From: Herbaspirillum chlorophenolicum
GTDB taxonomy: Bacteria > Pseudomonadota > Gammaproteobacteria > Burkholderiales > Burkholderiaceae_D
Direction of reading: 5' to 3'
NCBI RefSeq assembly: GCF_001189955.1
Contig: NZ_LFLT01000014.1
Location: 1 to 64,000, forward strand
DNA length: 64,000 bases
In this document: piece after piece, positions 1 to 64,000 of the stretch
Numbering within the stretch: position 1 is the first letter of the stretch
Layout of the letters: every line of letters starts with the position of its first letter
Notes under the pieces: model-generated
Databases searched by the model: none
Seen by the model: only the letters and a program-made list of their open reading frames with translations
What the model was told of the DNA's origin: nothing
Made by a program: the position numbers and the translations under genes

Positions 1-1082
1 TATTGGTTGTAAAAATTGCTGGCGAGGTACTCGCGCCGCACATGCATGGCGAGCACCGAGACGATGGCCGATGCCGGCAGCGCCAGCAGCACGCCGACGA
101 AACCGAACAACTGGCCAAACGCCAGCAAGGCAAAAATGACGACCAGGGGATGCAGGCCGATGCGTTCACCGACCAGTTTGGGCGTCAGGATAAAACTTTC
201 CAGTACCTGGCCGATGCCGTAGATCAGCGCTACCCACAGCAGTCCGCTGGCGCCGTCGAATTGCAGGATGGCGGCCAGTATCGCCAGCACCAGGCCCAGG
301 CCGAAACCGACGTAGGGAATGAAGACCAGGATGCCGGTCAGTACGCCGACCGGCAGGGCGCTATCGAAGCCGGCGACCGTCAGCGCCACCGAATAGTAGA
401 TCGCCAGCGTCAGCATCACCAGCAATTGGCCGCGCAGGTACTGGCCCAGCAGGTCGTCCACTTCGGTGGCCATGAGGTTGATGCGCGGCGCCCAGCGGCG
501 CGGGATCATGGTCTGCACGCGCTTGATGAAGGGATGCCAGTCTTGCAGCAAGTAGAACAGCACCATCGGCACGAACAGCAGGTTGGCTGCCCAGGCCAGC
601 AGTGCCGTGCCGCCCGCGCGCGCCGAGGACAGCACGGAAGTCCACATTTCATCGCTGCTGGTGCTGATCTGCTGGGTCAGCAAGGCCTTGATGCCGGCCA
701 TATCCAGGCGTACGTCGATGCCCAATTGATGCAGCCGCGGCGACACGATGGCGTTGAGCTTATCCAGCAATGGCGGTATTTGCGCCTGCAACTGCGGAAT
801 CTGGCGCAGCACCAGCGGCACGACGATCAGCACCAGCGCCAGCACGGCCAATATCAGCAGCGAAATCATGATGGCCACGGCCACGAAACGCGGCATGCGG
901 ACCGGACCGATACGGCGGCTGGCGATCCAGTCCACGCCCGGATTGAGCGCGTAACCGATGATGCCGGCGGCAATGAATGGCGACAGCATGGGCCCGAGCG
1001 CGGCCAGCAGGGCCAACAGCAGGATTCCGACGATCAGCCACACCAGATTTTGTTTTTGCTCTTCGGATAAAGAAAAAGGCAT
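1..1082 (-). CDS. AI-2E family transporter (PerM-like permease), 3' end cut by window edge
   Basis: An open frame runs leftward from an ATG at 1082 to the window edge, about 360 codons. The translation begins [19 protein letters not shown] and is strongly hydrophobic, with a first membrane span at about residues 12-30, several more in the middle, and a late cluster including the stretch [19 protein letters not shown]. The order of helices, the [16 protein letters not shown] segment and the [18 protein letters not shown] segment are typical of AI-2E/PerM family inner-membrane permeases. These families are usually about 350-370 residues, so only the last few codons, or just the stop, are missing. 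It is divergent from purM, a common betaproteobacterial arrangement. The real substrate of most family members is unknown, so export of AI-2 should not be assumed. Confidence 0.88.
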
Positions 1083-1109
1083 GGAATCGGGGTTTGGGGG
1101 TGTCGGTTT

Positions 1110-1118
1110 TGTTAAAAT
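1110..1118 (+). promoter_or_regulatory. Candidate extended -10 promoter for purM
   Basis: TG, one base, then TAAAAT forms an extended -10 about 65 bases before the purM start. No good -35 is visible at 17 bases, which is usual for extended -10 promoters. This is motif-level inference only. Confidence 0.35.
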
Positions 1119-1183
1119 CACGGTTTGGCAGGGTTTCTTACCCTGAATCTTCTTATTTTACCGTCTTCACTGGCAATATCATC

Positions 1184-2227
1184 ATGACTTCATCATCCAA
1201 TGTCTCCCTTTCTTACCGTGACGCTGGCGTCGACATCGATGCCGGCGACGCCCTGGTTGAGGCAATCAAGCCTTTTGCCAAGCGAACCACCCGCGAAGGC
1301 GTGCTGGGCGGCATTGGCGGTTTCGGCGCCCTGTTCGAGATCAGCAAGAAGTACAAGGAGCCGGTGCTGGTATCCGGTACCGACGGCGTGGGCACCAAGC
1401 TGAAGCTGGCTTTCCATCTTAACAAGCATGATACGGTCGGTATCGACCTGGTTGCCATGAGTGTCAACGACATCCTGGTGCAGGGCGCCGAGCCGCTGTT
1501 CTTCCTCGATTACTTTGCCTGCGGCAAGCTGGACGTACCTTCGGCCACCGATGTCATCAAGGGCATCGCCGCCGGTTGCGAACAGGCCGGCTGCGCCCTG
1601 ATCGGCGGCGAAACCGCTGAAATGCCCAGCATGTACCCCGACGGCGAGTACGACCTGGCCGGTTTTGCGGTCGGCGCGGTGGAAAAGTCCAAGATCATCG
1701 ACGGCACCAAGATCGCCCCCGGCGACGTGGTGCTGGGCCTGGCCTCTTCGGGCGCGCATTCCAACGGCTATTCGCTGGTGCGCAAGATCCTGGAAGTAGC
1801 CAAGCCCGACCTGAACGCCGACTTCCACGGCCGCAAGCTGGCCGATGTGCTGATGGCGCCGACCCGCATCTACGTCAAGCCGTTGCTGGCGCTGATGGAA
1901 AAGCTGGAGGTCAAGGGCATGGTCCACATCACCGGCGGTGGCCTGGTGGAAAACATCCCGCGCGTATTGCAGGACAACCTGACCGCAGTGCTGGACGCCA
2001 AGTCCTGGACCATGCCGCCGCTGTTCACCTGGCTGCAGCAGCACGGCGGTGTGGCGGATGCCGAGATGCACCGCGTCTTCAACTGCGGTATCGGCATGAC
2101 CGTGATCGTCTCCAAGGAAAACGCGGACGCTGCCGAAGCACACCTGAAGGCTGCCGGCGAGACCGTGTTCCGCATCGGCCAGATCCGCGCCCGCGCTGAA
2201 GGCGAAGCGCAGACGATTGTTGTCTAA
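1184..2227 (+). CDS. purM: Phosphoribosylformylglycinamidine cyclo-ligase (AIR synthetase)
   Basis: PurM closes the imidazole ring of FGAM with ATP to give AIR, the fifth step of cytosolic purine synthesis. The 347-residue product (E. coli has 345) starts [20 protein letters not shown]. It carries the family signatures [13 protein letters not shown] near residue 65, [11 protein letters not shown] near 145, [13 protein letters not shown] near 190 and [12 protein letters not shown] near 250. The frame is open further upstream, but the ATG at 1184 is the start that matches the conserved N-terminus. It stands alone, divergent from the AI-2E permease gene and followed by a strong terminator. The other purine genes in the window (purC, purE, purK, purB) are far away. 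Confidence 0.98.
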
Positions 2228-2267
2228 AAGGAAAATTCTCACCCTGTCTTTGGCGGGGTGGGGAAGA

Positions 2268-2307
2268 TAAAAATGGCTGCGATAGCGATATCGCAGCCAT
2301 TTTTTAT
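2268..2307. terminator. Bidirectional rho-independent terminator after purM
   Basis: A perfect 12-bp stem (2273-2284 with 2289-2300) with a GCGA loop is followed by a T-run and preceded by an A-run. It can therefore end both purM and the convergent Anbu gene. Confidence 0.9.
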
Positions 2308-2331
2308 TGCAAAAGAGAAAGTATCTCGGAC

Positions 2332-3210
2332 TTAATGGGCTTGTTCCGAATTGCCATCCTGATGCGCCAGGATCTGGCGCGGCATGGTCGGTGCATTGTG
2401 CGCGATATTGGATGGCGGCGGCACGCGTACCGGCTCGCTGTGGTCGGACGATGAAGACAGCACATTGAGCGTGGCTTCCGGCGCCGCGTCCCAGACCGGG
2501 TCGTCGATGGCTTCGAACACGCGTTTCAGTTGCGCGCCCCAGCTGCGGCGGATCATCTGGAAATACTGGTTTTGCTCGTCAATCGTCACAAAACGGGTCA
2601 CGGCCAGTTCGTCGCTGTTGTAGAGCAGCAGGTCCAGCGGCAGGCCGACCGAGATATTGGACTTCAGTGTCGAGTCCATGGAAATCAGGGCGCACTTGGC
2701 AGCCTCGTCCAGTGTGGTTGTGGGCGTGACCACGCGGTCGATGATGGGTTTGCCGTATTTGGCTTCGCCGATCTGGAAATAGGTGTTTTCGTCGTGCGAC
2801 TCGATAAAGTTGCCAGCCGAATACATCTGGAACAGGCGGCAACGCTCGCCCTTGATCTGGCCGCCGAAGATGATGGAAACGTTGAAGTCGATGCCGAACT
2901 TGCCCAACTCGGCGGCTTCGCGGTCATGCACCGCGCGGATGGCGTCGCCCAGAATCTGGGCGGCTTCATACATGGACGTGGCGGTCCAGATACTGCGCCC
3001 TTCGGCGTTGGTGCGTTCGCTCAGCATCTGGCGGATCGACTGCGAAATCGAGAGATTGCCCGCAGTCATCAAAACCATGACGCGATCGCCCGGATTCTCG
3101 TAAACACTCATTTTGCGGAAAGTGCCGATATGGTCGACCCCCGCATTGGTTCGCGAATCGGAGAGAAATACCAGGCCGCTGTTCAGGCGCATGGCAACGC
3201 AATAGGTCAT
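2332..3210 (-). CDS. Anbu-type proteasome-like peptidase (ancestral beta subunit)
   Basis: Anbu proteins are Ntn-hydrolase relatives of proteasome beta subunits that assemble into open rings; their physiological substrates are unknown. The 292-residue product starts MTYCVAMRLNSGLVFLSDSR. Removal of Met1 would expose Thr2 as the N-terminal nucleophile. Asp18 and Lys33 sit where the proteasomal Asp17 and Lys33 belong, so the catalytic set looks intact. The conserved core ends near residue 245; the last 45 residues are Pro/Ser-rich and not conserved in appearance. The ATG at 3210 has only a weak Shine-Dalgarno, but processing at Thr2 fixes the start. It lies downstream of the alpha-E and ATP-grasp genes on the same strand, the partners usually found with Anbu. 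Family assignment is strong; the role is unproven. Confidence 0.93.
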   Translation of the reverse strand: MTYCVAMRLNSGLVFLSDSRTNAGVDHIGTFRKMSVYENPGDRVMVLMTAGNLSISQSIRQMLSERTNAEGRSIWTATSMYEAAQILGDAIRAVHDREAAELGKFGIDFNVSIIFGGQIKGERCRLFQMYSAGNFIESHDENTYFQIGEAKYGKPIIDRVVTPTTTLDEAAKCALISMDSTLKSNISVGLPLDLLLYNSDELAVTRFVTIDEQNQYFQMIRRSWGAQLKRVFEAIDDPVWDAAPEATLNVLSSSSDHSEPVRVPPPSNIAHNAPTMPRQILAHQDGNSEQAH

Positions 3211-3250
3211 GATGTGATCTGAAAATGTAAAAACCGGATTTTACAGGAAG

Positions 3251-3277
3251 CCTTGTCCACGAAAGTTGCGGACAAGG
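3251..3277. repeat. 8-bp inverted repeat between Anbu and alpha-E genes
   Basis: A perfect inverted repeat (3251-3258 with 3270-3277, 11-base loop) lies in the 143-bp gap between the alpha-E stop and the Anbu start. On the minus strand no strong U-run follows directly. It may be an attenuator, a processing hairpin or an operator; the sequence alone cannot decide. Confidence 0.45.
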
Positions 3278-3353
3278 ACTTCTGTCGCCGTGTGCCTACA
3301 TTAACGGCGCAATTCAGAATTTTCTTAGGCAGTGGCGATGATTTTTTGAATAT

Positions 3354-4346
3354 TCATGCTGCCAAAGGAACAAGGAAATCCCGGCTGACCCGGTTGCCTA
3401 GTTCGAAGATGCGCTCCAGAAATACCGTCAGGTAATCGTGCAGCCCGGCGTCGAGCACCTCCTCGATGCGCGCGAACTTGAGGTCGGCGTGCAGCTTGCC
3501 GGCGAAGCGTTCGGTATCGGCCGAGACGTCGTTGTGCACGTTCTTCAGGTTGGACAGCACGTGGCCCATGCAGGCCAGGAGCGAACGCGGCATGTCGGCG
3601 CGCAGGATCAGCAATTCCGCCACCCGCTCGGGCGTGATGACGTCGCGGTAGACCTTGCGGTAGATCTCGAAGCCGGACACCGAGCGCAGGATCGCGGCCC
3701 AATAGTAGAAGTCGATCTGGCCGTCGCCTTCCTCGCCCGATTGCGACTGCGATTGGGATTGGCCGTTCTGCTTTTGCGACTGGCTTTCCTTGGCGCCGTG
3801 GAACTTGACGTCGATGATGCGCGCAGTATTGTCGGCGCGCTCCAGGAAGGTGCCCAGGCGGATGAAGTGAAAGGCCTCGTCCTTCAGCATGGTGCCGATG
3901 GTGACGCCGCGCGAGAGGTGCGAGCGGTGCTTGACCCATTCGAAGAAATCGCTCGGGTTCTGCTCCAGCGCGTTGGTCTGCAGGTAGGACTGCATCTTGA
4001 TCCAGGTGGCGTTCTGGATTTCCCAGGCTTCGGTAGTCAGCGCGCCGCGCACCGCGCGCGCGTTCTCGCGTGCCTGGCGCAGGCAGGAGGCAATCGATGA
4101 AGGGTTGTTCGGATCGCGCACCATGAAGTCGATCACATCCCTCTGCGTGAGCTTGTCGTACTTCTGGTTGTAGCCGTAGAGCAGCTCGGAAATGCCGAGC
4201 ACGGCGCGCCAGCCTTGCTCGGCGTCGTCGGTCGATTGCGGCAGCAGCGCGGTTTGCACATGCACGTCGAGCATGCGCGCGGTGTTTTCGGCGCGCTCGG
4301 TGTAGCGGGCCATCCAGAACAGGTGATCGGCAGTACGGCTGAGCAT
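3354..4346 (-). CDS. Alpha-E domain-containing protein (COG2307)
   Basis: A 330-residue, all-helical alpha-E family protein, recognised by the N-terminus LSRTADHLFWMARYTERAEN and the downstream TTEAWEIQNATW and FLERADNTARIIDV segments. No enzyme activity is established for the family; it is nearly always encoded next to circularly permuted ATP-grasp proteins and is thought to work with them. The ATG at 4346 comes one base after the ATP-grasp stop (TAA-G-ATG), so the pair is translationally coupled. A low-complexity Ser/Gln stretch at about residues 185-205 interrupts the helical domain and is absent from the alpha-E half of the fusion at 12454-14958. Confidence 0.92.
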   Translation of the reverse strand: MLSRTADHLFWMARYTERAENTARMLDVHVQTALLPQSTDDAEQGWRAVLGISELLYGYNQKYDKLTQRDVIDFMVRDPNNPSSIASCLRQARENARAVRGALTTEAWEIQNATWIKMQSYLQTNALEQNPSDFFEWVKHRSHLSRGVTIGTMLKDEAFHFIRLGTFLERADNTARIIDVKFHGAKESQSQKQNGQSQSQSQSGEEGDGQIDFYYWAAILRSVSGFEIYRKVYRDVITPERVAELLILRADMPRSLLACMGHVLSNLKNVHNDVSADTERFAGKLHADLKFARIEEVLDAGLHDYLTVFLERIFELGNRVSRDFLVPLAA

Positions 4347-4347
4347 C

Positions 4348-5775
4348 TTATTTCTCCAGAATCCAGGTGTCCTTGGTGCCGCCGCCTTGCGACGAGTTCA
4401 CCACCAGCGAGCCTTCCTTCAGCGCCACGCGCGTCAGGCCGCCCTTGACCATCGTCACGCTCTTGCCGGACAGCACGAACGGGCGCAGGTCGAGGTGGCG
4501 CGGCGCGATGCCGGCCTCGACATAGGTCGGGCACACCGACAGCGCCAGCGTGGGCTGGGCGATGTAGCCGTCGGGTTTGGCGATGACGCGGGCGCGGAAG
4601 TCCTCGATCTCCTGTTTGGTCGAGGCCGGGCCGACCAGCATGCCGTAGCCGCCCGCGCCGTGCACTTCCTTGACCACCAGCTTGTCGAGGTTGGCCAGCG
4701 TGTAGTCGAGGTCTTCCTTCTTGCGGCACTGGTAGGTCGGCACGTTGTTGAGGATGGGTTCTTCCGAGAGGTAGAAACGCACCATGTCCGGCACATACGG
4801 ATAAATCGATTTGTCGTCGGCCACGCCGGTGCCGATGGCGTTGGTCAGCGTCACCTTGCCGGCGCGGTAGGCTTGCAGCAGGCCCGGTACGCCCAGCGCC
4901 GAATCGGGGCGGAACGCCAGCGGATCGAGGAAGTCGTCGTCGATGCGGCGGTAGATTACGTCCACCCGCTTGGGGCCGCGCGTGGTGCGCATGTAGACCA
5001 CGTTGTCCTTGACGAACAGGTCCTGGCCCTCGACCAGCTCCACACCCATCTGCTGGGCCAGGAAGGCGTGCTCGAAGTAGGCCGAGTTGTACATGCCCGG
5101 GGTCATCACCACCACCACCGGATCGGTCACGCCGGCCGGCGCCACCGAACGCAGGTTGTCCAGCAGCAGGTCGGGGTAATGGTCGACCGGGGCGATCTTG
5201 TGCTGCGTGAACAGGTCGGGGAACAGCCGCATCATCATCTTGCGGTTTTCCAGCATGTACGACACGCCGGAGGGTACGCGCAGGTTGTCTTCCAGCACGT
5301 AGAACTCGCCTTCGCCGGCGCGCACGATATCGACGCCGGCGATGTGCGCGTAGATGTCGTTGACCACGTTGACGTCCTGCATCTCGCGGCGGTATTGCGC
5401 ATTCTGGAAGATCTGCTCGGGCGGGATGATGCCGGCCTTGACGATCTTCTGCTCGTGGTAGATGTCGTGGATGAACATGTTCAGCGTCTTGACGCGCTGC
5501 ACGAGACCGGCTTCCAGCTTGGCCCATTCGGCCTTGTGGATGATGCGCGGGATGATGTCGAAGGGGATCAGTCGCTCGGTGCCGGCGTCGTTGCCGTAGA
5601 CCGCGAAGGTGATGCCGACGCGGCGGAAGATCAGGTCGGACTCGGCACGTTTGCGGGCGATGGTTTCTGCCGACTGCGCTGAAAGCCAATTGGCGAATTC
5701 GGCGTAGTGCTGGCGCACTTGCGGGTTGTCGCTTGCGGCGCTCCCCGAATACATCTCATCGAAAAAATGTGCCAT
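4348..5775 (-). CDS. Circularly permuted ATP-grasp type 2 family protein (COG2308), putative amide ligase
   Basis: A 475-residue COG2308 protein, first gene of the minus-strand locus with alpha-E and Anbu. ATP-grasp enzymes activate a carboxylate with ATP and join it to an amine; the substrate of this branch is unknown. Visible motifs are YVLEDNLRVPSGVSYMLENR near residues 160-180, MTPGMYNSAYFEHAFLA near 225-240, RRIDDDFLDPLAFRPDSAL near 275-295, a lysine plus glycine-rich loop VVKEVHGAGGYGMLVGP near 365-385, and a C-terminal GGGTKDTWILEK. The nucleotide-binding and acidic elements look intact, unlike those of the paralogous half of the gene at 12454-14958. The start ATG at 5775 gives the usual family length. 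Confidence 0.93.
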   Translation of the reverse strand: MAHFFDEMYSGSAASDNPQVRQHYAEFANWLSAQSAETIARKRAESDLIFRRVGITFAVYGNDAGTERLIPFDIIPRIIHKAEWAKLEAGLVQRVKTLNMFIHDIYHEQKIVKAGIIPPEQIFQNAQYRREMQDVNVVNDIYAHIAGVDIVRAGEGEFYVLEDNLRVPSGVSYMLENRKMMMRLFPDLFTQHKIAPVDHYPDLLLDNLRSVAPAGVTDPVVVVMTPGMYNSAYFEHAFLAQQMGVELVEGQDLFVKDNVVYMRTTRGPKRVDVIYRRIDDDFLDPLAFRPDSALGVPGLLQAYRAGKVTLTNAIGTGVADDKSIYPYVPDMVRFYLSEEPILNNVPTYQCRKKEDLDYTLANLDKLVVKEVHGAGGYGMLVGPASTKQEIEDFRARVIAKPDGYIAQPTLALSVCPTYVEAGIAPRHLDLRPFVLSGKSVTMVKGGLTRVALKEGSLVVNSSQGGGTKDTWILEK

Positions 5776-6067
5776 AAATTTGATTCGTTTTCCTGGTGTA
5801 AACAGGAACTTTTCTAAGTTGAATTTGACGAAAAATGAGGCGTGGAGATCTGCTGCAAATGCGCGCGCTTGCTAGCGTGTGCTCGATAAGCCTATCAGAG
5901 GCATATGGTTTTGGACAGTGGAAAATTTCATGGTTTTTATCTTTGCTCCTGATCTGTTTTTCCTTCTTGCACAGGTTCGAAAATACTGAACAGGCAGGCC
6001 CCGTTCCATCGATGGAAGTGCCCGGATGAAACGGGATGCACAGCGGAAAACGGCCGTTGCGCCTGGT

Positions 6068-6505
6068 TCAGTTCCACGGCGTGGGCGGCGGCACGGCACA
6101 CGGCGGCGGCATGTCGATGGTCTTGAAATCGGCCGGACTGACGATTTCCAGATATTCCATATCGGGCGAATAGTCGAACAGGAAATGCACGATGCCGGGC
6201 CGCTGGTGCACGCAGTCGCCGGCCTTCACCAGCGTCACCTGGTCTTCGTACATGAAGCGCGCCCAGCCCTTCAACATGATGACGATGTGGAAATTCGCCT
6301 CGTGCCGGTGCCACCCCGTGCCTTCTTCCGGCGCCATGTTGGCCTTGACCAGCTGCGCGACCACTTGCCCGCCCGTGGCTGCGGCGATGCCGAGGTCGCG
6401 GTAGAGAAAAAAGTCGCGCAGCCCTCCCGTTTCATAAGGCGTGTCGCCCTCGCATACATGCGAGAACGTGTTCCTTGCCAATACGCTTTCAGCTACCGTG
6501 TTCAT
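6068..6505 (-). CDS. Cupin domain protein
   Basis: A 145-residue single-domain cupin beginning MNTVAESVLARN. The first cupin motif is seen in GTGWHRHEANFHIVIMLKG and the second in VHQRPGIVHFLFD, giving His and Glu residues able to bind a metal. The ATG at 6505 is chosen because AAAGGAC lies a suitable distance upstream; a start ten codons earlier lacks this. Such small cupins include dioxygenases, isomerases and sensors, so the substrate cannot be told. It is followed 72 bases earlier on the map by the GST-like gene reading the same way but probably transcribed apart. Confidence 0.8.
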   Translation of the reverse strand: MNTVAESVLARNTFSHVCEGDTPYETGGLRDFFLYRDLGIAAATGGQVVAQLVKANMAPEEGTGWHRHEANFHIVIMLKGWARFMYEDQVTLVKAGDCVHQRPGIVHFLFDYSPDMEYLEIVSPADFKTIDMPPPCAVPPPTPWN

Positions 6506-6607
6506 CACATCCGTCCTTTCTGCGGCGTCCCGCATTTGGCTTGCGATAAAAATAGCTGCGGCGGCTGCCGCACCTGCGGACGCGTTCGCTGAAAAATCGA
6601 ATGCGTC

Positions 6608-7264
6608 CTAAAACTCCACATCCAGCTCATCAATATCTTCCGGCTCCTTCTTCGCGGCAGTGATCCATTCCTGCATCTCGGGCATGGCCATGATGCGCTT
6701 GCCGTAGGCCGAGCACACCGGATCCAGCTTGACGTCGTAGGTGACGAAGCGCGTGACCACCGGCGCATACATGGCGTCGGCCATGGTGCGCTGCTCGCCG
6801 AACAGGAAAGGGCCGCCGTACTTGGCCAGGCATTCCTTCCAGATGGTGGTGATGCGGTGGATGTCGGCTTCGGCGCGCGACCATACCTTGAAGTTGGGGA
6901 AGTGCGCCTTGAGGTTCATCGGCAATGCGGCGCGCAATGCCGAGAAGCCCGAATGCATTTCGCCGCATACCGCGCGGCAGTGCGCGCGCGCCGCCTGGTC
7001 GGCCGGCAGCAGCAAGGCCCTGGGACGGATTTCGTTGAGGTATTCGGCGATGGCCAGGGTGTCCCATACCAGCACGCTGCCGTGCTTGAGGCTGGGTACC
7101 AGGATGGAAGAAGACAGCAGCAGGATCTCTGCACGCGCCGTCGGATCGTCCGGCGGCACGATGTCTTCCTCGAAAGGCAGCCCGGCGAACTTGACCAGGA
7201 GCCAGCCGCGTAAGGACCAGGAAGAGTAGTTCTTGCTGGTGATGCGCAAAGTCGTCTTAGGCAT
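6608..7264 (-). CDS. Glutathione S-transferase family protein
   Basis: A 218-residue GST-fold protein. The thioredoxin-like N-terminal domain shows the Ser-rich glutathione-site segment KNYSSWSLRGWLLVKFAG, then VPSLKHGSVLVWDTLAIAEYL, where the cis-proline and the SxAI-type motif are expected. The helical C-terminal domain carries PFLFGEQRTMADAMYAPVVTR, a standard N-capping box. A good ribosome-binding site (AAAGGAC) precedes the ATG at 7264. The substrate is unknown; a stress or detoxification role is a family-level inference. Confidence 0.87.
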   Translation of the reverse strand: MPKTTLRITSKNYSSWSLRGWLLVKFAGLPFEEDIVPPDDPTARAEILLLSSSILVPSLKHGSVLVWDTLAIAEYLNEIRPRALLLPADQAARAHCRAVCGEMHSGFSALRAALPMNLKAHFPNFKVWSRAEADIHRITTIWKECLAKYGGPFLFGEQRTMADAMYAPVVTRFVTYDVKLDPVCSAYGKRIMAMPEMQEWITAAKKEPEDIDELDVEF

Positions 7265-7573
7265 GTCAGTCCTTTATCTGTTTTCTCGCAATGTTGACTT
7301 TGGGCACGTCGTCGCCGCGCGAGTACGCTGGCGCAGGCACGACATCGTTGCCGCCCTGGTCCCGCGTCTGCTCAATCGGGATGGAAAGCGGTAGCTGGGG
7401 GACATGCTTGCAAAGCGCGTGCCAGCTTGCGGATTTGTCGCTGCCAACGGTTGACAAAAAATGTCGTGATGACGGCGTGCGGGCCGCATCGGGAAAGGTA
7501 TCAGTGGCATGCATATTGCATCGCAAGGAGGACTGCGAGCGAACAATATAAGAGACAGAAGGGCGGCGTCCTC
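7265..7573. other. Intergenic region between divergent GST and phaZ genes
   Basis: About 309 bases with no convincing gene. A TTGACA hexamer sits at 7451-7456 but has no matching -10 at the normal spacing. Promoters for both flanking genes should lie here; I could not place them. An 86-codon minus frame (7266-7526) has no family features. Confidence 0.6.
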
Positions 7574-8800
7574 ATGATCAATACCTATCAGCTCTACCAG
7601 CAATATGCAGACGCCACCGATCCCCTGCGGGCTTCCGCCAGGATGATGGCGCCCGTGTTCGGGGTTGAATGGCCGGGTTTGCCGGTGCATCCCGTCATGC
7701 GCAAGCTGGCGTCGGCCTGCGAGGTGTTCGCGCGCACCCAGCTCACCCACGCCCGCCCGGATTTCGAGATCAATAGCGTTGAGGATGGCGGATGCACGGT
7801 TTCGGTGCATGAAGAGGTCGTCGCCGGCACACCCTTTTGCAGCCTGCTGCGTTTTCGCAAGGAAACGTCGGATGCCCAGCCCAAGGTGCTGGTGGTGGCG
7901 CCCATGTCCGGCCACTTCGCCACCTTGCTGCGCGGTACGGTCAAGACCCTGTTGCGCCATCATGATGTCTACATTACCGATTGGCACAATGCGCGCGATA
8001 TTCCGGCCGGGCATGGTAAGTTCGGCCTGGATGAATACGTTTCCCATGTCATCTCCTTTCTCGAGATCCTCGGGTCGGGTACCCATCTGCTGGCGGTTTG
8101 CCAGCCCACCGTCGCTGCGCTGACGGCGGCCGCCGTGATGGCCGACGACGGAAATCCGGCGCAGCCGCGCACCATGACGCTGATGGCCGGCCCGCTCGAT
8201 ACCCGGGTCAATCCCACCACCGTTAATGCGCTGGCCAAGAGCAAGCCGATCGAATGGTTCGAAAAGAACATGATCAGCACCGTGCCGGCCCGTCATCCTG
8301 GCGGCGGGAGGCGCGTGTATCCGGGCTTCATGCAACTGGCGGCGTTCATGAACATGAACCTGAACCGCCACGTTGACGCTTTCCGCAACCTGTACCACCA
8401 CCTGGCCGAAGGGGAGGATGAAAAAGCGTCGCAGATCAAGACCTTCTATGAAGAATACTTCGCCATGTCGGACCTGCCTGCCGAGTTTTACCTGGAGACT
8501 GTGCAGATGGTGTTCCAGGAGCATGCGCTCCCGCTGGGTACCTTGCAATACCAGGGACGCGACGTGAATCCGCGCGCCATCCGCCGCACTGCGCTATTCA
8601 CCATCGAGGGCGAGAAGGACGACATCTGCGCCGTCGGCCAGACTGTCGCCGCACAGGAAATGTGCAGCAGCATCCGGCCTTACATGCGCTTGCACCACGT
8701 TCAGACGGCGGTGGGGCATTACGGCGTTTTCAACGGCCGCCGCTGGGAAAACGAAATCTATCCACGCCTGCGGGATTTCATTAATATGCATCACAGGTAG
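7574..8800 (+). CDS. phaZ: Intracellular polyhydroxyalkanoate depolymerase
   Basis: A 408-residue PhaZ of the Ralstonia/Herbaspirillum intracellular type, which mobilises stored polyhydroxybutyrate granules in the cytoplasm. It starts MINTYQLYQQYADATDPLRA. The lipase-box-like segment AVCQPTVAAL places the nucleophilic Cys at residue 176, the hallmark replacing Ser in this class; later EGEKDDICAVGQT and VGHYGVFNGRRW provide the expected Asp and His. The frame continues upstream, but the ATG at 7574 fits the conserved N-terminus. It lies between the two amidoligase-type loci, with no obvious functional tie to them. Confidence 0.95.
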   Translation: MINTYQLYQQYADATDPLRASARMMAPVFGVEWPGLPVHPVMRKLASACEVFARTQLTHARPDFEINSVEDGGCTVSVHEEVVAGTPFCSLLRFRKETSDAQPKVLVVAPMSGHFATLLRGTVKTLLRHHDVYITDWHNARDIPAGHGKFGLDEYVSHVISFLEILGSGTHLLAVCQPTVAALTAAAVMADDGNPAQPRTMTLMAGPLDTRVNPTTVNALAKSKPIEWFEKNMISTVPARHPGGGRRVYPGFMQLAAFMNMNLNRHVDAFRNLYHHLAEGEDEKASQIKTFYEEYFAMSDLPAEFYLETVQMVFQEHALPLGTLQYQGRDVNPRAIRRTALFTIEGEKDDICAVGQTVAAQEMCSSIRPYMRLHHVQTAVGHYGVFNGRRWENEIYPRLRDFINMHHR

Positions 8801-8964
8801 GTACGGCGGCGTAGTCGCAGTTCCAAGGGAAGGGTTCTAAGAATAATTCGATATGAATATCCATCAGTTCGCCCATCTTCAGCAACAGGCAGGCATATAG
8901 GTGCGGATGGCGGATAGGCATATCACTACAGGTATTTACCATTTGCTCGCCGTAAAGGATCTCC

Positions 8965-11900
8965 ATGTCAATTCACGTGGCGCTGAACCATGTCACCTCG
9001 TACCAGTATGACCGTGCCATCAACCTTGGGCCGCAGGTCGTCCGCCTGCGTCCCGCACCGCACAGCCGCACTCGCATCCTGAGCTATTCGCTGCGCATCC
9101 TGCCTGAGCCGCACTTCATCAACTGGCAGCAGGACCCCGAGGCCAACTACCTGGCGCGCCTGGTGTTCCCGGAGAAGACTACCGAATTCAAGATCGAGGT
9201 CGACCTGGTGGCCGAGATGTCGGTCATCAACCCCTTCGATTTCTTCCTGGAACCCTACGCCGAGCAGTTCCCCTTCGAGTACGCCAAGGACCTGCAAAAC
9301 GAACTGATGCCTTACCGGCAGAAGCTGCCGTTGTCGCCGTTGTTCAAGAAATTCCTCGACGGCATTTCGCGCGAGAAAATGGGCAGCGCCAATTTCCTGG
9401 TCGCGCTCAACCAGAAGCTGGCCGACCACATCGACTACACCATCCGCATGGAACCCGGCGTGCAGACGCCGGAGCAGACGCTGGAACTGAAGTCGGGCTC
9501 TTGCCGTGATTCGTCCTGGCTGCTGGTGCAACTGATGCGCCATCTGGGACTGGCGGCGCGATTTGTCTCCGGCTACCTGATCCAGTTGACGGCCGACCAG
9601 AAATCGCTGGATGGTCCTTCCGGCCCCGAGGCCGATTTCACCGACCTGCATGCCTGGTGCGAGGTCTACCTGCCGGGCGCCGGCTGGATCGGGCTGGACC
9701 CAACGTCGGGGTTATTCGCCGGCGAAGGCCATATCCCGCTGTCGTGCACGCCCGAGCCTGCTTCGGCGGCGCCGGTGTCGGGCCTGGTCGATCCCTGCGA
9801 AGTCGAGTTTGAACACCTGATGAGCGTCAAGCGCATCTGGGAAGCGCCGCGCGTGACCAAGCCCTACAGCGAGGAGCAGTGGGCCGAGATTGAAGCGCTC
9901 GGCCACGCCATCGACCGTGACCTGGTCGCCAATGACGTGCGCCTGACCATGGGCGGCGAGCCGACCTTCGTCTCGCTCGACTATCCGGATGAGCCGGAAT
10001 GGAATACCGCCGCCATGGGCGCGACCAAGAAGCCGCTGGCAGCCGAGCTCTACCACCGCATGCGCGACAAGTATGCGGCGCAAGGCCTGCCGCATTTCGG
10101 CCAGGGTAAGTGGTATCCCGGCGAGCAGTTGCCGCGCTGGGCGCTGAACTGCTACTGGCGGCGCGACGGCGAACCGATCTGGCTCAATCCTGCGCTTATC
10201 GGTGACGAGACCAAACCGAACGTGACCGACAAGATTGTCACTAGCCATTTCCTGCACCGCGTGGCGCAGCGTTTGAAGGTGGATGGAAAGAACGTGTTTC
10301 CCGCCTATGAGGACGTGTTCTATTACATGTGGCGCGAGCGTCGCCTGCCCGGCAATGTCGATCCCTTCGATTCGCGCGTGGACGACAAGCAGGAGCGCGA
10401 ACGCCTGATGCGCGTCTTCACGCAAGGCCTGCAAAGTGCGGCGGGCCACGTGCTGCCGCTGGCCCGCCGTTTCGACGGCCGCGGCTGGCAGAGCGGCAAC
10501 TGGTTTTTGCGCAGCGAGCGCTGCTACCTGTATCCGGGCGATTCGCCGCTGGGTTATCGCCTGCCGCTCGATTCGCTGCCCTGGGTGAGCAGCAGCGAGT
10601 ATCCGGCGGTGTATCCGGCCGACCCGTCGCAGGCGTTCAAGGGGCTGCCCGGTGCGGCCGAGATCCGGCGCCAGGCCGGCAGTCCGCAGGAGCCGCCATT
10701 GCGTGCGGGAGCGCCAACCGGCATCGGCACGGCCAGGCTGGCGCGAGGGCAGGCCGGGGACGCCGCGGCCAATGCCGTGAATGCCGCTGGCGTGGCACCG
10801 GCGCATGGCGAATCGGCCAGCCGGATCACCCGTACCGCGCTGTCGGCCGAAGTGCGCAACGGCGTGTTCTACCTGTTCATGCCGCCGTTGGCGCAACTGG
10901 AGCATTACCTGGAGCTGGTGGCCGCCATCGAAGCGGTGGCGGAGGAGCTCAAGCAGCCGGTACTGCTGGAAGGCTACGAGCCGCCCAACGACCCGCGCTT
11001 GCGCAAGTTCAGTGTTACGCCCGACCCCGGCGTGATCGAGGTCAACATCCAGCCGGCCAACAACTGGGGCGAACTGGTGGAACAGACCACCCACCTGTAC
11101 GAGGCCGCGCGCGAGTCCCGCCTGACCACCGAGAAGTTCATGCTGGACGGCCACCACTCCGGCACCGGCGGCGGCAACCACATGGTGCTGGGCGGCATCA
11201 CCACCGGCGACTCGCCCTTCCTGCGCCGGCCGGACTTGCTGCGCAGCCTGATTTCGTACTGGCACAACCACCCGTCGCTGTCCTATCTGTTCTCGGGCAT
11301 GTTCATCGGCCCGACTTCGCAGGCGCCGCGCATCGACGAGGCCCGCAACGATTCGACGGTGGAGATTGAACTGGCCTTCGCCGAGATGGACAAGCAGGTT
11401 GCCAAGGGGGAATGCCCGCCGTGGCTGGTGGACCGGCTGCTGCGCAACCTGCTGATCGACGTCACCGGCAACACCCACCGTGCCGAGTTCTGCATCGACA
11501 AGATGTATTCGCCCGACAGCGCCACCGGCCGCCTGGGCCTGCTGGAGCTGCGCGCCTTCGAGATGCCGCCGCATGCGCGCATGAGCCTGACCCAGCAGTT
11601 GCTGCTGCGCGGACTGGTGGCGCGTTTCTGGCAGGAACCGTACAAGCCGGCGCGGCTGGTGCGTTGGGGGACCGAACTGCACGACCGCTTCCTGCTGCCG
11701 CATTTCATCGAGCAGGATTTCCGTGACGTGATCGACGATATGAACGAGGCCGGTTATGCCGTGAAGGCCGAGTGGTTCGCGCCGCACATGGAATTCCGCT
11801 GCCCCAAGATCGGCGACTACGCGGTCAAGGGCATGGAGATCGAATTGCGCACGGCGCTGGAACCATGGCATGTGCTGGGCGAGGAAAGCGGTGCCGGCGG

Positions 11901-12339
11901 CACCGCACGCTACGTCGACTCATCGCTGGAACGGCTGCAGGTGAAGGTGACCGGCATGGCCTCTGACCGTTATGTGCTGACCTGCAACGGCGTGTCCGTG
12001 CCGGTGCAGCCTACCGGCACGGTCGGCCAGTTCGTGGCCGGCATCCGCTACCGCGCCTGGCAGCCGCCGTCGGCGCTGCACCCGACCATTCCGGTGGATT
12101 CGCCGCTGACCTTCGACCTGGTCGATACCTGGAACGGCCGCAGCCTGGGCGGATGCCAGTACCACGTGGTGCATCCGGGCGGACGCAGTTACGAGACCTT
12201 CCCGGTCAACGCCTTCGAGGCTGAAAGCCGCCGTTTGGCGCGCTATTTCCGCCTCAACCACACGCCGGGAAAATTCGATGTGCAGCCGGCACGGCCGTCT
12301 ATCGAGTTTCCTTTTACGTTAGACTTACGCTACTTCTAA
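8965..12339 (+). CDS. Transglutaminase-like / DUF2126 protein (COG4196 type)
   Basis: A 1124-residue two-part protein, first gene of the plus-strand locus. Residues 1-300 form a transglutaminase/protease-like domain with an intact Cys180, His229, Asp245 triad, in SGSCRDSSW, DLHAWCEVY and GLDPTSG. The rest is DUF2126, with MGGEPTFVSLDYPDEPEWN near 330, VIEVNIQPANNWGELVEQTT near 690, GGGNHMVLGGITTGDSPF near 735 and LLELRAFEMPPHARMSLTQQ near 855. DUF2126 has been proposed (Iyer and colleagues, from memory) to be a glutamine-synthetase-like carboxylate-amine ligase. An Ala/Gly-rich linker at about residues 577-615 separates subregions. Of similar size to a mycobacterial homologue next to an ATP-grasp/alpha-E fusion. 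The substrate is unknown. Confidence 0.92.
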   Translation: MSIHVALNHVTSYQYDRAINLGPQVVRLRPAPHSRTRILSYSLRILPEPHFINWQQDPEANYLARLVFPEKTTEFKIEVDLVAEMSVINPFDFFLEPYAEQFPFEYAKDLQNELMPYRQKLPLSPLFKKFLDGISREKMGSANFLVALNQKLADHIDYTIRMEPGVQTPEQTLELKSGSCRDSSWLLVQLMRHLGLAARFVSGYLIQLTADQKSLDGPSGPEADFTDLHAWCEVYLPGAGWIGLDPTSGLFAGEGHIPLSCTPEPASAAPVSGLVDPCEVEFEHLMSVKRIWEAPRVTKPYSEEQWAEIEALGHAIDRDLVANDVRLTMGGEPTFVSLDYPDEPEWNTAAMGATKKPLAAELYHRMRDKYAAQGLPHFGQGKWYPGEQLPRWALNCYWRRDGEPIWLNPALIGDETKPNVTDKIVTSHFLHRVAQRLKVDGKNVFPAYEDVFYYMWRERRLPGNVDPFDSRVDDKQERERLMRVFTQGLQSAAGHVLPLARRFDGRGWQSGNWFLRSERCYLYPGDSPLGYRLPLDSLPWVSSSEYPAVYPADPSQAFKGLPGAAEIRRQAGSPQEPPLRAGAPTGIGTARLARGQAGDAAANAVNAAGVAPAHGESASRITRTALSAEVRNGVFYLFMPPLAQLEHYLELVAAIEAVAEELKQPVLLEGYEPPNDPRLRKFSVTPDPGVIEVNIQPANNWGELVEQTTHLYEAARESRLTTEKFMLDGHHSGTGGGNHMVLGGITTGDSPFLRRPDLLRSLISYWHNHPSLSYLFSGMFIGPTSQAPRIDEARNDSTVEIELAFAEMDKQVAKGECPPWLVDRLLRNLLIDVTGNTHRAEFCIDKMYSPDSATGRLGLLELRAFEMPPHARMSLTQQLLLRGLVARFWQEPYKPARLVRWGTELHDRFLLPHFIEQDFRDVIDDMNEAGYAVKAEWFAPHMEFRCPKIGDYAVKGMEIELRTALEPWHVLGEESGAGGTARYVDSSLERLQVKVTGMASDRYVLTCNGVSVPVQPTGTVGQFVAGIRYRAWQPPSALHPTIPVDSPLTFDLVDTWNGRSLGGCQYHVVHPGGRSYETFPVNAFEAESRRLARYFRLNHTPGKFDVQPARPSIEFPFTLDLRYF

Positions 12340-12453
12340 CTCAGCCGGGCGCGGCGTTCGCGCCGCGCCGGTCCTCCCGTCCACGCAAGCCGGTTCGCCG
12401 GCGCCAACAGACAGTGGCGGACCCGCCCGCATCGCGCCCGCCCAGCCCCATTT

Positions 12454-14958
12454 ATGCACCAGCGTTTACTGGAAAGCTATCCAGCCAGCAGCGATCGTTA
12501 CGACGAAATGCTGTCAGCCGACGGCCGCCTGCGGCCGCATTGGCGAACGCTGATCGACCAGCTTGAAAACCTGTCGCCGGAGATGCTGCGCCGGCGCGCC
12601 AGCGAGGTGCGCGAGGCCATCGCTTCGGATGGCGTCACCTACAACGTCTACGCCGATCCCAAGGGCGCCAACCGCCCGTGGGAGCTGGACCTGCTGCCGC
12701 ACATCGTGTCGGCCGACGACTGGCAGTTCCTGGCCAAGGCCGTGGCCCAGCGCGCACGCCTGATGAACGCGGTGCTGGCCGACCTTTATGGCGAACAGTC
12801 CTTGCTCAGCGAAGGCCTGCTGCCGCCGGCGCTGGTGTTCGGCCAGCACGGCTACCTGATGCCGTGCCATGGCATCAAGCCGCCGGGCGGCGTGCATTTG
12901 CATGCCTATGCGATCGACCTGGCGCGCTCGGCCGATGGCACCTGGTGGGTGGTGTCGGACCGCACCCAGGGGCCGTCGGGCACCGGCTACGCCCTGCAGA
13001 ATCGCCAGATCATGTCGCGCGCCATGCCCGAGGCATTGCGCGACATGCACGTGCAATCGCCGCATGGCTACTTCCACACGCTGCGCGCCATGCTCACGCA
13101 ACTGGCGCCAGCCAACGGCGAGATGCCGCTGATCGTGCTGCTCACGCCGGGCCCCTATAACGAAACCTATTCCGAGCATGCCTTTCTGGCGCACACGCTG
13201 GGCTTCCCGCTGGTCGAAGGCGTCGACCTGACGGTGCGAGGCGACCAGGTGTTCCTGAAGACCCTGAACGGCCTGCGTCGCGTGCATGCGATCCTGCGCC
13301 GCATGGATGACGATTATTGCGATCCGCTGGAACTGCGTGCCGATTCGGCGCTGGGAATTCCCGGCCTGACGCAGGCGGCGCGCCTGGGCAATGTGCTGGT
13401 GGCCAATTCGCTGGGCAGCGGCGTGCTGGAGTCGACCGCATTGCACGGTTTCCTGCCGGCCATCAGCGAGCGCCTGCTGGGTGAGCCGCTGGCGCTGCCG
13501 GCGGTGGCGTCCTGGTGGTGCGGCGAGAAGCCTGCGCTGGATTACACGCTGGAACATCTCGACGATCTGGTCATCGTGCCAGCCTTTTCTTCCATGCGGA
13601 TGCAGCCGGTATTCGGCCATGCCGTGACCGGCGCTGCGCGGCGCCGCCTGATCGAAAGCCTGCAACTGCAGCCGCACGCCTACGCGGCGCAAGAGTGGGT
13701 GCGCCTGTCGCAGGCGCCGGTGATGTCGCGCAGCGGCGACTATGGCCTGATGGGCCGCACCATCAGCCTGCGCGTGTTTGCCGTGGCCGACGGCCATGGC
13801 GGTTATCAAGTGATGCCGGGCGGCCTGACCCGCGTGGCATCGCGCCAGCGCCGCGATGTGGTGTCGATGCAGCAGGGCGGCACCACCAAGGATGTCTGGG
13901 TGCTGCGTGAAAACGAACCCGGCCCGGCCGAGCTCATGCCCGACGATGTCGTCGATACGGTCAACGGTACGCAGATCCGCAGCACCGTCGACGTTTCATC
14001 CCACTCCGGTGAAAACCTGTTCTGGATGGGGCGCTATTCCGAGCGCGTGAAGAACCTCGCGCGCCTGCTGCGCACCACCTTGCAATACACGATGGACGGC
14101 CAGAGCGAAAGCCGCGGCATCCTGGGCAGCGTGAGCTGGATTTGCAGCCAGCTTGGCGTGCTCATGCCCAAGTCCGATCCGCGCCCGACCATCACCGGCC
14201 TGCAGCAAAGCCTGCAGGCTGCCGTCATCGATCCGTCCGCACCGGTCAGCGTAGCGACCCAGGTGCGCCAGCTGGCGCATGCGGCCTACCAGGTGCGTGA
14301 ACATCTGTCTCTGGACAATTGGCATGCCCTGACCAAGATGCCGGCCATGGTGCAGGAGCGCATCAGCACGCCTACCGGCGCCCAGCATGCACTGGGCAAT
14401 GTGATCGATGCCTGTTCCGGACTGGCCGGCCATGCCCTGGATGACATGACGCGCGACGCCGGCTGGCAGTTCCTGATGGTGGGGCGCCATATCGAACGCA
14501 TGGTCAACATGGCGACGCTGTTCGACAACTTCCTGCGCCTGCCCCCGGCACGCCAGACGGCCGCGCTGTCGTGGCTGCTGGAATCGGCCAGCAGTATCGT
14601 CACCTACCGTGTGCGCTATCGGCGCACGCCCGAGTGGCTGCCGGTGCTGCACTTGCTGGTATTCGATGCCAGCAATCCGCACGGCATGGCCTACCAGTTC
14701 CGCATGCTGCAGCAATATCTTGCCGACATCGCGCAGCAACTGGGCTTGCTGAGCATGACCATTCCGTCGCATCTGGCCGGCCAGCTGGATGCGATGAACC
14801 TGGCCGATTTCGCGCACGGATCGCCCACCATGGAAGAAGCCAACGCACGCCTGGCGCAACTGATGCGCGATGCCGTCGGCGGCGGCGCCATGCTATCCGA
14901 CGACTTGTCGCGCCACTACTTCACGCCGTTGACGGCGCCGGTCAGCCAGGGGGTATGA
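12454..14958 (+). CDS. Circularly permuted ATP-grasp / alpha-E fusion protein
   Basis: An 834-residue fusion: COG2308 ATP-grasp at about residues 1-490, then an alpha-E domain from about 513 (SSHSGENLFWMGRYSERVKN) to the end. It is the single-chain counterpart of the two separate genes at 3354-5775. LRRMDDDYCDPLELRADSAL and GGTTKDVWVLRENE match the ATP-grasp. However, the EDN element of the paralogue reads SDRTQGPSGTGYALQNR here, and the lysine/glycine-rich loop is replaced by VIVPAFSSMRMQPVFG. ATP binding may therefore be lost or altered. It follows the DUF2126 gene by 114 bases and ends one base before the next ATG, so the three genes are probably one operon. Confidence 0.92.
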   Translation: MHQRLLESYPASSDRYDEMLSADGRLRPHWRTLIDQLENLSPEMLRRRASEVREAIASDGVTYNVYADPKGANRPWELDLLPHIVSADDWQFLAKAVAQRARLMNAVLADLYGEQSLLSEGLLPPALVFGQHGYLMPCHGIKPPGGVHLHAYAIDLARSADGTWWVVSDRTQGPSGTGYALQNRQIMSRAMPEALRDMHVQSPHGYFHTLRAMLTQLAPANGEMPLIVLLTPGPYNETYSEHAFLAHTLGFPLVEGVDLTVRGDQVFLKTLNGLRRVHAILRRMDDDYCDPLELRADSALGIPGLTQAARLGNVLVANSLGSGVLESTALHGFLPAISERLLGEPLALPAVASWWCGEKPALDYTLEHLDDLVIVPAFSSMRMQPVFGHAVTGAARRRLIESLQLQPHAYAAQEWVRLSQAPVMSRSGDYGLMGRTISLRVFAVADGHGGYQVMPGGLTRVASRQRRDVVSMQQGGTTKDVWVLRENEPGPAELMPDDVVDTVNGTQIRSTVDVSSHSGENLFWMGRYSERVKNLARLLRTTLQYTMDGQSESRGILGSVSWICSQLGVLMPKSDPRPTITGLQQSLQAAVIDPSAPVSVATQVRQLAHAAYQVREHLSLDNWHALTKMPAMVQERISTPTGAQHALGNVIDACSGLAGHALDDMTRDAGWQFLMVGRHIERMVNMATLFDNFLRLPPARQTAALSWLLESASSIVTYRVRYRRTPEWLPVLHLLVFDASNPHGMAYQFRMLQQYLADIAQQLGLLSMTIPSHLAGQLDAMNLADFAHGSPTMEEANARLAQLMRDAVGGGAMLSDDLSRHYFTPLTAPVSQGV

Positions 14959-14959
14959 G

Positions 14960-15946
14960 ATGACGGAAAAAGACACTGCCGGCCAGACCTCCGGCGCCAG
15001 CGCGGCCGTCGCCGATGGGCGCGTCATCTACCAGCTCCACCACCAGACTACCTACCAGTATTCTCTGCCGGTGCGCCTGTCGCACCAGATGCTGCATCTG
15101 ACGCCGCGCGAGCTGGCCTGGCAGCGCTGCCTCTCGCACCAGGTCAACATCCAGCCCGCACCGGCGCTGGTGTGCAGCTATGAGGACAATTTCGGCAACG
15201 TCATCAAGGCGTTCTCGCTGGACACCGACCACACCAGCCTCGATGTCGTGGCCGAGTCCTGGGTCGAGTTGACGCCGCGCCTGCTGCCGGCACACTCCAT
15301 GCCTTGGGAGGAGGCGGTCGCATTGCTGTCTTACCAGGGCGCGCGGCCTTTGTCGCCGGGGATGCTGGATGCGTCCAATTTCCTGTTCGAGTCTTCCCAT
15401 GTGCGCATCAAGCGCGAGTTCATCCATTACGCGGAGCAATGTTTCACGCCGGGTTTGCCGTTGCTGGACGGGGTGCGCGCGCTGATGCTGCGCATCTTCG
15501 ATGAGTTCGCCTTCGATCCTGCCGCCACCACGGTCTCCACGCCGGTGACCGACGTGTTCGCCAACCGGCGCGGCGTGTGCCAGGACTTTGCGCACCTGAT
15601 GCTGTCCTGCCTGCGCTCGGTCGGGCTTGCCGCACGCTACGTCAGCGGCTATCTGCTGACCCAGCCGCCGCCCGGGCAGCCGCGCCTGATCGGCGCCGAT
15701 GCCTCGCATGCCTGGGTATCGGTATATTGTCCCGGACGCGATGGCGAAGCCGGCGTGTGGATCGATGCCGATCCCACCAACGGCCTGTTTCCCGACACCA
15801 GCCACATTACGCTGGGGTGGGGGCGCGATTTCCTCGATGTCTCGCCGTTGCGTGGCGTATTGATCGGCGGCGGCCAGCAAACCATGCAGGTGGCGGTGAC
15901 GGTGATGCCGGGCGAAGAGGCCGGGGAGCTGGCGTTCGCTATCTGA
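14960..15946 (+). CDS. Transglutaminase family protein (COG1305)
   Basis: A 328-residue transglutaminase-fold protein with an N-terminal beta domain (VIYQLHHQTTYQYSLPVRLS) and a catalytic core with Cys207 (RRGVCQDFAHLML), His250 (DASHAWVSVY) and Asp271 (WIDADPTNG). The family covers amidases, peptidases and crosslinking enzymes; in this neighbourhood it is thought to cleave or transfer an amide made by the ATP-grasp and DUF2126 partners. The ATG lies one base after the fusion gene stop, implying coupled translation. It is the only free-standing transglutaminase in the window; the Anbu locus at 2332-5775 has none of its own. Confidence 0.92.
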   Translation: MTEKDTAGQTSGASAAVADGRVIYQLHHQTTYQYSLPVRLSHQMLHLTPRELAWQRCLSHQVNIQPAPALVCSYEDNFGNVIKAFSLDTDHTSLDVVAESWVELTPRLLPAHSMPWEEAVALLSYQGARPLSPGMLDASNFLFESSHVRIKREFIHYAEQCFTPGLPLLDGVRALMLRIFDEFAFDPAATTVSTPVTDVFANRRGVCQDFAHLMLSCLRSVGLAARYVSGYLLTQPPPGQPRLIGADASHAWVSVYCPGRDGEAGVWIDADPTNGLFPDTSHITLGWGRDFLDVSPLRGVLIGGGQQTMQVAVTVMPGEEAGELAFAI

Positions 15947-15953
15947 GTGCTGT

Positions 15954-15980
15954 TTGGAAAGGTAGACGCTGCCTTTCCAA
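15954..15980. terminator. Hairpin between convergent transglutaminase and MCP genes
   Basis: A perfect 9-bp inverted repeat (15954-15962 with 15972-15980, 9-base loop) lies in the 55-base gap between converging genes. There is no clear T-run, so intrinsic termination is possible but weak. Confidence 0.45.
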
Positions 15981-16001
15981 TCGCCGCTGAAGAGCGCGGG
16001 T

Positions 16002-17576
16002 TTACGCCTGCGGCTTCAGCAAGAACACACTGACTGCCTGCTGCAGCCGCTGCGCCTGATTCTGCAAGGTGCTCGCCGCGGCGGCAGCCTGTTCCACCAG
16101 CGCCGCATTTTGCTGTGTGGTCTGGTCCATCTGCACGATGGCGTCGTTGATTTGCTGGATGCCGGAAGCTTGCTCACGGCCGGCGGCGGTGATTTCGGCG
16201 ACCACATCGCACACTTTACGGATGCTCTCGACCACGCCATCCATGGTGCTGCCGGTCTGTTGCACCAGTTGGTAGCCGTTGTCGACGTTGCTGACCGATT
16301 CTTCGATCAGGGTCTTGATTTCCTTGGCCGCCGACGCGCTGCGCTGGGCCAGCGAGCGCACTTCCGAAGCCACCACCGCGAAACCGCGTCCCTGTTCGCC
16401 GGCACGCGCCGCTTCCACGGCGGCATTCAAGGCCAGGATATTGGTCTGGAACGAAATGCCGTCGATCACGTTGATGATATTGACGATCTGTTTGGACGAC
16501 GAATCGATCGCATTCATGGTGGTGATCATGCGCTGCACCGACTCGCCCGCATTCCCGGCGATCTCGGAAGCCGAGTTGGCCAATTGGCTGGCCTGCGCCG
16601 CATTGTCGGCGTTTTGCCGCACGGTGGAGGTCAGTTCTTCGATGGCGGCAGCGGTTTCTTCCAGCGAGCCGGCTTGCTGCTCGGTGCGTGCCGAGAGGTC
16701 GAAGTTGCCGGTGGCGATTTCGCTGGTGGCAATGGCGATTGCGTCGCTGCCGGTGCGTACTTCACTGACGATGTCTTGCAAGTTGCCGTTCATCGATTTC
16801 ATTGCCTGCAGCAAACTCGCTTTCTTGCCATCGACGGCGATTTCACTGCTGAGGTCGCCGGCCGCGATACGGTTGGCGATGTCGGAGGCATACGCCGGTT
16901 CACCGCCCAACTGGCCGACTACGCCGCGCGAGATGGCCAGTGCCAGAGTGACCCCGATGGCCAATGCAATGACGCCCAGCACGATCATGGTGTGCTTCGC
17001 GGCCTGATAGAACTCGGTTGCCTCTGTACTGGCTTCGTTGTTGAGCCGGTCTTCCAGCGCCGCCAGCTCACCCAGTTTCACGCGGCGCTCCGCTTGCTTG
17101 GCAGCCAGACCATTGTCCAGCAGCTGGCGCACGCCATTGATGTCGTCGGCGTCTGCCAATTCGGTCAGCTTTTGCACCAGTGGGGCCGCAGATGCTGAAA
17201 GTGCCTTGACCTGCGCCATGGTGGCTTTTTCGATGTCGGCGGTCTCTTCCAGGGTATTGAACATGGTATCGAGTTCCTTTTCGATGCCCTGGTAGTTGGC
17301 GACTTCCTTCTTGATGCGCTCGTTCAGGATTTTTCGCGCCGCCGCATCGGGCGCCAGCAGCAGGTCGCGCGTGGCCATCGATTGCTCATACAGCGAGGTG
17401 CGCAAGGCCACTGCCAGCCGTGCTTCGACATTGTTGACGTTGCTGATGGAATTGAGGCGGGTATTGACTTCGCCCATGCGGTTGACGCCGATGGCGATGA
17501 CCAGGGCCAGCAGCACGAGCAGGACACCGAATCCCAGATTGAGGCGGTTGGAAACTTTCATTTGTGACAGTTTCAT
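16002..17576 (-). CDS. Methyl-accepting chemotaxis protein
   Basis: A 524-residue transmembrane chemoreceptor. TM1 lies at about residues 11-30 ([20 protein letters not shown]), a periplasmic four-helix-bundle-type sensor at about 31-190, and TM2 at about 195-215. A HAMP linker ([20 protein letters not shown]) leads into a long signalling coiled coil. The hairpin tip [20 protein letters not shown] is the conserved CheA/CheW-binding segment. AGAAGGGATT precedes the ATG at 17576. The ligand cannot be predicted and no chemotaxis genes are nearby. Confidence 0.95.
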
Positions 17577-17795
17577 CGGTAATCCCTTCTTTCTTGGTTT
17601 TGATTCGCGGGGAATTGTGATGATGCCGATGTCTACTGCCCTTTACGCCCCTTGCGCAGAGAACCCCCCTATAGTGCACCGATTTTAAGGCCGGAGAAGG
17701 CTAGTGTAGAAGGAGAAGCAGGATGGTTTTTACCTCGCTTTTTTCCGGAGTTTCCCTTCAAATATGAAATTGTGTGAGATTTCTCATGCCCGACA

Positions 17796-19838
17796 TCATG
17801 GCGTACGGATGTGATCGATCAGTGCGATGGTGGCTTCGTCCGGCGGCGGCGTCAGCAGGCTGACGATGACCATGGCCGCGATGCCTGCCGGCACACCGAA
17901 CACGCCGGCGGAGATGGAGGCGATATGGAACCACTGGCCGGCGGCGCTGCCGCCGAAGGTCGGGTTGGTGTGCAGCATGTAGTACACGCACATCAAAAAG
18001 CCGCACACGATGCCGGCCACCGCGCCGGCCTGGTTGGCGCGCTTCCAGAACACGCCCAGCACCAGCGCCGGGAACAGGGTCGAACCGGCCAGCGAGAAAG
18101 CGGCGCCGACCATCGACAGAATGTCGCCCGGTTTCAGCGAGGCGGCATAGGCCGCCAGCAGCGCCACCACCAGCAACAGCAGCTTGGAGATGGTGACGCG
18201 CTTCTGGGTCGATGCGCTGGGGTCCACTACCTTGTAGTAGATGTCGTGCGAGAGCGCGTTGGAGATGGTCAGCAGCAGGCCGTCGGCGGTCGAGAGCGCC
18301 GCCGCCAGGCCGCCTGCCGCGACCAGCCCGGAAATGAAGTAGGGCAAGCCGGCAATCTCGGGCATGGCCAGCACGATGATGTCGCCATCCATCGAGATTT
18401 CGCCGAGTTGTACCACGCCATCGTGGTTGAGGTCGGTAATGCTCACCAGCGGGTTGATCTTGTCGATGTTGGCCCAGTAATAGACCCAGTCGGGCAGGTG
18501 GCTGTAGCTGGTGCCGACCAGCGAAGTGTAGATGTCGTATTTCACCAGCACGGTCAGCGCCGGAACCGAGAGGTAGATCAGCATGATGAAAAACAGCGTC
18601 CAGAATACCGACTTGCGCGCAGCCGATACGGTGGGCGTGGTGTAGTAGCGCATCAGGATGTGCGGCAGCGCGGCGGTGCCCAGCATCAGGCAGAACACCA
18701 GTGCGAGGAAATTGTTGCGCTTGATGTCGGAGCTTTCCTTGTCGCGGCCGGGGAAGGGTTCGGTCTGCGAAACCGGCGGCTGCGCACGCACCAGGTTGGC
18801 CGCACGCGCATCGCTCCAGCGCCGTTCGGCTTCTTCCTCGTTTTTAGGGTAAGACGATAGCGCACGGCTGGCCGCCTTGATTTCCGCCAGCGACGCATGG
18901 GTGTCGCGTTTGACTTCGTCGATATGGTGTTGCGCTTCCAGCCGTCCCTCCTCCCAGGATTGAGGAAGGTTCTGCAACTTCTGTTCGAATTCGTCGGCAC
19001 GCGCTTGGAAGATCTTGCGGATCTCCTGTTCCTTGGGATCGCTTTCGAGCCTGTGTTCGATTGTACTGAGCTTGGGCAGCACTGCGCCATATGCCACCGG
19101 CGGCACTGGTACCGTAGTGTGCTTGACGGACAGCCAGACCACCGGGATCAGGTAGGCGAACAGGATGATGATGTACTGCGCGACCTGGGTCCAGGTGATG
19201 GCGCGCATGCCGCCGAGAAACGAGCACACCAGGATGCTGGCCAGGCCGAGGAAAATGCCGATCGAAAAATCGATGCCGGTGAAGCGGGATGTGATCAGGC
19301 CCACGCCATAAATCTGCGCCACCACGTAGGTGAAGGAAATCAAGATGGTGGCGGCCACGGCAAGGATGCGGATCGGGGTGCCGCCGAATTTGCCGGGATA
19401 GCGCGCGGCCAGGAAATCGGCGATGGTGTATTGGCCGAACTTGCGCAGGTAGGGCGCGATCAGCAGCGCCACCAGGCAGTAGCCGCCGGTCCAGCCGAGG
19501 ATATAGGCCAGGCCGTCGAAGCCTTGCAGGTAGAGCCCGCCGGCCAGGCTGATGAAGGTGGCGGCCGAGATCCAGTCGGCGGCGGTGGCCATGCCGTTGA
19601 ACAGCGGCGGCACGCGGCGCCCGGCGACGTAGTATTCGGGCACGTCCGAGGTGCGGCAGACCACGCCGATGGCAGCGTACAGGCCGATGGTGACGAACAG
19701 GAACAGATAGCCGATCCATGAGCGAGGCATGCCCTCGTGTTCCAGGATGGCCAGTACGCACAGGAAAGCGATGAAGCCGACCGTGTAGAAGGAGTAATAG
19801 CGGGTCAGCCGCCAGAAAAAGTCTTTGTTACTCTCCAT
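17796..19838 (-). CDS. Sodium:solute symporter family protein (large subunit), ActP/VC_2705-like
   Basis: A 680-residue SSS-family secondary transporter, likely importing a small carboxylate with sodium. Its helices include GMATAADWISAATFISLAGG near residue 80 and LVAAGGLAAALSTADGLLLT near 505. It overlaps the upstream DUF4212 gene by 11 bases, the pairing typical of two-part VC_2705-type symporters. A charged, coiled-coil-like insertion of about 120 residues occupies positions about 250-370. A segment at 469-480, DLNHDGVVQLGE, fits an EF-hand calcium-loop pattern. A histidine kinase and response regulator follow upstream on the same strand and may control it. The substrate (acetate-like) is an inference. 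Confidence 0.9.
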   Translation of the reverse strand: MESNKDFFWRLTRYYSFYTVGFIAFLCVLAILEHEGMPRSWIGYLFLFVTIGLYAAIGVVCRTSDVPEYYVAGRRVPPLFNGMATAADWISAATFISLAGGLYLQGFDGLAYILGWTGGYCLVALLIAPYLRKFGQYTIADFLAARYPGKFGGTPIRILAVAATILISFTYVVAQIYGVGLITSRFTGIDFSIGIFLGLASILVCSFLGGMRAITWTQVAQYIIILFAYLIPVVWLSVKHTTVPVPPVAYGAVLPKLSTIEHRLESDPKEQEIRKIFQARADEFEQKLQNLPQSWEEGRLEAQHHIDEVKRDTHASLAEIKAASRALSSYPKNEEEAERRWSDARAANLVRAQPPVSQTEPFPGRDKESSDIKRNNFLALVFCLMLGTAALPHILMRYYTTPTVSAARKSVFWTLFFIMLIYLSVPALTVLVKYDIYTSLVGTSYSHLPDWVYYWANIDKINPLVSITDLNHDGVVQLGEISMDGDIIVLAMPEIAGLPYFISGLVAAGGLAAALSTADGLLLTISNALSHDIYYKVVDPSASTQKRVTISKLLLLVVALLAAYAASLKPGDILSMVGAAFSLAGSTLFPALVLGVFWKRANQAGAVAGIVCGFLMCVYYMLHTNPTFGGSAAGQWFHIASISAGVFGVPAGIAAMVIVSLLTPPPDEATIALIDHIRTP

Positions 19839-20112
19839 GTCCCTGCTCGCCGTGTACCTGTTGTTCGATGCGCTTCATGCGCCGGATGTAGATCACCACG
19901 ATGGCCAGGTAGATCAGGATCATGCCCTGGGCCGCCATGTAGAAAGAAAGGGGCCAGCCGAACAGGTGGATCCGGTCCAGTTCGCGTGCGAAGAAAATGA
20001 AAAAGAACGTGGCCAGAAACCAGACGGCGAGCAGCACGGCGGTATGTTTGCGGATCTTGCGCCAGTGGTTGCCGGCGTCGCCGGGGCCGTGGTGAGGTGT
20101 GCCTTGGTCCAT
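19828..20112 (-). CDS. DUF4212 small subunit of sodium/solute symporter
   Basis: A 94-residue protein with two predicted membrane helices (about 25-45, VLLAVWFLATFFFIFFA, and 55-78, FYMAAQGMILIYLAIVVIYI). This matches DUF4212, small partners encoded directly before SSS-type symporters. It overlaps the symporter start by 11 bases and sits 1 base after the histidine kinase stop region, so the four genes from 22446 down to 17796 look like one operon. Confidence 0.88.
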   Translation of the reverse strand: MDQGTPHHGPGDAGNHWRKIRKHTAVLLAVWFLATFFFIFFARELDRIHLFGWPLSFYMAAQGMILIYLAIVVIYIRRMKRIEQQVHGEQGHGE

Positions 20113-20113
20113 G

Positions 20114-21718
20114 TCAGCCGATGTCGTCGATGAAGGGCGTGCGCGGCGTCAGGCGGAAGCTGACGCTGAACAGGCTACCCGGGCATTTGGGATCGCCGCT
20201 GCGCGGATTATTGGCAATGTCCACCTTGGCATCATGCTGCTGGGCGATCTCGCGCACAATGGCCAGCCCCAGTCCGCTGCCGGTGCTGGGCGTGCCGAGG
20301 ATGCGGTAGAAGCGTTCGAATACGTTCTGGCGTTCCGAGGGTGGGATGCCGGGGCCGGTGTCTTCCACCTCTAGCACCGCCAAGCCGCCGCCCTCGTCGG
20401 TACGTGCGCGCACCGTCACGCTGCCGTTGCCATCGTGCGGCGTGTAGTGCAGTGCGTTGTCGAGCAGGTTGGAGAGCAGTTCGCGCAGCATCAGCGGATT
20501 GCCGTGGATCATGATCGGGTGGCCGGGCTGTTCGAAGCCGAGGTCGATGCGCTGGGTGAACGACATCGGCACCCAGTCCTGCACCACCGTGCGCGCCAGT
20601 TCCGAGAGTTCGATCGGCACCATGGCGCCGGCCTGCGAGGCCTGGTTCTCGGCGCGCGCCAGCGACAGCAGCTGGTTGACCAGGCGGGTGGCTGATTCGG
20701 AGCTTTTGGCCAACTGTTCCAGCGAACGCCGCACATCGACCTGGTCGTCCTGGCGCAGGGCCAGTTCGGATTGCATGCGCATGCCGGCCAGCGGCGTTTT
20801 CATCTGGTGTGCGGCGTCGGCGATAAAGCGCTTCTGGATCGCGATGGTCTGCGACAGCCGTTCCAGCATATCGTTGAGCGAACGCACCAGCGGCGAGATT
20901 TCTTCGGGCACCTGGCCCGAGTCGATCGGGCTGAGATCATCGGGGCGGCGCGCGCGGATGCGCTGCTGCAGTTCCGACAGCGGCGACAATCCGCGCGAAA
21001 GCGCGAACCACACCAGCGCCAGCGCCACCGGCAAGATGATGAACTGCGGCAGGATCACGCCCTTGATGATTTCATTGGCGAGCTGGGCGCGCTTTTCCAG
21101 GGTTTCGCCGACCTGCACCGTGGCCAGCCGCGGTTCATGCACTGCGACGCGTTGTGCCGCGCTGCGGCGCAGGTCGACTTGCACGTAGGCGATGCGCACG
21201 TCGCTGCCGTGCAGGATGTCGTTGCGGAATTGCACGGTGCCGATGTTCTGGCGATCGTCTTCGGGCGGCGGTTGCGACATGTCGACGTCGCCTTCCACAT
21301 ACTCCCCGTTCGGGCCGCTGACCTTGTAATAGATGTTGTCGATGTCGTCGGCGCGCAGCAAGTCGCGCGCCGATACGGGCAGCCGCGCGACCACCTTTCC
21401 ATTCACATCGGATACCTGCTGCGCGAGTACGGTGACGCTGTCTTCCAGCGCACGGTCGAACGGCTGGTTGGCGATCGATTGCGCAATCAGGTAGGTGATG
21501 GCGATGCTCATGGGCCACAGCAGCAGGAGCGGGGCCAGCATCCAGTCGAGGATTTCGCCGAAGAGCGAGCGCTGGATGCGCTCTACCGGCTGGGTGGCGA
21601 TGGCTGCGCGGCGTTTCTTGCGCGGCGTTGGCGCCGGCTGGGGTTCGCCGGCTGGCGACGCGGCCGGTTCGGCCTGCGCGGACGAAGGATCACGCCGCAG
21701 CATGGTGGCGGAAGGCAT
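20114..21718 (-). CDS. Sensor histidine kinase (TctE/QseC-like)
   Basis: A 534-residue membrane kinase. A Pro/Arg-rich cytoplasmic N-terminus is followed by TM1 near residues 57-77, an extracytoplasmic sensor of about 150 residues, and TM2 near 228-250 (LPQFIILPVALALVWFAL). Then come HAMP, the phospho-acceptor region AAHQMKTPLAGMRMQSELAL and an ATPase domain with DNALHYTP, EDTGPGIPPSER and GSGLGLAIVREI. Next to an OmpR-type regulator and a carboxylate-type symporter, it probably senses the transported compound, as TctE does for tricarboxylates; this is inference from context. Confidence 0.93.
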   Translation of the reverse strand: MPSATMLRRDPSSAQAEPAASPAGEPQPAPTPRKKRRAAIATQPVERIQRSLFGEILDWMLAPLLLLWPMSIAITYLIAQSIANQPFDRALEDSVTVLAQQVSDVNGKVVARLPVSARDLLRADDIDNIYYKVSGPNGEYVEGDVDMSQPPPEDDRQNIGTVQFRNDILHGSDVRIAYVQVDLRRSAAQRVAVHEPRLATVQVGETLEKRAQLANEIIKGVILPQFIILPVALALVWFALSRGLSPLSELQQRIRARRPDDLSPIDSGQVPEEISPLVRSLNDMLERLSQTIAIQKRFIADAAHQMKTPLAGMRMQSELALRQDDQVDVRRSLEQLAKSSESATRLVNQLLSLARAENQASQAGAMVPIELSELARTVVQDWVPMSFTQRIDLGFEQPGHPIMIHGNPLMLRELLSNLLDNALHYTPHDGNGSVTVRARTDEGGGLAVLEVEDTGPGIPPSERQNVFERFYRILGTPSTGSGLGLAIVREIAQQHDAKVDIANNPRSGDPKCPGSLFSVSFRLTPRTPFIDDIG

Positions 21719-21756
21719 CAGGGGCGGGAGGGCGGCCGGTAGCGGCCGTCATCGCA

Positions 21757-22446
21757 TCAGGCGGCGTTGCTGGCGGTTTCGGGGAGCTTTTCGAGGCAAT
21801 AGCCCAGCCCGCGTACGGTAGCGATACGCACGCCGCCGACTTCGATTTTCTTGCGCAGGCGATGGACATAAACCTCGATGGCATTGTTGCTGACTTCCTC
21901 TCCCCATTCGCACAAATGGTCTACCAGCTGTTCTTTAGAGACCAGCCGCCCTGTGCGTTGCAATAATACTTCCAGAAGGCCCAGTTCACGCGCGGATAAT
22001 TCCAGCATCTGTTCGCCGATGTAGGCAATGCGGCCGACCTGGTCGTACGAGAGCGGCCCATGCTTGATCACGGTCGGGCCGCCGCCGGCGCCACGCCGGG
22101 TGAGGGCGCGCACGCGTGCTTCCAGCTCGGACAGGGCAAACGGCTTGGCCATGTAGTCGTCGGCGCCCAGGTCCAGCCCCTGCACGCGCTGCTCCACCGA
22201 ATCGGCTGCCGTCAGGATCAATACCGGCAGGCGCGAGTTGCGCGCACGCAGGCGGCGCAGCACTTCCAGTCCGGACATCTTGGGCAGGCCCAGATCCAGG
22301 ATCAGCAAATCGAAATCCTGGGTCGAGAGGGCGGAATCGGCTTCCAGGCCATTCTTGACGCAATCGGCAGCGTATCCGGAATGGCGCAGGGACCGCGTCA
22401 ATCCATCGGCCAGAACACTGTCGTCTTCAGCTAAGAGGATGCGCAT
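21757..22446 (-). CDS. OmpR-family response regulator
   Basis: A 229-residue two-domain regulator. The receiver domain starts MRILLAEDDSVLADGL, with the phospho-acceptor Asp51 in LLILDLGLPKM and the conserved Lys in DYMAKPFAL. The C-terminal winged-helix DNA-binding domain includes RELGLLEVLLQRTGRLVSKE and NAIEVYVHRLRKKIEVGG. It is first in the operon with the kinase (38-base gap) and the symporter, so it likely activates these genes. Confidence 0.95.
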   Translation of the reverse strand: MRILLAEDDSVLADGLTRSLRHSGYAADCVKNGLEADSALSTQDFDLLILDLGLPKMSGLEVLRRLRARNSRLPVLILTAADSVEQRVQGLDLGADDYMAKPFALSELEARVRALTRRGAGGGPTVIKHGPLSYDQVGRIAYIGEQMLELSARELGLLEVLLQRTGRLVSKEQLVDHLCEWGEEVSNNAIEVYVHRLRKKIEVGGVRIATVRGLGYCLEKLPETASNAA

Positions 22447-22805
22447 AGGGGGCGATCAGAGAGGGGGCTCGTCTGATTTGTCTCGTAATCTAGAATTATT
22501 GTGGTATTTTTACGCATAATCTACTAATTCAATCGTCAATGCAAATTGAGGGATGGCGGTTGTGCTGAAAGCAAGCTCGCAATTCGGCCAAAGGTCTTCG
22601 CAGAGCTTGTGATTTATCCGGAAAGCTTGCTCAGGAGTCATGCGGGAGAGCAGGCGCCGTAGGATCATCAAAAAATGTAACAACGGAGCGGTTGGCACTT
22701 GAAGTTGGTGGTTTGGCCTCCATATCGTTGCTGTATTTAATTTTCCCCGTGCTGTTGCCGACATTTTTGTTGTTATAATTTCTCTCTTCTTTGCTGGAAA
22801 GTTTG
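22447..22805. other. Intergenic region, AT-richer than its surroundings
   Basis: About 359 bases between divergent genes. It holds the extended -10 of the next gene and short inverted motifs built from AGCAAGCT/AGCTTGCT. A 128-codon minus frame crosses it, without third-position GC bias or a recognisable domain, so I do not call a gene. Confidence 0.5.
22771..22779 (+). promoter_or_regulatory. Extended -10 promoter of the small secreted protein gene
   Basis: TG, one base, then a perfect TATAAT lies 27 bases before the chosen start. A TTGCCG at 22755-22760 is too close (13 bases) to be a normal -35. The extended -10 pattern can work alone. Confidence 0.55.
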
Positions 22806-23222
22806 ATGAAACGTTTGTGGGTTCTGTTGCTGATCTGTCTGTTCCCGGTGCAAGTATTTGCAGCGGTGCTGACTTACGCCAGCTCGGTTGCCGCAACTGA
22901 TTTCTCGGCGCCGGTTCAGGCCGAACTCAATATCGCCGTCAAGCATCTTGGTTCCCAGGCCGTGACGGTTGCGGATCATGCCGCAATCGACAGCCAGCTG
23001 CATGGCGCCGTGGCCGACAATGGCAGCTCCGACGACGACAGCACCGGCTACGCCGACAGCGGCGAAGATTTCTCTACCCATGCCGGCATCGGTGACGAGC
23101 CCGTGCTGACCCAATCTCTGGCAGTCCTGCCGGAACCCTCGCGCCTGGCGCCCGCTCTTCGCAGCGATGACGCCAGCCAACCCCCGTTCTTGCCTCTCGC
23201 AGGCCGTCCTCCCCGCGCCTGA
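22806..23222 (+). CDS. Small secreted protein of unknown function
   Basis: A 138-residue product starting MKRLWVLLLICLFPVQVFAA, a clean signal peptide with predicted cleavage after the AFA/A region near residue 19. The mature part is rich in Asp, Ser and Ala, with an acidic SSDDDSTGYADSGED segment near residues 80-95, and ends in a Pro-rich tail. No cysteines remain for disulfides after cleavage and I recognise no domain. GGAAAG five bases upstream supports the ATG at 22806 over an in-frame TTG at 22791. Small periplasmic proteins like this sometimes sit beside metal-handling genes, but nothing here confirms that. Confidence 0.7.
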   Translation: MKRLWVLLLICLFPVQVFAAVLTYASSVAATDFSAPVQAELNIAVKHLGSQAVTVADHAAIDSQLHGAVADNGSSDDDSTGYADSGEDFSTHAGIGDEPVLTQSLAVLPEPSRLAPALRSDDASQPPFLPLAGRPPRA

Positions 23223-23421
23223 TCTTGTCGCCCTGCGCGACATCCGTTTGCCGCGTCCGCTGAACCGCTCCTGAAACCTGTGGCTTTGCGTCTTGCGACA
23301 GCGATGTCTGTACGCACATGGCCTGTTCGCAGGCTTCGTCCGGCGCCAATCAGGTAATCAACAGTTCAGTCAATACGGCCGATGTGACCGCATCACATCA
23401 GATTCCATCTCAGGAGATAGC

Positions 23422-24369
23422 ATGAAAAAAGCATTTGTCGCGCTGATAGTGGCGGCGATGACGCTGTCAGTTGGCATAACCAACGTCGAAGCCAAGCGTA
23501 TGGGCGGTGGCGGTTCGTTCGGCAAGCAGTCTTCGTCGGCCAGCCGTCAGGCGCAAAGCCCGGCCCCGATGCAGAACCAGGCCGCTGCCGCGAAGCCCGC
23601 TGCGCCCGCAGGCGCTGCCGCCGCAGCACCCAAGCCTAGCCCGTGGAAGGGCATTCTGGGCGGTGCATTGCTGGGTCTGGGCCTGGGCGCGCTGCTCTCG
23701 CACCTCGGCCTGGGCGGTGCGCTGGCCAGCATGATCAGCACCATCCTCACCATTGCGCTGATCGCCCTGGCGGCGATGTTCATTTACCGCATGTTCCGTC
23801 GCAAATCGGAAGCATCGCAGCCGCGTCCGGCTTGGGCCGCGCCTAATGGCGGCCACCCGGCCGACAGCACCGCGACCCCGAAGATCGGTTCGCTGCTGGA
23901 GCCGGCCCAGCCGCCTGCCGCACCGCAAGGTTCGGGTTTTGGCGGCGGTTTCGGCACGGCTGAGCCTGTAGCGGCTTACGGTATTCCGGCCGGTTTCGAT
24001 GCCGTCGGTTTCGTGCGCAATGCCAAGACCTATTTCATCCGCCTGCAAGCGGCATGGGACAAGGCTGACATCAACGATATCCGCGAATTCACCACACCGG
24101 AAATGTTTGCCGAGCTGCGCCTGCAGTTGCAGGAGCGCGGTGCTTCGTCCAACCAGACCGACGTGGTGTCGCTGGACGCTGAAGTGCTTGGCGTGGAAAC
24201 CGTGGGTAACGACTACATTGCCAGCGTGAAATTCTTTGGCTTCATCAAGGAAGACCCGAACAGCTCGCCGGCGCAGTTCGCTGAGATCTGGAACCTGTCC
24301 AAGCCGGCTGCCGGCCAAGGCGGTTGGGTGCTGGCGGGTATTCAGCAACTGGATCCTGTTTCGGCGTGA
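23422..24369 (+). CDS. Tim44-like domain protein
   Basis: A 315-residue protein. Residues 1-25 resemble a signal peptide (MKKAFVALIVAAMTLSVGIT). They are followed by a Gly/Ser/Ala/Pro-rich stretch, membrane segments at about 82-125 (GGALLGLGLGALLSHLGLGG and the following hydrophobic run), a low-complexity linker, and a C-terminal Tim44-like domain from about 190 (FDAVGFVRNAKTYFIRLQAA) to the end. Bacterial Tim44-domain proteins are membrane-associated with no settled role. AGGAG precedes the ATG at 23422. A strong terminator follows. Confidence 0.9.
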   Translation: MKKAFVALIVAAMTLSVGITNVEAKRMGGGGSFGKQSSSASRQAQSPAPMQNQAAAAKPAAPAGAAAAAPKPSPWKGILGGALLGLGLGALLSHLGLGGALASMISTILTIALIALAAMFIYRMFRRKSEASQPRPAWAAPNGGHPADSTATPKIGSLLEPAQPPAAPQGSGFGGGFGTAEPVAAYGIPAGFDAVGFVRNAKTYFIRLQAAWDKADINDIREFTTPEMFAELRLQLQERGASSNQTDVVSLDAEVLGVETVGNDYIASVKFFGFIKEDPNSSPAQFAEIWNLSKPAAGQGGWVLAGIQQLDPVSA

Positions 24370-24442
24370 GCAAGTTCATGCATCAGTAAAAGTTTGGCGC
24401 GGAAGGCGGCGGTTAGTGGATGAGCGTCGCCAGTCCGTTTTA

Positions 24443-24468
24443 CCGCCGGCTCTGCCGGCGGTTTTTTT
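24443..24468 (+). terminator. Rho-independent terminator of the Tim44-like gene
   Basis: A perfect 8-bp GC stem (24443-24450 with 24454-24461), TCT loop and seven Ts. It lies 74 bases past the stop. The remaining 24469-24727 holds nothing else I can name, apart from the SD of the next gene. Confidence 0.92.
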
Positions 24469-24727
24469 ATCTGCATTCCACGCCTGAAGTTTTCCCCTCC
24501 TGCTGCGATGGCAGCGATTCCCCTCTCTTTTCTGTTGCCGATGTCGAATGGCATGGCCGGCCCGGTCGCTGCAGCATCGACGTCTCGCATGAAATCCTAC
24601 GTATTCCTGCTCCATTGTCCTATCGCCGCACTTGCGCCGCGGGCGCATGATTGAATCTCTGCGCGTGTGGCGCGGATGACTGCGTATGCACACGCGCTCG
24701 TCTCAACACTGAACGAAGGAGGTTGCT

Positions 24728-25150
24728 ATGAAACGCAAGGCATCGGCGGTATGGACCGGCAATCTGAAGGACGGCAAGGGGGCACTCACTACCGAGAGCA
24801 AGACGCTGTCCGATACCCAATACTCGTTTTCCACCCGTTTCGAAAACGGTGTAGGTACCAACCCGGAAGAACTGATCGCGGCGGCGCATGCCGGTTGTTT
24901 TTCGATGGATCTGTCGGCCCGGCTGGACAAGGCCGGCCTCGGCCCAAAACGCATCGACACCGAAGCCACGTTGACGCTGGAGAAATCCGATCACGGCTTC
25001 ACCATCACCGCCATCCAGTTGGCGGTCAAGGTCGCGCTGGAAGAGCCCGACGAGCATAAATTCAATGAAGCCGTGGCGGCAGCCAAGGCCGGCTGTCCGG
25101 TGTCCAAGGTCCTGAATGCGGATATTTCCGTGACGGCGATGTTGGCCTGA
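24728..25150 (+). CDS. osmC: OsmC/Ohr family peroxiredoxin (OsmC subfamily)
   Basis: A 140-residue OsmC-type thiol peroxidase that reduces organic hydroperoxides in the cytoplasm. The two redox cysteines are Cys57 (AAHAGCFSMDLS) and Cys123 (AKAGCPVSKVLNADI), and the N-terminus KRKASAVWTGNLKDGKG is characteristic. A near-perfect Shine-Dalgarno (AAGGAGGT) stands before the ATG at 24728. Single gene with its own terminator. Confidence 0.95.
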   Translation: MKRKASAVWTGNLKDGKGALTTESKTLSDTQYSFSTRFENGVGTNPEELIAAAHAGCFSMDLSARLDKAGLGPKRIDTEATLTLEKSDHGFTITAIQLAVKVALEEPDEHKFNEAVAAAKAGCPVSKVLNADISVTAMLA

Positions 25151-25180
25151 GTACCGTATGGATCGTGTGATGCAAAAGGA

Positions 25181-25206
25181 AAGCGCCGCTGATGCGGCGC
25201 TTTTTT
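25181..25206. terminator. Rho-independent terminator after osmC
   Basis: A perfect 7-bp stem (25183-25189 with 25194-25200), TGAT loop and T6, with As on the 5' side. It separates osmC from the convergent transporter genes. Confidence 0.92.
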
Positions 25207-25215
25207 GTTGTGGTG

Positions 25216-25359
25216 CTAGCGGCGAGTCTTCGGGTCTTTCGCGGCGGCACTATCGCCGCTTCTACGGTCATCGCGACGGTTGGACGACAGTGGAAACAGC
25301 AGTGCTACGACCACCAGCAACACCAGCAGCACCAGCGTGATCTTGTCGAGTCCGTCCAT
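25216..25359 (-). CDS. Small single-pass membrane protein
   Basis: A possible 47-residue protein starting MDGLDKITLVLLVLLVVVAL. One strong hydrophobic helix (about residues 6-22) is followed by a basic and polar tail (SSNRRDDRR). The ATG is four bases after the stop of the preceding substrate-binding gene, with a GGGGTAAGG ribosome-binding site, which suggests translational coupling. A longer start at 25398 would overlap the transporter gene. I know no family for it. Confidence 0.5.
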   Translation of the reverse strand: MDGLDKITLVLLVLLVVVALLFPLSSNRRDDRRSGDSAAAKDPKTRR

Positions 25360-25363
25360 GCCC

Positions 25364-26350
25364 TTACCCCAATCGTTCCGGTTTCCAGATCGCGACATCG
25401 GCCGTGTTCACCTTCTTCGGCAGCAGGCCGGCGGAGAAGAACGTGTCGGCAATGCGCTGCTGTTCGCCCAGCGCCTCCAGCTTTACCGCGCGCACTTCAT
25501 AGCTGCGGCGGCTGTTGGCCAGCTCGATGGTGTCCGTATCCAGGCCCCACAGCGGCGCGAGGAAGGCGGCCGCTTCCTTGGGATGTTGCTTGACCCATTG
25601 CCCGGTTTTCTGCAGTGCGTCGAATACCGCGCGCAGCACATCGGGATTGGCGTCGGCAAACGGCGTCGACGCCAGGTAGTAGCGCTGGTAGTCGGCGATA
25701 CCGCGGCCGTCCGATAGCACACGCACCTGGGACTGGCGCTGTACGCCAGACAGGAAGGGGTCCCATGTCACCCAGGCGTCTACGCTGCCGCGTTCGAAGG
25801 CGGCGCGCCCGTCGGCTGGCGAAAGGTAGGCAGCCTCGACGTCGCTGAATTTCAGGCCGGCCTTTTCCAGGGTGGCGATCAGCAGATAGTGCACACCGGC
25901 CGCCTTGGTCACGGCGATCTTCTTGCGCTTGAGTTCAGCCACGCCGCGGATCGGCGAATCGGCGCGGACCACGATCGCCTGCGCCGAAGGAGACGGCGAT
26001 TCCTGCGCCAGATAAGTGAGCCTGGCGCCTGCGGCCTGGGCGAACACCGGCACGGTGTCGGCCACGTCGGCACTGAGGTCGACGCCGCCGACATTGAGCG
26101 CCTCCAGCAGCGGCAGGCCGCTGGAGAACTCATGCCAACTGATCTTGGCGCCGCTGGGACCGAGCAGTTTTTCCAGCGAGCCGTTGGCCTTGATGATGGT
26201 CAGCAGCGTGGAGGATTTCTGGTAGCCGATGCGGATCGCACGGTTGCTATTTTGCGCCAGCAGGGAAGGCGCCAGCGCGGCTGCCGTGATGGCGGCGCCC
26301 GCTTGCAGGAGATGGCGGCGGGCCAGGTCGGGAGAGGTGTGCTTGCTCAT
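25364..26350 (-). CDS. Aliphatic sulfonate/nitrate-type ABC transporter substrate-binding protein
   Basis: A 328-residue periplasmic SsuA/NrtA-type protein. After MSKHTSPDLARRHLLQAGAA, a twin-arginine-like signal, it has the family start AIRIGYQKSSTLLTIIKANG and the core PIRGVAELKRKKIAVTKAAG. The frame opens 18 codons earlier, but the ATG at 26350 avoids overlap with the permease gene stop at 26373. It binds a sulfonate, taurine or similar anion; the exact ligand is not readable. It is the second substrate-binding gene of this short cluster. Confidence 0.9.
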   Translation of the reverse strand: MSKHTSPDLARRHLLQAGAAITAAALAPSLLAQNSNRAIRIGYQKSSTLLTIIKANGSLEKLLGPSGAKISWHEFSSGLPLLEALNVGGVDLSADVADTVPVFAQAAGARLTYLAQESPSPSAQAIVVRADSPIRGVAELKRKKIAVTKAAGVHYLLIATLEKAGLKFSDVEAAYLSPADGRAAFERGSVDAWVTWDPFLSGVQRQSQVRVLSDGRGIADYQRYYLASTPFADANPDVLRAVFDALQKTGQWVKQHPKEAAAFLAPLWGLDTDTIELANSRRSYEVRAVKLEALGEQQRIADTFFSAGLLPKKVNTADVAIWKPERLG

Positions 26351-26372
26351 GGGGCAGTCGGAAAAAGAAGTT

Positions 26373-27263
26373 TCAGGATTTCGTGGCAGAGGGGCGGTGG
26401 GCATCGCGCCAGCGCAGGTTGCGCTGTTCCAGCAGGCGCAACAGGCTGTCGCTGAGCTTGCCCAGCAGCGCCAGGATCAGGATTGCCGCCAGCACCAGGT
26501 CGGGCCGGCTGCTTTCGCGGCCATCGGACAGCAGGTAGCCGACGCCACGCGTGGCCGCGATCAGTTCGGCCGCCACCAGGAACATCCAGGCCAGGCTGAG
26601 CCCGCCGCGCAAGCCGGTGAACAGATAGGGGAGTGCGGCCGGCAGCAGGATGTGGCGTATCAGTTCGGGTGCGCCCAGGCCGGAGCTGGTGCCGACTTCG
26701 ATCAGCTTGTAGTCGATGTCGCGGATGCCTGCCACCAGGTTCAGGTAGACCGGGAAGAAGGCGCCGATGGCGATCAGCACGATCTTGGGCGTTTCGTCGA
26801 TGCCCAACCACAGCAGGAGCAGCGGAATCCAGGCCAGGCTCGGGATGGCGCGCAGGGCCTGGAAACTGGGCTCAAGCAAGGCTTCGGCGCGCCGGCTGAT
26901 GCCTACCAGCAAGCCCAGCGCGATCGCCAGCAGGCTGCCGATCGCAAAGCCCGCGAGCACCCGCGCAAGGCTGGCCCAGATGTGCGGCAACAGTTCGCCG
27001 CGCGCGGCGAGCGACCACAGCGTTTGCGCCAGTTCGCTCGGCGGCGGCAGCAGGCGCGCCGGAATGATGTCCAGCCGCGCGCATACTTCGGCCAGCAGCA
27101 GAAAGGCAAGGGGCAGAATCCAGCCGGTGAAGCGGCCCGGGCGATAACCATCGTCGTGTGGCCAGCCTTTGCGGATGGGCTGCGCCATTACGGATTTCGC
27201 CCGGACTGTTTCCGTCCGTATCGGTGCCTGCGCAGGCAAGCTGCCGGATCCCGTCTCGCTCAT
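26373..27263 (-). CDS. ssuC: SsuC-type ABC transporter permease
   Basis: A 296-residue inner-membrane permease of the sulfonate/nitrate/taurine class. It has six predicted helices and the cytoplasmic EAA loop region EVGTSSGLGAPELIRHILLPA that contacts the ATPase. The N-terminal extension is polar. It starts 5 bases after the stop of the upstream substrate-binding gene. No ATPase gene is present in the cluster, so it must use one encoded elsewhere or be non-functional. Confidence 0.92.
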   Translation of the reverse strand: MSETGSGSLPAQAPIRTETVRAKSVMAQPIRKGWPHDDGYRPGRFTGWILPLAFLLLAEVCARLDIIPARLLPPPSELAQTLWSLAARGELLPHIWASLARVLAGFAIGSLLAIALGLLVGISRRAEALLEPSFQALRAIPSLAWIPLLLLWLGIDETPKIVLIAIGAFFPVYLNLVAGIRDIDYKLIEVGTSSGLGAPELIRHILLPAALPYLFTGLRGGLSLAWMFLVAAELIAATRGVGYLLSDGRESSRPDLVLAAILILALLGKLSDSLLRLLEQRNLRWRDAHRPSATKS

Positions 27264-27267
27264 CGCT

Positions 27268-28254
27268 TCAGGCCTTCACCACGCCTTGCGCATACGACGG
27301 ATCGATCAGCGCATTGATGGTGCGCGGCAGGTCGGTGCCACTCTTGACCAGGTCTTCCTCGGTCAGGATGGGGGCGGCGGCGCGCAGCGCGTCGATGTGT
27401 TCGCGGCCGATCTGCGGATGCGAGAAGTCGTTGCGCTTGAGCTGCAGGCGCGCGACGTCGGGCGACAGCTTCGATTCCTCGGCCAGTAGTTTCACAGTGT
27501 CTTCCGGATGCGCGACGATCCATGCACGCGCCTTTTCATAGGCGGCGATGACGCGCTTGACCTGGTCCGGGTGGCGTGCGGCGAAGGTGTCGCTGACGTT
27601 GAGGAAACCGTAGGTGTTGAAGTTGATGTTGCGGTAGATCAGGCGGGAGCCGGCTTCCAGTTCGCTGGCCGCCAGGTGCGGATCGAGTCCGGCCCAGGCG
27701 TCAACCCGGCCTTGCTCGAGTGCGGCGCGGCCATCGGGATGCTGCAGGTGGACGATGTCGACATCGCTTTTCTTGAGGCCGTTCTCATGCAGCGCGCGCA
27801 GCAGGAAGAGATAGGGATCGGTGCCCTTGGTGGCGGCAACCTTCTTGCCTTTGAGTTCGCGCACGGATTTGATCGGGGAGTCCTTGGAGACGGCCAGCGC
27901 GGTCCATTCAGGACGCGAATAGACGTACACCGCCTTGATCGGATTGCCGTTAGCACGCGCCAGCAGTGCGGCCAGCCCAGCGGTGCTGCCGAAGTCGACG
28001 CTATCGCTGTTGAGGTATTCGAGCGCGCGGTTGCTGCCCTGGCTCAGTACCCATTTGACGTCGGTGCCCTGGGCCTTGAGGTCTTCCTCCAGCCAGCCGA
28101 ACTTGCGCAGCACCAGGCTGGGAGGCGAGTAATAGGCGTAGTCCAGGCGGATGGTCTTGGGGGCTTGCGCGGCGCGCGTAACCAGCGGGGCGGCGGCCAA
28201 GAGGCCGGCGCCAAGTGCGGCCGAGCCGATGCGGAGGAAGTGTCTGCGTTCCAT
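27268..28254 (-). CDS. ssuA: Aliphatic sulfonate ABC transporter substrate-binding protein (SsuA-like)
   Basis: A 328-residue periplasmic binding protein with an export signal MERRHFLRIGSAALGAGLLA containing an Arg pair (possible Tat signal). The mature part starts KTIRLDYAYYSPPSLVLRKF and has SPIKSVRELKGKKVAATKG and VDAWAGLDPHLAASELEAGS. The ATG at 28254 has GGA at a fair distance; an open frame continues 16 codons upstream without support. It heads the ssuA-ssuC-ssuA-like operon. Confidence 0.92.
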   Translation of the reverse strand: MERRHFLRIGSAALGAGLLAAAPLVTRAAQAPKTIRLDYAYYSPPSLVLRKFGWLEEDLKAQGTDVKWVLSQGSNRALEYLNSDSVDFGSTAGLAALLARANGNPIKAVYVYSRPEWTALAVSKDSPIKSVRELKGKKVAATKGTDPYLFLLRALHENGLKKSDVDIVHLQHPDGRAALEQGRVDAWAGLDPHLAASELEAGSRLIYRNINFNTYGFLNVSDTFAARHPDQVKRVIAAYEKARAWIVAHPEDTVKLLAEESKLSPDVARLQLKRNDFSHPQIGREHIDALRAAAPILTEEDLVKSGTDLPRTINALIDPSYAQGVVKA

Positions 28255-28403
28255 GTGGTCCGTTCTTGTTGTGTTGGGGGAGTCTGCGGTGCAGACAAAC
28301 ACTCTAAGGACGAACGCGGTGCGGCAGAACGACTATTTTCAAGCTTGGATATGCGCTTTGCGCATGCTCCCGCGACGGTCGCCGCGGGAAGCGTGGAGAG
28401 GGC

Positions 28404-29012
28404 TCAGGGCAGGCAGAGTTCGAACAATGCGCCGCCGTCCGGATGGTTGGTCAGGCGCGCTTCGCCATGCTGGGTCTCTTTGTTGTGGGCGGTGGCGATG
28501 GCATTGCACAGGTCCATGCCCAGTCCGGTGGACTGTTTCTTTTCCTGGGTGCCGATGCCGGGGCCGTCGTCGTGTACGGTGAAGATCACGCCGCCGTCCG
28601 GATTCTTGCGGCAGCCGAGTTCGATGCGTGTACACGCGAAGCGGCTTGCATTTTGCAGCGCGGCTTCCAGCGCCAGGGCCACCAGGTGCTCGTCGAAGAA
28701 GCCGACCAGCGGCATGTCGGTCTCGTCGACCTTGAGCTCGACACCCTGGCCATTGCGGTTCATGGCATGCTCGCGCAGCAGCGCTTCCAGGAAGTCCAGC
28801 GGCGAGACCGCATCGACCTGCGCGCGCAGGCCTTGCGAATCCGCCTTGTAGAGCGTCAGGAAGGCGATCAGCTTTTCCTGCAGCGCCAGGCAGGTGACGT
28901 GCGCCTGCTGAACGCGCGGCACATCGTCGGAGAGGCGGCGCAGTTCGCCCTCAAGGACGCCCAGGGAGTTCTTGATGTCGTGAATGATGATCGCGGCAAG
29001 CTTGGGGTCCAT
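28404..29012 (-). CDS. Soluble sensor histidine kinase, no sensor domain
   Basis: A 202-residue cytoplasmic kinase-like protein. A short dimerisation helix pair carries the likely phospho-acceptor His11 in AAIIIHDIKNSLGVLEGE. The ATPase domain has EAALQNASRFACTRI (N box), VHDDGPGIGTQEK (G1) and GLGMDLCNAIATAH (G2). There is no membrane segment or separate sensor domain. It lies 2 bases after the REC-TPR gene, so the two form one unit and probably exchange phosphate. Confidence 0.88.
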   Translation of the reverse strand: MDPKLAAIIIHDIKNSLGVLEGELRRLSDDVPRVQQAHVTCLALQEKLIAFLTLYKADSQGLRAQVDAVSPLDFLEALLREHAMNRNGQGVELKVDETDMPLVGFFDEHLVALALEAALQNASRFACTRIELGCRKNPDGGVIFTVHDDGPGIGTQEKKQSTGLGMDLCNAIATAHNKETQHGEARLTNHPDGGALFELCLP

Positions 29013-29014
29013 GG

Positions 29015-30643
29015 TCAGCTCTTCGGGGCTACTTTGGTTAAGGTGTCGCGTAAAAACTTATGCATCTTGGCGACACGGTCATTGCCCGGAATCAGGCGAT
29101 CCAGCGTGGCGAGATCGCGCCTGACGCGTTTGACATACTCGTCGTTCCAGCCGCGCTGGCTCATCCACAGCAGGTGCAGCTGGGCCGACGCCAGCAGCAC
29201 GCCGGTGTTTTCCGGCATGCTGGAGAGCGCTTCTTCAAGCTTGGCCAGCGACTCGTCGGGTTTGGCGTTGCGCATGAGCGCGTTGGCTTCGGCGATGATG
29301 CTCATGCAATGCTTGATGGCGCCATCGATCAGCTCTTCGGCCAGGGCAGCCTTGCCGGTGTCGGCCAATACCTTGCGCGCCAGCATCTGCAGCGTTTTGC
29401 TTTCGTGGTCGGACTTGACGACGTTGGCGATCAGCTTGGCGCCCTCGTCATCCTTGCCCATCGAGAAGGCAGCTTTGGCCAGGGCCAGCGTAGTGACTTC
29501 GGAAATCTCGTCGCCGGCGGCTTGCTTGGCCGCTTCGAAGGCCTGCTGTGCCGAGATGGTGTCGCCCAGTTGCACATAGGCCTGGGCCTGCACCGCGGCC
29601 TGGGCCGCAGTGAACATCTTGGATTCCTCATAGCGGCGCGGAGCGCTTTCCAGCAGGCGCAGGGCCTGGTCCGGATCGCCGCTGTCGACGTGCACCTGGG
29701 CCAGCGACAGCAGGTCGCTCGGCTGTGCGGTGAGCGAGCCCTTGGTGTGCTTGAGTACCTTGTCGTAGGCTTCCCTGGCTTGTTCCAGGTGGCCGCTGCG
29801 GTAGGCGACATCGCCCACCAGCCGGCTGCGGCGGGCCGAGGGAATGATTTCGGACGACATGGTCAGCGCGGCCAGCGCGCCATCCTGGTTGCCTTGCGCC
29901 TCGTCGATCTGCGCCAACAGGTCGTAGGCGGCGATGAACTGCTTGTTCTGGGCGAGCACCTCTTCGACCGTCTTGCGTGCGTCATCCAATTGGCCGGCCA
30001 CGATATTGCAGCGCGCCAGGCCGAGCTTGGCCCACACCAGGTCGTCGCGCATGGCCAGGGCCTGCGTATAAACTTCGCGCGCTTCGTCGATGCGGCGCTG
30101 TTCGAGCAGCAGCGAACCCTTGGTCTTCATGATTTCGACGATCCACTTGGGAGCGGCCTTGAGGACGTTGTCGCATTCGATGATGGCGGCGGCAAAATCC
30201 TTGCGCTTCATCTTTTCGGTCACCGGCAGCATGGCGTGCTGCTTTTCCAGCAGGCGGTCGACGCGCTCGGCGATGCGGCTCGCGGTGAGCGGCTTGAGCA
30301 TGTAGGCGTCGGGCTGGAATTCGGCGGCGCTGGCGACCAGGTTGTAGCCGCTTTCGGCGGTTACCATGATGAACATGGAGGCCGGCGAGAGCATGTTCTG
30401 GGTACGGAAGAACTCCAGCAATTGCTGGCCGTTGCTTTCCTTGTTCAGGTTGTAGTCGCAGATGATGAGGTCGTAAGCCCCGGCCTGGACGAAACGGATC
30501 GATTCATCAGGCGTGGCGGCTTGATCCACCTTGGTCACGCCGAGTTGGCCGAGGTGCATCCGGATGTTCTGGCGCATCGTCGGCATGTCGTCGATGATCA
30601 GGCAGCGCAAGGCGCTAATATGGCTAAAGGGCACTAAACTCAT
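29015..30643 (-). CDS. Response regulator with C-terminal TPR repeats
   Basis: A 542-residue protein: an N-terminal receiver domain (residues 10-130) with acidic Asp18-Asp19, phospho-acceptor Asp63 in DLIICDYNLNKES, and Lys in AYMLKPLTASR. It is followed by about ten TPR-like helix pairs (AIIECDNVLKAAPKW, AREVYTQALAMRDDLVWAKL and so on) to the end. There is no DNA-binding or enzymatic output domain, so signalling should act through protein binding. It is first in a two-gene unit with the soluble kinase. Confidence 0.92.
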   Translation of the reverse strand: MSLVPFSHISALRCLIIDDMPTMRQNIRMHLGQLGVTKVDQAATPDESIRFVQAGAYDLIICDYNLNKESNGQQLLEFFRTQNMLSPASMFIMVTAESGYNLVASAAEFQPDAYMLKPLTASRIAERVDRLLEKQHAMLPVTEKMKRKDFAAAIIECDNVLKAAPKWIVEIMKTKGSLLLEQRRIDEAREVYTQALAMRDDLVWAKLGLARCNIVAGQLDDARKTVEEVLAQNKQFIAAYDLLAQIDEAQGNQDGALAALTMSSEIIPSARRSRLVGDVAYRSGHLEQAREAYDKVLKHTKGSLTAQPSDLLSLAQVHVDSGDPDQALRLLESAPRRYEESKMFTAAQAAVQAQAYVQLGDTISAQQAFEAAKQAAGDEISEVTTLALAKAAFSMGKDDEGAKLIANVVKSDHESKTLQMLARKVLADTGKAALAEELIDGAIKHCMSIIAEANALMRNAKPDESLAKLEEALSSMPENTGVLLASAQLHLLWMSQRGWNDEYVKRVRRDLATLDRLIPGNDRVAKMHKFLRDTLTKVAPKS

Positions 30644-30888
30644 GACAACAGTCTAAAAACAGTCTTTATCTCGTTATATTGCAAGCCTGCAATGTATATC
30701 AAATAGGTATTCGCCCGTCACAAAGTTAGGGACGAAAACGATATTCATTTCTAGGGAAACCGCGAGTTTGCCGGTTTTTGCTTTTGCTTGCAGCACTTGT
30801 GTCGCATTTCTCCGGCCCAATCTCCCGATCTTTTATAATCGGCCATCTCACCCGTGGATTGATTTTCGTCTTTCGGGTGACAAAAAGC
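30644..30888. other. Divergent intergenic region before recA
   Basis: About 245 bases between the divergent REC-TPR gene and the recA promoter. It is AT-richer than the coding DNA. I see no gene or strong hairpin. Confidence 0.5.
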
Positions 30889-30917
30889 TTGCGCAGATCA
30901 CTGTTTTTTTATACAGT
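30889..30917 (+). promoter_or_regulatory. recA promoter
   Basis: TTGCGC (30889-30894) and TACAGT (30912-30917) are separated by 17 bases. The LexA box covers the spacer and -10, as expected for repression by blocking RNA polymerase. Confidence 0.55.
30901..30916. promoter_or_regulatory. LexA (SOS) box of recA
   Basis: CTGT, eight bases rich in T/A, then ACAG: a perfect match to the proteobacterial LexA operator CTGT-N8-ACAG, with flanking A before and TA after. It lies 115 bases before the recA start, implying DNA-damage induction. Confidence 0.9.
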
Positions 30918-31030
30918 ACTACTTCATCAGTGCAGCGCCACTGAATTGATCGGTGCGCAGTTAATCTAGTGCACTGAGGAAACGAATTCTGCAGTACACC
31001 TTCTTCACGACCTTTTGCCGAAAGAGATTT

Positions 31031-32080
31031 ATGGACGACAAAAAAGCTGCAAACAACTCTGAAAAGGGCAAAGCGCTTGCCGCTGCATTGGCGCAGATCG
31101 AAAAGCAATTTGGCAAGGGCTCCGTGATGCGCATGGAAGACGGCGCCGTTGCCGAGGAAGTCCAGGTCTTTTCGACTGGCTCCCTGGGGCTGGATATTGC
31201 ATTGGGCGTCGGCGGCCTGCCGCGCGGCCGTGTTGTCGAGATCTACGGCCCGGAATCCTCGGGTAAAACCACGCTGACCCTGCAAGCCATTGCCGAAATG
31301 CAAAAGCTGGGCGGCACCTGCGCCTTCATCGACGCCGAACACGCACTGGATGTTACTTACGCGCAAAAGCTGGGCGTCAATCTGCATGACTTGCTGATTT
31401 CGCAACCTGACACCGGCGAGCAGGCTCTTGAGATTACCGACGCACTGGTGCGCTCGGGAGCGGTCGACCTGATCGTGGTCGACTCCGTTGCGGCGCTGAC
31501 GCCCAAGGCCGAAATCGAAGGCGACATGGGCGATTCGCTGCCCGGCCTGCAGGCCCGTTTGATGTCGCAGGCATTGCGCAAGCTGACCGGCAGCATCAAC
31601 CGCACCAATACTACCGTCATCTTCATCAACCAGATTCGCATGAAGATCGGTGTCATGTTCGGCAACCCGGAAACCACTACCGGCGGTAATGCGCTCAAGT
31701 TCTATGCTTCCGTGCGCCTGGATATCCGCCGTACCGGTTCGATCAAGTCCGGCGACGAAGTCATCGGCAGCGAAACCAAGGTCAAGGTCGTCAAGAACAA
31801 GGTGGCGCCTCCGTTCCGCGAAGCCCACTTCGATATTCTGTATGGAGAAGGCACATCGCGTGAAGGTGAAATCCTTGATCTCGGTTCCGAACACAAGATC
31901 GTGGAAAAGTCCGGCGCCTGGTACAGCTATAACGGCGAACGTATCGGCCAAGGCAAGGACAATGCGCGTAACTTCCTGAAAGAACGTCCGGAACTGGCGC
32001 GCGAAATTGAAAACAAGGTGCGTATCGCACTCGGCGTGCCGCAGTTGGCCAGCGGCGAAGCTGAAGTCCAGGCATCGTAA
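31031..32080 (+). CDS. recA: Recombinase RecA
   Basis: A 349-residue RecA, the ATP-dependent strand-exchange protein and LexA co-protease. Walker A is GPESSGKTT at residues 73-81; FIDAEHALD and [12 protein letters not shown] (Walker B) follow, then the L2 loop region [18 protein letters not shown]. The ATG at 31031 gives the normal length. It is controlled by the LexA box upstream and is followed by recX after 239 bases. Confidence 0.99.
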
Positions 32081-32319
32081 TCTGTCAGAACCTGTTGCGA
32101 TTTGTATGGCTGGGATAGCAGCAAGGGATGCCTCGCCCGTCGCTGCTGTTTCGGTGGTTGTGGCTGTCACCGGTGCTGTGTGGCTTTGTTTGCAATGCCG
32201 GTGATGGTTGGTATTTCTGTCGTTGCTGTTTTGCAGTATTCGTTTTGTCTGCATGCATCCAGCTTCCGATGTATGCAGTCGTCGTTTCACCCGCCTCATA
32301 GCCCGTGTAGTCGAACGTC

Positions 32320-32787
32320 ATGCCTAGACCGCCGATCAGCCTGAAAGCACGGGCGCTCAAATATCTCTCTTCACGTGAGCATAGTCGCCTGGAACTTGCG
32401 CGTAAGCTTAGCCCTTACGCGCAAGAGGGCGATGATGTCGATGCCCTGCTCAACTGGCTTGAACAATCCCGTTTCCTTTCCTCAGAGCGTTTTTCCGAGT
32501 CGCTGGTGAACCGGCGCGCGGCGCGTTACGGCAACAACCGCATCCTGTCCGAGTTGCAAAGTCACGGCATTGAGGGCGAGGCGCTGTCCGAGCTGAAGTC
32601 TGGCCTGGCTGAAGACGAGGGAGCCCGTGCAGCCCAGGTTCTGCGGCGCAAATTCAGCGAGCCGCCGGTTGATGCCGAATCCCGCGCCAAGCGCATGCGT
32701 TTTTTGCAGCAGCGGGGTTTCTCCCACCGCAGCATTCGTGAAGCGCTCAATACCGCCTGGTCGGATGAAGACGGGCCGGATGCTTGA
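32320..32787 (+). CDS. recX: Regulatory protein RecX
   Basis: A 155-residue RecX, a helical protein that inhibits RecA filament growth. The repeats are visible in [40 protein letters not shown] and [20 protein letters not shown]. Position 239 bases after recA is usual; the gap has no clear terminator, so read-through co-expression is likely. Confidence 0.95.
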
Positions 32788-33275
32788 TTGCGGTGCAGCC
32801 GCTACGGCGCTGTTCAGTCAACTTTTCTCTGGTGGCGATTGAAAAGTCCGCAGTGCAGGTCTTTATCGGCAAGGTTAGCGCTACCATCGCTCAGCCTCCC
32901 GCCCCTGTGCTAGAATTCGGAAGTTTTTGCTGCGGCGCGGTAGCCGATAAGGTATTGATTGTTGCTGTTTTTTTGAAAAATGGCAGATCGATGTAAGGCT
33001 GACGACAGTAGTGAAGACGGATAATGCGGATCGCTCCGGTGCATGCCGGTGAGATCGAATATCAGAGACCAACTCATGCAGACGGCATGCACATGCCCAA
33101 TTTTACGAATTCTTTCGCAACCCGCGCAGCTCATGCCTGCGCCAGTTCTCGTCCGGCAACGGATGCGACACCCGCCTGCGGGTTGCGGTCTGCTTTCTCG
33201 TCAGCCGGCATTGCGCCGATGACAGAATTTCAATCCGGCAAGTTTTATTCAATTAGTGTCTAAAGGGAAGCTCCC
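32788..33275. other. Long recX-sucC intergenic region with structured leader candidate
   Basis: 488 bases with no convincing gene. A TGC-TAGAAT extended -10 lies at 32908-32916. Downstream are a perfect 10-bp inverted repeat (33039-33048 with 33083-33092) and a perfect 9-bp inverted repeat (33117-33125 with 33178-33186). The right arm of the latter can instead pair with 33170-33175. These could form alternative structures in a sucC mRNA leader. A 79-codon frame here lacks protein character. Confidence 0.5.
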
Positions 33276-34436
33276 ATGAAAATCCATGAGTATCAGGGTA
33301 AAGAAATCCTGCGCCAGTTTGGCGTAACCGTCCCGCGCGGCGTTCCTTGCATGTCCGTCGACGAAGTCGAAGCGGCAGCCAAGAGCCTGGGCGGCTCGGT
33401 TTGGGTCGTGAAGGCACAGATCCACGCCGGTGGCCGCGGCAAGGGCGGCGGCGTGAAGGTCGCCAAGTCCATCGAGCAAGTCAAGGAATACGCCAACCAG
33501 ATCATGGGCATGCAGCTGGTCACGCACCAGACCGGTCCTGAAGGCCAGAAGGTTCGTCGCCTGCTGATCGAAGAAGGCGCCGACATCAAGAAGGAACTGT
33601 ACGTTTCCCTGGTGACCGACCGTGTGAGCCAGCGCGTGGTCCTGATGGCATCCAGCGAAGGCGGCATGGACATCGAAGAAGTCGCTGAAAAGCACCCTGA
33701 GCTGATCCACAACGTCGTGATCGATCCGGCCACCGGCCTGACCGACGCCGATGCCGACGCCGTTGCCGCCAAGATCGGCGTGCCGGCTGCTTCCATCCCC
33801 GAGGCACGCAAGAACCTGCAAGGCCTGTACAAGGCCTACTGGGAAACCGACGCTTCCCTGGCTGAAATCAACCCGCTGATCCTGACCGGCGACGGCAAGG
33901 TCATCGCTCTGGACGCCAAGTTCAACTTCGACTCCAACGCCCTGTACCGTCATCCGGAAATCGTCGCTTACCGCGACCTGGACGAAGAAGATCCGGCTGA
34001 AGTCGAGGCTTCCAAGTTCGATCTGGCCTACATCTCGCTGGACGGCAACATCGGCTGTCTGGTCAACGGCGCCGGCCTGGCCATGGCCACCATGGATACC
34101 ATCAAGCTGTTCGGCGGCGAGCCGGCCAACTTCCTGGACGTGGGCGGCGGCGCTACTACCGAGAAGGTCACCGAAGCGTTCAAGATCATGCTGAAGAACC
34201 CCGAGCTGAAGGCCATCCTGGTCAACATCTTTGGCGGCATCATGCGCTGTGACGTGATTGCCGAAGGCGTGATCGCCGCATCCAAGGCGGTTTCGCTGAA
34301 GGTGCCTCTGGTGGTTCGCATGAAGGGCACCAACGAAGAGATCGGCAAGAAGCTGCTGGCTGAATCCGGTCTGCCGATCATCTCGGCCGACTCGATGGAA
34401 GAAGCCGCACAAAAGGTTGTGGCAGCTGCCAAGTAA
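33276..34436 (+). CDS. sucC: Succinyl-CoA synthetase (ADP-forming) beta subunit
   Basis: A 386-residue SucC (E. coli 388), the ATP-grasp subunit of the TCA-cycle enzyme that converts succinyl-CoA to succinate with ATP formation. It begins [20 protein letters not shown] and contains [20 protein letters not shown] (nucleotide site) and [26 protein letters not shown] precedes the ATG. Paired with sucD. Confidence 0.98.
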
Positions 34437-34452
34437 GTAATCCAACACGAAA

Positions 34453-34528
34453 GCCTGCGCGGCCGAGGCCGCCGGCCGGAAGCCAGCGCAACCGCTTGGC
34501 GCCGGCAACAGGCGCCAGCGGCGCAGGC
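34453..34528. repeat. Strong inverted-repeat structure between sucC and sucD
   Basis: Outer arms 34453-34460 and 34521-34528 are a perfect 8-bp inverted repeat. Inside is a hairpin 34493-34520 (GGCGCC arms plus AGCG/CGCT with one bulge) and a GGCC-rich hairpin on the left. The transcript could fold as a branched structure, which may set the sucC:sucD ratio or mRNA stability. Confidence 0.55.
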
Positions 34529-34548
34529 ATCATAGACAAGGAAGAGAA

Positions 34549-35430
34549 ATGTCGATCCTCATCAACAAAGACACTAAGGTCATCACCCAAGGCATCACTG
34601 GCAAGACCGGCCAGTTCCACACCCGTATGTGCCGCGACTACGCGAACGGCAAGAATGCTTTCGTCGCCGGCGTCAACCCGAAGAAGGCCGGTGAAGACTT
34701 CGAAGGCATCCCTATCTATGCCAACGTGACCGACGCCAAGAAGGCCACCGGCGCCAACGTCTCGGTGATCTACGTGCCGCCCGCCGGCGCTGCCGCCGCG
34801 ATCTGGGAAGCTGTCGAAGCCGAACTGGACCTGGCCATCTGCATCACCGAAGGCATCCCTGTTCGCGACATGCTGGAGCTGAAGAACCGTATGGCCAAGG
34901 CCGGTTCCAAGACCCTGCTGCTGGGCCCGAACTGCCCCGGCCTGATCACTCCGGACGAAATCAAGATCGGCATCATGCCGGGCCACATCCACAAGAAGGG
35001 CCGCATCGGCGTGGTGTCGCGTTCGGGTACCCTGACCTATGAAGCCGTCGGCCAGCTGACCGCATTGGGTCTGGGGCAATCGTCCGCAGTCGGTATCGGC
35101 GGCGACCCGATCAACGGTCTGAAGCACATCGACATCATGAAGGCATTCAATGATGATCCTGACACCGACGCCGTCATCATGATCGGTGAAATCGGCGGTC
35201 CTGACGAAGCCAACGCTGCACGCTGGATCAAGGACAACATGAAGAAGCCGGTGGTCGGCTTCATCGCCGGCGTGACCGCGCCTCCGGGCAAGCGCATGGG
35301 CCACGCAGGCGCGCTGATCTCCGGCGGTGCCGACACCGCTGAAGCCAAGCTGGCGATCATGGAAGAGTGCGGCATCAAGGTGACCCGCAACCCGTCCGAA
35401 ATGGGCCGCCTGCTGAAGTCGGTGCTGTAA
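34549..35430 (+). CDS. sucD: Succinyl-CoA synthetase (ADP-forming) alpha subunit
   Basis: A 293-residue SucD carrying the CoA-binding Rossmann domain (MSILINKDTKVITQGITGKT) and the phosphorylated histidine, His252 in PPGKRMGHAGALISGG. It forms the heterodimer or heterotetramer with SucC. GGAAGAG precedes the ATG. A strong hairpin follows the stop. Confidence 0.98.
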   Translation: MSILINKDTKVITQGITGKTGQFHTRMCRDYANGKNAFVAGVNPKKAGEDFEGIPIYANVTDAKKATGANVSVIYVPPAGAAAAIWEAVEAELDLAICITEGIPVRDMLELKNRMAKAGSKTLLLGPNCPGLITPDEIKIGIMPGHIHKKGRIGVVSRSGTLTYEAVGQLTALGLGQSSAVGIGGDPINGLKHIDIMKAFNDDPDTDAVIMIGEIGGPDEANAARWIKDNMKKPVVGFIAGVTAPPGKRMGHAGALISGGADTAEAKLAIMEECGIKVTRNPSEMGRLLKSVL

Positions 35431-35460
35431 TCCGGCGCTAAGCAGAACCTGCAAGACAAG

Positions 35461-35484
35461 CATGGGGAGCTTCGGCTCCCCATG
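35461..35484 (+). terminator. sucCD terminator hairpin
   Basis: A perfect 10-bp stem with a very stable TTCG tetraloop (35461-35470 with 35475-35484). Only a weak T-rich tail follows, but its place 30 bases after sucD suits termination or 3'-end protection. Confidence 0.75.
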
Positions 35485-35584
35485 TTCATTTATGGAAGCA
35501 CCGATATTGCCCGCCGCCATGATCAGGAAAATTGTGCAGGCGCACGATGCTGCATGGCGCGATATCTCACGACAAGGGAAGTGA

Positions 35585-36310
35585 ATGGAATTTCTGGCAA
35601 ACCTGAACTGGATTGCGGTCGGACAAATTATCCTGATCGATATCCTGCTCGGCGGCGACAATGCCATCGTGATTGCGCTGGCATGCCGCAACCTGCCAGC
35701 CAAGCTAAGAATGAAGGGCATTGTCTGGGGCACCCTGGGCGCTATTGCGATCCGCATTGCGTTGATTGCTTTCGCCGTGACCATGCTGGAGCTGCCTTAC
35801 CTGAAACTGATCGGCGGCCTGTTGCTGCTGTGGATCGGCGTCAAACTGCTCAACGAGGATGAGGGCCATGCCGACGTCGGCGGCAGCGACCGCCTGTGGG
35901 GTGCGGTCAAGACAGTGATCGTGGCCGACCTGGTGATGAGCCTGGACAACGTGATCGCCATTGCCAGCGCGGCCGAACAGGCCGGCCAGCATCAGATGGC
36001 GCTGGTGGTGTTCGGTATTGTCGTCAGCATTCCCATCATCGTCTGGGGGAGTACGCTGGTCTTGAAATTGATGGAAAAATTCCCAGTTATCATCACGCTG
36101 GGCGCTGCATTGCTAGGCTATATCGCCGGTGGCATGATCTTCAGTGACGTCGGTATCCAGTCGCACCTGCAGAACTTTATTCCCGACAGTGAATTCGTCG
36201 TTCCTGGCGCGCAGTTGCACCTGAGCCTGCCCGGTCTGGTCGGCGCCATCGGTGTGGTGCTGGTCGGCCTGAACTTGAAGCGCAGGGGCCAGGAAAACCG
36301 CCAGCCCTGA
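35585..36310 (+). CDS. TerC family integral membrane protein (probable metal exporter)
   Basis: A 241-residue polytopic protein with about seven helices and two acidic repeats, DILLGGDNAIVIAL near residue 22 and ADLVMSLDNVIAIA near 115, that mark the TerC/YjbE family. Several members export manganese or help metallate exported proteins. I checked the 150 bases upstream for the yybP-ykoY manganese riboswitch that often precedes such genes and do not see it. Confidence 0.92.
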   Translation: MEFLANLNWIAVGQIILIDILLGGDNAIVIALACRNLPAKLRMKGIVWGTLGAIAIRIALIAFAVTMLELPYLKLIGGLLLLWIGVKLLNEDEGHADVGGSDRLWGAVKTVIVADLVMSLDNVIAIASAAEQAGQHQMALVVFGIVVSIPIIVWGSTLVLKLMEKFPVIITLGAALLGYIAGGMIFSDVGIQSHLQNFIPDSEFVVPGAQLHLSLPGLVGAIGVVLVGLNLKRRGQENRQP

Positions 36311-36469
36311 GCGCGTCATGGCCTCACCGGCAAGCCGGACAAATATGAATGCTTGACTCAGGTCAGCGTGGCGGATATCAAATCTTGCTAGTTTTGGAAG
36401 TATTTCGCTTTGCTGCATCATGGGCGCTGCCGATACTGGCAACGTCTTCCATTTTTAAACAGGAACTCA

Positions 36470-36976
36470 ATGAAAACCGTCGTCCGCACATCCCAGCAAC
36501 AAGGTTTCACCCTGATCGAACTGATGGTGACACTGGCCATCATCGGTATCCTCGCCACTATTGGCGCTACCCAGCTCCAGGATTACATCGCGCGTTCGCG
36601 GGTAGCCGAGGGGCTGAATCTGGTCGCGCCCTACAAGCTGGCGGTGGTTGAGCAGGCGAATACCAACAATGGTGCCTTCACGGTGGCGCAACTGGGATTG
36701 CCGGCCTTCACGAAAACCGAGAATGTGGAGAACATTACTGTCACCCCCATGGCAGCACGTGGCGTGGGTGGTGTCATTACCATCACTTTCAGCCAGCGTG
36801 TCGGCAACGGCGGCACACTGACGCTGACCCCGACCCTGACCGGTTCCTCCATCCAATGGCAGTGCGCGGCAGCCGGTGTTGCGCAGGCAACGTCGCCAGA
36901 GGGAGCGCCGCGCAATAGCGAATTTGCCGCCGGCACGCTGGAAGCGCGCTTTGTGCCAGCCAATTGCCGTGGCTGA
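36470..36976 (+). CDS. Type IV pilin (PilE/PilA-like)
   Basis: A 168-residue prepilin. The leader MKTVVRTSQQQG is cut before the hydrophobic FTLIELMVTLAIIGILATIG, with Glu5 of the mature protein conserved. The C-terminus has two cysteines (IQWQC and ANCRG) that can form the pilin disulfide loop. AGGAA stands before the ATG at 36470. No assembly genes are nearby; major pilins are often encoded apart. It could be the major pilin or a minor one. Confidence 0.92.
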   Translation: MKTVVRTSQQQGFTLIELMVTLAIIGILATIGATQLQDYIARSRVAEGLNLVAPYKLAVVEQANTNNGAFTVAQLGLPAFTKTENVENITVTPMAARGVGGVITITFSQRVGNGGTLTLTPTLTGSSIQWQCAAAGVAQATSPEGAPRNSEFAAGTLEARFVPANCRG

Positions 36977-37004
36977 TTCACGGTGAGGCGATTGCCCCCG
37001 CATC

Positions 37005-37038
37005 AATGAAAAAGCGCCCTTCGGGGCGCTTTTTCATT
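37005..37038. terminator. Bidirectional terminator between pilin and moaC
   Basis: A GC stem (37014-37019 with 37024-37029), TTCG loop, flanked by A5 and T5 that extend the pairing. It serves both converging genes. Confidence 0.93.
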
Positions 37039-37071
37039 GGGATAAATCGGCCAGACTCCAGGCGGCAGAGC

Positions 37072-37581
37072 TTATGGCCGCGCCATGCTGATATCGCTTT
37101 TCCCCCCGCGCTTTTCTGTTACGCAGATATCGGTCATCACCATGGTCTTGTCGACGGCCTTGCTCATGTCGTAGACGGTCAATAGCCCGACCTGCACCGC
37201 GGTCAGCGCCTCCATTTCCACGCCGGTCTTGCCATAGGTTTCCACACGCGCGGTGCATAGCACGCTGGAGTCGGCGGCGTTGGTTTCAAACTCTACCGCC
37301 ACCCGCGTCAGCGCCAGCGGATGGCACAGCGGAATCAGGTCCGACGTGCGCTTGGCAGCCATGATGGCGGCGATGCGCGCGATGCCCAGAACGTCGCCCT
37401 TCTTGGCCGTGCCGGATTCGATGATGGCCAGCGTCTCCGGTTTCATGCGGATCACGCCGCTGGCCACGGCCACCCGGTGGGACTCGTGCTTGCCTCCGAC
37501 ATCGACCATATGGGCCTGGCCGCTCTGGTCGAAATGGGTGAGGCCGCCGTGAGAGGATTGCGGGTCGCTGGGTGTGGTCAT
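37072..37581 (-). CDS. moaC: Cyclic pyranopterin monophosphate synthase
   Basis: A 169-residue MoaC that, after MoaA, makes cyclic pyranopterin monophosphate in molybdenum cofactor synthesis. Signatures: [40 protein letters not shown] and [12 protein letters not shown]. It is a cytosolic hexamer. Divergent from the M48 protease gene; no other moa genes are in the window. Confidence 0.97.
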
Positions 37582-37763
37582 TGCAGATCTGCCGGGAAAA
37601 ATGATGAACGGGGAAACAGAGCAGGTATCATAGCAGGCGTGCCGGAATCGTCTGCAGTAACAGCCGGCGTTCCGGGGGCGGCGCGTTTTAGTCCAGACGG
37701 GGAGTCTGGCCGCGCTGCTTTGCGGAATTTCGGCACGACGGTAATTATTTTCAGATTTTGTCC

Positions 37764-39320
37764 ATGCAACGATCCGAGATTTCGTCCGTTAACCACCCGT
37801 TTCGCCCGGCGCGCAGAATACTGGCGCGCGTGCTTGCTGCCGCGCTGCTGTTGCTGCCGACCATTCCGCTGACGATTGCACCGGTTGCCGGCGTCGCACA
37901 GACGTTGCCGACATTGGGCGATACCGAGCGCGAAGGCTTGTCGCCGTTGATGGAGCGTAAGCTGGGCGAGCAGATCATGCACGATATCCGCAGCGATCGC
38001 GACTACATCGACGATGGCCCGGTATCGGAATACCTCAACAATTTCGGCCTGAACCTGGTCGCAATCCACCCTGAAGTCCGCGGCGAAGCCGGTTTCGATT
38101 TCCAGTTCTTCATGGTGCGCGATCCGACGCTGAATGCCTTCGCGCTGCCGGGCGGCTTCATCGGCGTCAATAGCGGCCTGGTCCTGGCGGCGCAATCCGA
38201 ATCCGAACTGGCCGGTGTGCTGTCGCACGAAATCGGCCACGTCGCGCAGCGCCACATCGCGCGCATGCTGGGGCAGCAGAAGCAGAATTCCATGATCCAG
38301 CTGGCGGCCATCGTGCTGGGCGCCCTCGCGGGCGTCTCCAAGGCCGGTGGGGATGCCGCCATGGCAACCATGATGGGCGGCACCGGCCTGGCCATCCAGC
38401 GCCAGCTCAATTTCAGCCGCGATGCCGAGCGCGAAGCCGATCGTATCGGTTTGCAAATCATGCGCGATGGCGGTTTCGATCCGTCCGGCATGGTTACCTT
38501 TTTCGGCCGCTTGCAGTCGGCCTCGCGCAATTTCAGCGACGCCGTGCCGCCTTACCTGCTGACTCACCCGCTGACGACGGAGCGCATCGCCGACATCGAG
38601 GCGCGCATCCGCGATCAGCGTTACAAGCAGCGCGTAGATAATCCTGAATTCCAATTGGTGCGTGCACGCACCCAGGTGCTGCAGAACGAATCGGTCCAGG
38701 GGTTGCGTGATGTGGCGGAGCGCTTCCAGAGCCAGATGAAGCAGAACACCAAGCTGCAGACGATGTCTGCCAAGTACGGCCTGGCGTACGTCTACTATCG
38801 GCAGGACAAGCTCGAGCAGGCCGACGTTATGCTGAAGGAGGCGCGGGAGGCGTCGCAGCCCTTCAATACCGGCATCATGTTTTCAAGCCTGGAGATCGAC
38901 ATCAAGATCGCCCGCAAGCAAGGCCAGCAGGCGCTGCAATTGGCCGATGCGATGCGCAAGCAGTTTCCGATCTCGCGCGTGATGGCGCGCCAATATGGCG
39001 AGGCGCTGATTGCCGCCAAGCGCTATGACGAAGCGGTGGCGTATCTGCGCGACCAGGCGCAGCTCTACCGCACCGATCCGCAGATCCAGAAACAGTTGGC
39101 GAAAGTCTATGCGGCACAGGGCAAGCAAGCTTTGCAGCATTTGGCGCTGGCTGAAGCCTATGCCTTGAATGGCAGCCTGTTGGCCGCCATCGAACAGTTG
39201 GGGATCGCCCGTCGTGCGCCCGACGCTACCTTCTACGATCAGGCCATGATCGATGCGCGCGAGCGTGAGTGGAAGGAAAAATGGAAGGATGAGTCAAAGG
39301 ACATGAAGGATCGCGGCTAA
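37764..39320 (+). CDS. M48 family metalloprotease with TPR repeats (BepA-like)
   Basis: A 518-residue periplasmic zinc protease. A signal peptide (hydrophobic run at about 20-45) precedes a peptidase M48 domain with HEIGH at residues 155-159 and the third ligand Glu in [11 protein letters not shown]. The C-terminal 200 residues are TPR-like ([20 protein letters not shown]). This matches BepA, which checks outer-membrane assembly of LptD and BAM clients. The ATG at 37764 is preferred to a TTG two codons earlier; no good ribosome site is seen for either. Confidence 0.93.
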
Positions 39321-39329
39321 CGCAAGACT

Positions 39330-39935
39330 TCATTCCTGGCAGGGTGTGGCGACAAAGCCGAAGTGCCGTGCCAGTCCGTTCTGATCCAGGCGCTGCACGG
39401 TAACCGCACGGCCGGCATGCTCAAGCCTGAGCACAGTACCAGTGTCGTTGCCTTCCATCCAGCGCAGCAGTGCATCCTCATCGGCGCTGCCCTCCACCTT
39501 CAGGGCGCTTAGCATGTGCGACATGTCGCGGTCGTCCAGCGCACCGGTTTTTTTCCCATCGCTGAGATACAGGCGTCCTTGTCCGTCGAGCCAGGCGGCA
39601 TCGATTTTTTCCATACGCTGGCCGGTGTGCAGGACGAGTTCGGTGCTGCCATCGGTGCCGGGCTGGGTGCGCACGATGTAGGGCATCAATTCGAGATCGA
39701 CATACACACGCTGCGGACCGTTCTGGAAATACCAGCGGCCGGTTTCGTCGCTGGCGTAGTTGCGTTCGATGAAGGCCAGCAAGGCCGGATGCGCGATACG
39801 CTCGCCGGGAAGGTCGAGGTGCTGTGCGCGCTCGTCGCGCATGCGCCAGCCGCCGCGCGCATCCAATCGCAGCCAGCCGAAGCAGTGCGGCACGTTGGGC
39901 CATTTGGCCATGGCCTGGCGGACGATCTCATCCAT
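39330..39935 (-). CDS. Conserved-looking DUF-type protein of unknown function
   Basis: A 201-residue soluble protein starting MDEIVRQAMAKWPNVPHCFG. No catalytic motif is recognised; the aspects I can see are WLRLDARGGWRMRDERAQH early and GRWYFQNGPQRVYVDLELMP in the middle. Its ATG overlaps the hydrolase stop by 8 bases (ATGGATGA), so it is coupled to that gene and may act with it. A longer frame start at 40052 lies inside the hydrolase and is rejected. Confidence 0.82.
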   Translation of the reverse strand: MDEIVRQAMAKWPNVPHCFGWLRLDARGGWRMRDERAQHLDLPGERIAHPALLAFIERNYASDETGRWYFQNGPQRVYVDLELMPYIVRTQPGTDGSTELVLHTGQRMEKIDAAWLDGQGRLYLSDGKKTGALDDRDMSHMLSALKVEGSADEDALLRWMEGNDTGTVLRLEHAGRAVTVQRLDQNGLARHFGFVATPCQE

Positions 39936-40920
39936 GAATGCGTTCCTCTTGTTCCGTGAAGGCTGACTCGCTCTTGCCTTCCAGGAAATGCAGCAGCCGG
40001 CGCGGCAGCCAGTCCAGGCGCCCCGGCGGTCCGCCGGCGGCAAAGCCCACATGTCCGCCTTGTTCAGGGTACTCCAGTACCACCTCGGCCGCCGCCGTGC
40101 GGGGCAGGTGGCGGGCCGGCAGGAAGGGATCGTTTTTCGCGTTCAAGACCAGCGTCGGTACCGTGATGTCGTGCAGGATGTGCTTGGCGCTGGCGCGGTC
40201 CCAGTAATCGTCGGTGTTGCGGTAGCCGTGTAGCGGCGCGGTGACCACATTGTCGAAGGCATACAGGTCGCGCGCGGCCAGCAGCGCTTCGCGGTCGAAC
40301 AGGCCGGGGAACTGGTCCAGTTTCACCAGGCACTTGGGCCGCATGGTGCGCAGGAATACCCAGGTGTAAAGGCGGTTGAAGCCGCGCGCCAGCGCAGCGC
40401 CGCCGCCGGCCAGGTCCAGTGGCGCCGATACCGCGCAAGCGGCGTCGACGATTTCGGCCTCATGCTGCGATTCGCCCAGCCAGCGCAATAATGCATTGGC
40501 GCCAAGCGAGACGCCGGCGGCATACAGATGCGTGGCCCCCAGGTCCGACTGGCGCTGCTTGAGTCGCCGCAGGACCCAGTCCAGCTCTGCCGAATCTCCT
40601 GAATGGTAGAAGCGCGGCGCCAGATTGATCTCGCCCGAACAGCCGCGGAAATGCGGCACTGCGCCGTGCCAGCCGCGCCGTTGTACTTCGGCCATCAGCG
40701 AGCGGCAGTAGTGGCTGTCCGATGAGCCTTCCAGTCCATGGAACAACACCACCAGCGGGCGGCCGGGTTTGCCGTCGACGAAATCGACATCCACGAAGTC
40801 GCCATCGGGCGCTGCCCAGCGTTCGCGCCGATAGGCAACCGGCGGCTTGGCGATGAACGTCGATGGATAGATGGTTTGCAGGTGGCCGCCGGGAAGCCAG
40901 CGGGGCGAGGTGTAAAGCAT
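39928..40920 (-). CDS. YheT family alpha/beta hydrolase
   Basis: A 330-residue cytoplasmic hydrolase of the YheT/ABHD family. The oxyanion-side motif PLVVLFHGLEGSSDSHYCRS lies near residue 55, the nucleophile elbow GVSLGANALLRWLG near 150, and the late His in EQGGHVGFAAGG near 295. Family members are esterases or thioesterases of unclear physiological substrate. It leads a two-gene operon with the unknown protein. Confidence 0.93.
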   Translation of the reverse strand: MLYTSPRWLPGGHLQTIYPSTFIAKPPVAYRRERWAAPDGDFVDVDFVDGKPGRPLVVLFHGLEGSSDSHYCRSLMAEVQRRGWHGAVPHFRGCSGEINLAPRFYHSGDSAELDWVLRRLKQRQSDLGATHLYAAGVSLGANALLRWLGESQHEAEIVDAACAVSAPLDLAGGGAALARGFNRLYTWVFLRTMRPKCLVKLDQFPGLFDREALLAARDLYAFDNVVTAPLHGYRNTDDYWDRASAKHILHDITVPTLVLNAKNDPFLPARHLPRTAAAEVVLEYPEQGGHVGFAAGGPPGRLDWLPRRLLHFLEGKSESAFTEQEERIHG

Positions 40921-40962
40921 AGTGCAGCCTTGTTGCGATAGTGGTGGCGACAGGGCGCCGTG

Positions 40963-41397
40963 TCAGTGCAGCATGGCGCCGCTGGAAATCGGTTCGACCG
41001 GCGCCGCGCCCGGCGCCACTGAGGCATGGTGCATCACCATGCGCCAGCCCAGCGCGGTCTTCATGTAGACATTGGTGGCAATGACATGCACCTCGGGCTG
41101 CGGATCGTCACCGTGGTTGATCTCTTCGACTACGCTGTGCACCGCCGTCATCATGTTCTGCGTGGCATGCAACTGGCGCGGCTGGATATGCAGGCCGCCA
41201 TTGCCCAGGATCTCTTCCCACACCGAGCGGATCTCGGCGTGTCCCACCAGGCGCTGGGCGCCGGGGTGGATGCAAACGATCTCCTCGTCCTCGGCCCACA
41301 GGTCCATCAGCGCCTCAAGGTCGGCGCGGGAGAGGGCGTCGTAGTACGCGGCTTCGATTTCATCGGGGGAGCCGTGAATCATTTTGGCGCGGGGCAT
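40963..41397 (-). CDS. SnoaL-like / NTF2-fold protein
   Basis: A 144-residue NTF2-fold protein. MPRAKMIHGSPDEIEAAYYD and LMDLWAEDEEIVCIHPGAQR match the helical and first-strand parts, HAEIRSVWEEILG the next helix, and WRMVMHHAS the last strand. Such proteins include isomerases, cyclases and accessory domains. GGAG lies 7 bases before the ATG at 41397; upstream in-frame starts are not supported. Confidence 0.85.
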   Translation of the reverse strand: MPRAKMIHGSPDEIEAAYYDALSRADLEALMDLWAEDEEIVCIHPGAQRLVGHAEIRSVWEEILGNGGLHIQPRQLHATQNMMTAVHSVVEEINHGDDPQPEVHVIATNVYMKTALGWRMVMHHASVAPGAAPVEPISSGAMLH

Positions 41398-41450
41398 GGA
41401 AATCTCCGAAGCAGATGAAAAGAGGGCCATCGGCCCTCTTTGTTTTTGTT

Positions 41451-41651
41451 TCAGTGGGCCTTGACCACGGTGCCCGGTTTCAACTGGTACTGGGTGCCGC
41501 AGTACGGGCACTTGGCCGCGCCGTGGTCGTCCAGTTCCAGGAACACGCGCGGGTGCGAGGACCAGCTCGTCATGTTGGGGTTGGGGCAGTGGGCCGGCAG
41601 GTCCTTGCCTTCAAGTTGGACGACTGCCTGGGATGCTTGAGCTTGGCTCAT
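41451..41651 (-). CDS. Zinc-finger protein of the zf-CHCC type
   Basis: A 66-residue protein with the CHCC set Cys22, His33, Cys48 and Cys51 (KCPYCGTQYQL). It resembles the complex I accessory subunit NDUFS6 domain and small bacterial relatives. Its role in bacteria is unknown. It often lies next to ilvE in Burkholderiales, as here. Confidence 0.9.
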   Translation of the reverse strand: MSQAQASQAVVQLEGKDLPAHCPNPNMTSWSSHPRVFLELDDHGAAKCPYCGTQYQLKPGTVVKAH

Positions 41652-41717
41652 GTTTTTCTCCGTAGGTGATGCTGTTTGAGCGTTGAAACGTTGATGCGGT
41701 GAATGAATCCGGATGGC

Positions 41718-42638
41718 TTACACCAGTGTCAGCCAGTGCGAATATTGTGGCGCCTTGCCTGAGACTACGTCGAAGAACAGTGACTGCAGTTTCTCGGTGA
41801 TGGGGCCGCGCGCGCCGTTGCCGATGGTGCGGTGGTCCAGCTCGCGGATAGGTGTGATCTCGGCAGCGGTGCCGGTGAAGAAGGCTTCGTCGGCGCAGTA
41901 CATTTCGTCGCGCGTGATGCGTTTTTCGATGACTTCGATGCCGAGGTCGCGCGCCATGGTCAGCACGGCGTCGCGGGTGATGCCATCCAGGCAGGAGGCC
42001 AGGTCGGGCGTGTACACGCGGCCGTTCTTGACGATGAAGACGTTCTCGCCGGAGCCTTCCGAAACGTAGCCGTCGGTGTCCAGCAACAGCGCTTCGTCAT
42101 AGCCGTCGGCCAGCGCTTCCTGGTTGGCGAGGATCGAGTTGATGTAGTAGCCGCAGGCCTTGGCGCGCACCAGCGACACATTGACATGGTGGCGCGAGAA
42201 CGACGAGGTCTTCACGCGGATGCCTTTGGCGATGCCGTCTTCGCCCAGGTAGGCGCCCCACGGCCAGGCCGCGATGGCGACGTGGATCTTGTTGCCCTTG
42301 GCGGATACGCCCAGCTTTTCCGAGCCGATCCAGACCAGCGGGCGGATGTAGCAGGACTCCAGCTTGTTCTCGCGTACCACCTGGCGCTGTGCTTCATAGA
42401 TGGTTTCCTGGTCGAACGGCACGTTCATCTGGAAGATCTTGGCCGAGTTGAACAGGCGTTGCGTGTGTTCCTTGAGGCGGAAAATCGCCGTGCCTTGCGG
42501 TGTCTTGTAAGCGCGCACGCCTTCGAATACGCCCATGCCGTAATGCAGGGTGTGGGTGAGCACATGGATGGTGGCGTCGCGCCAGTCGATCAGCTCGCCA
42601 TCCTTCCAGATTTTGCCGTCGCGGTCTGCCATGGACAT
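41718..42638 (-). CDS. ilvE: Branched-chain amino acid aminotransferase
   Basis: A 306-residue class IV PLP aminotransferase (E. coli 309) that makes Val, Leu and Ile from the keto acids with glutamate. Signatures: IHVLTHTLHYGMGVFEGVRA, NVSLVRAKACGYYINSILAN with the PLP lysine, and DGYVSEGSGENVFIVKNGRV. The ATG at 42638 has GAGGAG 9 bases upstream; an open frame extends 75 codons further without support. Near azlCD, which exports branched-chain amino acids. Confidence 0.97.
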   Translation of the reverse strand: MSMADRDGKIWKDGELIDWRDATIHVLTHTLHYGMGVFEGVRAYKTPQGTAIFRLKEHTQRLFNSAKIFQMNVPFDQETIYEAQRQVVRENKLESCYIRPLVWIGSEKLGVSAKGNKIHVAIAAWPWGAYLGEDGIAKGIRVKTSSFSRHHVNVSLVRAKACGYYINSILANQEALADGYDEALLLDTDGYVSEGSGENVFIVKNGRVYTPDLASCLDGITRDAVLTMARDLGIEVIEKRITRDEMYCADEAFFTGTAAEITPIRELDHRTIGNGARGPITEKLQSLFFDVVSGKAPQYSHWLTLV

Positions 42639-42819
42639 GATGGATGTCTCCTCGGGGAATAATCGGAAAACGGAACGAAAGAGCTCCATTTTAGCGGATT
42701 CAAGCGAGCAAAAACTTTCATCTGTAGAATGACTGGCTTGGGTAAAAATGCTGTAAGGCAAGCCAGCGTCTGCAACAGACGCGGCTACCCATTTCATCAA
42801 GCGCAAAGCGGAAATAACA

Positions 42820-43608
42820 ATGCAGAAGGAGACGGGCGCCACCGCGCCATCTGACAGCGCCACGCTGTTGGAGGCGCGCCGCGTCGAAAGAGAGGCGTTT
42901 CAGGAAGGCTGGCGGGCCAGTGCCTCGACCATACCGGCGGTGTTCGCCTGGGGGATCGTGTCGGGGATGGCCATGGTCAAGTCGGGAATGAGCATTTTCC
43001 AGTCGCTGGGCATGAGTCTCCTGGTGTATGCCGGTTCGGCGCAATTCGCGGTATTGCCGCTGCTGGCGGTAGGCACGCCGTTGCTGGTGGTGTTTTTCAC
43101 GGCGATGATCGTCAACCTGCGCTTCGTCATCTTCTCTGCCGCCGTGGCTCCGCATTTCGAGCATTTGCCTTGGTACCGCCGGATCTGGTACGGCTTTTTC
43201 AATGGCGATATCTCGATGGCGTTTTTTCCGCAGCGCTTCCCTAACCACACCGTGGGCCAACCGGCCGGCAAGATCGGTTTCTTCGCAGCCATCTGTTATC
43301 CCGGCTGGGTGGCATGGCAGTTGGGGGCGACCATCGGCATCCTGCTGGCCAGCCAGATCCCGGAAAGCTGGAATATCGGTTTTGCCGGCACGCTGGCGCT
43401 GATTGCCATCATGATCCCGATGACCAACAACTTGCCCGCGCTGGTGGGCGTGGTGGTGTCGGGCACCGTGGCGGTGCTGGCGCTGCATTTTCCTTATCGC
43501 CTGGGTTTGCTGGCGGCGATGGTCATGGGCATGGCGGCGGCGCTGACGGTGGACAAGTTCCTGCCGGTGCGCGACAAAGACGATGAGGATGGCGAGGTGG
43601 CAACATGA
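42820..43608 (+). CDS. azlC: AzlC family branched-chain amino acid exporter subunit
   Basis: A 262-residue inner-membrane protein with about six helices, starting with a polar N-terminus. The segments LLVYAGSAQFAVLPLLAVG and NLRFVIFSAAVAPHFEHLPW are typical of AzlC/YgaZ. With AzlD it exports branched-chain amino acids or analogues. Its stop overlaps the azlD start by 4 bases (ATGA). Confidence 0.94.
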   Translation: MQKETGATAPSDSATLLEARRVEREAFQEGWRASASTIPAVFAWGIVSGMAMVKSGMSIFQSLGMSLLVYAGSAQFAVLPLLAVGTPLLVVFFTAMIVNLRFVIFSAAVAPHFEHLPWYRRIWYGFFNGDISMAFFPQRFPNHTVGQPAGKIGFFAAICYPGWVAWQLGATIGILLASQIPESWNIGFAGTLALIAIMIPMTNNLPALVGVVVSGTVAVLALHFPYRLGLLAAMVMGMAAALTVDKFLPVRDKDDEDGEVAT

Positions 43609-43928
43609 GCGACTGGTATATCTGGGCGGCAATCGCGCTCATGACCTTGTCTACGCTGATTACACGCAGCGGTTTCTTTCTGTTCGGCCATGCCGTCAAG
43701 CTGCCGCCCCGGCTCAAGCATGCCTTGAGCTACGCACCGGCGGCGGCCATGGCGGCCATTGTCATCCCCGACCTGGTGGCTGCCGAAGGCATCGTCGACG
43801 TCAGCCTGGCCAATCCCAAGCTGCTGGCAGGCATCGGCGGCGCAGTTTTCTTCGTTGCGACGCGGCATCTCCTGGGAACTATTGTGGCCGGAATGGCACT
43901 CTTTACAGTATTGAGATTGATATTGTGA
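43605..43928 (+). CDS. azlD: AzlD family small subunit
   Basis: A 107-residue four-helix membrane protein (MSDWYIWAAIALMTLSTLIT; ALSYAPAAAMAAIVIPDLV) matching AzlD/YgaH. It overlaps azlC by 4 bases, forming the exporter pair. Confidence 0.93.
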   Translation: MSDWYIWAAIALMTLSTLITRSGFFLFGHAVKLPPRLKHALSYAPAAAMAAIVIPDLVAAEGIVDVSLANPKLLAGIGGAVFFVATRHLLGTIVAGMALFTVLRLIL

Positions 43929-44087
43929 GTTGTTGTCAGTACGGCAACCTGAATTCTTCCGCACCGCCGCCGGCCCTGCAAGCGCGCAGGGCGAATTACC
44001 GCCCGGCCGGGCCCCAGAAACCATCTGGAAGCAGGCAGGCTGGAGTAAAATACGGCATTTTTCGCCCCCACCTTCGAATTTGGACCT

Positions 44088-45278
44088 ATGAAATTCAACC
44101 GACTGAGCGACCTGATTTCTACCAACCAGTTGCAAGGAAAACGCGTCTTCATCCGCGCCGATCTCAACGTACCGCAGGATGATGCCGGCAATATCACCGA
44201 AGATACGCGCATCCGCGCTTCGATCCCGGCAATTCGCGATGCACAAAAGGCTGGCGCCGCGGTGATGGTGACTTCCCATCTGGGCCGTCCGGTGGAAGGT
44301 GAATTCAAGCCGGAAGATTCGCTGGCGCCGGTCGCCAAGCGTTTGTCCGAACTACTGGGTTTCGAGGTCAAGCTGGTCTCCAACTGGGTTGATGGCGTGG
44401 ATGTCGCGCCGGGCCAGGTGGTCTTGCTGGAAAATTGCCGTTTGAACAAGGGCGAGAAGAAGAACAGCGACGAACTGGCGCAAAAGATCGCCAAGCTGTG
44501 CGACATCTATGTCAACGACGCATTCGGTACCGCGCACCGCGCCGAAGCCACCACGCATGGCGTGGCCAAGTTCGTGCCGGTGGCCTGTGCCGGCCCGCTG
44601 CTGGCGGCCGAGCTGGATGCGCTGGGCAAGGCGCTGAACCAGCCGGCACGCCCGCTGGTGGCGATCGTGGCCGGTTCCAAGGTGTCGACCAAGCTGACCA
44701 TCCTCAAGACCTTGGCAGAGAAGGTGGACAACCTGATCGTCGGCGGCGGCATCGCCAATACCTTCATGCTGGCTGCCGGCCTGAAGATCGGCAAGTCGCT
44801 GGCCGAACCTGACCTGATCGATGATGCCAAGGCCATCATCGACATGATGGCCAAGCGCGGCGCTTCGGTGCCGATCCCGGTCGACGTGGTATGCGGCAAG
44901 GAGTTTTCGCCGACGGCAGTTGCGACCGTCAAGAATGCGCAAGACGTGGCCGACGATGACATGATTTTCGATATCGGCCCGAAAACCGCAGCGCTGTTGG
45001 CCGAGCAGCTTGGCAGTGCCGGTACCATCGTCTGGAACGGCCCGGTGGGCGTGTTCGAATTCGACCAGTTTGGCAAGGGCACCGAAGCGCTGGCGCGTGC
45101 GATCGCCGCCTCCAGGGGCTTCTCGATCGCCGGTGGCGGCGACACCCTGGCCGCGATTGCCAAGTACAACATCGCCGACAAGGTTGGCTACATCTCGACC
45201 GGCGGTGGCGCTTTCCTGGAATTCCTGGAAGGCAAGACGCTGCCGGCCGTCGAAATCCTGCAGCAGCGCGCGCAGTAA
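44088..45278 (+). CDS. pgk: Phosphoglycerate kinase
   Basis: A 396-residue PGK, the glycolytic enzyme that transfers phosphate from 1,3-bisphosphoglycerate to ADP. It starts [20 protein letters not shown]. Signatures: [23 protein letters not shown] and the C-terminal [19 protein letters not shown]. First of the pgk-pyk-fba cluster. Confidence 0.98.
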
Positions 45279-45290
45279 TCACCAATCACA

Positions 45291-45370
45291 GGATGCGCCG
45301 GAGACGCGCATCCCGGGGCGGGAAGCCATCCGCCAAGTCCCGATACCTATGCCGGGATCTGGCGGGCTTC
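45291..45370. repeat. Structured intergenic region between pgk and pyk
   Basis: A perfect 8-bp stem (45291-45298 with 45306-45313, 7-base loop) is followed by a longer interrupted hairpin (45322-45335 with 45360-45370, 3-base bulge) holding an inner TCCCG/CGGGA pair at 45338-45342 and 45353-45357. It may partly terminate or stabilise the transcript between the two glycolytic genes. Confidence 0.5.
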
Positions 45371-45398
45371 TTCACTAAGTCGAAACTAGAAAGTCCTC

Positions 45399-46832
<1,434 letters not shown>

Positions 46833-46858
46833 TTTTTTATCGTTCTGGAGTTTTTATC

Positions 46859-47923
46859 ATGCCTCTCGTATCCATGCGTCAATTGCTGGACCACGCCGCC
46901 GAAAACGGTTACGGCCTGCCAGCGTTCAACGTCAACAACCTGGAGCAGGTTACCGCCATCATGCAGGCGGCCGATGAAGTCGGCGCGCCGGTCATCATGC
47001 AAGCCTCGGCCGGCGCCCGCAAGTATGCCGGTGAAGCTTTCCTGCGCCACCTGATCTCGGCGGCGGTCGAAGCCTATCCGCACATTCCGGTCGTCATGCA
47101 CCAGGACCACGGCCAGTCGCCGGCGGTGTGCATGGCCGCGATCAAGTCGGGTTTTTCGTCGGTGATGATGGACGGCTCGCTGATGGAAGACGGCAAGTCG
47201 GTCGCCAGCTATGAATACAACGTCGAAGTCTCGCGCAAGGTGGTCGAGTTCTCGCACGCCATCGGCGTGACCGTGGAAGCCGAACTGGGTGTGCTCGGTT
47301 CGCTGGAAACCATGATGGGCGACAAGGAAGACGGCCACGGCGCCGACGGCAAGATGACCCGTGAGCAACTGCTGACCGACGTGGCCCAGGCTGCAGACTT
47401 CGTCAAGCAGACCCAGTGCGACGCGCTGGCGATCGCTATCGGTACTTCGCATGGCGCCTACAAGTTCTCGCGCAAGCCAACCGGCGACATCCTGGCAATC
47501 GACCGCATCAAGGAAATCCACGCCCGCATCCCCAACACCCACCTGGTGATGCACGGTTCTTCCTCGGTGCCGCAGGAACTGCTGGCCGAGATCCGCGAAT
47601 TCGGCGGCGACATGAAGGAAACCTACGGCGTGCCGGTCGAAGAGATCCAGGAAGGCATCAAGCACGGCGTGCGCAAGATCAACATCGACACCGACATCCG
47701 CCTGGCGATGACCGGCGCGATCCGCCGCTATCTGTTCGAGAACCCTTCCAAGTTCGATCCGCGCGATTACCTGAAGCCGGCGCGCGAAGCGGCAAAGCTG
47801 GTCTGCAAGGCACGCTACCTATCGTTCGGCTGCGAAGGCCAGGCCGGCAAGATCAAGGCGCTGCCGCTGGAGAAGATTGCAGAGAAGTACAAGAAGGGCG
47901 AATTGGCGCAAATCGTTCAGTAA
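46859..47923 (+). CDS. fba: Fructose-bisphosphate aldolase, class II
   Basis: A 354-residue zinc-dependent aldolase. Visible: [20 protein letters not shown] with the zinc-site His, [31 protein letters not shown], and [16 protein letters not shown]. The length is that of the class IIB aldolases of betaproteobacteria. A terminator-like hairpin follows before purC. Confidence 0.98.
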
Positions 47924-47946
47924 TTCGACGCACGCGCACTAACCAA

Positions 47947-47977
47947 CCGGGATCCGTTCACAGCGGTCCCGGTTTTT
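47947..47977 (+). terminator. Terminator between fba and purC
   Basis: The CCGGGA-T-CCG arm pairs with CGG-TCCCGG, leaving one bulged base, and is followed by T5. It probably ends the glycolytic unit at least in part. Confidence 0.7.
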
Positions 47978-47996
47978 GACTTTACGGAATACCACC

Positions 47997-48893
47997 ATGA
48001 GCAGTCTGTACAAATCCTCGATTACTTCCCTGCCTCTCCTGGGCACTGGCAAGGTCCGCGAAAACTACGCCGTCGGCGACGACAAGTTGCTGATCGTGAC
48101 TACCGATCGCCTGTCGGCTTTCGACGTCGTCATGAACGAGCCGATCCCGGGCAAAGGCAAAGTACTGAACCAGATGAGCGACTTCTGGTTCGAGAAGCTG
48201 GGCCATATCGTGCCCAACCACTTGACCGGTGTCGATCCGGAATCGGTGGTGGCGCCCGGCGAAGTGGAGCAGGTGCGCGGACGCGCCGTGGTGGCCAAGC
48301 GCTTGAAGCCGATCCTGGTGGAGGCCGTGGTGCGGGGCTACATCATCGGTTCGGGCTGGAAGGATTACCAGGCGACCGGCGCGATCTGCGGCATCAAGCT
48401 GCCGGCCGGCCTGCAGCAGGCGTCCAAGCTGGAACAGCCGATCTTCACGCCGGCTGCCAAGGCCGATCTCGGCGAGCATGACGAGAACATCAGCTTTGAA
48501 GAAACCGAAAAGCGCATCGGCACCGAGCTGGCCAACAAGATCCGCGATGTCGCGATCAAGCTGTACGTCGCTGCTGCCGACTATGCCGCCACCCGCGGCA
48601 TCATCATTGCCGATACCAAGTTCGAGTTCGGCCTGGACGACAATGGCGTGCTGCACCTGATGGACGAAGTGCTGACTGCCGATTCCTCGCGCTTCTGGCC
48701 GGCTGACAGCTATCGGGTAGGTATCTCCCCGCCGTCGTTCGACAAGCAGTTCGTGCGCGACTACCTGGAAACCGTGGATGGCTGGCAGAAGACCCCGCCG
48801 GCGCCGGCGCTGCCGGCCGACGTGATCGAGAAGACCGGCGCCAAGTACCGCGAAGCGCTGGAGCGCCTGACCGGCAACACGCTGAAGGACTGA
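47997..48893 (+). CDS. purC: Phosphoribosylaminoimidazole-succinocarboxamide synthase
   Basis: A 298-residue SAICAR synthetase joining aspartate to CAIR with [43 protein letters not shown] and [20 protein letters not shown] are characteristic. The ATG at 47997 is preferred to an ATG seven codons before it that lies within the terminator tail. purE follows 3 bases after its stop. Confidence 0.98.
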
Positions 48894-48896
48894 GCC

Positions 48897-49394
48897 ATGA
48901 GCAATGCCATCAAGCCGCTGGTCGGCGTCATCATGGGGTCCTCCTCTGACTGGGATGTGATGCAGAATGCCGTGACCATCCTCAAGGACTTCGGTGTCCC
49001 GTTCGAGGCGCAGGTGATCTCCGCGCACCGCATGCCGGACCAGATGTTCGCCTACGCCGAGACCGCGCGCGAGCGTGGCTTGCGCGCTATCATCGCCGGT
49101 GCTGGTGGCGCTGCCCACCTGCCGGGCATGGTGGCCGCCAAGACCATCGTGCCGGTGCTGGGCGTGCCGGTGCCATCCAAGTACCTGCGCGGCGAGGATT
49201 CGCTGTTGTCCATTGTGCAGATGCCCAAGGGCATTCCGGTGGCGACCTATGCCATCGGCGAAGCCGGAGCGGCCAATGCGGCACTGTCGGCCATCGCCAT
49301 CCTGGCGACCACCGACGATGCGCTGGCCGCCAAACTGGAAGCCTTCCGCAAGACCCAGACGCAAGTCGCCCTCGATATGAAATTGCCTGTATGA
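48897..49394 (+). CDS. purE: N5-carboxyaminoimidazole ribonucleotide mutase
   Basis: A 165-residue class I PurE that converts N5-CAIR to [40 protein letters not shown] and [19 protein letters not shown] are the active-site loops. Its stop overlaps the purK start by 4 bases. Confidence 0.98.
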
Positions 49395-50590
49395 CCACGC
49401 AGTCCCCGAAACAAGCCCGGCCCGCCGTTCCTTCGACCACGCCTGCCACCTGGCTGGGCGTGATGGGCGGCGGCCAGCTGGGCCGCATGTTCGCCCACGC
49501 CGCACAAAGCATGGGCTTCAAGGTCGCCGTGCTGGAGGCCGATGCCGATTGTCCGGCCGGCCAGGTGGCCGACCACCTGCTGGCCGCGCCCTATGACGAC
49601 GCCCGTGCCCTGGCTGAGCTGGGTGGCCTGTGCGCTGCCGTCACCACTGAATTTGAAAACGTCTCGGCGCAAAGCCTGGCGACCTTGGCTGGCCAGACCT
49701 TCGTGGCGCCTGCCGCGAGCGGCGTATCGATTGCCCAGGACCGTACCGCCGAGAAGGCCTTCTTTACCGAATGCGGCAACCGTTCCGGCGTGTTGCCGGC
49801 GCCGCATTTCGTCATCAGTTCGGAAGCCGACATTGCCGCCATCGGCGGCGACCTGCTGCCCGGCATCCTGAAGACCGCCCGCATGGGATATGACGGCAAG
49901 GGCCAGGTGCGCGTACGCACGCTGGACGAAGTGCGTGCCGCTTTCGCCGACATGAAGGGCGTGACCTGCGTGCTGGAAAAGATGCTGCCGCTGGCCTATG
50001 AGGTCTCGGTGCTGGTGGCGCGCGGGGATGACGGCCAGGCCGTGGTCTATCCGATCGCCGAGAACGTGCATCGCGACGGCATCCTGTTCACCACTACCGT
50101 CCCCGGTCCCAACATCAAGCAAGACGCTGCCGTGCGCGCCCAGCAGGCGGCCTTGCAGATCATCGAAGGCATGCATTACGTAGGTGTGCTGTGCATCGAA
50201 TTCTTCGTGCTGCAGGACGGCTCGCTGGTGGTCAATGAAATGGCGCCGCGTCCGCATAACAGCGGCCACTACACCATCGACGCCTGCGTCACCAGCCAGT
50301 TCGAACAGCAGGCGCGCGCCATGGCCCGCTTGCCGCTGGGCGACACGCGCCAGCATTCGCCGGCGGTGATGTTGAATATTCTGGGTGACGTCTGGTACGA
50401 AGGCGAGAGCGTGCGTGAACCGGCATGGGATCAAGTGCTGGTGCTGCCCGGTGCGCATCTGCATTTGTACGGCAAAGCCGAGGCGCGCCGCGGCCGCAAG
50501 ATGGGTCACGTGACCTTCACCGGCGCCACTATTGAAGATGCGCAGAAGCAGCTTGCCGCCGCTTGCGCCATCCTCGGCATCGCGTTTTGA
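49391..50590 (+). CDS. purK: N5-carboxyaminoimidazole ribonucleotide synthase
   Basis: A 399-residue ATP-grasp enzyme that carboxylates AIR with bicarbonate and [23 protein letters not shown] is the pre-ATP-grasp domain, and [20 protein letters not shown] and [20 protein letters not shown] the ATP-grasp. Overlap with purE shows coupling; the product feeds PurE directly. Confidence 0.98.
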
Positions 50591-50607
50591 GCCGGCAGGA
50601 ATCGGGC

Positions 50608-51657
50608 ATGAGCGACGACAAGCACAATCCTCAGCAGTTGCAGATCGATGCGGCAGCAGTAATGCTGGCCGCGCGCAAACTGGAGCAGGGCAAGCTGGTG
50701 GCTTTCCCGACCGAGACGGTCTACGGTCTCGGCGGCGATGCTGAGAATCCTGCCGCCATCGCCGCGATCTATGCCGCCAAGGGGCGTCCGGCCAACCATC
50801 CGGTGATCGTGCACGTTGCGCCCGAGGCCGATATCGGCTACTGGGCAGCATCGGTGCCGGTAGAGGCGCGCCGTTTGATCGCTTCTTTCTGGCCGGGCCC
50901 GTTGACCTTGATCTTGAAGCGTGCGCCGCATATTCCCGACGCCGTTGCCGGCGGTCAGGATTCGGTGGGTTTGCGTTGTCCATCGCACCCTGTGGCGCAG
51001 GCCTTGCTGCGCGAATTCCGCGGCGGCAAGGGCGGCATCGCGGGCCCTTCAGCCAACAAATTCGGACACGTCAGCCCCACCACCGCCGAGCATGTACGCG
51101 AAGAGTTTGGCGGCGATGAAAACAGCCTGGTCGATTACGTGCTCGACGGCGGCCAGAGTGAGGTCGGCATCGAGTCGACCATTGTCGACCTTAGCCGTAT
51201 CGATACCCACGGTCCGGTGCTGCTGCGTCCGGGCCAAATCAGTGCTGAGCAAATTGCCGCGGTGCTGGGCACCGCGCCTGCTGCGCCGGACGCCGCTGCG
51301 CCACGTGCTTCGGGTACGCTGGATGCGCACTATGCGCCGCATACGCCGGTAGTGCAGGTCAATCCGGAAGAGGTACCGCAGGTGCTCGCCAAGCTCCATG
51401 CGCAAAACAAGACAGTGGCGTTGATCCACCGCACGCTGCAACCGTCCCAAGTGTTTGCCGCGCGGCGTATGCCGCAAGACGCAGACGCCTATGCGCATGA
51501 CATCTATGCCGCCTTGCGCGACATGGACCACGCCGGCGCCGACATCATCGTCGTCGAGGCCCTTCCCGTGACGGGACAATGGCAAGGTGTCAACGACCGC
51601 TTGCGTCGCGCCGCCTTTGATTCCATCGGCATCCTGTCGCGTCTGACCGGCGCCTGA
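50608..51657 (+). CDS. tsaC: L-threonylcarbamoyladenylate synthase (Sua5 type)
   Basis: A 349-residue two-domain Sua5-type protein. The YrdC domain has KLVAFPTETVYGLGGDAENP and FWPGPLTLILKR, and a C-terminal Sua5 domain begins after about residue 230 (SGTLDAHYAPHTPVVQV). It makes threonylcarbamoyl-AMP from Thr, bicarbonate and ATP for the t6A modification of tRNAs. The ATG at 50608 fits the YrdC start; the longer frame is unsupported. Downstream of purK by 17 bases. Confidence 0.94.
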   Translation: MSDDKHNPQQLQIDAAAVMLAARKLEQGKLVAFPTETVYGLGGDAENPAAIAAIYAAKGRPANHPVIVHVAPEADIGYWAASVPVEARRLIASFWPGPLTLILKRAPHIPDAVAGGQDSVGLRCPSHPVAQALLREFRGGKGGIAGPSANKFGHVSPTTAEHVREEFGGDENSLVDYVLDGGQSEVGIESTIVDLSRIDTHGPVLLRPGQISAEQIAAVLGTAPAAPDAAAPRASGTLDAHYAPHTPVVQVNPEEVPQVLAKLHAQNKTVALIHRTLQPSQVFAARRMPQDADAYAHDIYAALRDMDHAGADIIVVEALPVTGQWQGVNDRLRRAAFDSIGILSRLTGA

Positions 51658-51970
51658 GCGCGCCGTCTTTTCTTCCCCTGAAGCTCTGCCGTCCATACTG
51701 GTACTGACCTTCCGGTCAGTTGCTGGTTGTCAAAACAAGACACCGGCCGACATCGTCTATACAAATTGTCACAAAGCTGGCATAGTATCTTCAAAGAATA
51801 GCACGCGCGTTCTTTTTGTTTGGCAGATGTAAATATCGGGGGAGGTATCAGTCGCCCTGAGTGATGCAAAAAAATCAAAAGCGGTAAATTAACCGTTGAG
51901 AAACCACCTACCGACACCAGCCGGCGGGAATAAAAAATCTGGGCACAGCCCTCAATTCTTGGAGACAGAA
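51658..51970. other. Intergenic region before ompW
   Basis: About 313 bases. TTGTCA at 51767-51772 is followed by TATCTT at 51787-51792, spaced 14 bases, too short for a normal sigma-70 promoter. GGAG lies just before the ompW ATG. I see no gene or clear FNR site. Confidence 0.4.
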
Positions 51971-52720
51971 ATGCAGAAACAATTTTCCCTTTTGCCCAAA
52001 ATCGCCGCGTTGTCCGTGATGGCCGCATGCGCTGCACCTGCCATGGCGCAGACCGCCGGCAGTAATATTGTGAACTTGGGGTGGTTCCACCTGATGCCGC
52101 AGGATTCGAGCGAAACTCTGCGTAAGAATGACGGCCCGGGAGCTGGCCCGATTCCAGGTTCGGGAGCGACGATTACCAACGCTGATACCCTCGGCTTTGC
52201 TTTCACCCACTTTTTTACCGATAACTTCGCATTGACGACTGACCTCGGTATTCCTCCGACCTTCAAGCTGAATGGCACAGGCACTCTGGCAGGCGTTGGT
52301 GAGATTGGCAAGGCCAAGCAGTGGAGTCCGGCGGTCGTGGCCAAGTGGTATTTCGGCGATGGCAACAGCAAATTCCGCCCGTTCGTCGGCGCTGGTGTGA
52401 GTTATGTCTGGTATGACAGCATCGAACTGAGCAACGGCTTCCAGCAAACCATCTCCAGCAAGTACAGCGGCGGCGCAGTTGCTACGGCCAAGTCCAGCGC
52501 CAAATTGAGTTCGTCGTGGGCGCCTGTGTTCAACATCGGTGCGACCTATAACTTCGACAAGAACTGGTCCGTGGCTCTCTCGGTTTCTTACCTGCCTCTC
52601 AAGACCAATGCCGACATTACTACTGAACTGCCGGCGGCCGCAGGCGGTACCACGCACTCCAGCACGAGCCTGACGATCAATCCTATCGTGAGCTTCCTGT
52701 CTGTCGGCTACAAGTTCTGA
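51971..52720 (+). CDS. ompW: OmpW family outer membrane protein
   Basis: A 249-residue small beta-barrel. A signal peptide (MQKQFSLLPKIAALSVMAAC, cleaved after AMA) precedes the mature N-terminus, with NIVNLGWFHLMPQDSS, DTLGFAFTHFFTDNFALTTD and a C-terminal SFLSVGYKF ending in Phe, as outer membrane proteins require. OmpW proteins are hydrophobic-molecule or small-solute channels, often induced by stress. Confidence 0.93.
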   Translation: MQKQFSLLPKIAALSVMAACAAPAMAQTAGSNIVNLGWFHLMPQDSSETLRKNDGPGAGPIPGSGATITNADTLGFAFTHFFTDNFALTTDLGIPPTFKLNGTGTLAGVGEIGKAKQWSPAVVAKWYFGDGNSKFRPFVGAGVSYVWYDSIELSNGFQQTISSKYSGGAVATAKSSAKLSSSWAPVFNIGATYNFDKNWSVALSVSYLPLKTNADITTELPAAAGGTTHSSTSLTINPIVSFLSVGYKF

Positions 52721-52737
52721 TCCAGCCAGAGCCGAAT

Positions 52738-52764
52738 AAAAAAGCGCCCTTGGGCGCTTTTTTT
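52738..52764. terminator. Bidirectional terminator between ompW and flavin reductase
   Basis: A GCGCCC/GGGCGC stem (52744-52749 with 52752-52757) is flanked by A6 and T7 that extend the pairing. It serves both converging genes. Confidence 0.92.
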
Positions 52765-52810
52765 ATGTCATGTTTGCGCCATCGAGGCCGAGGCAGCATG
52801 CTGAGTAGGG

Positions 52811-53320
52811 TTAGATTTCCCCGGTTCTGATGAAGCTCCCATTGTGGAAAACCAGGGCTGCCTGCGGATTGACCTCGCAGTGTTCTACCTCCCCTACGAA
52901 GATCACATGGTCGCCTTCAGGATACTGGCTGCGGTTATGGCATTCGAACCAGGCAGACACGCCATCTAGTACAGGTTGGCCGGTGCGTGAGAGTGAATAA
53001 GGGATCCCTTCGAAGCGGTTTTCCTTCTTGCTGGCGAACTGCTGCGCCACGTGTGCCTGGTCGGCGCCCAGGATATTGATGACATAGTGCGAATTACCTG
53101 AAAACACAGGCAGGCTATTAGCCTGGGTTCCCAGGCTCCACAGTACCAGCGGGGGAGCCAGCGAAACCGAATTGAACGAACTGGCCGTCAGGCCGAGCAG
53201 GGTGCCGTCGGCCAGGCGCGTAGTGATGACGGTGACGCCGGTGGCGAATTGGGACAGCGCCTGACGGAAATGGGCAGCGTCGAATTCGCGAGACTCAGCG
53301 CGCGGAAAGCGTGTGTGCAT
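52811..53320 (-). CDS. Flavin reductase domain protein
   Basis: A 169-residue FMN-binding split-barrel protein of the flavin reductase-like family, usually supplying reduced FMN to a monooxygenase. FRQALSQFATGVTVITTRLA, LTASSFNSVSLAPPLVLWSL and GDHVIFVGEVEHCE are typical. The start is uncertain: ATGs at 53320 and 53356 both lack a clear ribosome site; I choose 53320 by family length. No monooxygenase partner is nearby. Confidence 0.88.
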   Translation of the reverse strand: MHTRFPRAESREFDAAHFRQALSQFATGVTVITTRLADGTLLGLTASSFNSVSLAPPLVLWSLGTQANSLPVFSGNSHYVINILGADQAHVAQQFASKKENRFEGIPYSLSRTGQPVLDGVSAWFECHNRSQYPEGDHVIFVGEVEHCEVNPQAALVFHNGSFIRTGEI

Positions 53321-53531
53321 CGAAAGTATGGAGTTTGATTCGAAATGGCTGCGCATGGTAAGTGAGCAAGCCGGATATGCGCATGATAACGGATCGCGGC
53401 AAGTCCTGCCGCGGGCAGGCGTGAATATAGGGTCATTGTCATATTGGTTTGTATCAACAAAGCGCACGTCGCTACCGTTTTGCGTTAGAGTTTTAACTAA
53501 CGCAATGGCAATTGAGGATTGGGAGGTCGAT

Positions 53532-54065
53532 ATGGCTAGTGAAATCGCAGTACTGGGCGGCGGTTGTTTTTGGTGCCTGGAGGCGGTCTATCAGCAGGTC
53601 AAGGGCATCGAAGCAGTGGAGTCCGGCTATACGGGAGGCGCGGGCGTCAATCCCAGTTATGAGCAGGTTTGCGGTGGCCAGACCGGCCACGCGGAAGTGG
53701 TGAAACTGCGTTTCGATCCGCAAAGCATCAGCTACCGGGAAATCCTGGAGATATTCTTTACCATTCATGACCCGACCACATTGAATCGCCAGGGCAACGA
53801 CGTCGGTACCCAATACCGGTCGGTCATCTACTACCAGAACGAAATCCAGCACGACACTGCCAAGCACATCATTGCCGAGATGGCACTGGTGTGGGATGCA
53901 CCTATCGTCACGGAGCTGAGTCCATCGCAGCCTTACTATAAGGCTGAGGATTACCACCAGAACTATTTCCAGCAGCATCCCTTCCAGGGATATTGCGCCT
54001 TTGTCGTGGCGCCCAAGTTGGAGAAGTTGCGCGAGGTATTCGCAGACAAGAGCAAGCCGGAATAA
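53532..54065 (+). CDS. msrA: Peptide methionine sulfoxide reductase A
   Basis: A 177-residue MsrA that repairs methionine-S-sulfoxide. The catalytic Cys12 lies in LGGGCFWCLEAVYQQ, followed by ESGYTGGAGVNPSYEQVCGG and GHAEVVKLRFDP; a C-terminal Cys in GYCAFVV may resolve the disulfide. GGGAGGT before the ATG at 53532 fixes the start within a longer open frame. A terminator follows. Confidence 0.96.
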   Translation: MASEIAVLGGGCFWCLEAVYQQVKGIEAVESGYTGGAGVNPSYEQVCGGQTGHAEVVKLRFDPQSISYREILEIFFTIHDPTTLNRQGNDVGTQYRSVIYYQNEIQHDTAKHIIAEMALVWDAPIVTELSPSQPYYKAEDYHQNYFQQHPFQGYCAFVVAPKLEKLREVFADKSKPE

Positions 54066-54098
54066 GGGAAGCAGCTCCCGGAGATTTTCGTGCGATGT

Positions 54099-54136
54099 AA
54101 AAAGCGGGCGCCGGCGTAAGCCGTACGCCCGTTTTT
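54099..54136. terminator. Bidirectional terminator between msrA and cfa
   Basis: The CGGGCG/CGCCCG stem (54105-54110 with 54126-54131) encloses a nested CGGC-GTAA-GCCG hairpin, with A-run and T5 on the two sides. Confidence 0.9.
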
Positions 54137-54200
54137 ATTTGATGCGGATCCTTCTTTCTCTATCAGCAATAGGGCAGGAAACGGAGGTAGCGCATCCGTC

Positions 54201-55406
54201 TCATTGGCCGTAGATATAGTTGCGCGACCATGGCAAGCCCTGCGCGCTGGTGTTGGTCTTGGTGCAGACAACCTGGTACAGCGAGATCCAGTCGCGTTCG
54301 AAACCGTAAGCACTGCCTGCCAGGTAGACGCGCCAGATACGATAGTGCTTCTCGTCGGTGACTTTGCGGATGGCTTCGGTGTTGGCTTCGAAATTATCGG
54401 CCCACATGCTGCAGGTTTTGGCGTAGTGACGGCGCAGGTTTTCCACGTCGAATGCTTCAAGCCCGCCCTCCTGCATGGTCTTCAAGACCACGCTGATGTG
54501 GGGCAGCTCACCGGCCGGGAACACGTACTTGTCGATGAATTCGCCCGCGCCGTAAGGCGATTCTCCGTTGTCGATGTCGGTGGTGGTGATACCGTGGTTC
54601 ATCACCATGCCGCCGTCGGCCAGCAGATTGTTGATCTGTTTGAAATAGAGTGGCAGGTTCTTGATGCCGACGTGTTCGAACATACCCACACTGGTAATAC
54701 GGTCGAAGGTGCCGGTGACATCGCGGTAGTCCTGCAGGCGGATTTCAACCTGGCCGGCGAGGCCGGCGCGCTCCACGCGCTCCTTGGCCAGCGCGTATTG
54801 GTTTTGCGACAGGGTGATGCCCACGCATTTGGCGCCGAATTTCTGCGCTGCCCGGATCACCAGCGCGCCCCAGCCGCAGCCGATGTCGAGCAGGGTCTGG
54901 CCGGGTTTGAGCTGGATCTTGTTAAGGATGTGGTCGATTTTCTTGATCTGGGCGGTAGCGAGATCCTCGTCGCCGTTTTCGAAGTAGGCGCAGGAGTACA
55001 CCATGTGCTCGTCGAGGAACAGCTTGTAGAAGTCGTTGGAGACGTCGTAGTGGTACTGGATCGCCTCGGCGTCCTTCTTCTTGGTGTGGGTCACGCTGCG
55101 TACCATGCGTCCCAGCTTGCCCTCGGCCTTGAGCGTGTTGGACGCCAGCGCGTTGGCGACGCTGATGATGTTCTTGACCGCGCCTTCGACTTCGATCTTG
55201 CCCTCGACATAGGCTTCGCCAAGGTTGGCGAGAGAGGGATTGAGCAGCGAGGTGATGGCTGATGCCTGGGGTACTTTCAGCGTGACTTCAGGGGCTTCCT
55301 GGCTGAAGTCGTATTGCTGGCCGTTCCACAGCACCAGCCGGAGCGGCAGTGCCGATGCGTTGCGAACATTTTCTACCCAGGCGTTAAGCTTCTTTTCCCA
55401 AAACAC
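54201..55406 (-). CDS. cfa: Cyclopropane-fatty-acyl-phospholipid synthase
   Basis: A 401-residue Cfa that methylenates unsaturated membrane acyl chains with S-adenosylmethionine. The C-terminal methyltransferase has AIQYHYDVSNDFYKLFLDEH, LLDIGCGWGALVIRAAQ and FDRITSVGMFEHVG; the N-terminal domain is lipid-binding. It acts at the inner membrane and protects against acid and other stress. The ATG at 55406 has AGGA nearby. Confidence 0.95.
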   Translation of the reverse strand: MFWEKKLNAWVENVRNASALPLRLVLWNGQQYDFSQEAPEVTLKVPQASAITSLLNPSLANLGEAYVEGKIEVEGAVKNIISVANALASNTLKAEGKLGRMVRSVTHTKKKDAEAIQYHYDVSNDFYKLFLDEHMVYSCAYFENGDEDLATAQIKKIDHILNKIQLKPGQTLLDIGCGWGALVIRAAQKFGAKCVGITLSQNQYALAKERVERAGLAGQVEIRLQDYRDVTGTFDRITSVGMFEHVGIKNLPLYFKQINNLLADGGMVMNHGITTTDIDNGESPYGAGEFIDKYVFPAGELPHISVVLKTMQEGGLEAFDVENLRRHYAKTCSMWADNFEANTEAIRKVTDEKHYRIWRVYLAGSAYGFERDWISLYQVVCTKTNTSAQGLPWSRNYIYGQ

Positions 55407-55456
55407 GATTTTCCTCCGCGTAGTGACGTGAATGCTTAACAGCCCTGTTCAAGGAA

Positions 55457-56092
55457 TCAGGGCTGCAGGCGCTGCCGCTGCCATTCCCCGCTGTCTGTGC
55501 GGATGTAGAGCACGCGATCATGCATGCGCGATGGCCGGCCTTGCCAGAATTCAATGCGATCAGGGATGACCCGGTAACCGCCCCAATGGGCAGGACGAAC
55601 CGGATGGTCGCCGTGTTGCTGCTTCGTCGTTTCGTATTGCTGTTCCAGCGTGCTGCGATCCGCGACTACCTGGCTTTGCCGGGAGGCGATCGCTCCCAAC
55701 TGGCTGGCCAGCGGACGGCTGGAAAAGTACGCGTCGCTTTCTTCCTTGGTGACGCGTTCTATCTTTCCTTCGATGCGAACCTGGCGCTCAAGTTCGACCC
55801 AATGAAACAACAAGGCTACGTACGGGCTGGCTTCGGCTTCCTTTCCCTTGCGGCTGTCGTAGTTGGTAAACCAGGTAAAGCCATGTTGATCAAATTGTTT
55901 GATCAATACGATGCGCGAAGACGGTCTTCCATCGGGCCCGACGGTGGCAACGCTCATTGCGTTGGGTTCGGGGATCTGTGCTTTGGTCGCTTCATCGAAC
56001 CAGATTGCAAATTGATCAACTGGATCGGCGGCGACTTCGAGTTCGGACAAACTGGCGCGGCTGTAATCTTTACGGAGGTCTGCTATCGACAT
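55457..56092 (-). CDS. pdxH: Pyridoxamine 5'-phosphate oxidase
   Basis: A 211-residue FMN enzyme that oxidises PNP or PMP to pyridoxal phosphate. PNAMSVATVGPDGRPSSRIV, FTWFTNYDSRKGKEAEASPY, EQQYETTKQQHGDHPVRPAH and the C-terminal EFWQGRPSRMHDRVLYIRTD are diagnostic. Length equals the family norm. Confidence 0.97.
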   Translation of the reverse strand: MSIADLRKDYSRASLSELEVAADPVDQFAIWFDEATKAQIPEPNAMSVATVGPDGRPSSRIVLIKQFDQHGFTWFTNYDSRKGKEAEASPYVALLFHWVELERQVRIEGKIERVTKEESDAYFSSRPLASQLGAIASRQSQVVADRSTLEQQYETTKQQHGDHPVRPAHWGGYRVIPDRIEFWQGRPSRMHDRVLYIRTDSGEWQRQRLQP

Positions 56093-56239
56093 GCTACTTG
56101 ATCCTTTTGGAACAGCGCTAGATTAGCGCGTTTTAAAAAGTTCTGCAGAGCTGCAAAACGGCGAATGCGAGTCCATTGTGCGGCATCCTGACCATTGGCT
56201 CAATGATCCACTGCAAGAATTCTCGATGTCTATGGGCAT

Positions 56240-56270
56240 AAAAAAAGCCGACGCACAGGGCATCGGCTTT
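56240..56270 (-). terminator. Terminator of the YceI genes (minus strand)
   Basis: On the minus strand, AAGCCGA and TCGGCTT arms (forward 56263-56269 and 56245-56251, 11-base loop) are followed by a T-run (forward A 56240-56246). It ends the cytochrome b561-yceI-yceI operon. Confidence 0.85.
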
Positions 56271-56289
56271 CGTATTGCTGCGAGGCTGA

Positions 56290-56865
56290 TCAGTTGCTCT
56301 TGATCGCTTCGACCTGGATGGCCAGCTTGGTTTCCATGGAGAAGCCGTATTTCGCGCCGTAGTCGATGCCAAAGTCGGCACGGTTGAAGCTGGCCGAGGC
56401 GTCGCCGCCGCAGACTTCGCGCTTGAGCATCGGGTGCTGGATGCAGTTGAATTTGTTGATGGCCAGAGTCAACGGCTTGGTCACGCCATGCAGCGTCAGC
56501 GTTCCCTCGACGGATACCGGCTTGTCGCCGTCGAACTTGATGGCGGTGCCTTTGTAGATGGCAGTCGGGTACTTGGTCACGTCGAACATGTCGGCGCCCT
56601 TGGCGTGCTCGTTCAATTTGGCATGGCCGAAGTCGATCGAAGACGTGTCGACGGTGATTTCCATGGTGCCGGTCTTGGCGGCACGGTCAAGATTCACGGT
56701 GCCGCTGGTCTTGGTGAATTTGCCGCGAAAGATCGACACGCCCATGTGGTCGGCTTCGAAGCTTGGATAGGTGTGGCTCGGGTCGATGGTATAGGTGTCG
56801 GCGGCGAAGGCGGAGCCGACGGTGCCGGCGGCGATCAGGGCGAGGAGGGCGTGATTCAGTTTCAT
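56290..56865 (-). CDS. YceI family periplasmic protein (second copy)
   Basis: A 191-residue secreted lipocalin-like YceI protein that binds isoprenoid-type lipids. The signal peptide [20 protein letters not shown] is cut after [23 protein letters not shown] and [20 protein letters not shown] are typical. Two cysteines ([15 protein letters not shown]) may form a disulfide. It is last of three genes with the other YceI and cytochrome b561. Confidence 0.93.
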
Positions 56866-56989
56866 GTATCGGTTCCTTGTAGATAAAGTTGGCGCTTCAA
56901 ACGCAGTGCTCGGGCTGTTGCGTGGGTGGCGCGGTTTTGCTGATGTGTCCCGTTGGCGGCGTACGGTAGTGTGCCGCCAGCGAGGTGGT

Positions 56990-57568
56990 TTATGGCGTGG
57001 TGACGATATGGAACTTGATGCTCACTTCGTCGGCCACCATGCCGGTGTCTTTCCATTCGCCTTCGCCGATGTTGTAGGTCAGGCGTTTGATCGGCAGCGT
57101 GCCGTCGAAGACTTGGGTGTTGCCTTCCTTCTTTACCGCCAGCGGGAAGCTGACATCGGTGCTTTTGCCCTTGATGGTCAGCTTGCCGGCGACATCGAAT
57201 TTGGTGCCGGCCGGTGCGCCGGCGCTGGGCTTGATCGAGCTTGCGACGAAGGTGGCCTTGGGGAATTGGGCTGCATTGAACCATTCCTTCTTCTGCACTT
57301 CCTGGTTGTATTCGGCTTCACCCAGATCGAAGCTGGCGACGTCGATGTCGACGCTGGCTTTGCCATTGGCAGGCTTGGCTGGGTCGAAATCGATGGCGGC
57401 GGTGAATTTCTTGAACTTGGCGTCCACCGGCACATTCAGCTGCTTGAAGGTGGCGCCGACCGTGCTTTTGGCGGTATCGATCTTGAGCGGTGCGGCCTGG
57501 GCGGAAGTGGCCAGTGCAATCGCTCCGATAGCGATCAGGGTGGTGGGGAGGAAGCTTCGCAGTGTCAT
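56990..57568 (-). CDS. YceI family periplasmic protein (first copy)
   Basis: A 192-residue YceI protein with signal peptide [20 protein letters not shown] ending AQA. The mature part has [20 protein letters not shown] and [20 protein letters not shown], the lipid-binding barrel strands. It lacks the Cys pair of the second copy, so the two are diverged paralogues. It follows the cytochrome b561 gene. Confidence 0.92.
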
Positions 57569-57670
57569 ATGAGGTTCCGGTAAAAATAAATAATAAGCCG
57601 GGGATAAGCCGGCGGATGAACATGTGCCGCGGCGGCTGGCGTGCGGCGGATTCCAATACTTGCGAGTCGC

Positions 57671-58195
57671 TTACGGCAGCATGCGCCTGAAGAGATTGTC
57701 GCGGTCGATGAACTGGTGCTTCAGCGCTGCCAGCACATGCAGGCAGAAGGCAGCCAGCATGGCCATGTTCAGCACATAGTGGACATCCTTGAGCAGCGGC
57801 TTGAGTTCCGGGCTGGGCGCCATCAGCACCGGCAACGGCACGATGCCCAGATAGACTACCGGCACGCCGGCCGACAGGCTGTAGAAATAACCGGAGAGCG
57901 GGACGGCAAACATGAGTACGTACAGGCTCGCATGCATCCAATGCGCCAAGGTCTGCTGCCATTGCGACATATGTGCAGGGTAAGCAGGCGCCTTATTGGT
58001 GAGGCGCCACAGCAACCGCAGGCAGGCCAGGGCCAGCACGGTCACGCCTATCCATTTGTGCCAGGAAAAGTACTTGAGCTTGGTCGGGGTCAGCCCAGGG
58101 ATATTGACCATGGTCAATCCCAGGCCAAAGGCGGAAACGATCAACAGGGCGATCAGCCAGTGCAGCAGCACGGCGGGTTTGGTGTAGCGGTCCAT
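57671..58195 (-). CDS. Cytochrome b561 family protein
   Basis: A 174-residue four-helix di-haem membrane protein (MDRYTKPAVLLHWLIALLIV; KYFSWHKWIGVTVLALACLR; TLAHWMHASLYVLMFAVPLS; DVHYVLNMAMLAAFCLHVLA). The paired histidines in helices 1 to 4 would bind the two haems. E. coli has the same pairing with YceI (yceJ-yceI). The ATG at 58195 is chosen from the conserved start; an earlier in-frame start is unsupported. It probably moves electrons from the quinone pool to a periplasmic partner. Confidence 0.92.
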   Translation of the reverse strand: MDRYTKPAVLLHWLIALLIVSAFGLGLTMVNIPGLTPTKLKYFSWHKWIGVTVLALACLRLLWRLTNKAPAYPAHMSQWQQTLAHWMHASLYVLMFAVPLSGYFYSLSAGVPVVYLGIVPLPVLMAPSPELKPLLKDVHYVLNMAMLAAFCLHVLAALKHQFIDRDNLFRRMLP

Positions 58196-58523
58196 AGCGT
58201 GTGAATTTTGTTGTTGCAGTTGGAACGGTGTGGCCTGAAATGGTTTCGTCACAGCAGGGATCCAGGCTGGGAATTGCGCGATGGAGGCGACGCGGCAAAC
58301 TCCTGGGTGCATTGCATCATGCCACTCTTTTGCCGATCGTGAGTATAAAGAGGTTCGCGACTTCACATTACTGGCAGAAATGGAATTTCACCCGTCCGAT
58401 TTTGCGAGTAATTCTTTGGTGAGAGCGCCGGAAAGAAGGTGAGGGAAACAAAAATGGCATGCAGGACGCACGCCATCAGGAGAGGTGGATTGCCTGCCTG
58501 GCGGCAGGCAATCCGGGTGAGGC
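58196..58523. other. Intergenic region between purB and the cytochrome b561 gene
   Basis: About 328 bases. It holds a perfect 12-bp inverted repeat (58487-58498 with 58503-58514, 4-base loop) nine bases past the purB stop, with no T-run on the minus strand. Promoter elements of the cytochrome gene must lie in the left half but were not placed. No gene is seen. Confidence 0.55.
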
Positions 58524-59951
<1,428 letters not shown>

Positions 59952-60073
59952 TCAACCCCGGAATCGCCTGAAGGCGGGATTTTACCATTTGCCGGCTATC
60001 CAGCCCCAGTTTTGCCGGTCTGTTGCTTTCCGGCAGGCGGGGCCTGGTCCCTGAATTTGTGCCGAAGGCCGAA

Positions 60074-60082
60074 TGCTATAAT
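60074..60082 (+). promoter_or_regulatory. Extended -10 promoter of the GST gene
   Basis: TGC followed by a perfect TATAAT, 27 bases before the start codon. TTGTGC at 60057-60062 is only 14 bases away, so the extended -10 is the main element. Confidence 0.55.
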
Positions 60083-60108
60083 CGCTGCGGATAATTACTC
60101 TAAAGACT

Positions 60109-60723
60109 ATGCTGAAACTCATTGGCTCTTACGGCAGTCCGTTCGTGCGCAAGGTGCGCGTCGTGATGGCTGAGAAAAAAGTCGACTACGAATTCATTTT
60201 GGAAGATGTCTGGAGTGCATCGACCACCATCCAGCAAAGCAACCCGCTGGGCAAGGTGCCTTGCCTGCTGATGGATGACGGCGGCGCCATGTTCGATTCG
60301 CGCGTGATCGTCGAATACCTCGATACCCTGACCCCGGTCGGCAAGCTGTTGCCGCCCAACGGCCGCGAGCGCGCCGAGATTAAGTGCTGGGAAGCGCTGG
60401 CCGATGGCCTGCTGGATGCCGCAGTGCTGGTGCGCCTGGAAAAGACCCAGCGCCCTACCAAGCAGCAGAGCCCGGAATGGATCAAGCGCCAGTGGAGCAA
60501 GGTGGAGGCATCCCTGAAAGCGATGGCCGATGGCCTGGGGGAAAAGCCGTTTTGCGTCGGCAACCACTATAGCCTGGCGGACGTCGCTGTCGGTTGCGCT
60601 CTGGGGTGGCTGGCTTTCCGTTTCCCCGATCTGGGATGGCGCGAAGAGTACCCGGAGCTGGTTCGCCTGTTCGACAAGGTGTCGGAACGGCAGTCATTCA
60701 GGGATACGGTGCCACAGGCCTGA
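60109..60723 (+). CDS. Glutathione S-transferase family protein
   Basis: A 204-residue GST. It starts MLKLIGSYGSPFVRKVRVVM with the usual Ser-Pro-Phe glutathione site, followed by NPLGKVPCLLMDDGGAMFDS (cis-Pro) and SRVIVEYLDTL. The C-terminal domain has FCVGNHYSLADVAVGCALGW. The length and motifs resemble YibF-like GSTs. A terminator follows. Confidence 0.94.
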   Translation: MLKLIGSYGSPFVRKVRVVMAEKKVDYEFILEDVWSASTTIQQSNPLGKVPCLLMDDGGAMFDSRVIVEYLDTLTPVGKLLPPNGRERAEIKCWEALADGLLDAAVLVRLEKTQRPTKQQSPEWIKRQWSKVEASLKAMADGLGEKPFCVGNHYSLADVAVGCALGWLAFRFPDLGWREEYPELVRLFDKVSERQSFRDTVPQA

Positions 60724-60755
60724 GTTTGGGTCGGTGCATGGGTGCCGATGGATGT

Positions 60756-60787
60756 AAAAAACGCGCTTCTCTGAAGCGCGTTTTTTT
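60756..60787. terminator. Bidirectional terminator between GST and bfr
   Basis: A perfect 8-bp stem (60762-60769 with 60773-60780), TCT loop, flanked by A6 and T7. It serves both converging genes. Confidence 0.95.
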
Positions 60788-60809
60788 GCAGCCGGACCAT
60801 CCGTAAGGC

Positions 60810-61289
60810 TTACTCGCTGGCCGGGGACATCTGGCTTTGCAGGTAGTTCTGGATGCCGACTTTCTCGATCAGGTCCAGCTGGGTTTCCAGCCAGTCGATG
60901 TGCTCTTCGGTATCGTCCAGAATCATCTGGAACAGTTCGCGGGAGACATAGTCGCCGTGCTGTTCACAGGTGGCGATGCCTTCCTTGACGGTCTTGTGCG
61001 CAGCCTTTTCCAGCTTCAGGTCGCACTCGATCATTTCCTTGGTGTTTTCACCGATCATCAGCTTGTGCAGCGCCTGCAGGTTGGGCAGGCCGTCCAGCAT
61101 CAGGATGCGGTCGATCAGCTTGTCCGCATGCTTCATTTCGCCGATCGATTCGGCGTATTCCTTCGCGCCGATCTTATCCAGGCCCCAGTGCTTGTACATG
61201 CGGGCATGCAGGAAATATTGGTTGATCGCGGTGAGCTCGTTTGTCAGTTGCGCATTGAGCAACTTGATGACAGCTGGATCGCCTTTCAT
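60810..61289 (-). CDS. bfr: Bacterioferritin
   Basis: A 159-residue haem-containing ferritin that stores iron as a 24-mer shell. Ferroxidase ligands Glu18, Glu51 and His54 and the haem ligand Met52 are in the expected places (AQLTNELTAINQYF and IGEMKHADKL). The ATG at 61289 has AGAGGT upstream; a longer frame is unsupported. It belongs to the iron block with bfd and tonB-exbBD. Confidence 0.97.
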   Translation of the reverse strand: MKGDPAVIKLLNAQLTNELTAINQYFLHARMYKHWGLDKIGAKEYAESIGEMKHADKLIDRILMLDGLPNLQALHKLMIGENTKEMIECDLKLEKAAHKTVKEGIATCEQHGDYVSRELFQMILDDTEEHIDWLETQLDLIEKVGIQNYLQSQMSPASE

Positions 61290-61410
61290 GGGAACCTCTG
61301 AATTCGTTAGTAGATGAAGAAGCCGCGTACAGAATCTGAGCAAATGCACAGCGGATGTGCGGCGGCAAGAACGGACGCATCATAGCGCAGGCCTTTTGTT
61401 TCTTCATCAT

Positions 61411-61438
61411 TAATTAGCGCGAATCATTCTTGTCATAA
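61411..61438 (-). promoter_or_regulatory. Candidate Fur-like operator upstream of bfr
   Basis: An AT-rich stretch reading GAATGATTCGCGCTAATTAA on the minus strand partly resembles Fur boxes (AATGATT half-site). The match is incomplete and only motif-level. The rest of 61290-61633 holds a terminator and no gene. Confidence 0.25.
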
Positions 61439-61547
61439 TTCTTCGTTGCTTTGCGCCAGGAGGCAGTTGAAGGGACATCCATTGTGAATGCAGATGCCGT
61501 TTCCCCGCGAGCCTGCTCGGCCGTTTGGCGCAATTTGCCCGGAGCAG

Positions 61548-61586
61548 AAAAAGCAAAGCCTCCGTCGCATAGCGAGGGAGGCTTTG
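61548..61586 (-). terminator. Terminator downstream of exbD
   Basis: A 10-bp stem (61554-61563 with 61577-61586) encloses a small TCGC-ATA-GCGA hairpin. On the minus strand CTTTTTC follows. It ends the tonB-exbB-exbD unit. Confidence 0.88.
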
Positions 61587-61633
61587 TTTGCATCGGGGAT
61601 GGCCAAGCTGTGGGCCATCCTGAACCGTGCGGC

Positions 61634-62050
61634 TTACTTCTTTTCCGGCTCTGTCACGAAACCGATCTTGGTCAGGCCGCCGGATTGCGCAGCGGACATG
61701 ACCTGGGCCACCTTTTCATATTGCGTGGTGCGTTCGGCGCGCAAGTGCAGCTCAGGTTGCGGTTGCTTTTGCGCAGCAGTGGCGATACGCATGCTCAGCT
61801 GATTGCTGTCGATCTTTTCTTCGTTCCAGAACACCTCGCCGGTCGCATCGATGGAGAGGTTGATGCTTTCCGGTTTGACTTCATCCGGCTGGCTGCTGGC
61901 CTTGGGCAGGTCGATCTTCACCGCATGGTTCATCACCGGGATGGTGATGATGAAGATGATCAGCAGCACCAGCATCACGTCGACCAGCGGCGTGGTGTTG
62001 ATCTCCGGATTGAAATCGTCGTCCGAATCGGACAGTGAACCCATGGCCAT
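61634..62050 (-). CDS. exbD: Biopolymer transport protein ExbD
   Basis: A 138-residue proton-channel subunit of the TonB system. One N-terminal helix (VDVMLVLLIIFIITIPVMNH, about residues 24-43) carries the essential Asp in the LVDVMLV segment, and a periplasmic domain follows. Its start overlaps the exbB stop by one base. Confidence 0.95.
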   Translation of the reverse strand: MAMGSLSDSDDDFNPEINTTPLVDVMLVLLIIFIITIPVMNHAVKIDLPKASSQPDEVKPESINLSIDATGEVFWNEEKIDSNQLSMRIATAAQKQPQPELHLRAERTTQYEKVAQVMSAAQSGGLTKIGFVTEPEKK

Positions 62051-62781
62051 TACGCTCTCCCGACAGCGGACAGTTTGGCCTTAGCGCTGTTTTTTTCCGA
62101 TTCTTCCGAAGCCGTGCGCGAACCGGTCACGAACAAGGCGTGCAGGTCGAAGCCGAACTTGTTCAGCTTGGCGATGATGGTCTTGTTGCCGCGCACCAGT
62201 GCGTTGTAGCCGAAGGTGGCGGGAATCGCCACGGCCAGGCCCAGCGCGGTCATGATCAGCGCTTCGCCGACGGGGCCGGCGACCTTGTCGATGCTGGCCT
62301 GGCCGGTGGTACCGATCGACACCAGCGCGTGGTAGATGCCCCAGACGGTGCCGAACAGGCCGACGAACGGCGCAGTCGAACCGACTGACGCCAGCACGGC
62401 CATGCCGGCCTGCAGCTTGCCGGAAGCTTCATCGATGGCCTGGCGCAGCGACAGGGTGACCCAGTCGCTGACCGACAATTGGTCGTGCAAGTGGCCCTTG
62501 TGGGCAGTGTGGTGGCTCATTGCAGTGACGCCAGCCTTGGCGACATCGGCGAACGGATTGTCGTCGCCCAGCGTGGCCACGCCTTCCGGCAGGCTGGTGG
62601 TATCCCAGAACTGATGGCCGGCGGCGTCCGATGCCTTGTTCAGGCGCAGCAGTTGGATCGCCTTGGTAACGATCACATACCAGGATGCAATCGACATGGC
62701 CAGCAACAGGACGGCGACGCCCTTGGTAACGAAATCCCCCTGAGCCCAAAGGCTTTCCAATCCGTACGGACTAACTTCCAT
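62050..62781 (-). CDS. exbB: Biopolymer transport protein ExbB
   Basis: A 243-residue inner-membrane protein with three helices (AVLLLAMSIASWYVIVTKAI; VLASVGSTAPFVGLFGTVWG; ALIMTALGLAVAIPATFGYN). With ExbD it uses the proton gradient to energise TonB. Coupled to exbD and 31 bases after the tonB frame. Confidence 0.95.
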   Translation of the reverse strand: MEVSPYGLESLWAQGDFVTKGVAVLLLAMSIASWYVIVTKAIQLLRLNKASDAAGHQFWDTTSLPEGVATLGDDNPFADVAKAGVTAMSHHTAHKGHLHDQLSVSDWVTLSLRQAIDEASGKLQAGMAVLASVGSTAPFVGLFGTVWGIYHALVSIGTTGQASIDKVAGPVGEALIMTALGLAVAIPATFGYNALVRGNKTIIAKLNKFGFDLHALFVTGSRTASEESEKNSAKAKLSAVGRA

Positions 62782-62812
62782 GATGACTTCCTTTGCTACT
62801 GTTTATGAATGT

Positions 62813-63516
62813 TTATGAATTTAATTTGAAAGCAATGCTGCCTGTGGTGGCAACGACGATGGCTTTGCCATCCTCGATATACGGCTTGTACACAGCGCGC
62901 ATGACAGCGCGGCGTGCTTCTTCGTCCAGCCGTGGATAGCCGGAAGACTTGATGATTTCAACCTTTTCGGCGCGGCCGCCGGTATTGACGGTCACCTTGA
63001 ACTGGACTACGCCTTCTTCGCCCATGCGTTTGGAGACGGCGGGGTAGTTCACTCGTGGCGGTTCAATGTATTCGATGCCGGAAGTGATTTGCTTGGGCAA
63101 GACCGGGCCAGGCGGCGCAGCCGGCGCCGGGGCGGGCGCGGCTGCTACCGGCGGTGAAGGTTCTGCCGGCTGCGGCGGTTGCGGGGGCGCAGTGATTGCA
63201 GTTGGCGCCGGTGCTTGTGTCACCGGGATCGGCGGTGGCGGTGTGATGTTTTTCTTGACGGTCTTGACGAGATCTTGGGAGGCGTCGGTTCAGCCTTGGG
63301 CGGTGCCGGCTCCGGCGCTTTTTCCGGAACGATGAAGGTGGCGATCACTTCTTTGGGAATCGAGCTGGCAACTTGATGAACCAGGCCGCTTTGCAGGGCC
63401 CAGAAAAAGGCGATGTGCAAAAGGATGATCAGCCCGAGAGGGCCGATTTTTCGTGCCTGGCGCACCAACGCGCTGGGGGAACTGCTACTCATAACAGGAG
63501 GCGAAATTGCGTTCAT
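62813..63516 (-). pseudogene. tonB: TonB energy-transducing protein, interrupted by a one-base frameshift
   Basis: Two adjoining frames together make one TonB. The first (63516-63220, 98 codons) has the membrane anchor IGPLGLIILLHIAFFWALQS and the start of the Pro/Glu region (PEPAPPKAEPTPPK). It then turns into non-TonB sequence. The second frame (to 62813) carries the Pro-rich spacer and the C-terminal domain (PRVNYPAVSKRMGEEGVVQF; YPRLDEEARRAVMRAVYKPY). Adding one base near 63271 restores a natural KDLVKTVKKNITPPPP run. Either a true mutation or a sequencing error; exbB and exbD downstream are intact. Confidence 0.85.
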
Positions 63517-63525
63517 GAATTTGAC

Positions 63526-63753
63526 TTACGCAGCCGCCATCGATGCATGGAACATGATGGGGCGCGCATGTTGATGTGTTTGGGAGGCGTTGTTGAGACA
63601 TTCGCGCAGGACGTGCTTGGCGCAAGAGTGACATTTGCCGCAGCAAGTGCCAACGCCGAGTTGCGTGCGCAACTCGGCCATGGACGTCAACCCTGCATCG
63701 ACTGCCTGGTGAATCTTGCCTTCTGAGACATTGTTACAAACACATACGATCAT
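63526..63753 (-). CDS. bfd: Bacterioferritin-associated ferredoxin
   Basis: A 75-residue [2Fe-2S] protein that reduces bacterioferritin to release iron. The ligands are Cys4 and Cys6 (MIVCVCNNVSEG) and Cys38 and Cys41 (GTCCGKCHSC). The C-terminal tail is slightly longer than usual. It lies 9 bases before the tonB start, on the same strand. Confidence 0.95.
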   Translation of the reverse strand: MIVCVCNNVSEGKIHQAVDAGLTSMAELRTQLGVGTCCGKCHSCAKHVLRECLNNASQTHQHARPIMFHASMAAA

Positions 63754-63783
63754 TGTACGCCTTGCCGCCTGCTGTATCAGGCT

Positions 63784-64000
63784 TTATGCGGATCGCGCTC
63801 CTGCGACGATACGCGTGAAGAATTTGAATTTTTCCGGCTGAGGCATCGTACGTTCCACTACATTGCCCCATTGTTCCGAAAGCTGCTGGCAAGTCGCCCG
63901 CAGTACCGGCGCCAGGTTGGGCAATTCCGCCAGGGCTTTCAGGTGACGCTCAATGACTGACGCCAGTTTGACGCAGCTTTGGGTTTCCTGATTGTTGTTG
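63784..64000 (-). CDS. Unknown protein, C-terminal part, cut by right window edge
   Basis: An open frame enters from the right edge and ends at TAA 63784-63786, giving at least 71 residues. The visible sequence (HLKALAELPNLAPVLRATCQ, then EKFKFFTRIVAGARSA) is helical and has even codon use, but no domain I recognise. It is upstream of bfd on the same strand. Confidence 0.6.
   Translation of the reverse strand, partial: NNNQETQSCVKLASVIERHLKALAELPNLAPVLRATCQQLSEQWGNVVERTMPQPEKFKFFTRIVAGARSA

Follow-up and report, generated by a model that had tools for sequence, protein, structure and literature searches.

Do the two divergent gene groups that occupy 13.6 kb of this Herbaspirillum window (the whole 64-kb stretch of DNA that was analyzed) belong to one system and, if so, what does that system do? 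The question extends beyond one genus, as Anbu, alpha-E, circularly permuted ATP-grasp, and DUF2126 proteins are found widely (of 150 genomes sampled across the phylum, 83 have alpha-E and 46 have DUF2126). The accessible text of the literature on these families names no substrate for any of them.

The genes were identified by ORF calls and a Pfam search of the stretch. Locus 1 lies on the minus strand and encodes a circularly permuted ATP-grasp ligase (AG1; 4348..5775, 475 aa, Pfam E 5.8e-170), a free alpha-E protein (aE1; 3354..4346, 330 aa, Pfam E 4.5e-99, all-helical model), and Anbu, a proteasome-like Ntn hydrolase (2332..3210, 292 aa, Pfam Proteasome E 3.9e-5). Locus 2, on the plus strand, encodes a transglutaminase-DUF2126 fusion (TGb or TG/DUF2126; 8965..12339, DUF2126 1346 bits) with the transglutaminase at residues ~1-260 and DUF2126 at 276-1122, an ATP-grasp/alpha-E fusion (AG2-aE2; 12454..14958), and a free transglutaminase (TGc; 14960..15946, 328 aa) in which Cys, His, and Asp are present. 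A preliminary description of this DNA had named these six families and given the exact start and end of the region, as the ORFs and Pfam confirm, but omitted three genes between the loci: a cupin-domain gene (6068..6535, minus strand) between AG1 and a glutathione S-transferase (GST) family gene (6608..7264, minus strand), and a PHB depolymerase family gene (PhaZ; ATG at 7574, end at 8800, plus strand, 408 aa, PHB_depo_C E 3e-89). These genes matter because two sigma-54 promoter-like sites fall between GST and PhaZ. The whole assembly (5.3 Mb draft, E 0.001) holds one DUF2126, two alpha-E, one Anbu, two Bact_transglu_N, and two CP_ATPgrasp_2 matches, every one of them within the window, with no copies of these families elsewhere. 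The nearest named relatives of the DUF2126 gene are those of Herbaspirillum frisingense (91%) and H. aquaticum (88%). A known phage defense system was ruled out, with 0 PADLOC matches for 6 proteins.

Co-occurrence was followed in 120 related genomes, the own one included, and in the phylum sample. Of the relatives, 87 have alpha-E, 85 have Anbu, 65 have DUF2126, and 55 have the fusion; Anbu accompanies alpha-E in 84 of 87 genomes, and each of the 55 fusion genomes encodes DUF2126 as well as a free alpha-E. Every genome with DUF2126 also has alpha-E (65/65 relatives and 46/46 phylum genomes). The phylum sample further contains Anbu in 53 genomes and the fusion, counted there as open frames >800 aa, in 44. 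A free alpha-E is found in 44/44 of the latter (the one in G265 is incomplete and lies where its contig ends), and four have the fusion without DUF2126 (G142, G230, G242, and G265). Alpha-E is likewise present in 52 of the 53 Anbu genomes, the exception being G212. Within the genus, DUF2126, Anbu, and two alpha-E genes are found together in 32 of the 33 other genomes; the remaining one (G028) is 63% complete. Profiling across genomes, which the preliminary description had proposed, thus found no independent presence or absence of the two loci, DUF2126 being nested within alpha-E.

Gene order in other genera leads in the same direction. In two genomes from two other genera (G034 and G042), all six genes share a strand and run collinearly, separated by -53 to 96 bases (41, -4, -4, 2, and -53 bases in G034). 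Seven further genomes (G041, G043, G053, G067, G068, G076, and G082) carry a single run of AG1-aE1-TGb/DUF2126-AG2/aE2-TGc, where the TGc of G082 was seen in the Bact_transglu_N search only and not in the locus map. Anbu adjoins this run in G082 and lies one gene off in G043, G053, G067, and G068. In yet another four genomes (G080, G086, G099, and G116) TGb/DUF2126 is in the same run as AG1, aE1, and Anbu, and no second Bact_transglu_N match was found per genome. We name AG1, alpha-E, and a transglutaminase as the core of the system.

A weighted scan of the 64 kb for sigma-54 promoters (maximum score 25.5) placed its two best sites back to back in the GST-PhaZ spacer. The minus-strand site TGGCACGCGCTTTGCA (7409..7424, read from 7424 to 7409), a full consensus match, scores 25.5 and faces GST-cupin-AG1-aE1-Anbu, the GST gene being the first behind it. 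The plus-strand site TGGCATGCATATTGCA (7505..7520) scores 24.6 and faces PhaZ-TG/DUF2126-AG2/aE2-TGc. Shuffled sequence is expected to yield 0.07 sites with a score of at least 25 and 0.7 sites with a score of at least 24 per 64 kb. When 13 Herbaspirillum and sister loci are aligned, conservation is clearest at the two sites, in a spacer that is otherwise barely alignable beyond the gene starts; G060 has the left site, out of alignment with that of the others, and the right site is weaker in G024 and G060. Moreover, three genomes that lack GST, cupin, and PhaZ at this place (G016, G017, and G027) have a matching site pair directly between AG1 and TGb/DUF2126. The sites are therefore tied to the core genes and not merely to GST and PhaZ.

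Sites scoring at least 22.5 of 25.5 were also counted upstream of the genes in fetched loci, a first set that includes Herbaspirillum and whose rows are not all independent. They precede AG1 in 20/66, TGb/DUF2126 in 7/45, GST in 11/11, PhaZ in 6/11, Anbu in 3/62, PurM in 0/25, and AG2/aE2 in 0/35 cases, and control genes in 9/282; hence 46/66 AG1 and 38/45 TG/DUF2126 genes have no site of their own. AG1 lacks a site in all 11 genera where a symporter lies directly upstream. In 78 named loci, from which two Herbaspirillum ones are excluded and many of which are related Comamonadaceae-type loci, the counts are 20/77 for TGb/DUF2126, 10/25 for AG1, 3/71 for AG2/aE2, and 8/329 for controls. Sites of this kind are thus enriched upstream of both loci outside Herbaspirillum as well. 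Separate sites for AG1 and for TGb/DUF2126 are found in five loci (L250, L254, L255, L264, and L270), and the spacer between GST and TG/DUF2126 in L251 has no sigma-54 site. No NtrC box was recognized by eye in the aligned GST-PhaZ spacer. The promoter-like sites on which this view rests suggest sigma-54 control in Herbaspirillum, and the new element is that the paired sites appear to form a common control region of both loci in that genus. Collectively, the collinear single operons, the nested occurrence, and the common divergent sigma-54 region argue that the AG1/aE1/Anbu locus and the TG/DUF2126 locus are very probably one system, in keeping with the earlier proposal that they share one pathway.

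To what does such a control region respond? The preliminary description drew no link to nitrogen. Printed expression data exist for genes of the same families in two species. In a Burkholderia cenocepacia ntrC mutant, the accessible text of PMC5491218 gives -8.2 for the ATP-grasp gene, -9.4 for alpha-E, -9.4 and -6.0 for the transglutaminases, -6.6 for the PHB depolymerase, and -5.3 for GST. The genes concerned, I35_5080-5083 (ATP-grasp, alpha-E, transglutaminase, and large transglutaminase) and I35_4672-4673 (PHB depolymerase and GST), form two separate groups by locus number, whereas in the window these families are joined at one divergent control region together with Anbu, AG2/alphaE, and TGc. 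In Pseudomonas putida, PP_2685-PP_2688 is described as an operon induced by nitrogen limitation that likewise contains a transglutaminase and a proteasome-like gene. PP_2686-2688 rise 12.6-, 11.0-, and 14.7-fold in the wild type alongside urtABCD, and the authors ascribe this response to NtrB/NtrC (PMC7801951, accessible text). According to the same source, PP_2685, called proteasome-like, changes only 1.12-fold in the wild type; in an earlier array PP2685-2687 rose 11.1-, 6.6-, and 7.1-fold (PMC3325844, accessible text). However, the available text of PMC7801951 names no locus-2 gene in this operon, and the induction is retained in an rpoN mutant, where PP_2686-2688 are still up 14.2, 16.0, and 19.6, as is urtABCD. 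This induction lowers our confidence in a sigma-54-dependent nitrogen module. In addition, the text available for two further studies places the Anbu COG within a predicted sigma-54 regulon (PMC12316311) and reports that domains of the system cluster with urea metabolism in marine metagenomes (PMC3597751). That nitrogen controls parts of the system is therefore already known, and the two species disagree on a need for sigma-54, which one supports and the other contradicts. The sigma-54 sites together with the printed NtrC data point to a nitrogen-limitation module; NtrC control of both units is likely by analogy, since it is carried over from other genera.

Which chemistry could the module perform? 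A glycine-rich loop and an E-x-N motif are functional ATP-grasp motifs. AG1 matches its family, keeps both motifs intact, and has 3n6x as its closest solved structure. In 103 AG2 sequences, N164 is replaced by Arg in 99%, E162 is mostly Ala (54%), and the AG1 residue at positions 375, 376, 377, and 378 is found in <30%. The AG2 half of the fusion, judged by these residues, is probably no ligase and instead a pseudo-ligase, although its inactivity is not certain because Lys369 is kept in 72% of the same sequences, along with other family columns. For the fusion, this weakens the earlier inference of ligases that make or attach an amide-linked compound. Of the alpha-E parts, aE1 has two ER motifs (E17-R18 and E169-R170), and the aE2 half of the fusion has both, kept in its family.

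The transglutaminase triad of TG/DUF2126 (C180, H229, and D245) is invariant in 36 sequences, and Cys-His-Asp align across TGb, TGc, and TGa, as the canonical Anbu operon's own transglutaminase is called here. The DUF2126 model (pLDDT 71.6) matches the glutamine-synthetase fold with 8-14% identity in structural alignments, and glutamine synthetases match it better than Dop does. DUF2126 is accordingly a predicted glutamine-synthetase fold; a profile of six glutamine synthetase sequences gave no significant match (hhalign probability 0.6%). Glutamine synthetase and gamma-glutamylmethylamide synthetase (GmaS) have no transglutaminase fusion, in contrast to DUF2126, which is fused to one. The chimera is nonetheless an enzyme with guessable chemistry.

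The Anbu protein of the window matches the solved structures 5loy, 5nyw, 5nyj, 5nyf, and 5lox at E 8e-88 to 8e-67 (5loy at E 8e-88) and keeps Thr1, Asp17, and Lys32, the residues named for Anbu in the accessible text of PMC6376114. Asp17 and Lys32 are present in 60/60 relatives, a set picked by its Thr-Tyr start. No Anbu match was found in 31/83 alpha-E and 19/46 DUF2126 genomes of the phylum sample, using a single-protein query that may miss distant Anbu, nor in 3/87 alpha-E-positive nearer relatives. These counts suggest that Anbu is neither universal nor essential to the system, which moves attention away from proteolysis. Moreover, Yersinia bercovieri Anbu had no peptidase activity and did not form a stable complex with the other products of its operon, as far as the available text of PMC6376114 goes. 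The earlier model is weakest at its proteasome-like end step, given the missing Anbu matches in the phylum and the lack of printed peptidase activity or a complex. The claim that an Anbu ring degrades a tagged protein or product is consequently not supported, but 84 of 87 alpha-E-positive relatives do carry Anbu, and such a step may still hold for this order.

With a probability of roughly one in three, we read the region as one nitrogen-limitation module of two divergent sigma-54 units that would scavenge nitrogen by amide ligation, transamidation, and hydrolysis, with AG2-alphaE as a pseudo-ligase. NtrC would activate both units at nitrogen shortage, and transcription is assumed to run on into the core genes, across the 292 bases that separate cupin and AG1 and the 164 bases that separate PhaZ and TG/DUF2126. 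AG1 with its partner alpha-E, and the DUF2126 domain, would each consume ATP in linking carboxylates to amines, most likely glutamyl or peptidyl carboxylates to amines, amino acids, or ammonia. Through a Cys thioester, the transglutaminase domains (one of them fused to a ligase) would then transfer or hydrolyze the amide, and Anbu, if present, may hydrolyze a later intermediate. AG2-alphaE would serve as a conserved pseudo-ligase, a partner or regulator of the active enzymes. The net purpose would be to obtain nitrogen from amine, amide, and peptide compounds that the cell could not otherwise use. A logic of ligation, processing, and hydrolysis is known for gamma-glutamylated amines. A bolder version, which we consider doubtful, is that this is a new nitrogen-scavenging pathway of Proteobacteria, in which an induced DUF2126-transglutaminase chimera conjugates and releases amines together with an ATP-grasp/alpha-E ligase under pseudo-ligase control, and in which Anbu is an optional last hydrolase and not a tag-seeking proteasome. 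In either form the question becomes testable: a growth condition (nitrogen limitation) and a core are named, and AG2 is expected not to bind ATP.

The same enzymes could be directed toward a product. The ligases would build an amide-linked metabolite or peptide (a protectant, signal, or metallophore) for nitrogen limitation, the transglutaminases and Anbu would trim it, and the output would be the product itself. Two distinct ligase folds in one system, the strong conservation of DUF2126 (54-70% identity to the window in 13 chosen sequences), and the finding that no uptake gene was recognized within the collinear operons are in favor of such synthesis. However, making nitrogen-rich amides at nitrogen shortage would be uneconomic, and the printed co-regulation with urea, nitrate, and peptide uptake (PMC5491218 and PMC7801951, accessible text) suggests acquisition. 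We regard this explanation as unlikely.

A relationship to the Pup-proteasome pathway would mean that DUF2126 or AG1 tags proteins with a peptide or amino acid at nitrogen starvation and that Anbu degrades or de-tags them. The Pup ligase and depupylase (PafA/Dop) with the proteasome come with a tag gene and an ATPase, whereas the compact G034 operon leaves no room for a tag gene and no AAA ATPase was seen among the scanned proteins of the stretch. The phylum genomes without an Anbu match, the Y. bercovieri results (PMC6376114, accessible text), and the closer resemblance of the DUF2126 model to glutamine synthetases than to Dop also argue against tagging, which we find improbable.

Another improbable reading, and one in which we place quite little trust, holds that the cell recycles its own nitrogen and carbon reserves in starvation by turnover of protein or storage polymer, with the PHB depolymerase as the carbon arm. 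PhaZ and GST do lie under the common control region in the window and are lowered like the core genes in the B. cenocepacia ntrC mutant (PMC5491218, accessible text), and L251 and G060 likewise have a GST-cupin-PhaZ block next to locus 2. Among the mapped loci, however, Herbaspirillum, G060, and L251 are the only ones with PhaZ or GST beside the system, and neither gene is at this place in three of the Herbaspirillum genomes mapped. Finally, that two unrelated pathways are neighbors by chance is very improbable and was rejected, for although 22 of the 87 alpha-E-positive relatives lack DUF2126 (one of these genomes is 63% complete), the nesting of DUF2126 within alpha-E, the six-gene operons in other genera, and the common control region all argue against it.

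How the arrangement preferred here, one module with two divergent units, came about can be considered from the transglutaminases and the flanking genes. The canonical Anbu operon (PMC6376114 and PMC5666114, accessible text, after Iyer et al. 2009) shares with locus 1 the single-strand order of ATP-grasp, alpha-E, and Anbu. The mapped Herbaspirillum loci differ from it in that its own transglutaminase is missing, GST and cupin lie upstream, and a second locus is attached. The window has a gap of 143 bases between aE1 and Anbu without this transglutaminase, and TGa is absent from that place in 13/13 mapped Herbaspirillum loci. Exactly two Bact_transglu_N matches occur in 33/34 genomes of the genus (0 in G028, 63% complete), and both map to locus 2 in 13/13 mapped loci. 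The preliminary description correctly counted one Anbu and one free transglutaminase, but the latter is the locus-2 paralog, the Anbu operon's own being missing in the genus. That the free enzyme is a displaced Anbu-operon transglutaminase was rejected by a tree of 91 sequences (29/118 fused, 29/97 locus-2, and all 33 others; several long branches, by a tool warning). The DUF2126-fused type forms one side of a branch with support 100, and the tree accounts for the locus-2 type with 2 changes and for the Anbu-operon type with 5.

Absence of TGa is more frequent where DUF2126 is present, with 23/31 genera compared to 2/21 without it (hand-set labels; G100 dropped as ambiguous, G107 left out as it had no AG1 for the tree, and Herbaspirillum entered as one row). 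The phylum sample gives 26/46 DUF2126 genomes versus 6/37 without (Fisher), counted by hand as transglutaminase matches minus DUF2126 minus fusion, with three alpha-E-positive genomes common to both sets. Independent pairs on well-supported branches number only 4 to 5, which is not significant, and it is not proven that DUF2126 makes TGa dispensable.

In 11 other genera an SSF symporter lies directly before AG1, in most of them preceded by genes for a response regulator and a sensor histidine kinase. The window has the same symporter (17796-19838, minus strand), kinase, and regulator at 17799-22446, and the genes that separate the symporter from AG1 are exactly a chemoreceptor (MCP; 16002..17576, minus strand), locus 2, PhaZ, GST, and cupin. 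G060 has the order symporter, locus 2, PhaZ, GST, cupin, and AG1 as in the window, with TGa still between aE1 and Anbu. In our reading, locus 2 was inserted next to its partner and TGa was lost later, where the first step may also have run in the reverse direction. The other genera often have purM on the opposite side, and recA lies at 31022-32059 in the window.

The Anbu peptidase gene can be separated from the genes for the circularly permuted ATP-grasp ligase (AG1) and the free alpha-E protein (aE1) in Herbaspirillum, as the interval between aE1 and Anbu is filled by other genes in two genomes of this genus (approximately 15 kb at L165 in G017 and 6 kb at L168 in G027). Hence, Anbu is not always linked to AG1-aE1. 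Within the alpha-E protein itself (window positions 3354-4346), the motif ERAENTAR at residues 17-24 resembles ERADNTAR at residues 169-176, and this likeness suggests that the protein arose with an internal duplication. Genome G098 has four alpha-E matches, three of which share a single 24 kb contig (L125) with multiple ATP-grasp and transglutaminase genes and Anbu. This gene set is an enlarged form of the alpha-E/ATP-grasp/transglutaminase/Anbu system.

The gene for the transglutaminase-DUF2126 fusion (TG/DUF2126) is separated from AG1 by a large gene in Comamonadaceae-type loci (L250, L253, L254, L269, L270, L271, and L273). Scanning identified this gene as comEC in L254, while its counterparts in the other six loci are alike in length or start only. 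A TG/DUF2126 60% identical to that of the window is also present on a contig binned as Phycisphaerae (L263), reflecting either transfer or misbinning.

In a Burkholderiaceae metagenome-assembled genome (L251), locus 2, which comprises TG/DUF2126, the ATP-grasp/alpha-E fusion, and the free transglutaminase (TGc), is divergent from GST-cupin-PhaZ, an arrangement close to that in Herbaspirillum; no sigma-54 site was found between the two in L251. For H. seropedicae, one report describes two PhaZ depolymerases, the granule-bound Hsero_1622 and the 45.5 kDa Hsero_0639 (PMC3783465). The window PhaZ gene (7574-8800) may be the counterpart of Hsero_0639. TGc adjoins a chemoreceptor gene (16002-17576), the ligand of which could be the substrate of the probable module that the two loci form. 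In G060, a similarly sized gene occupies the chemoreceptor position in the opposite orientation.
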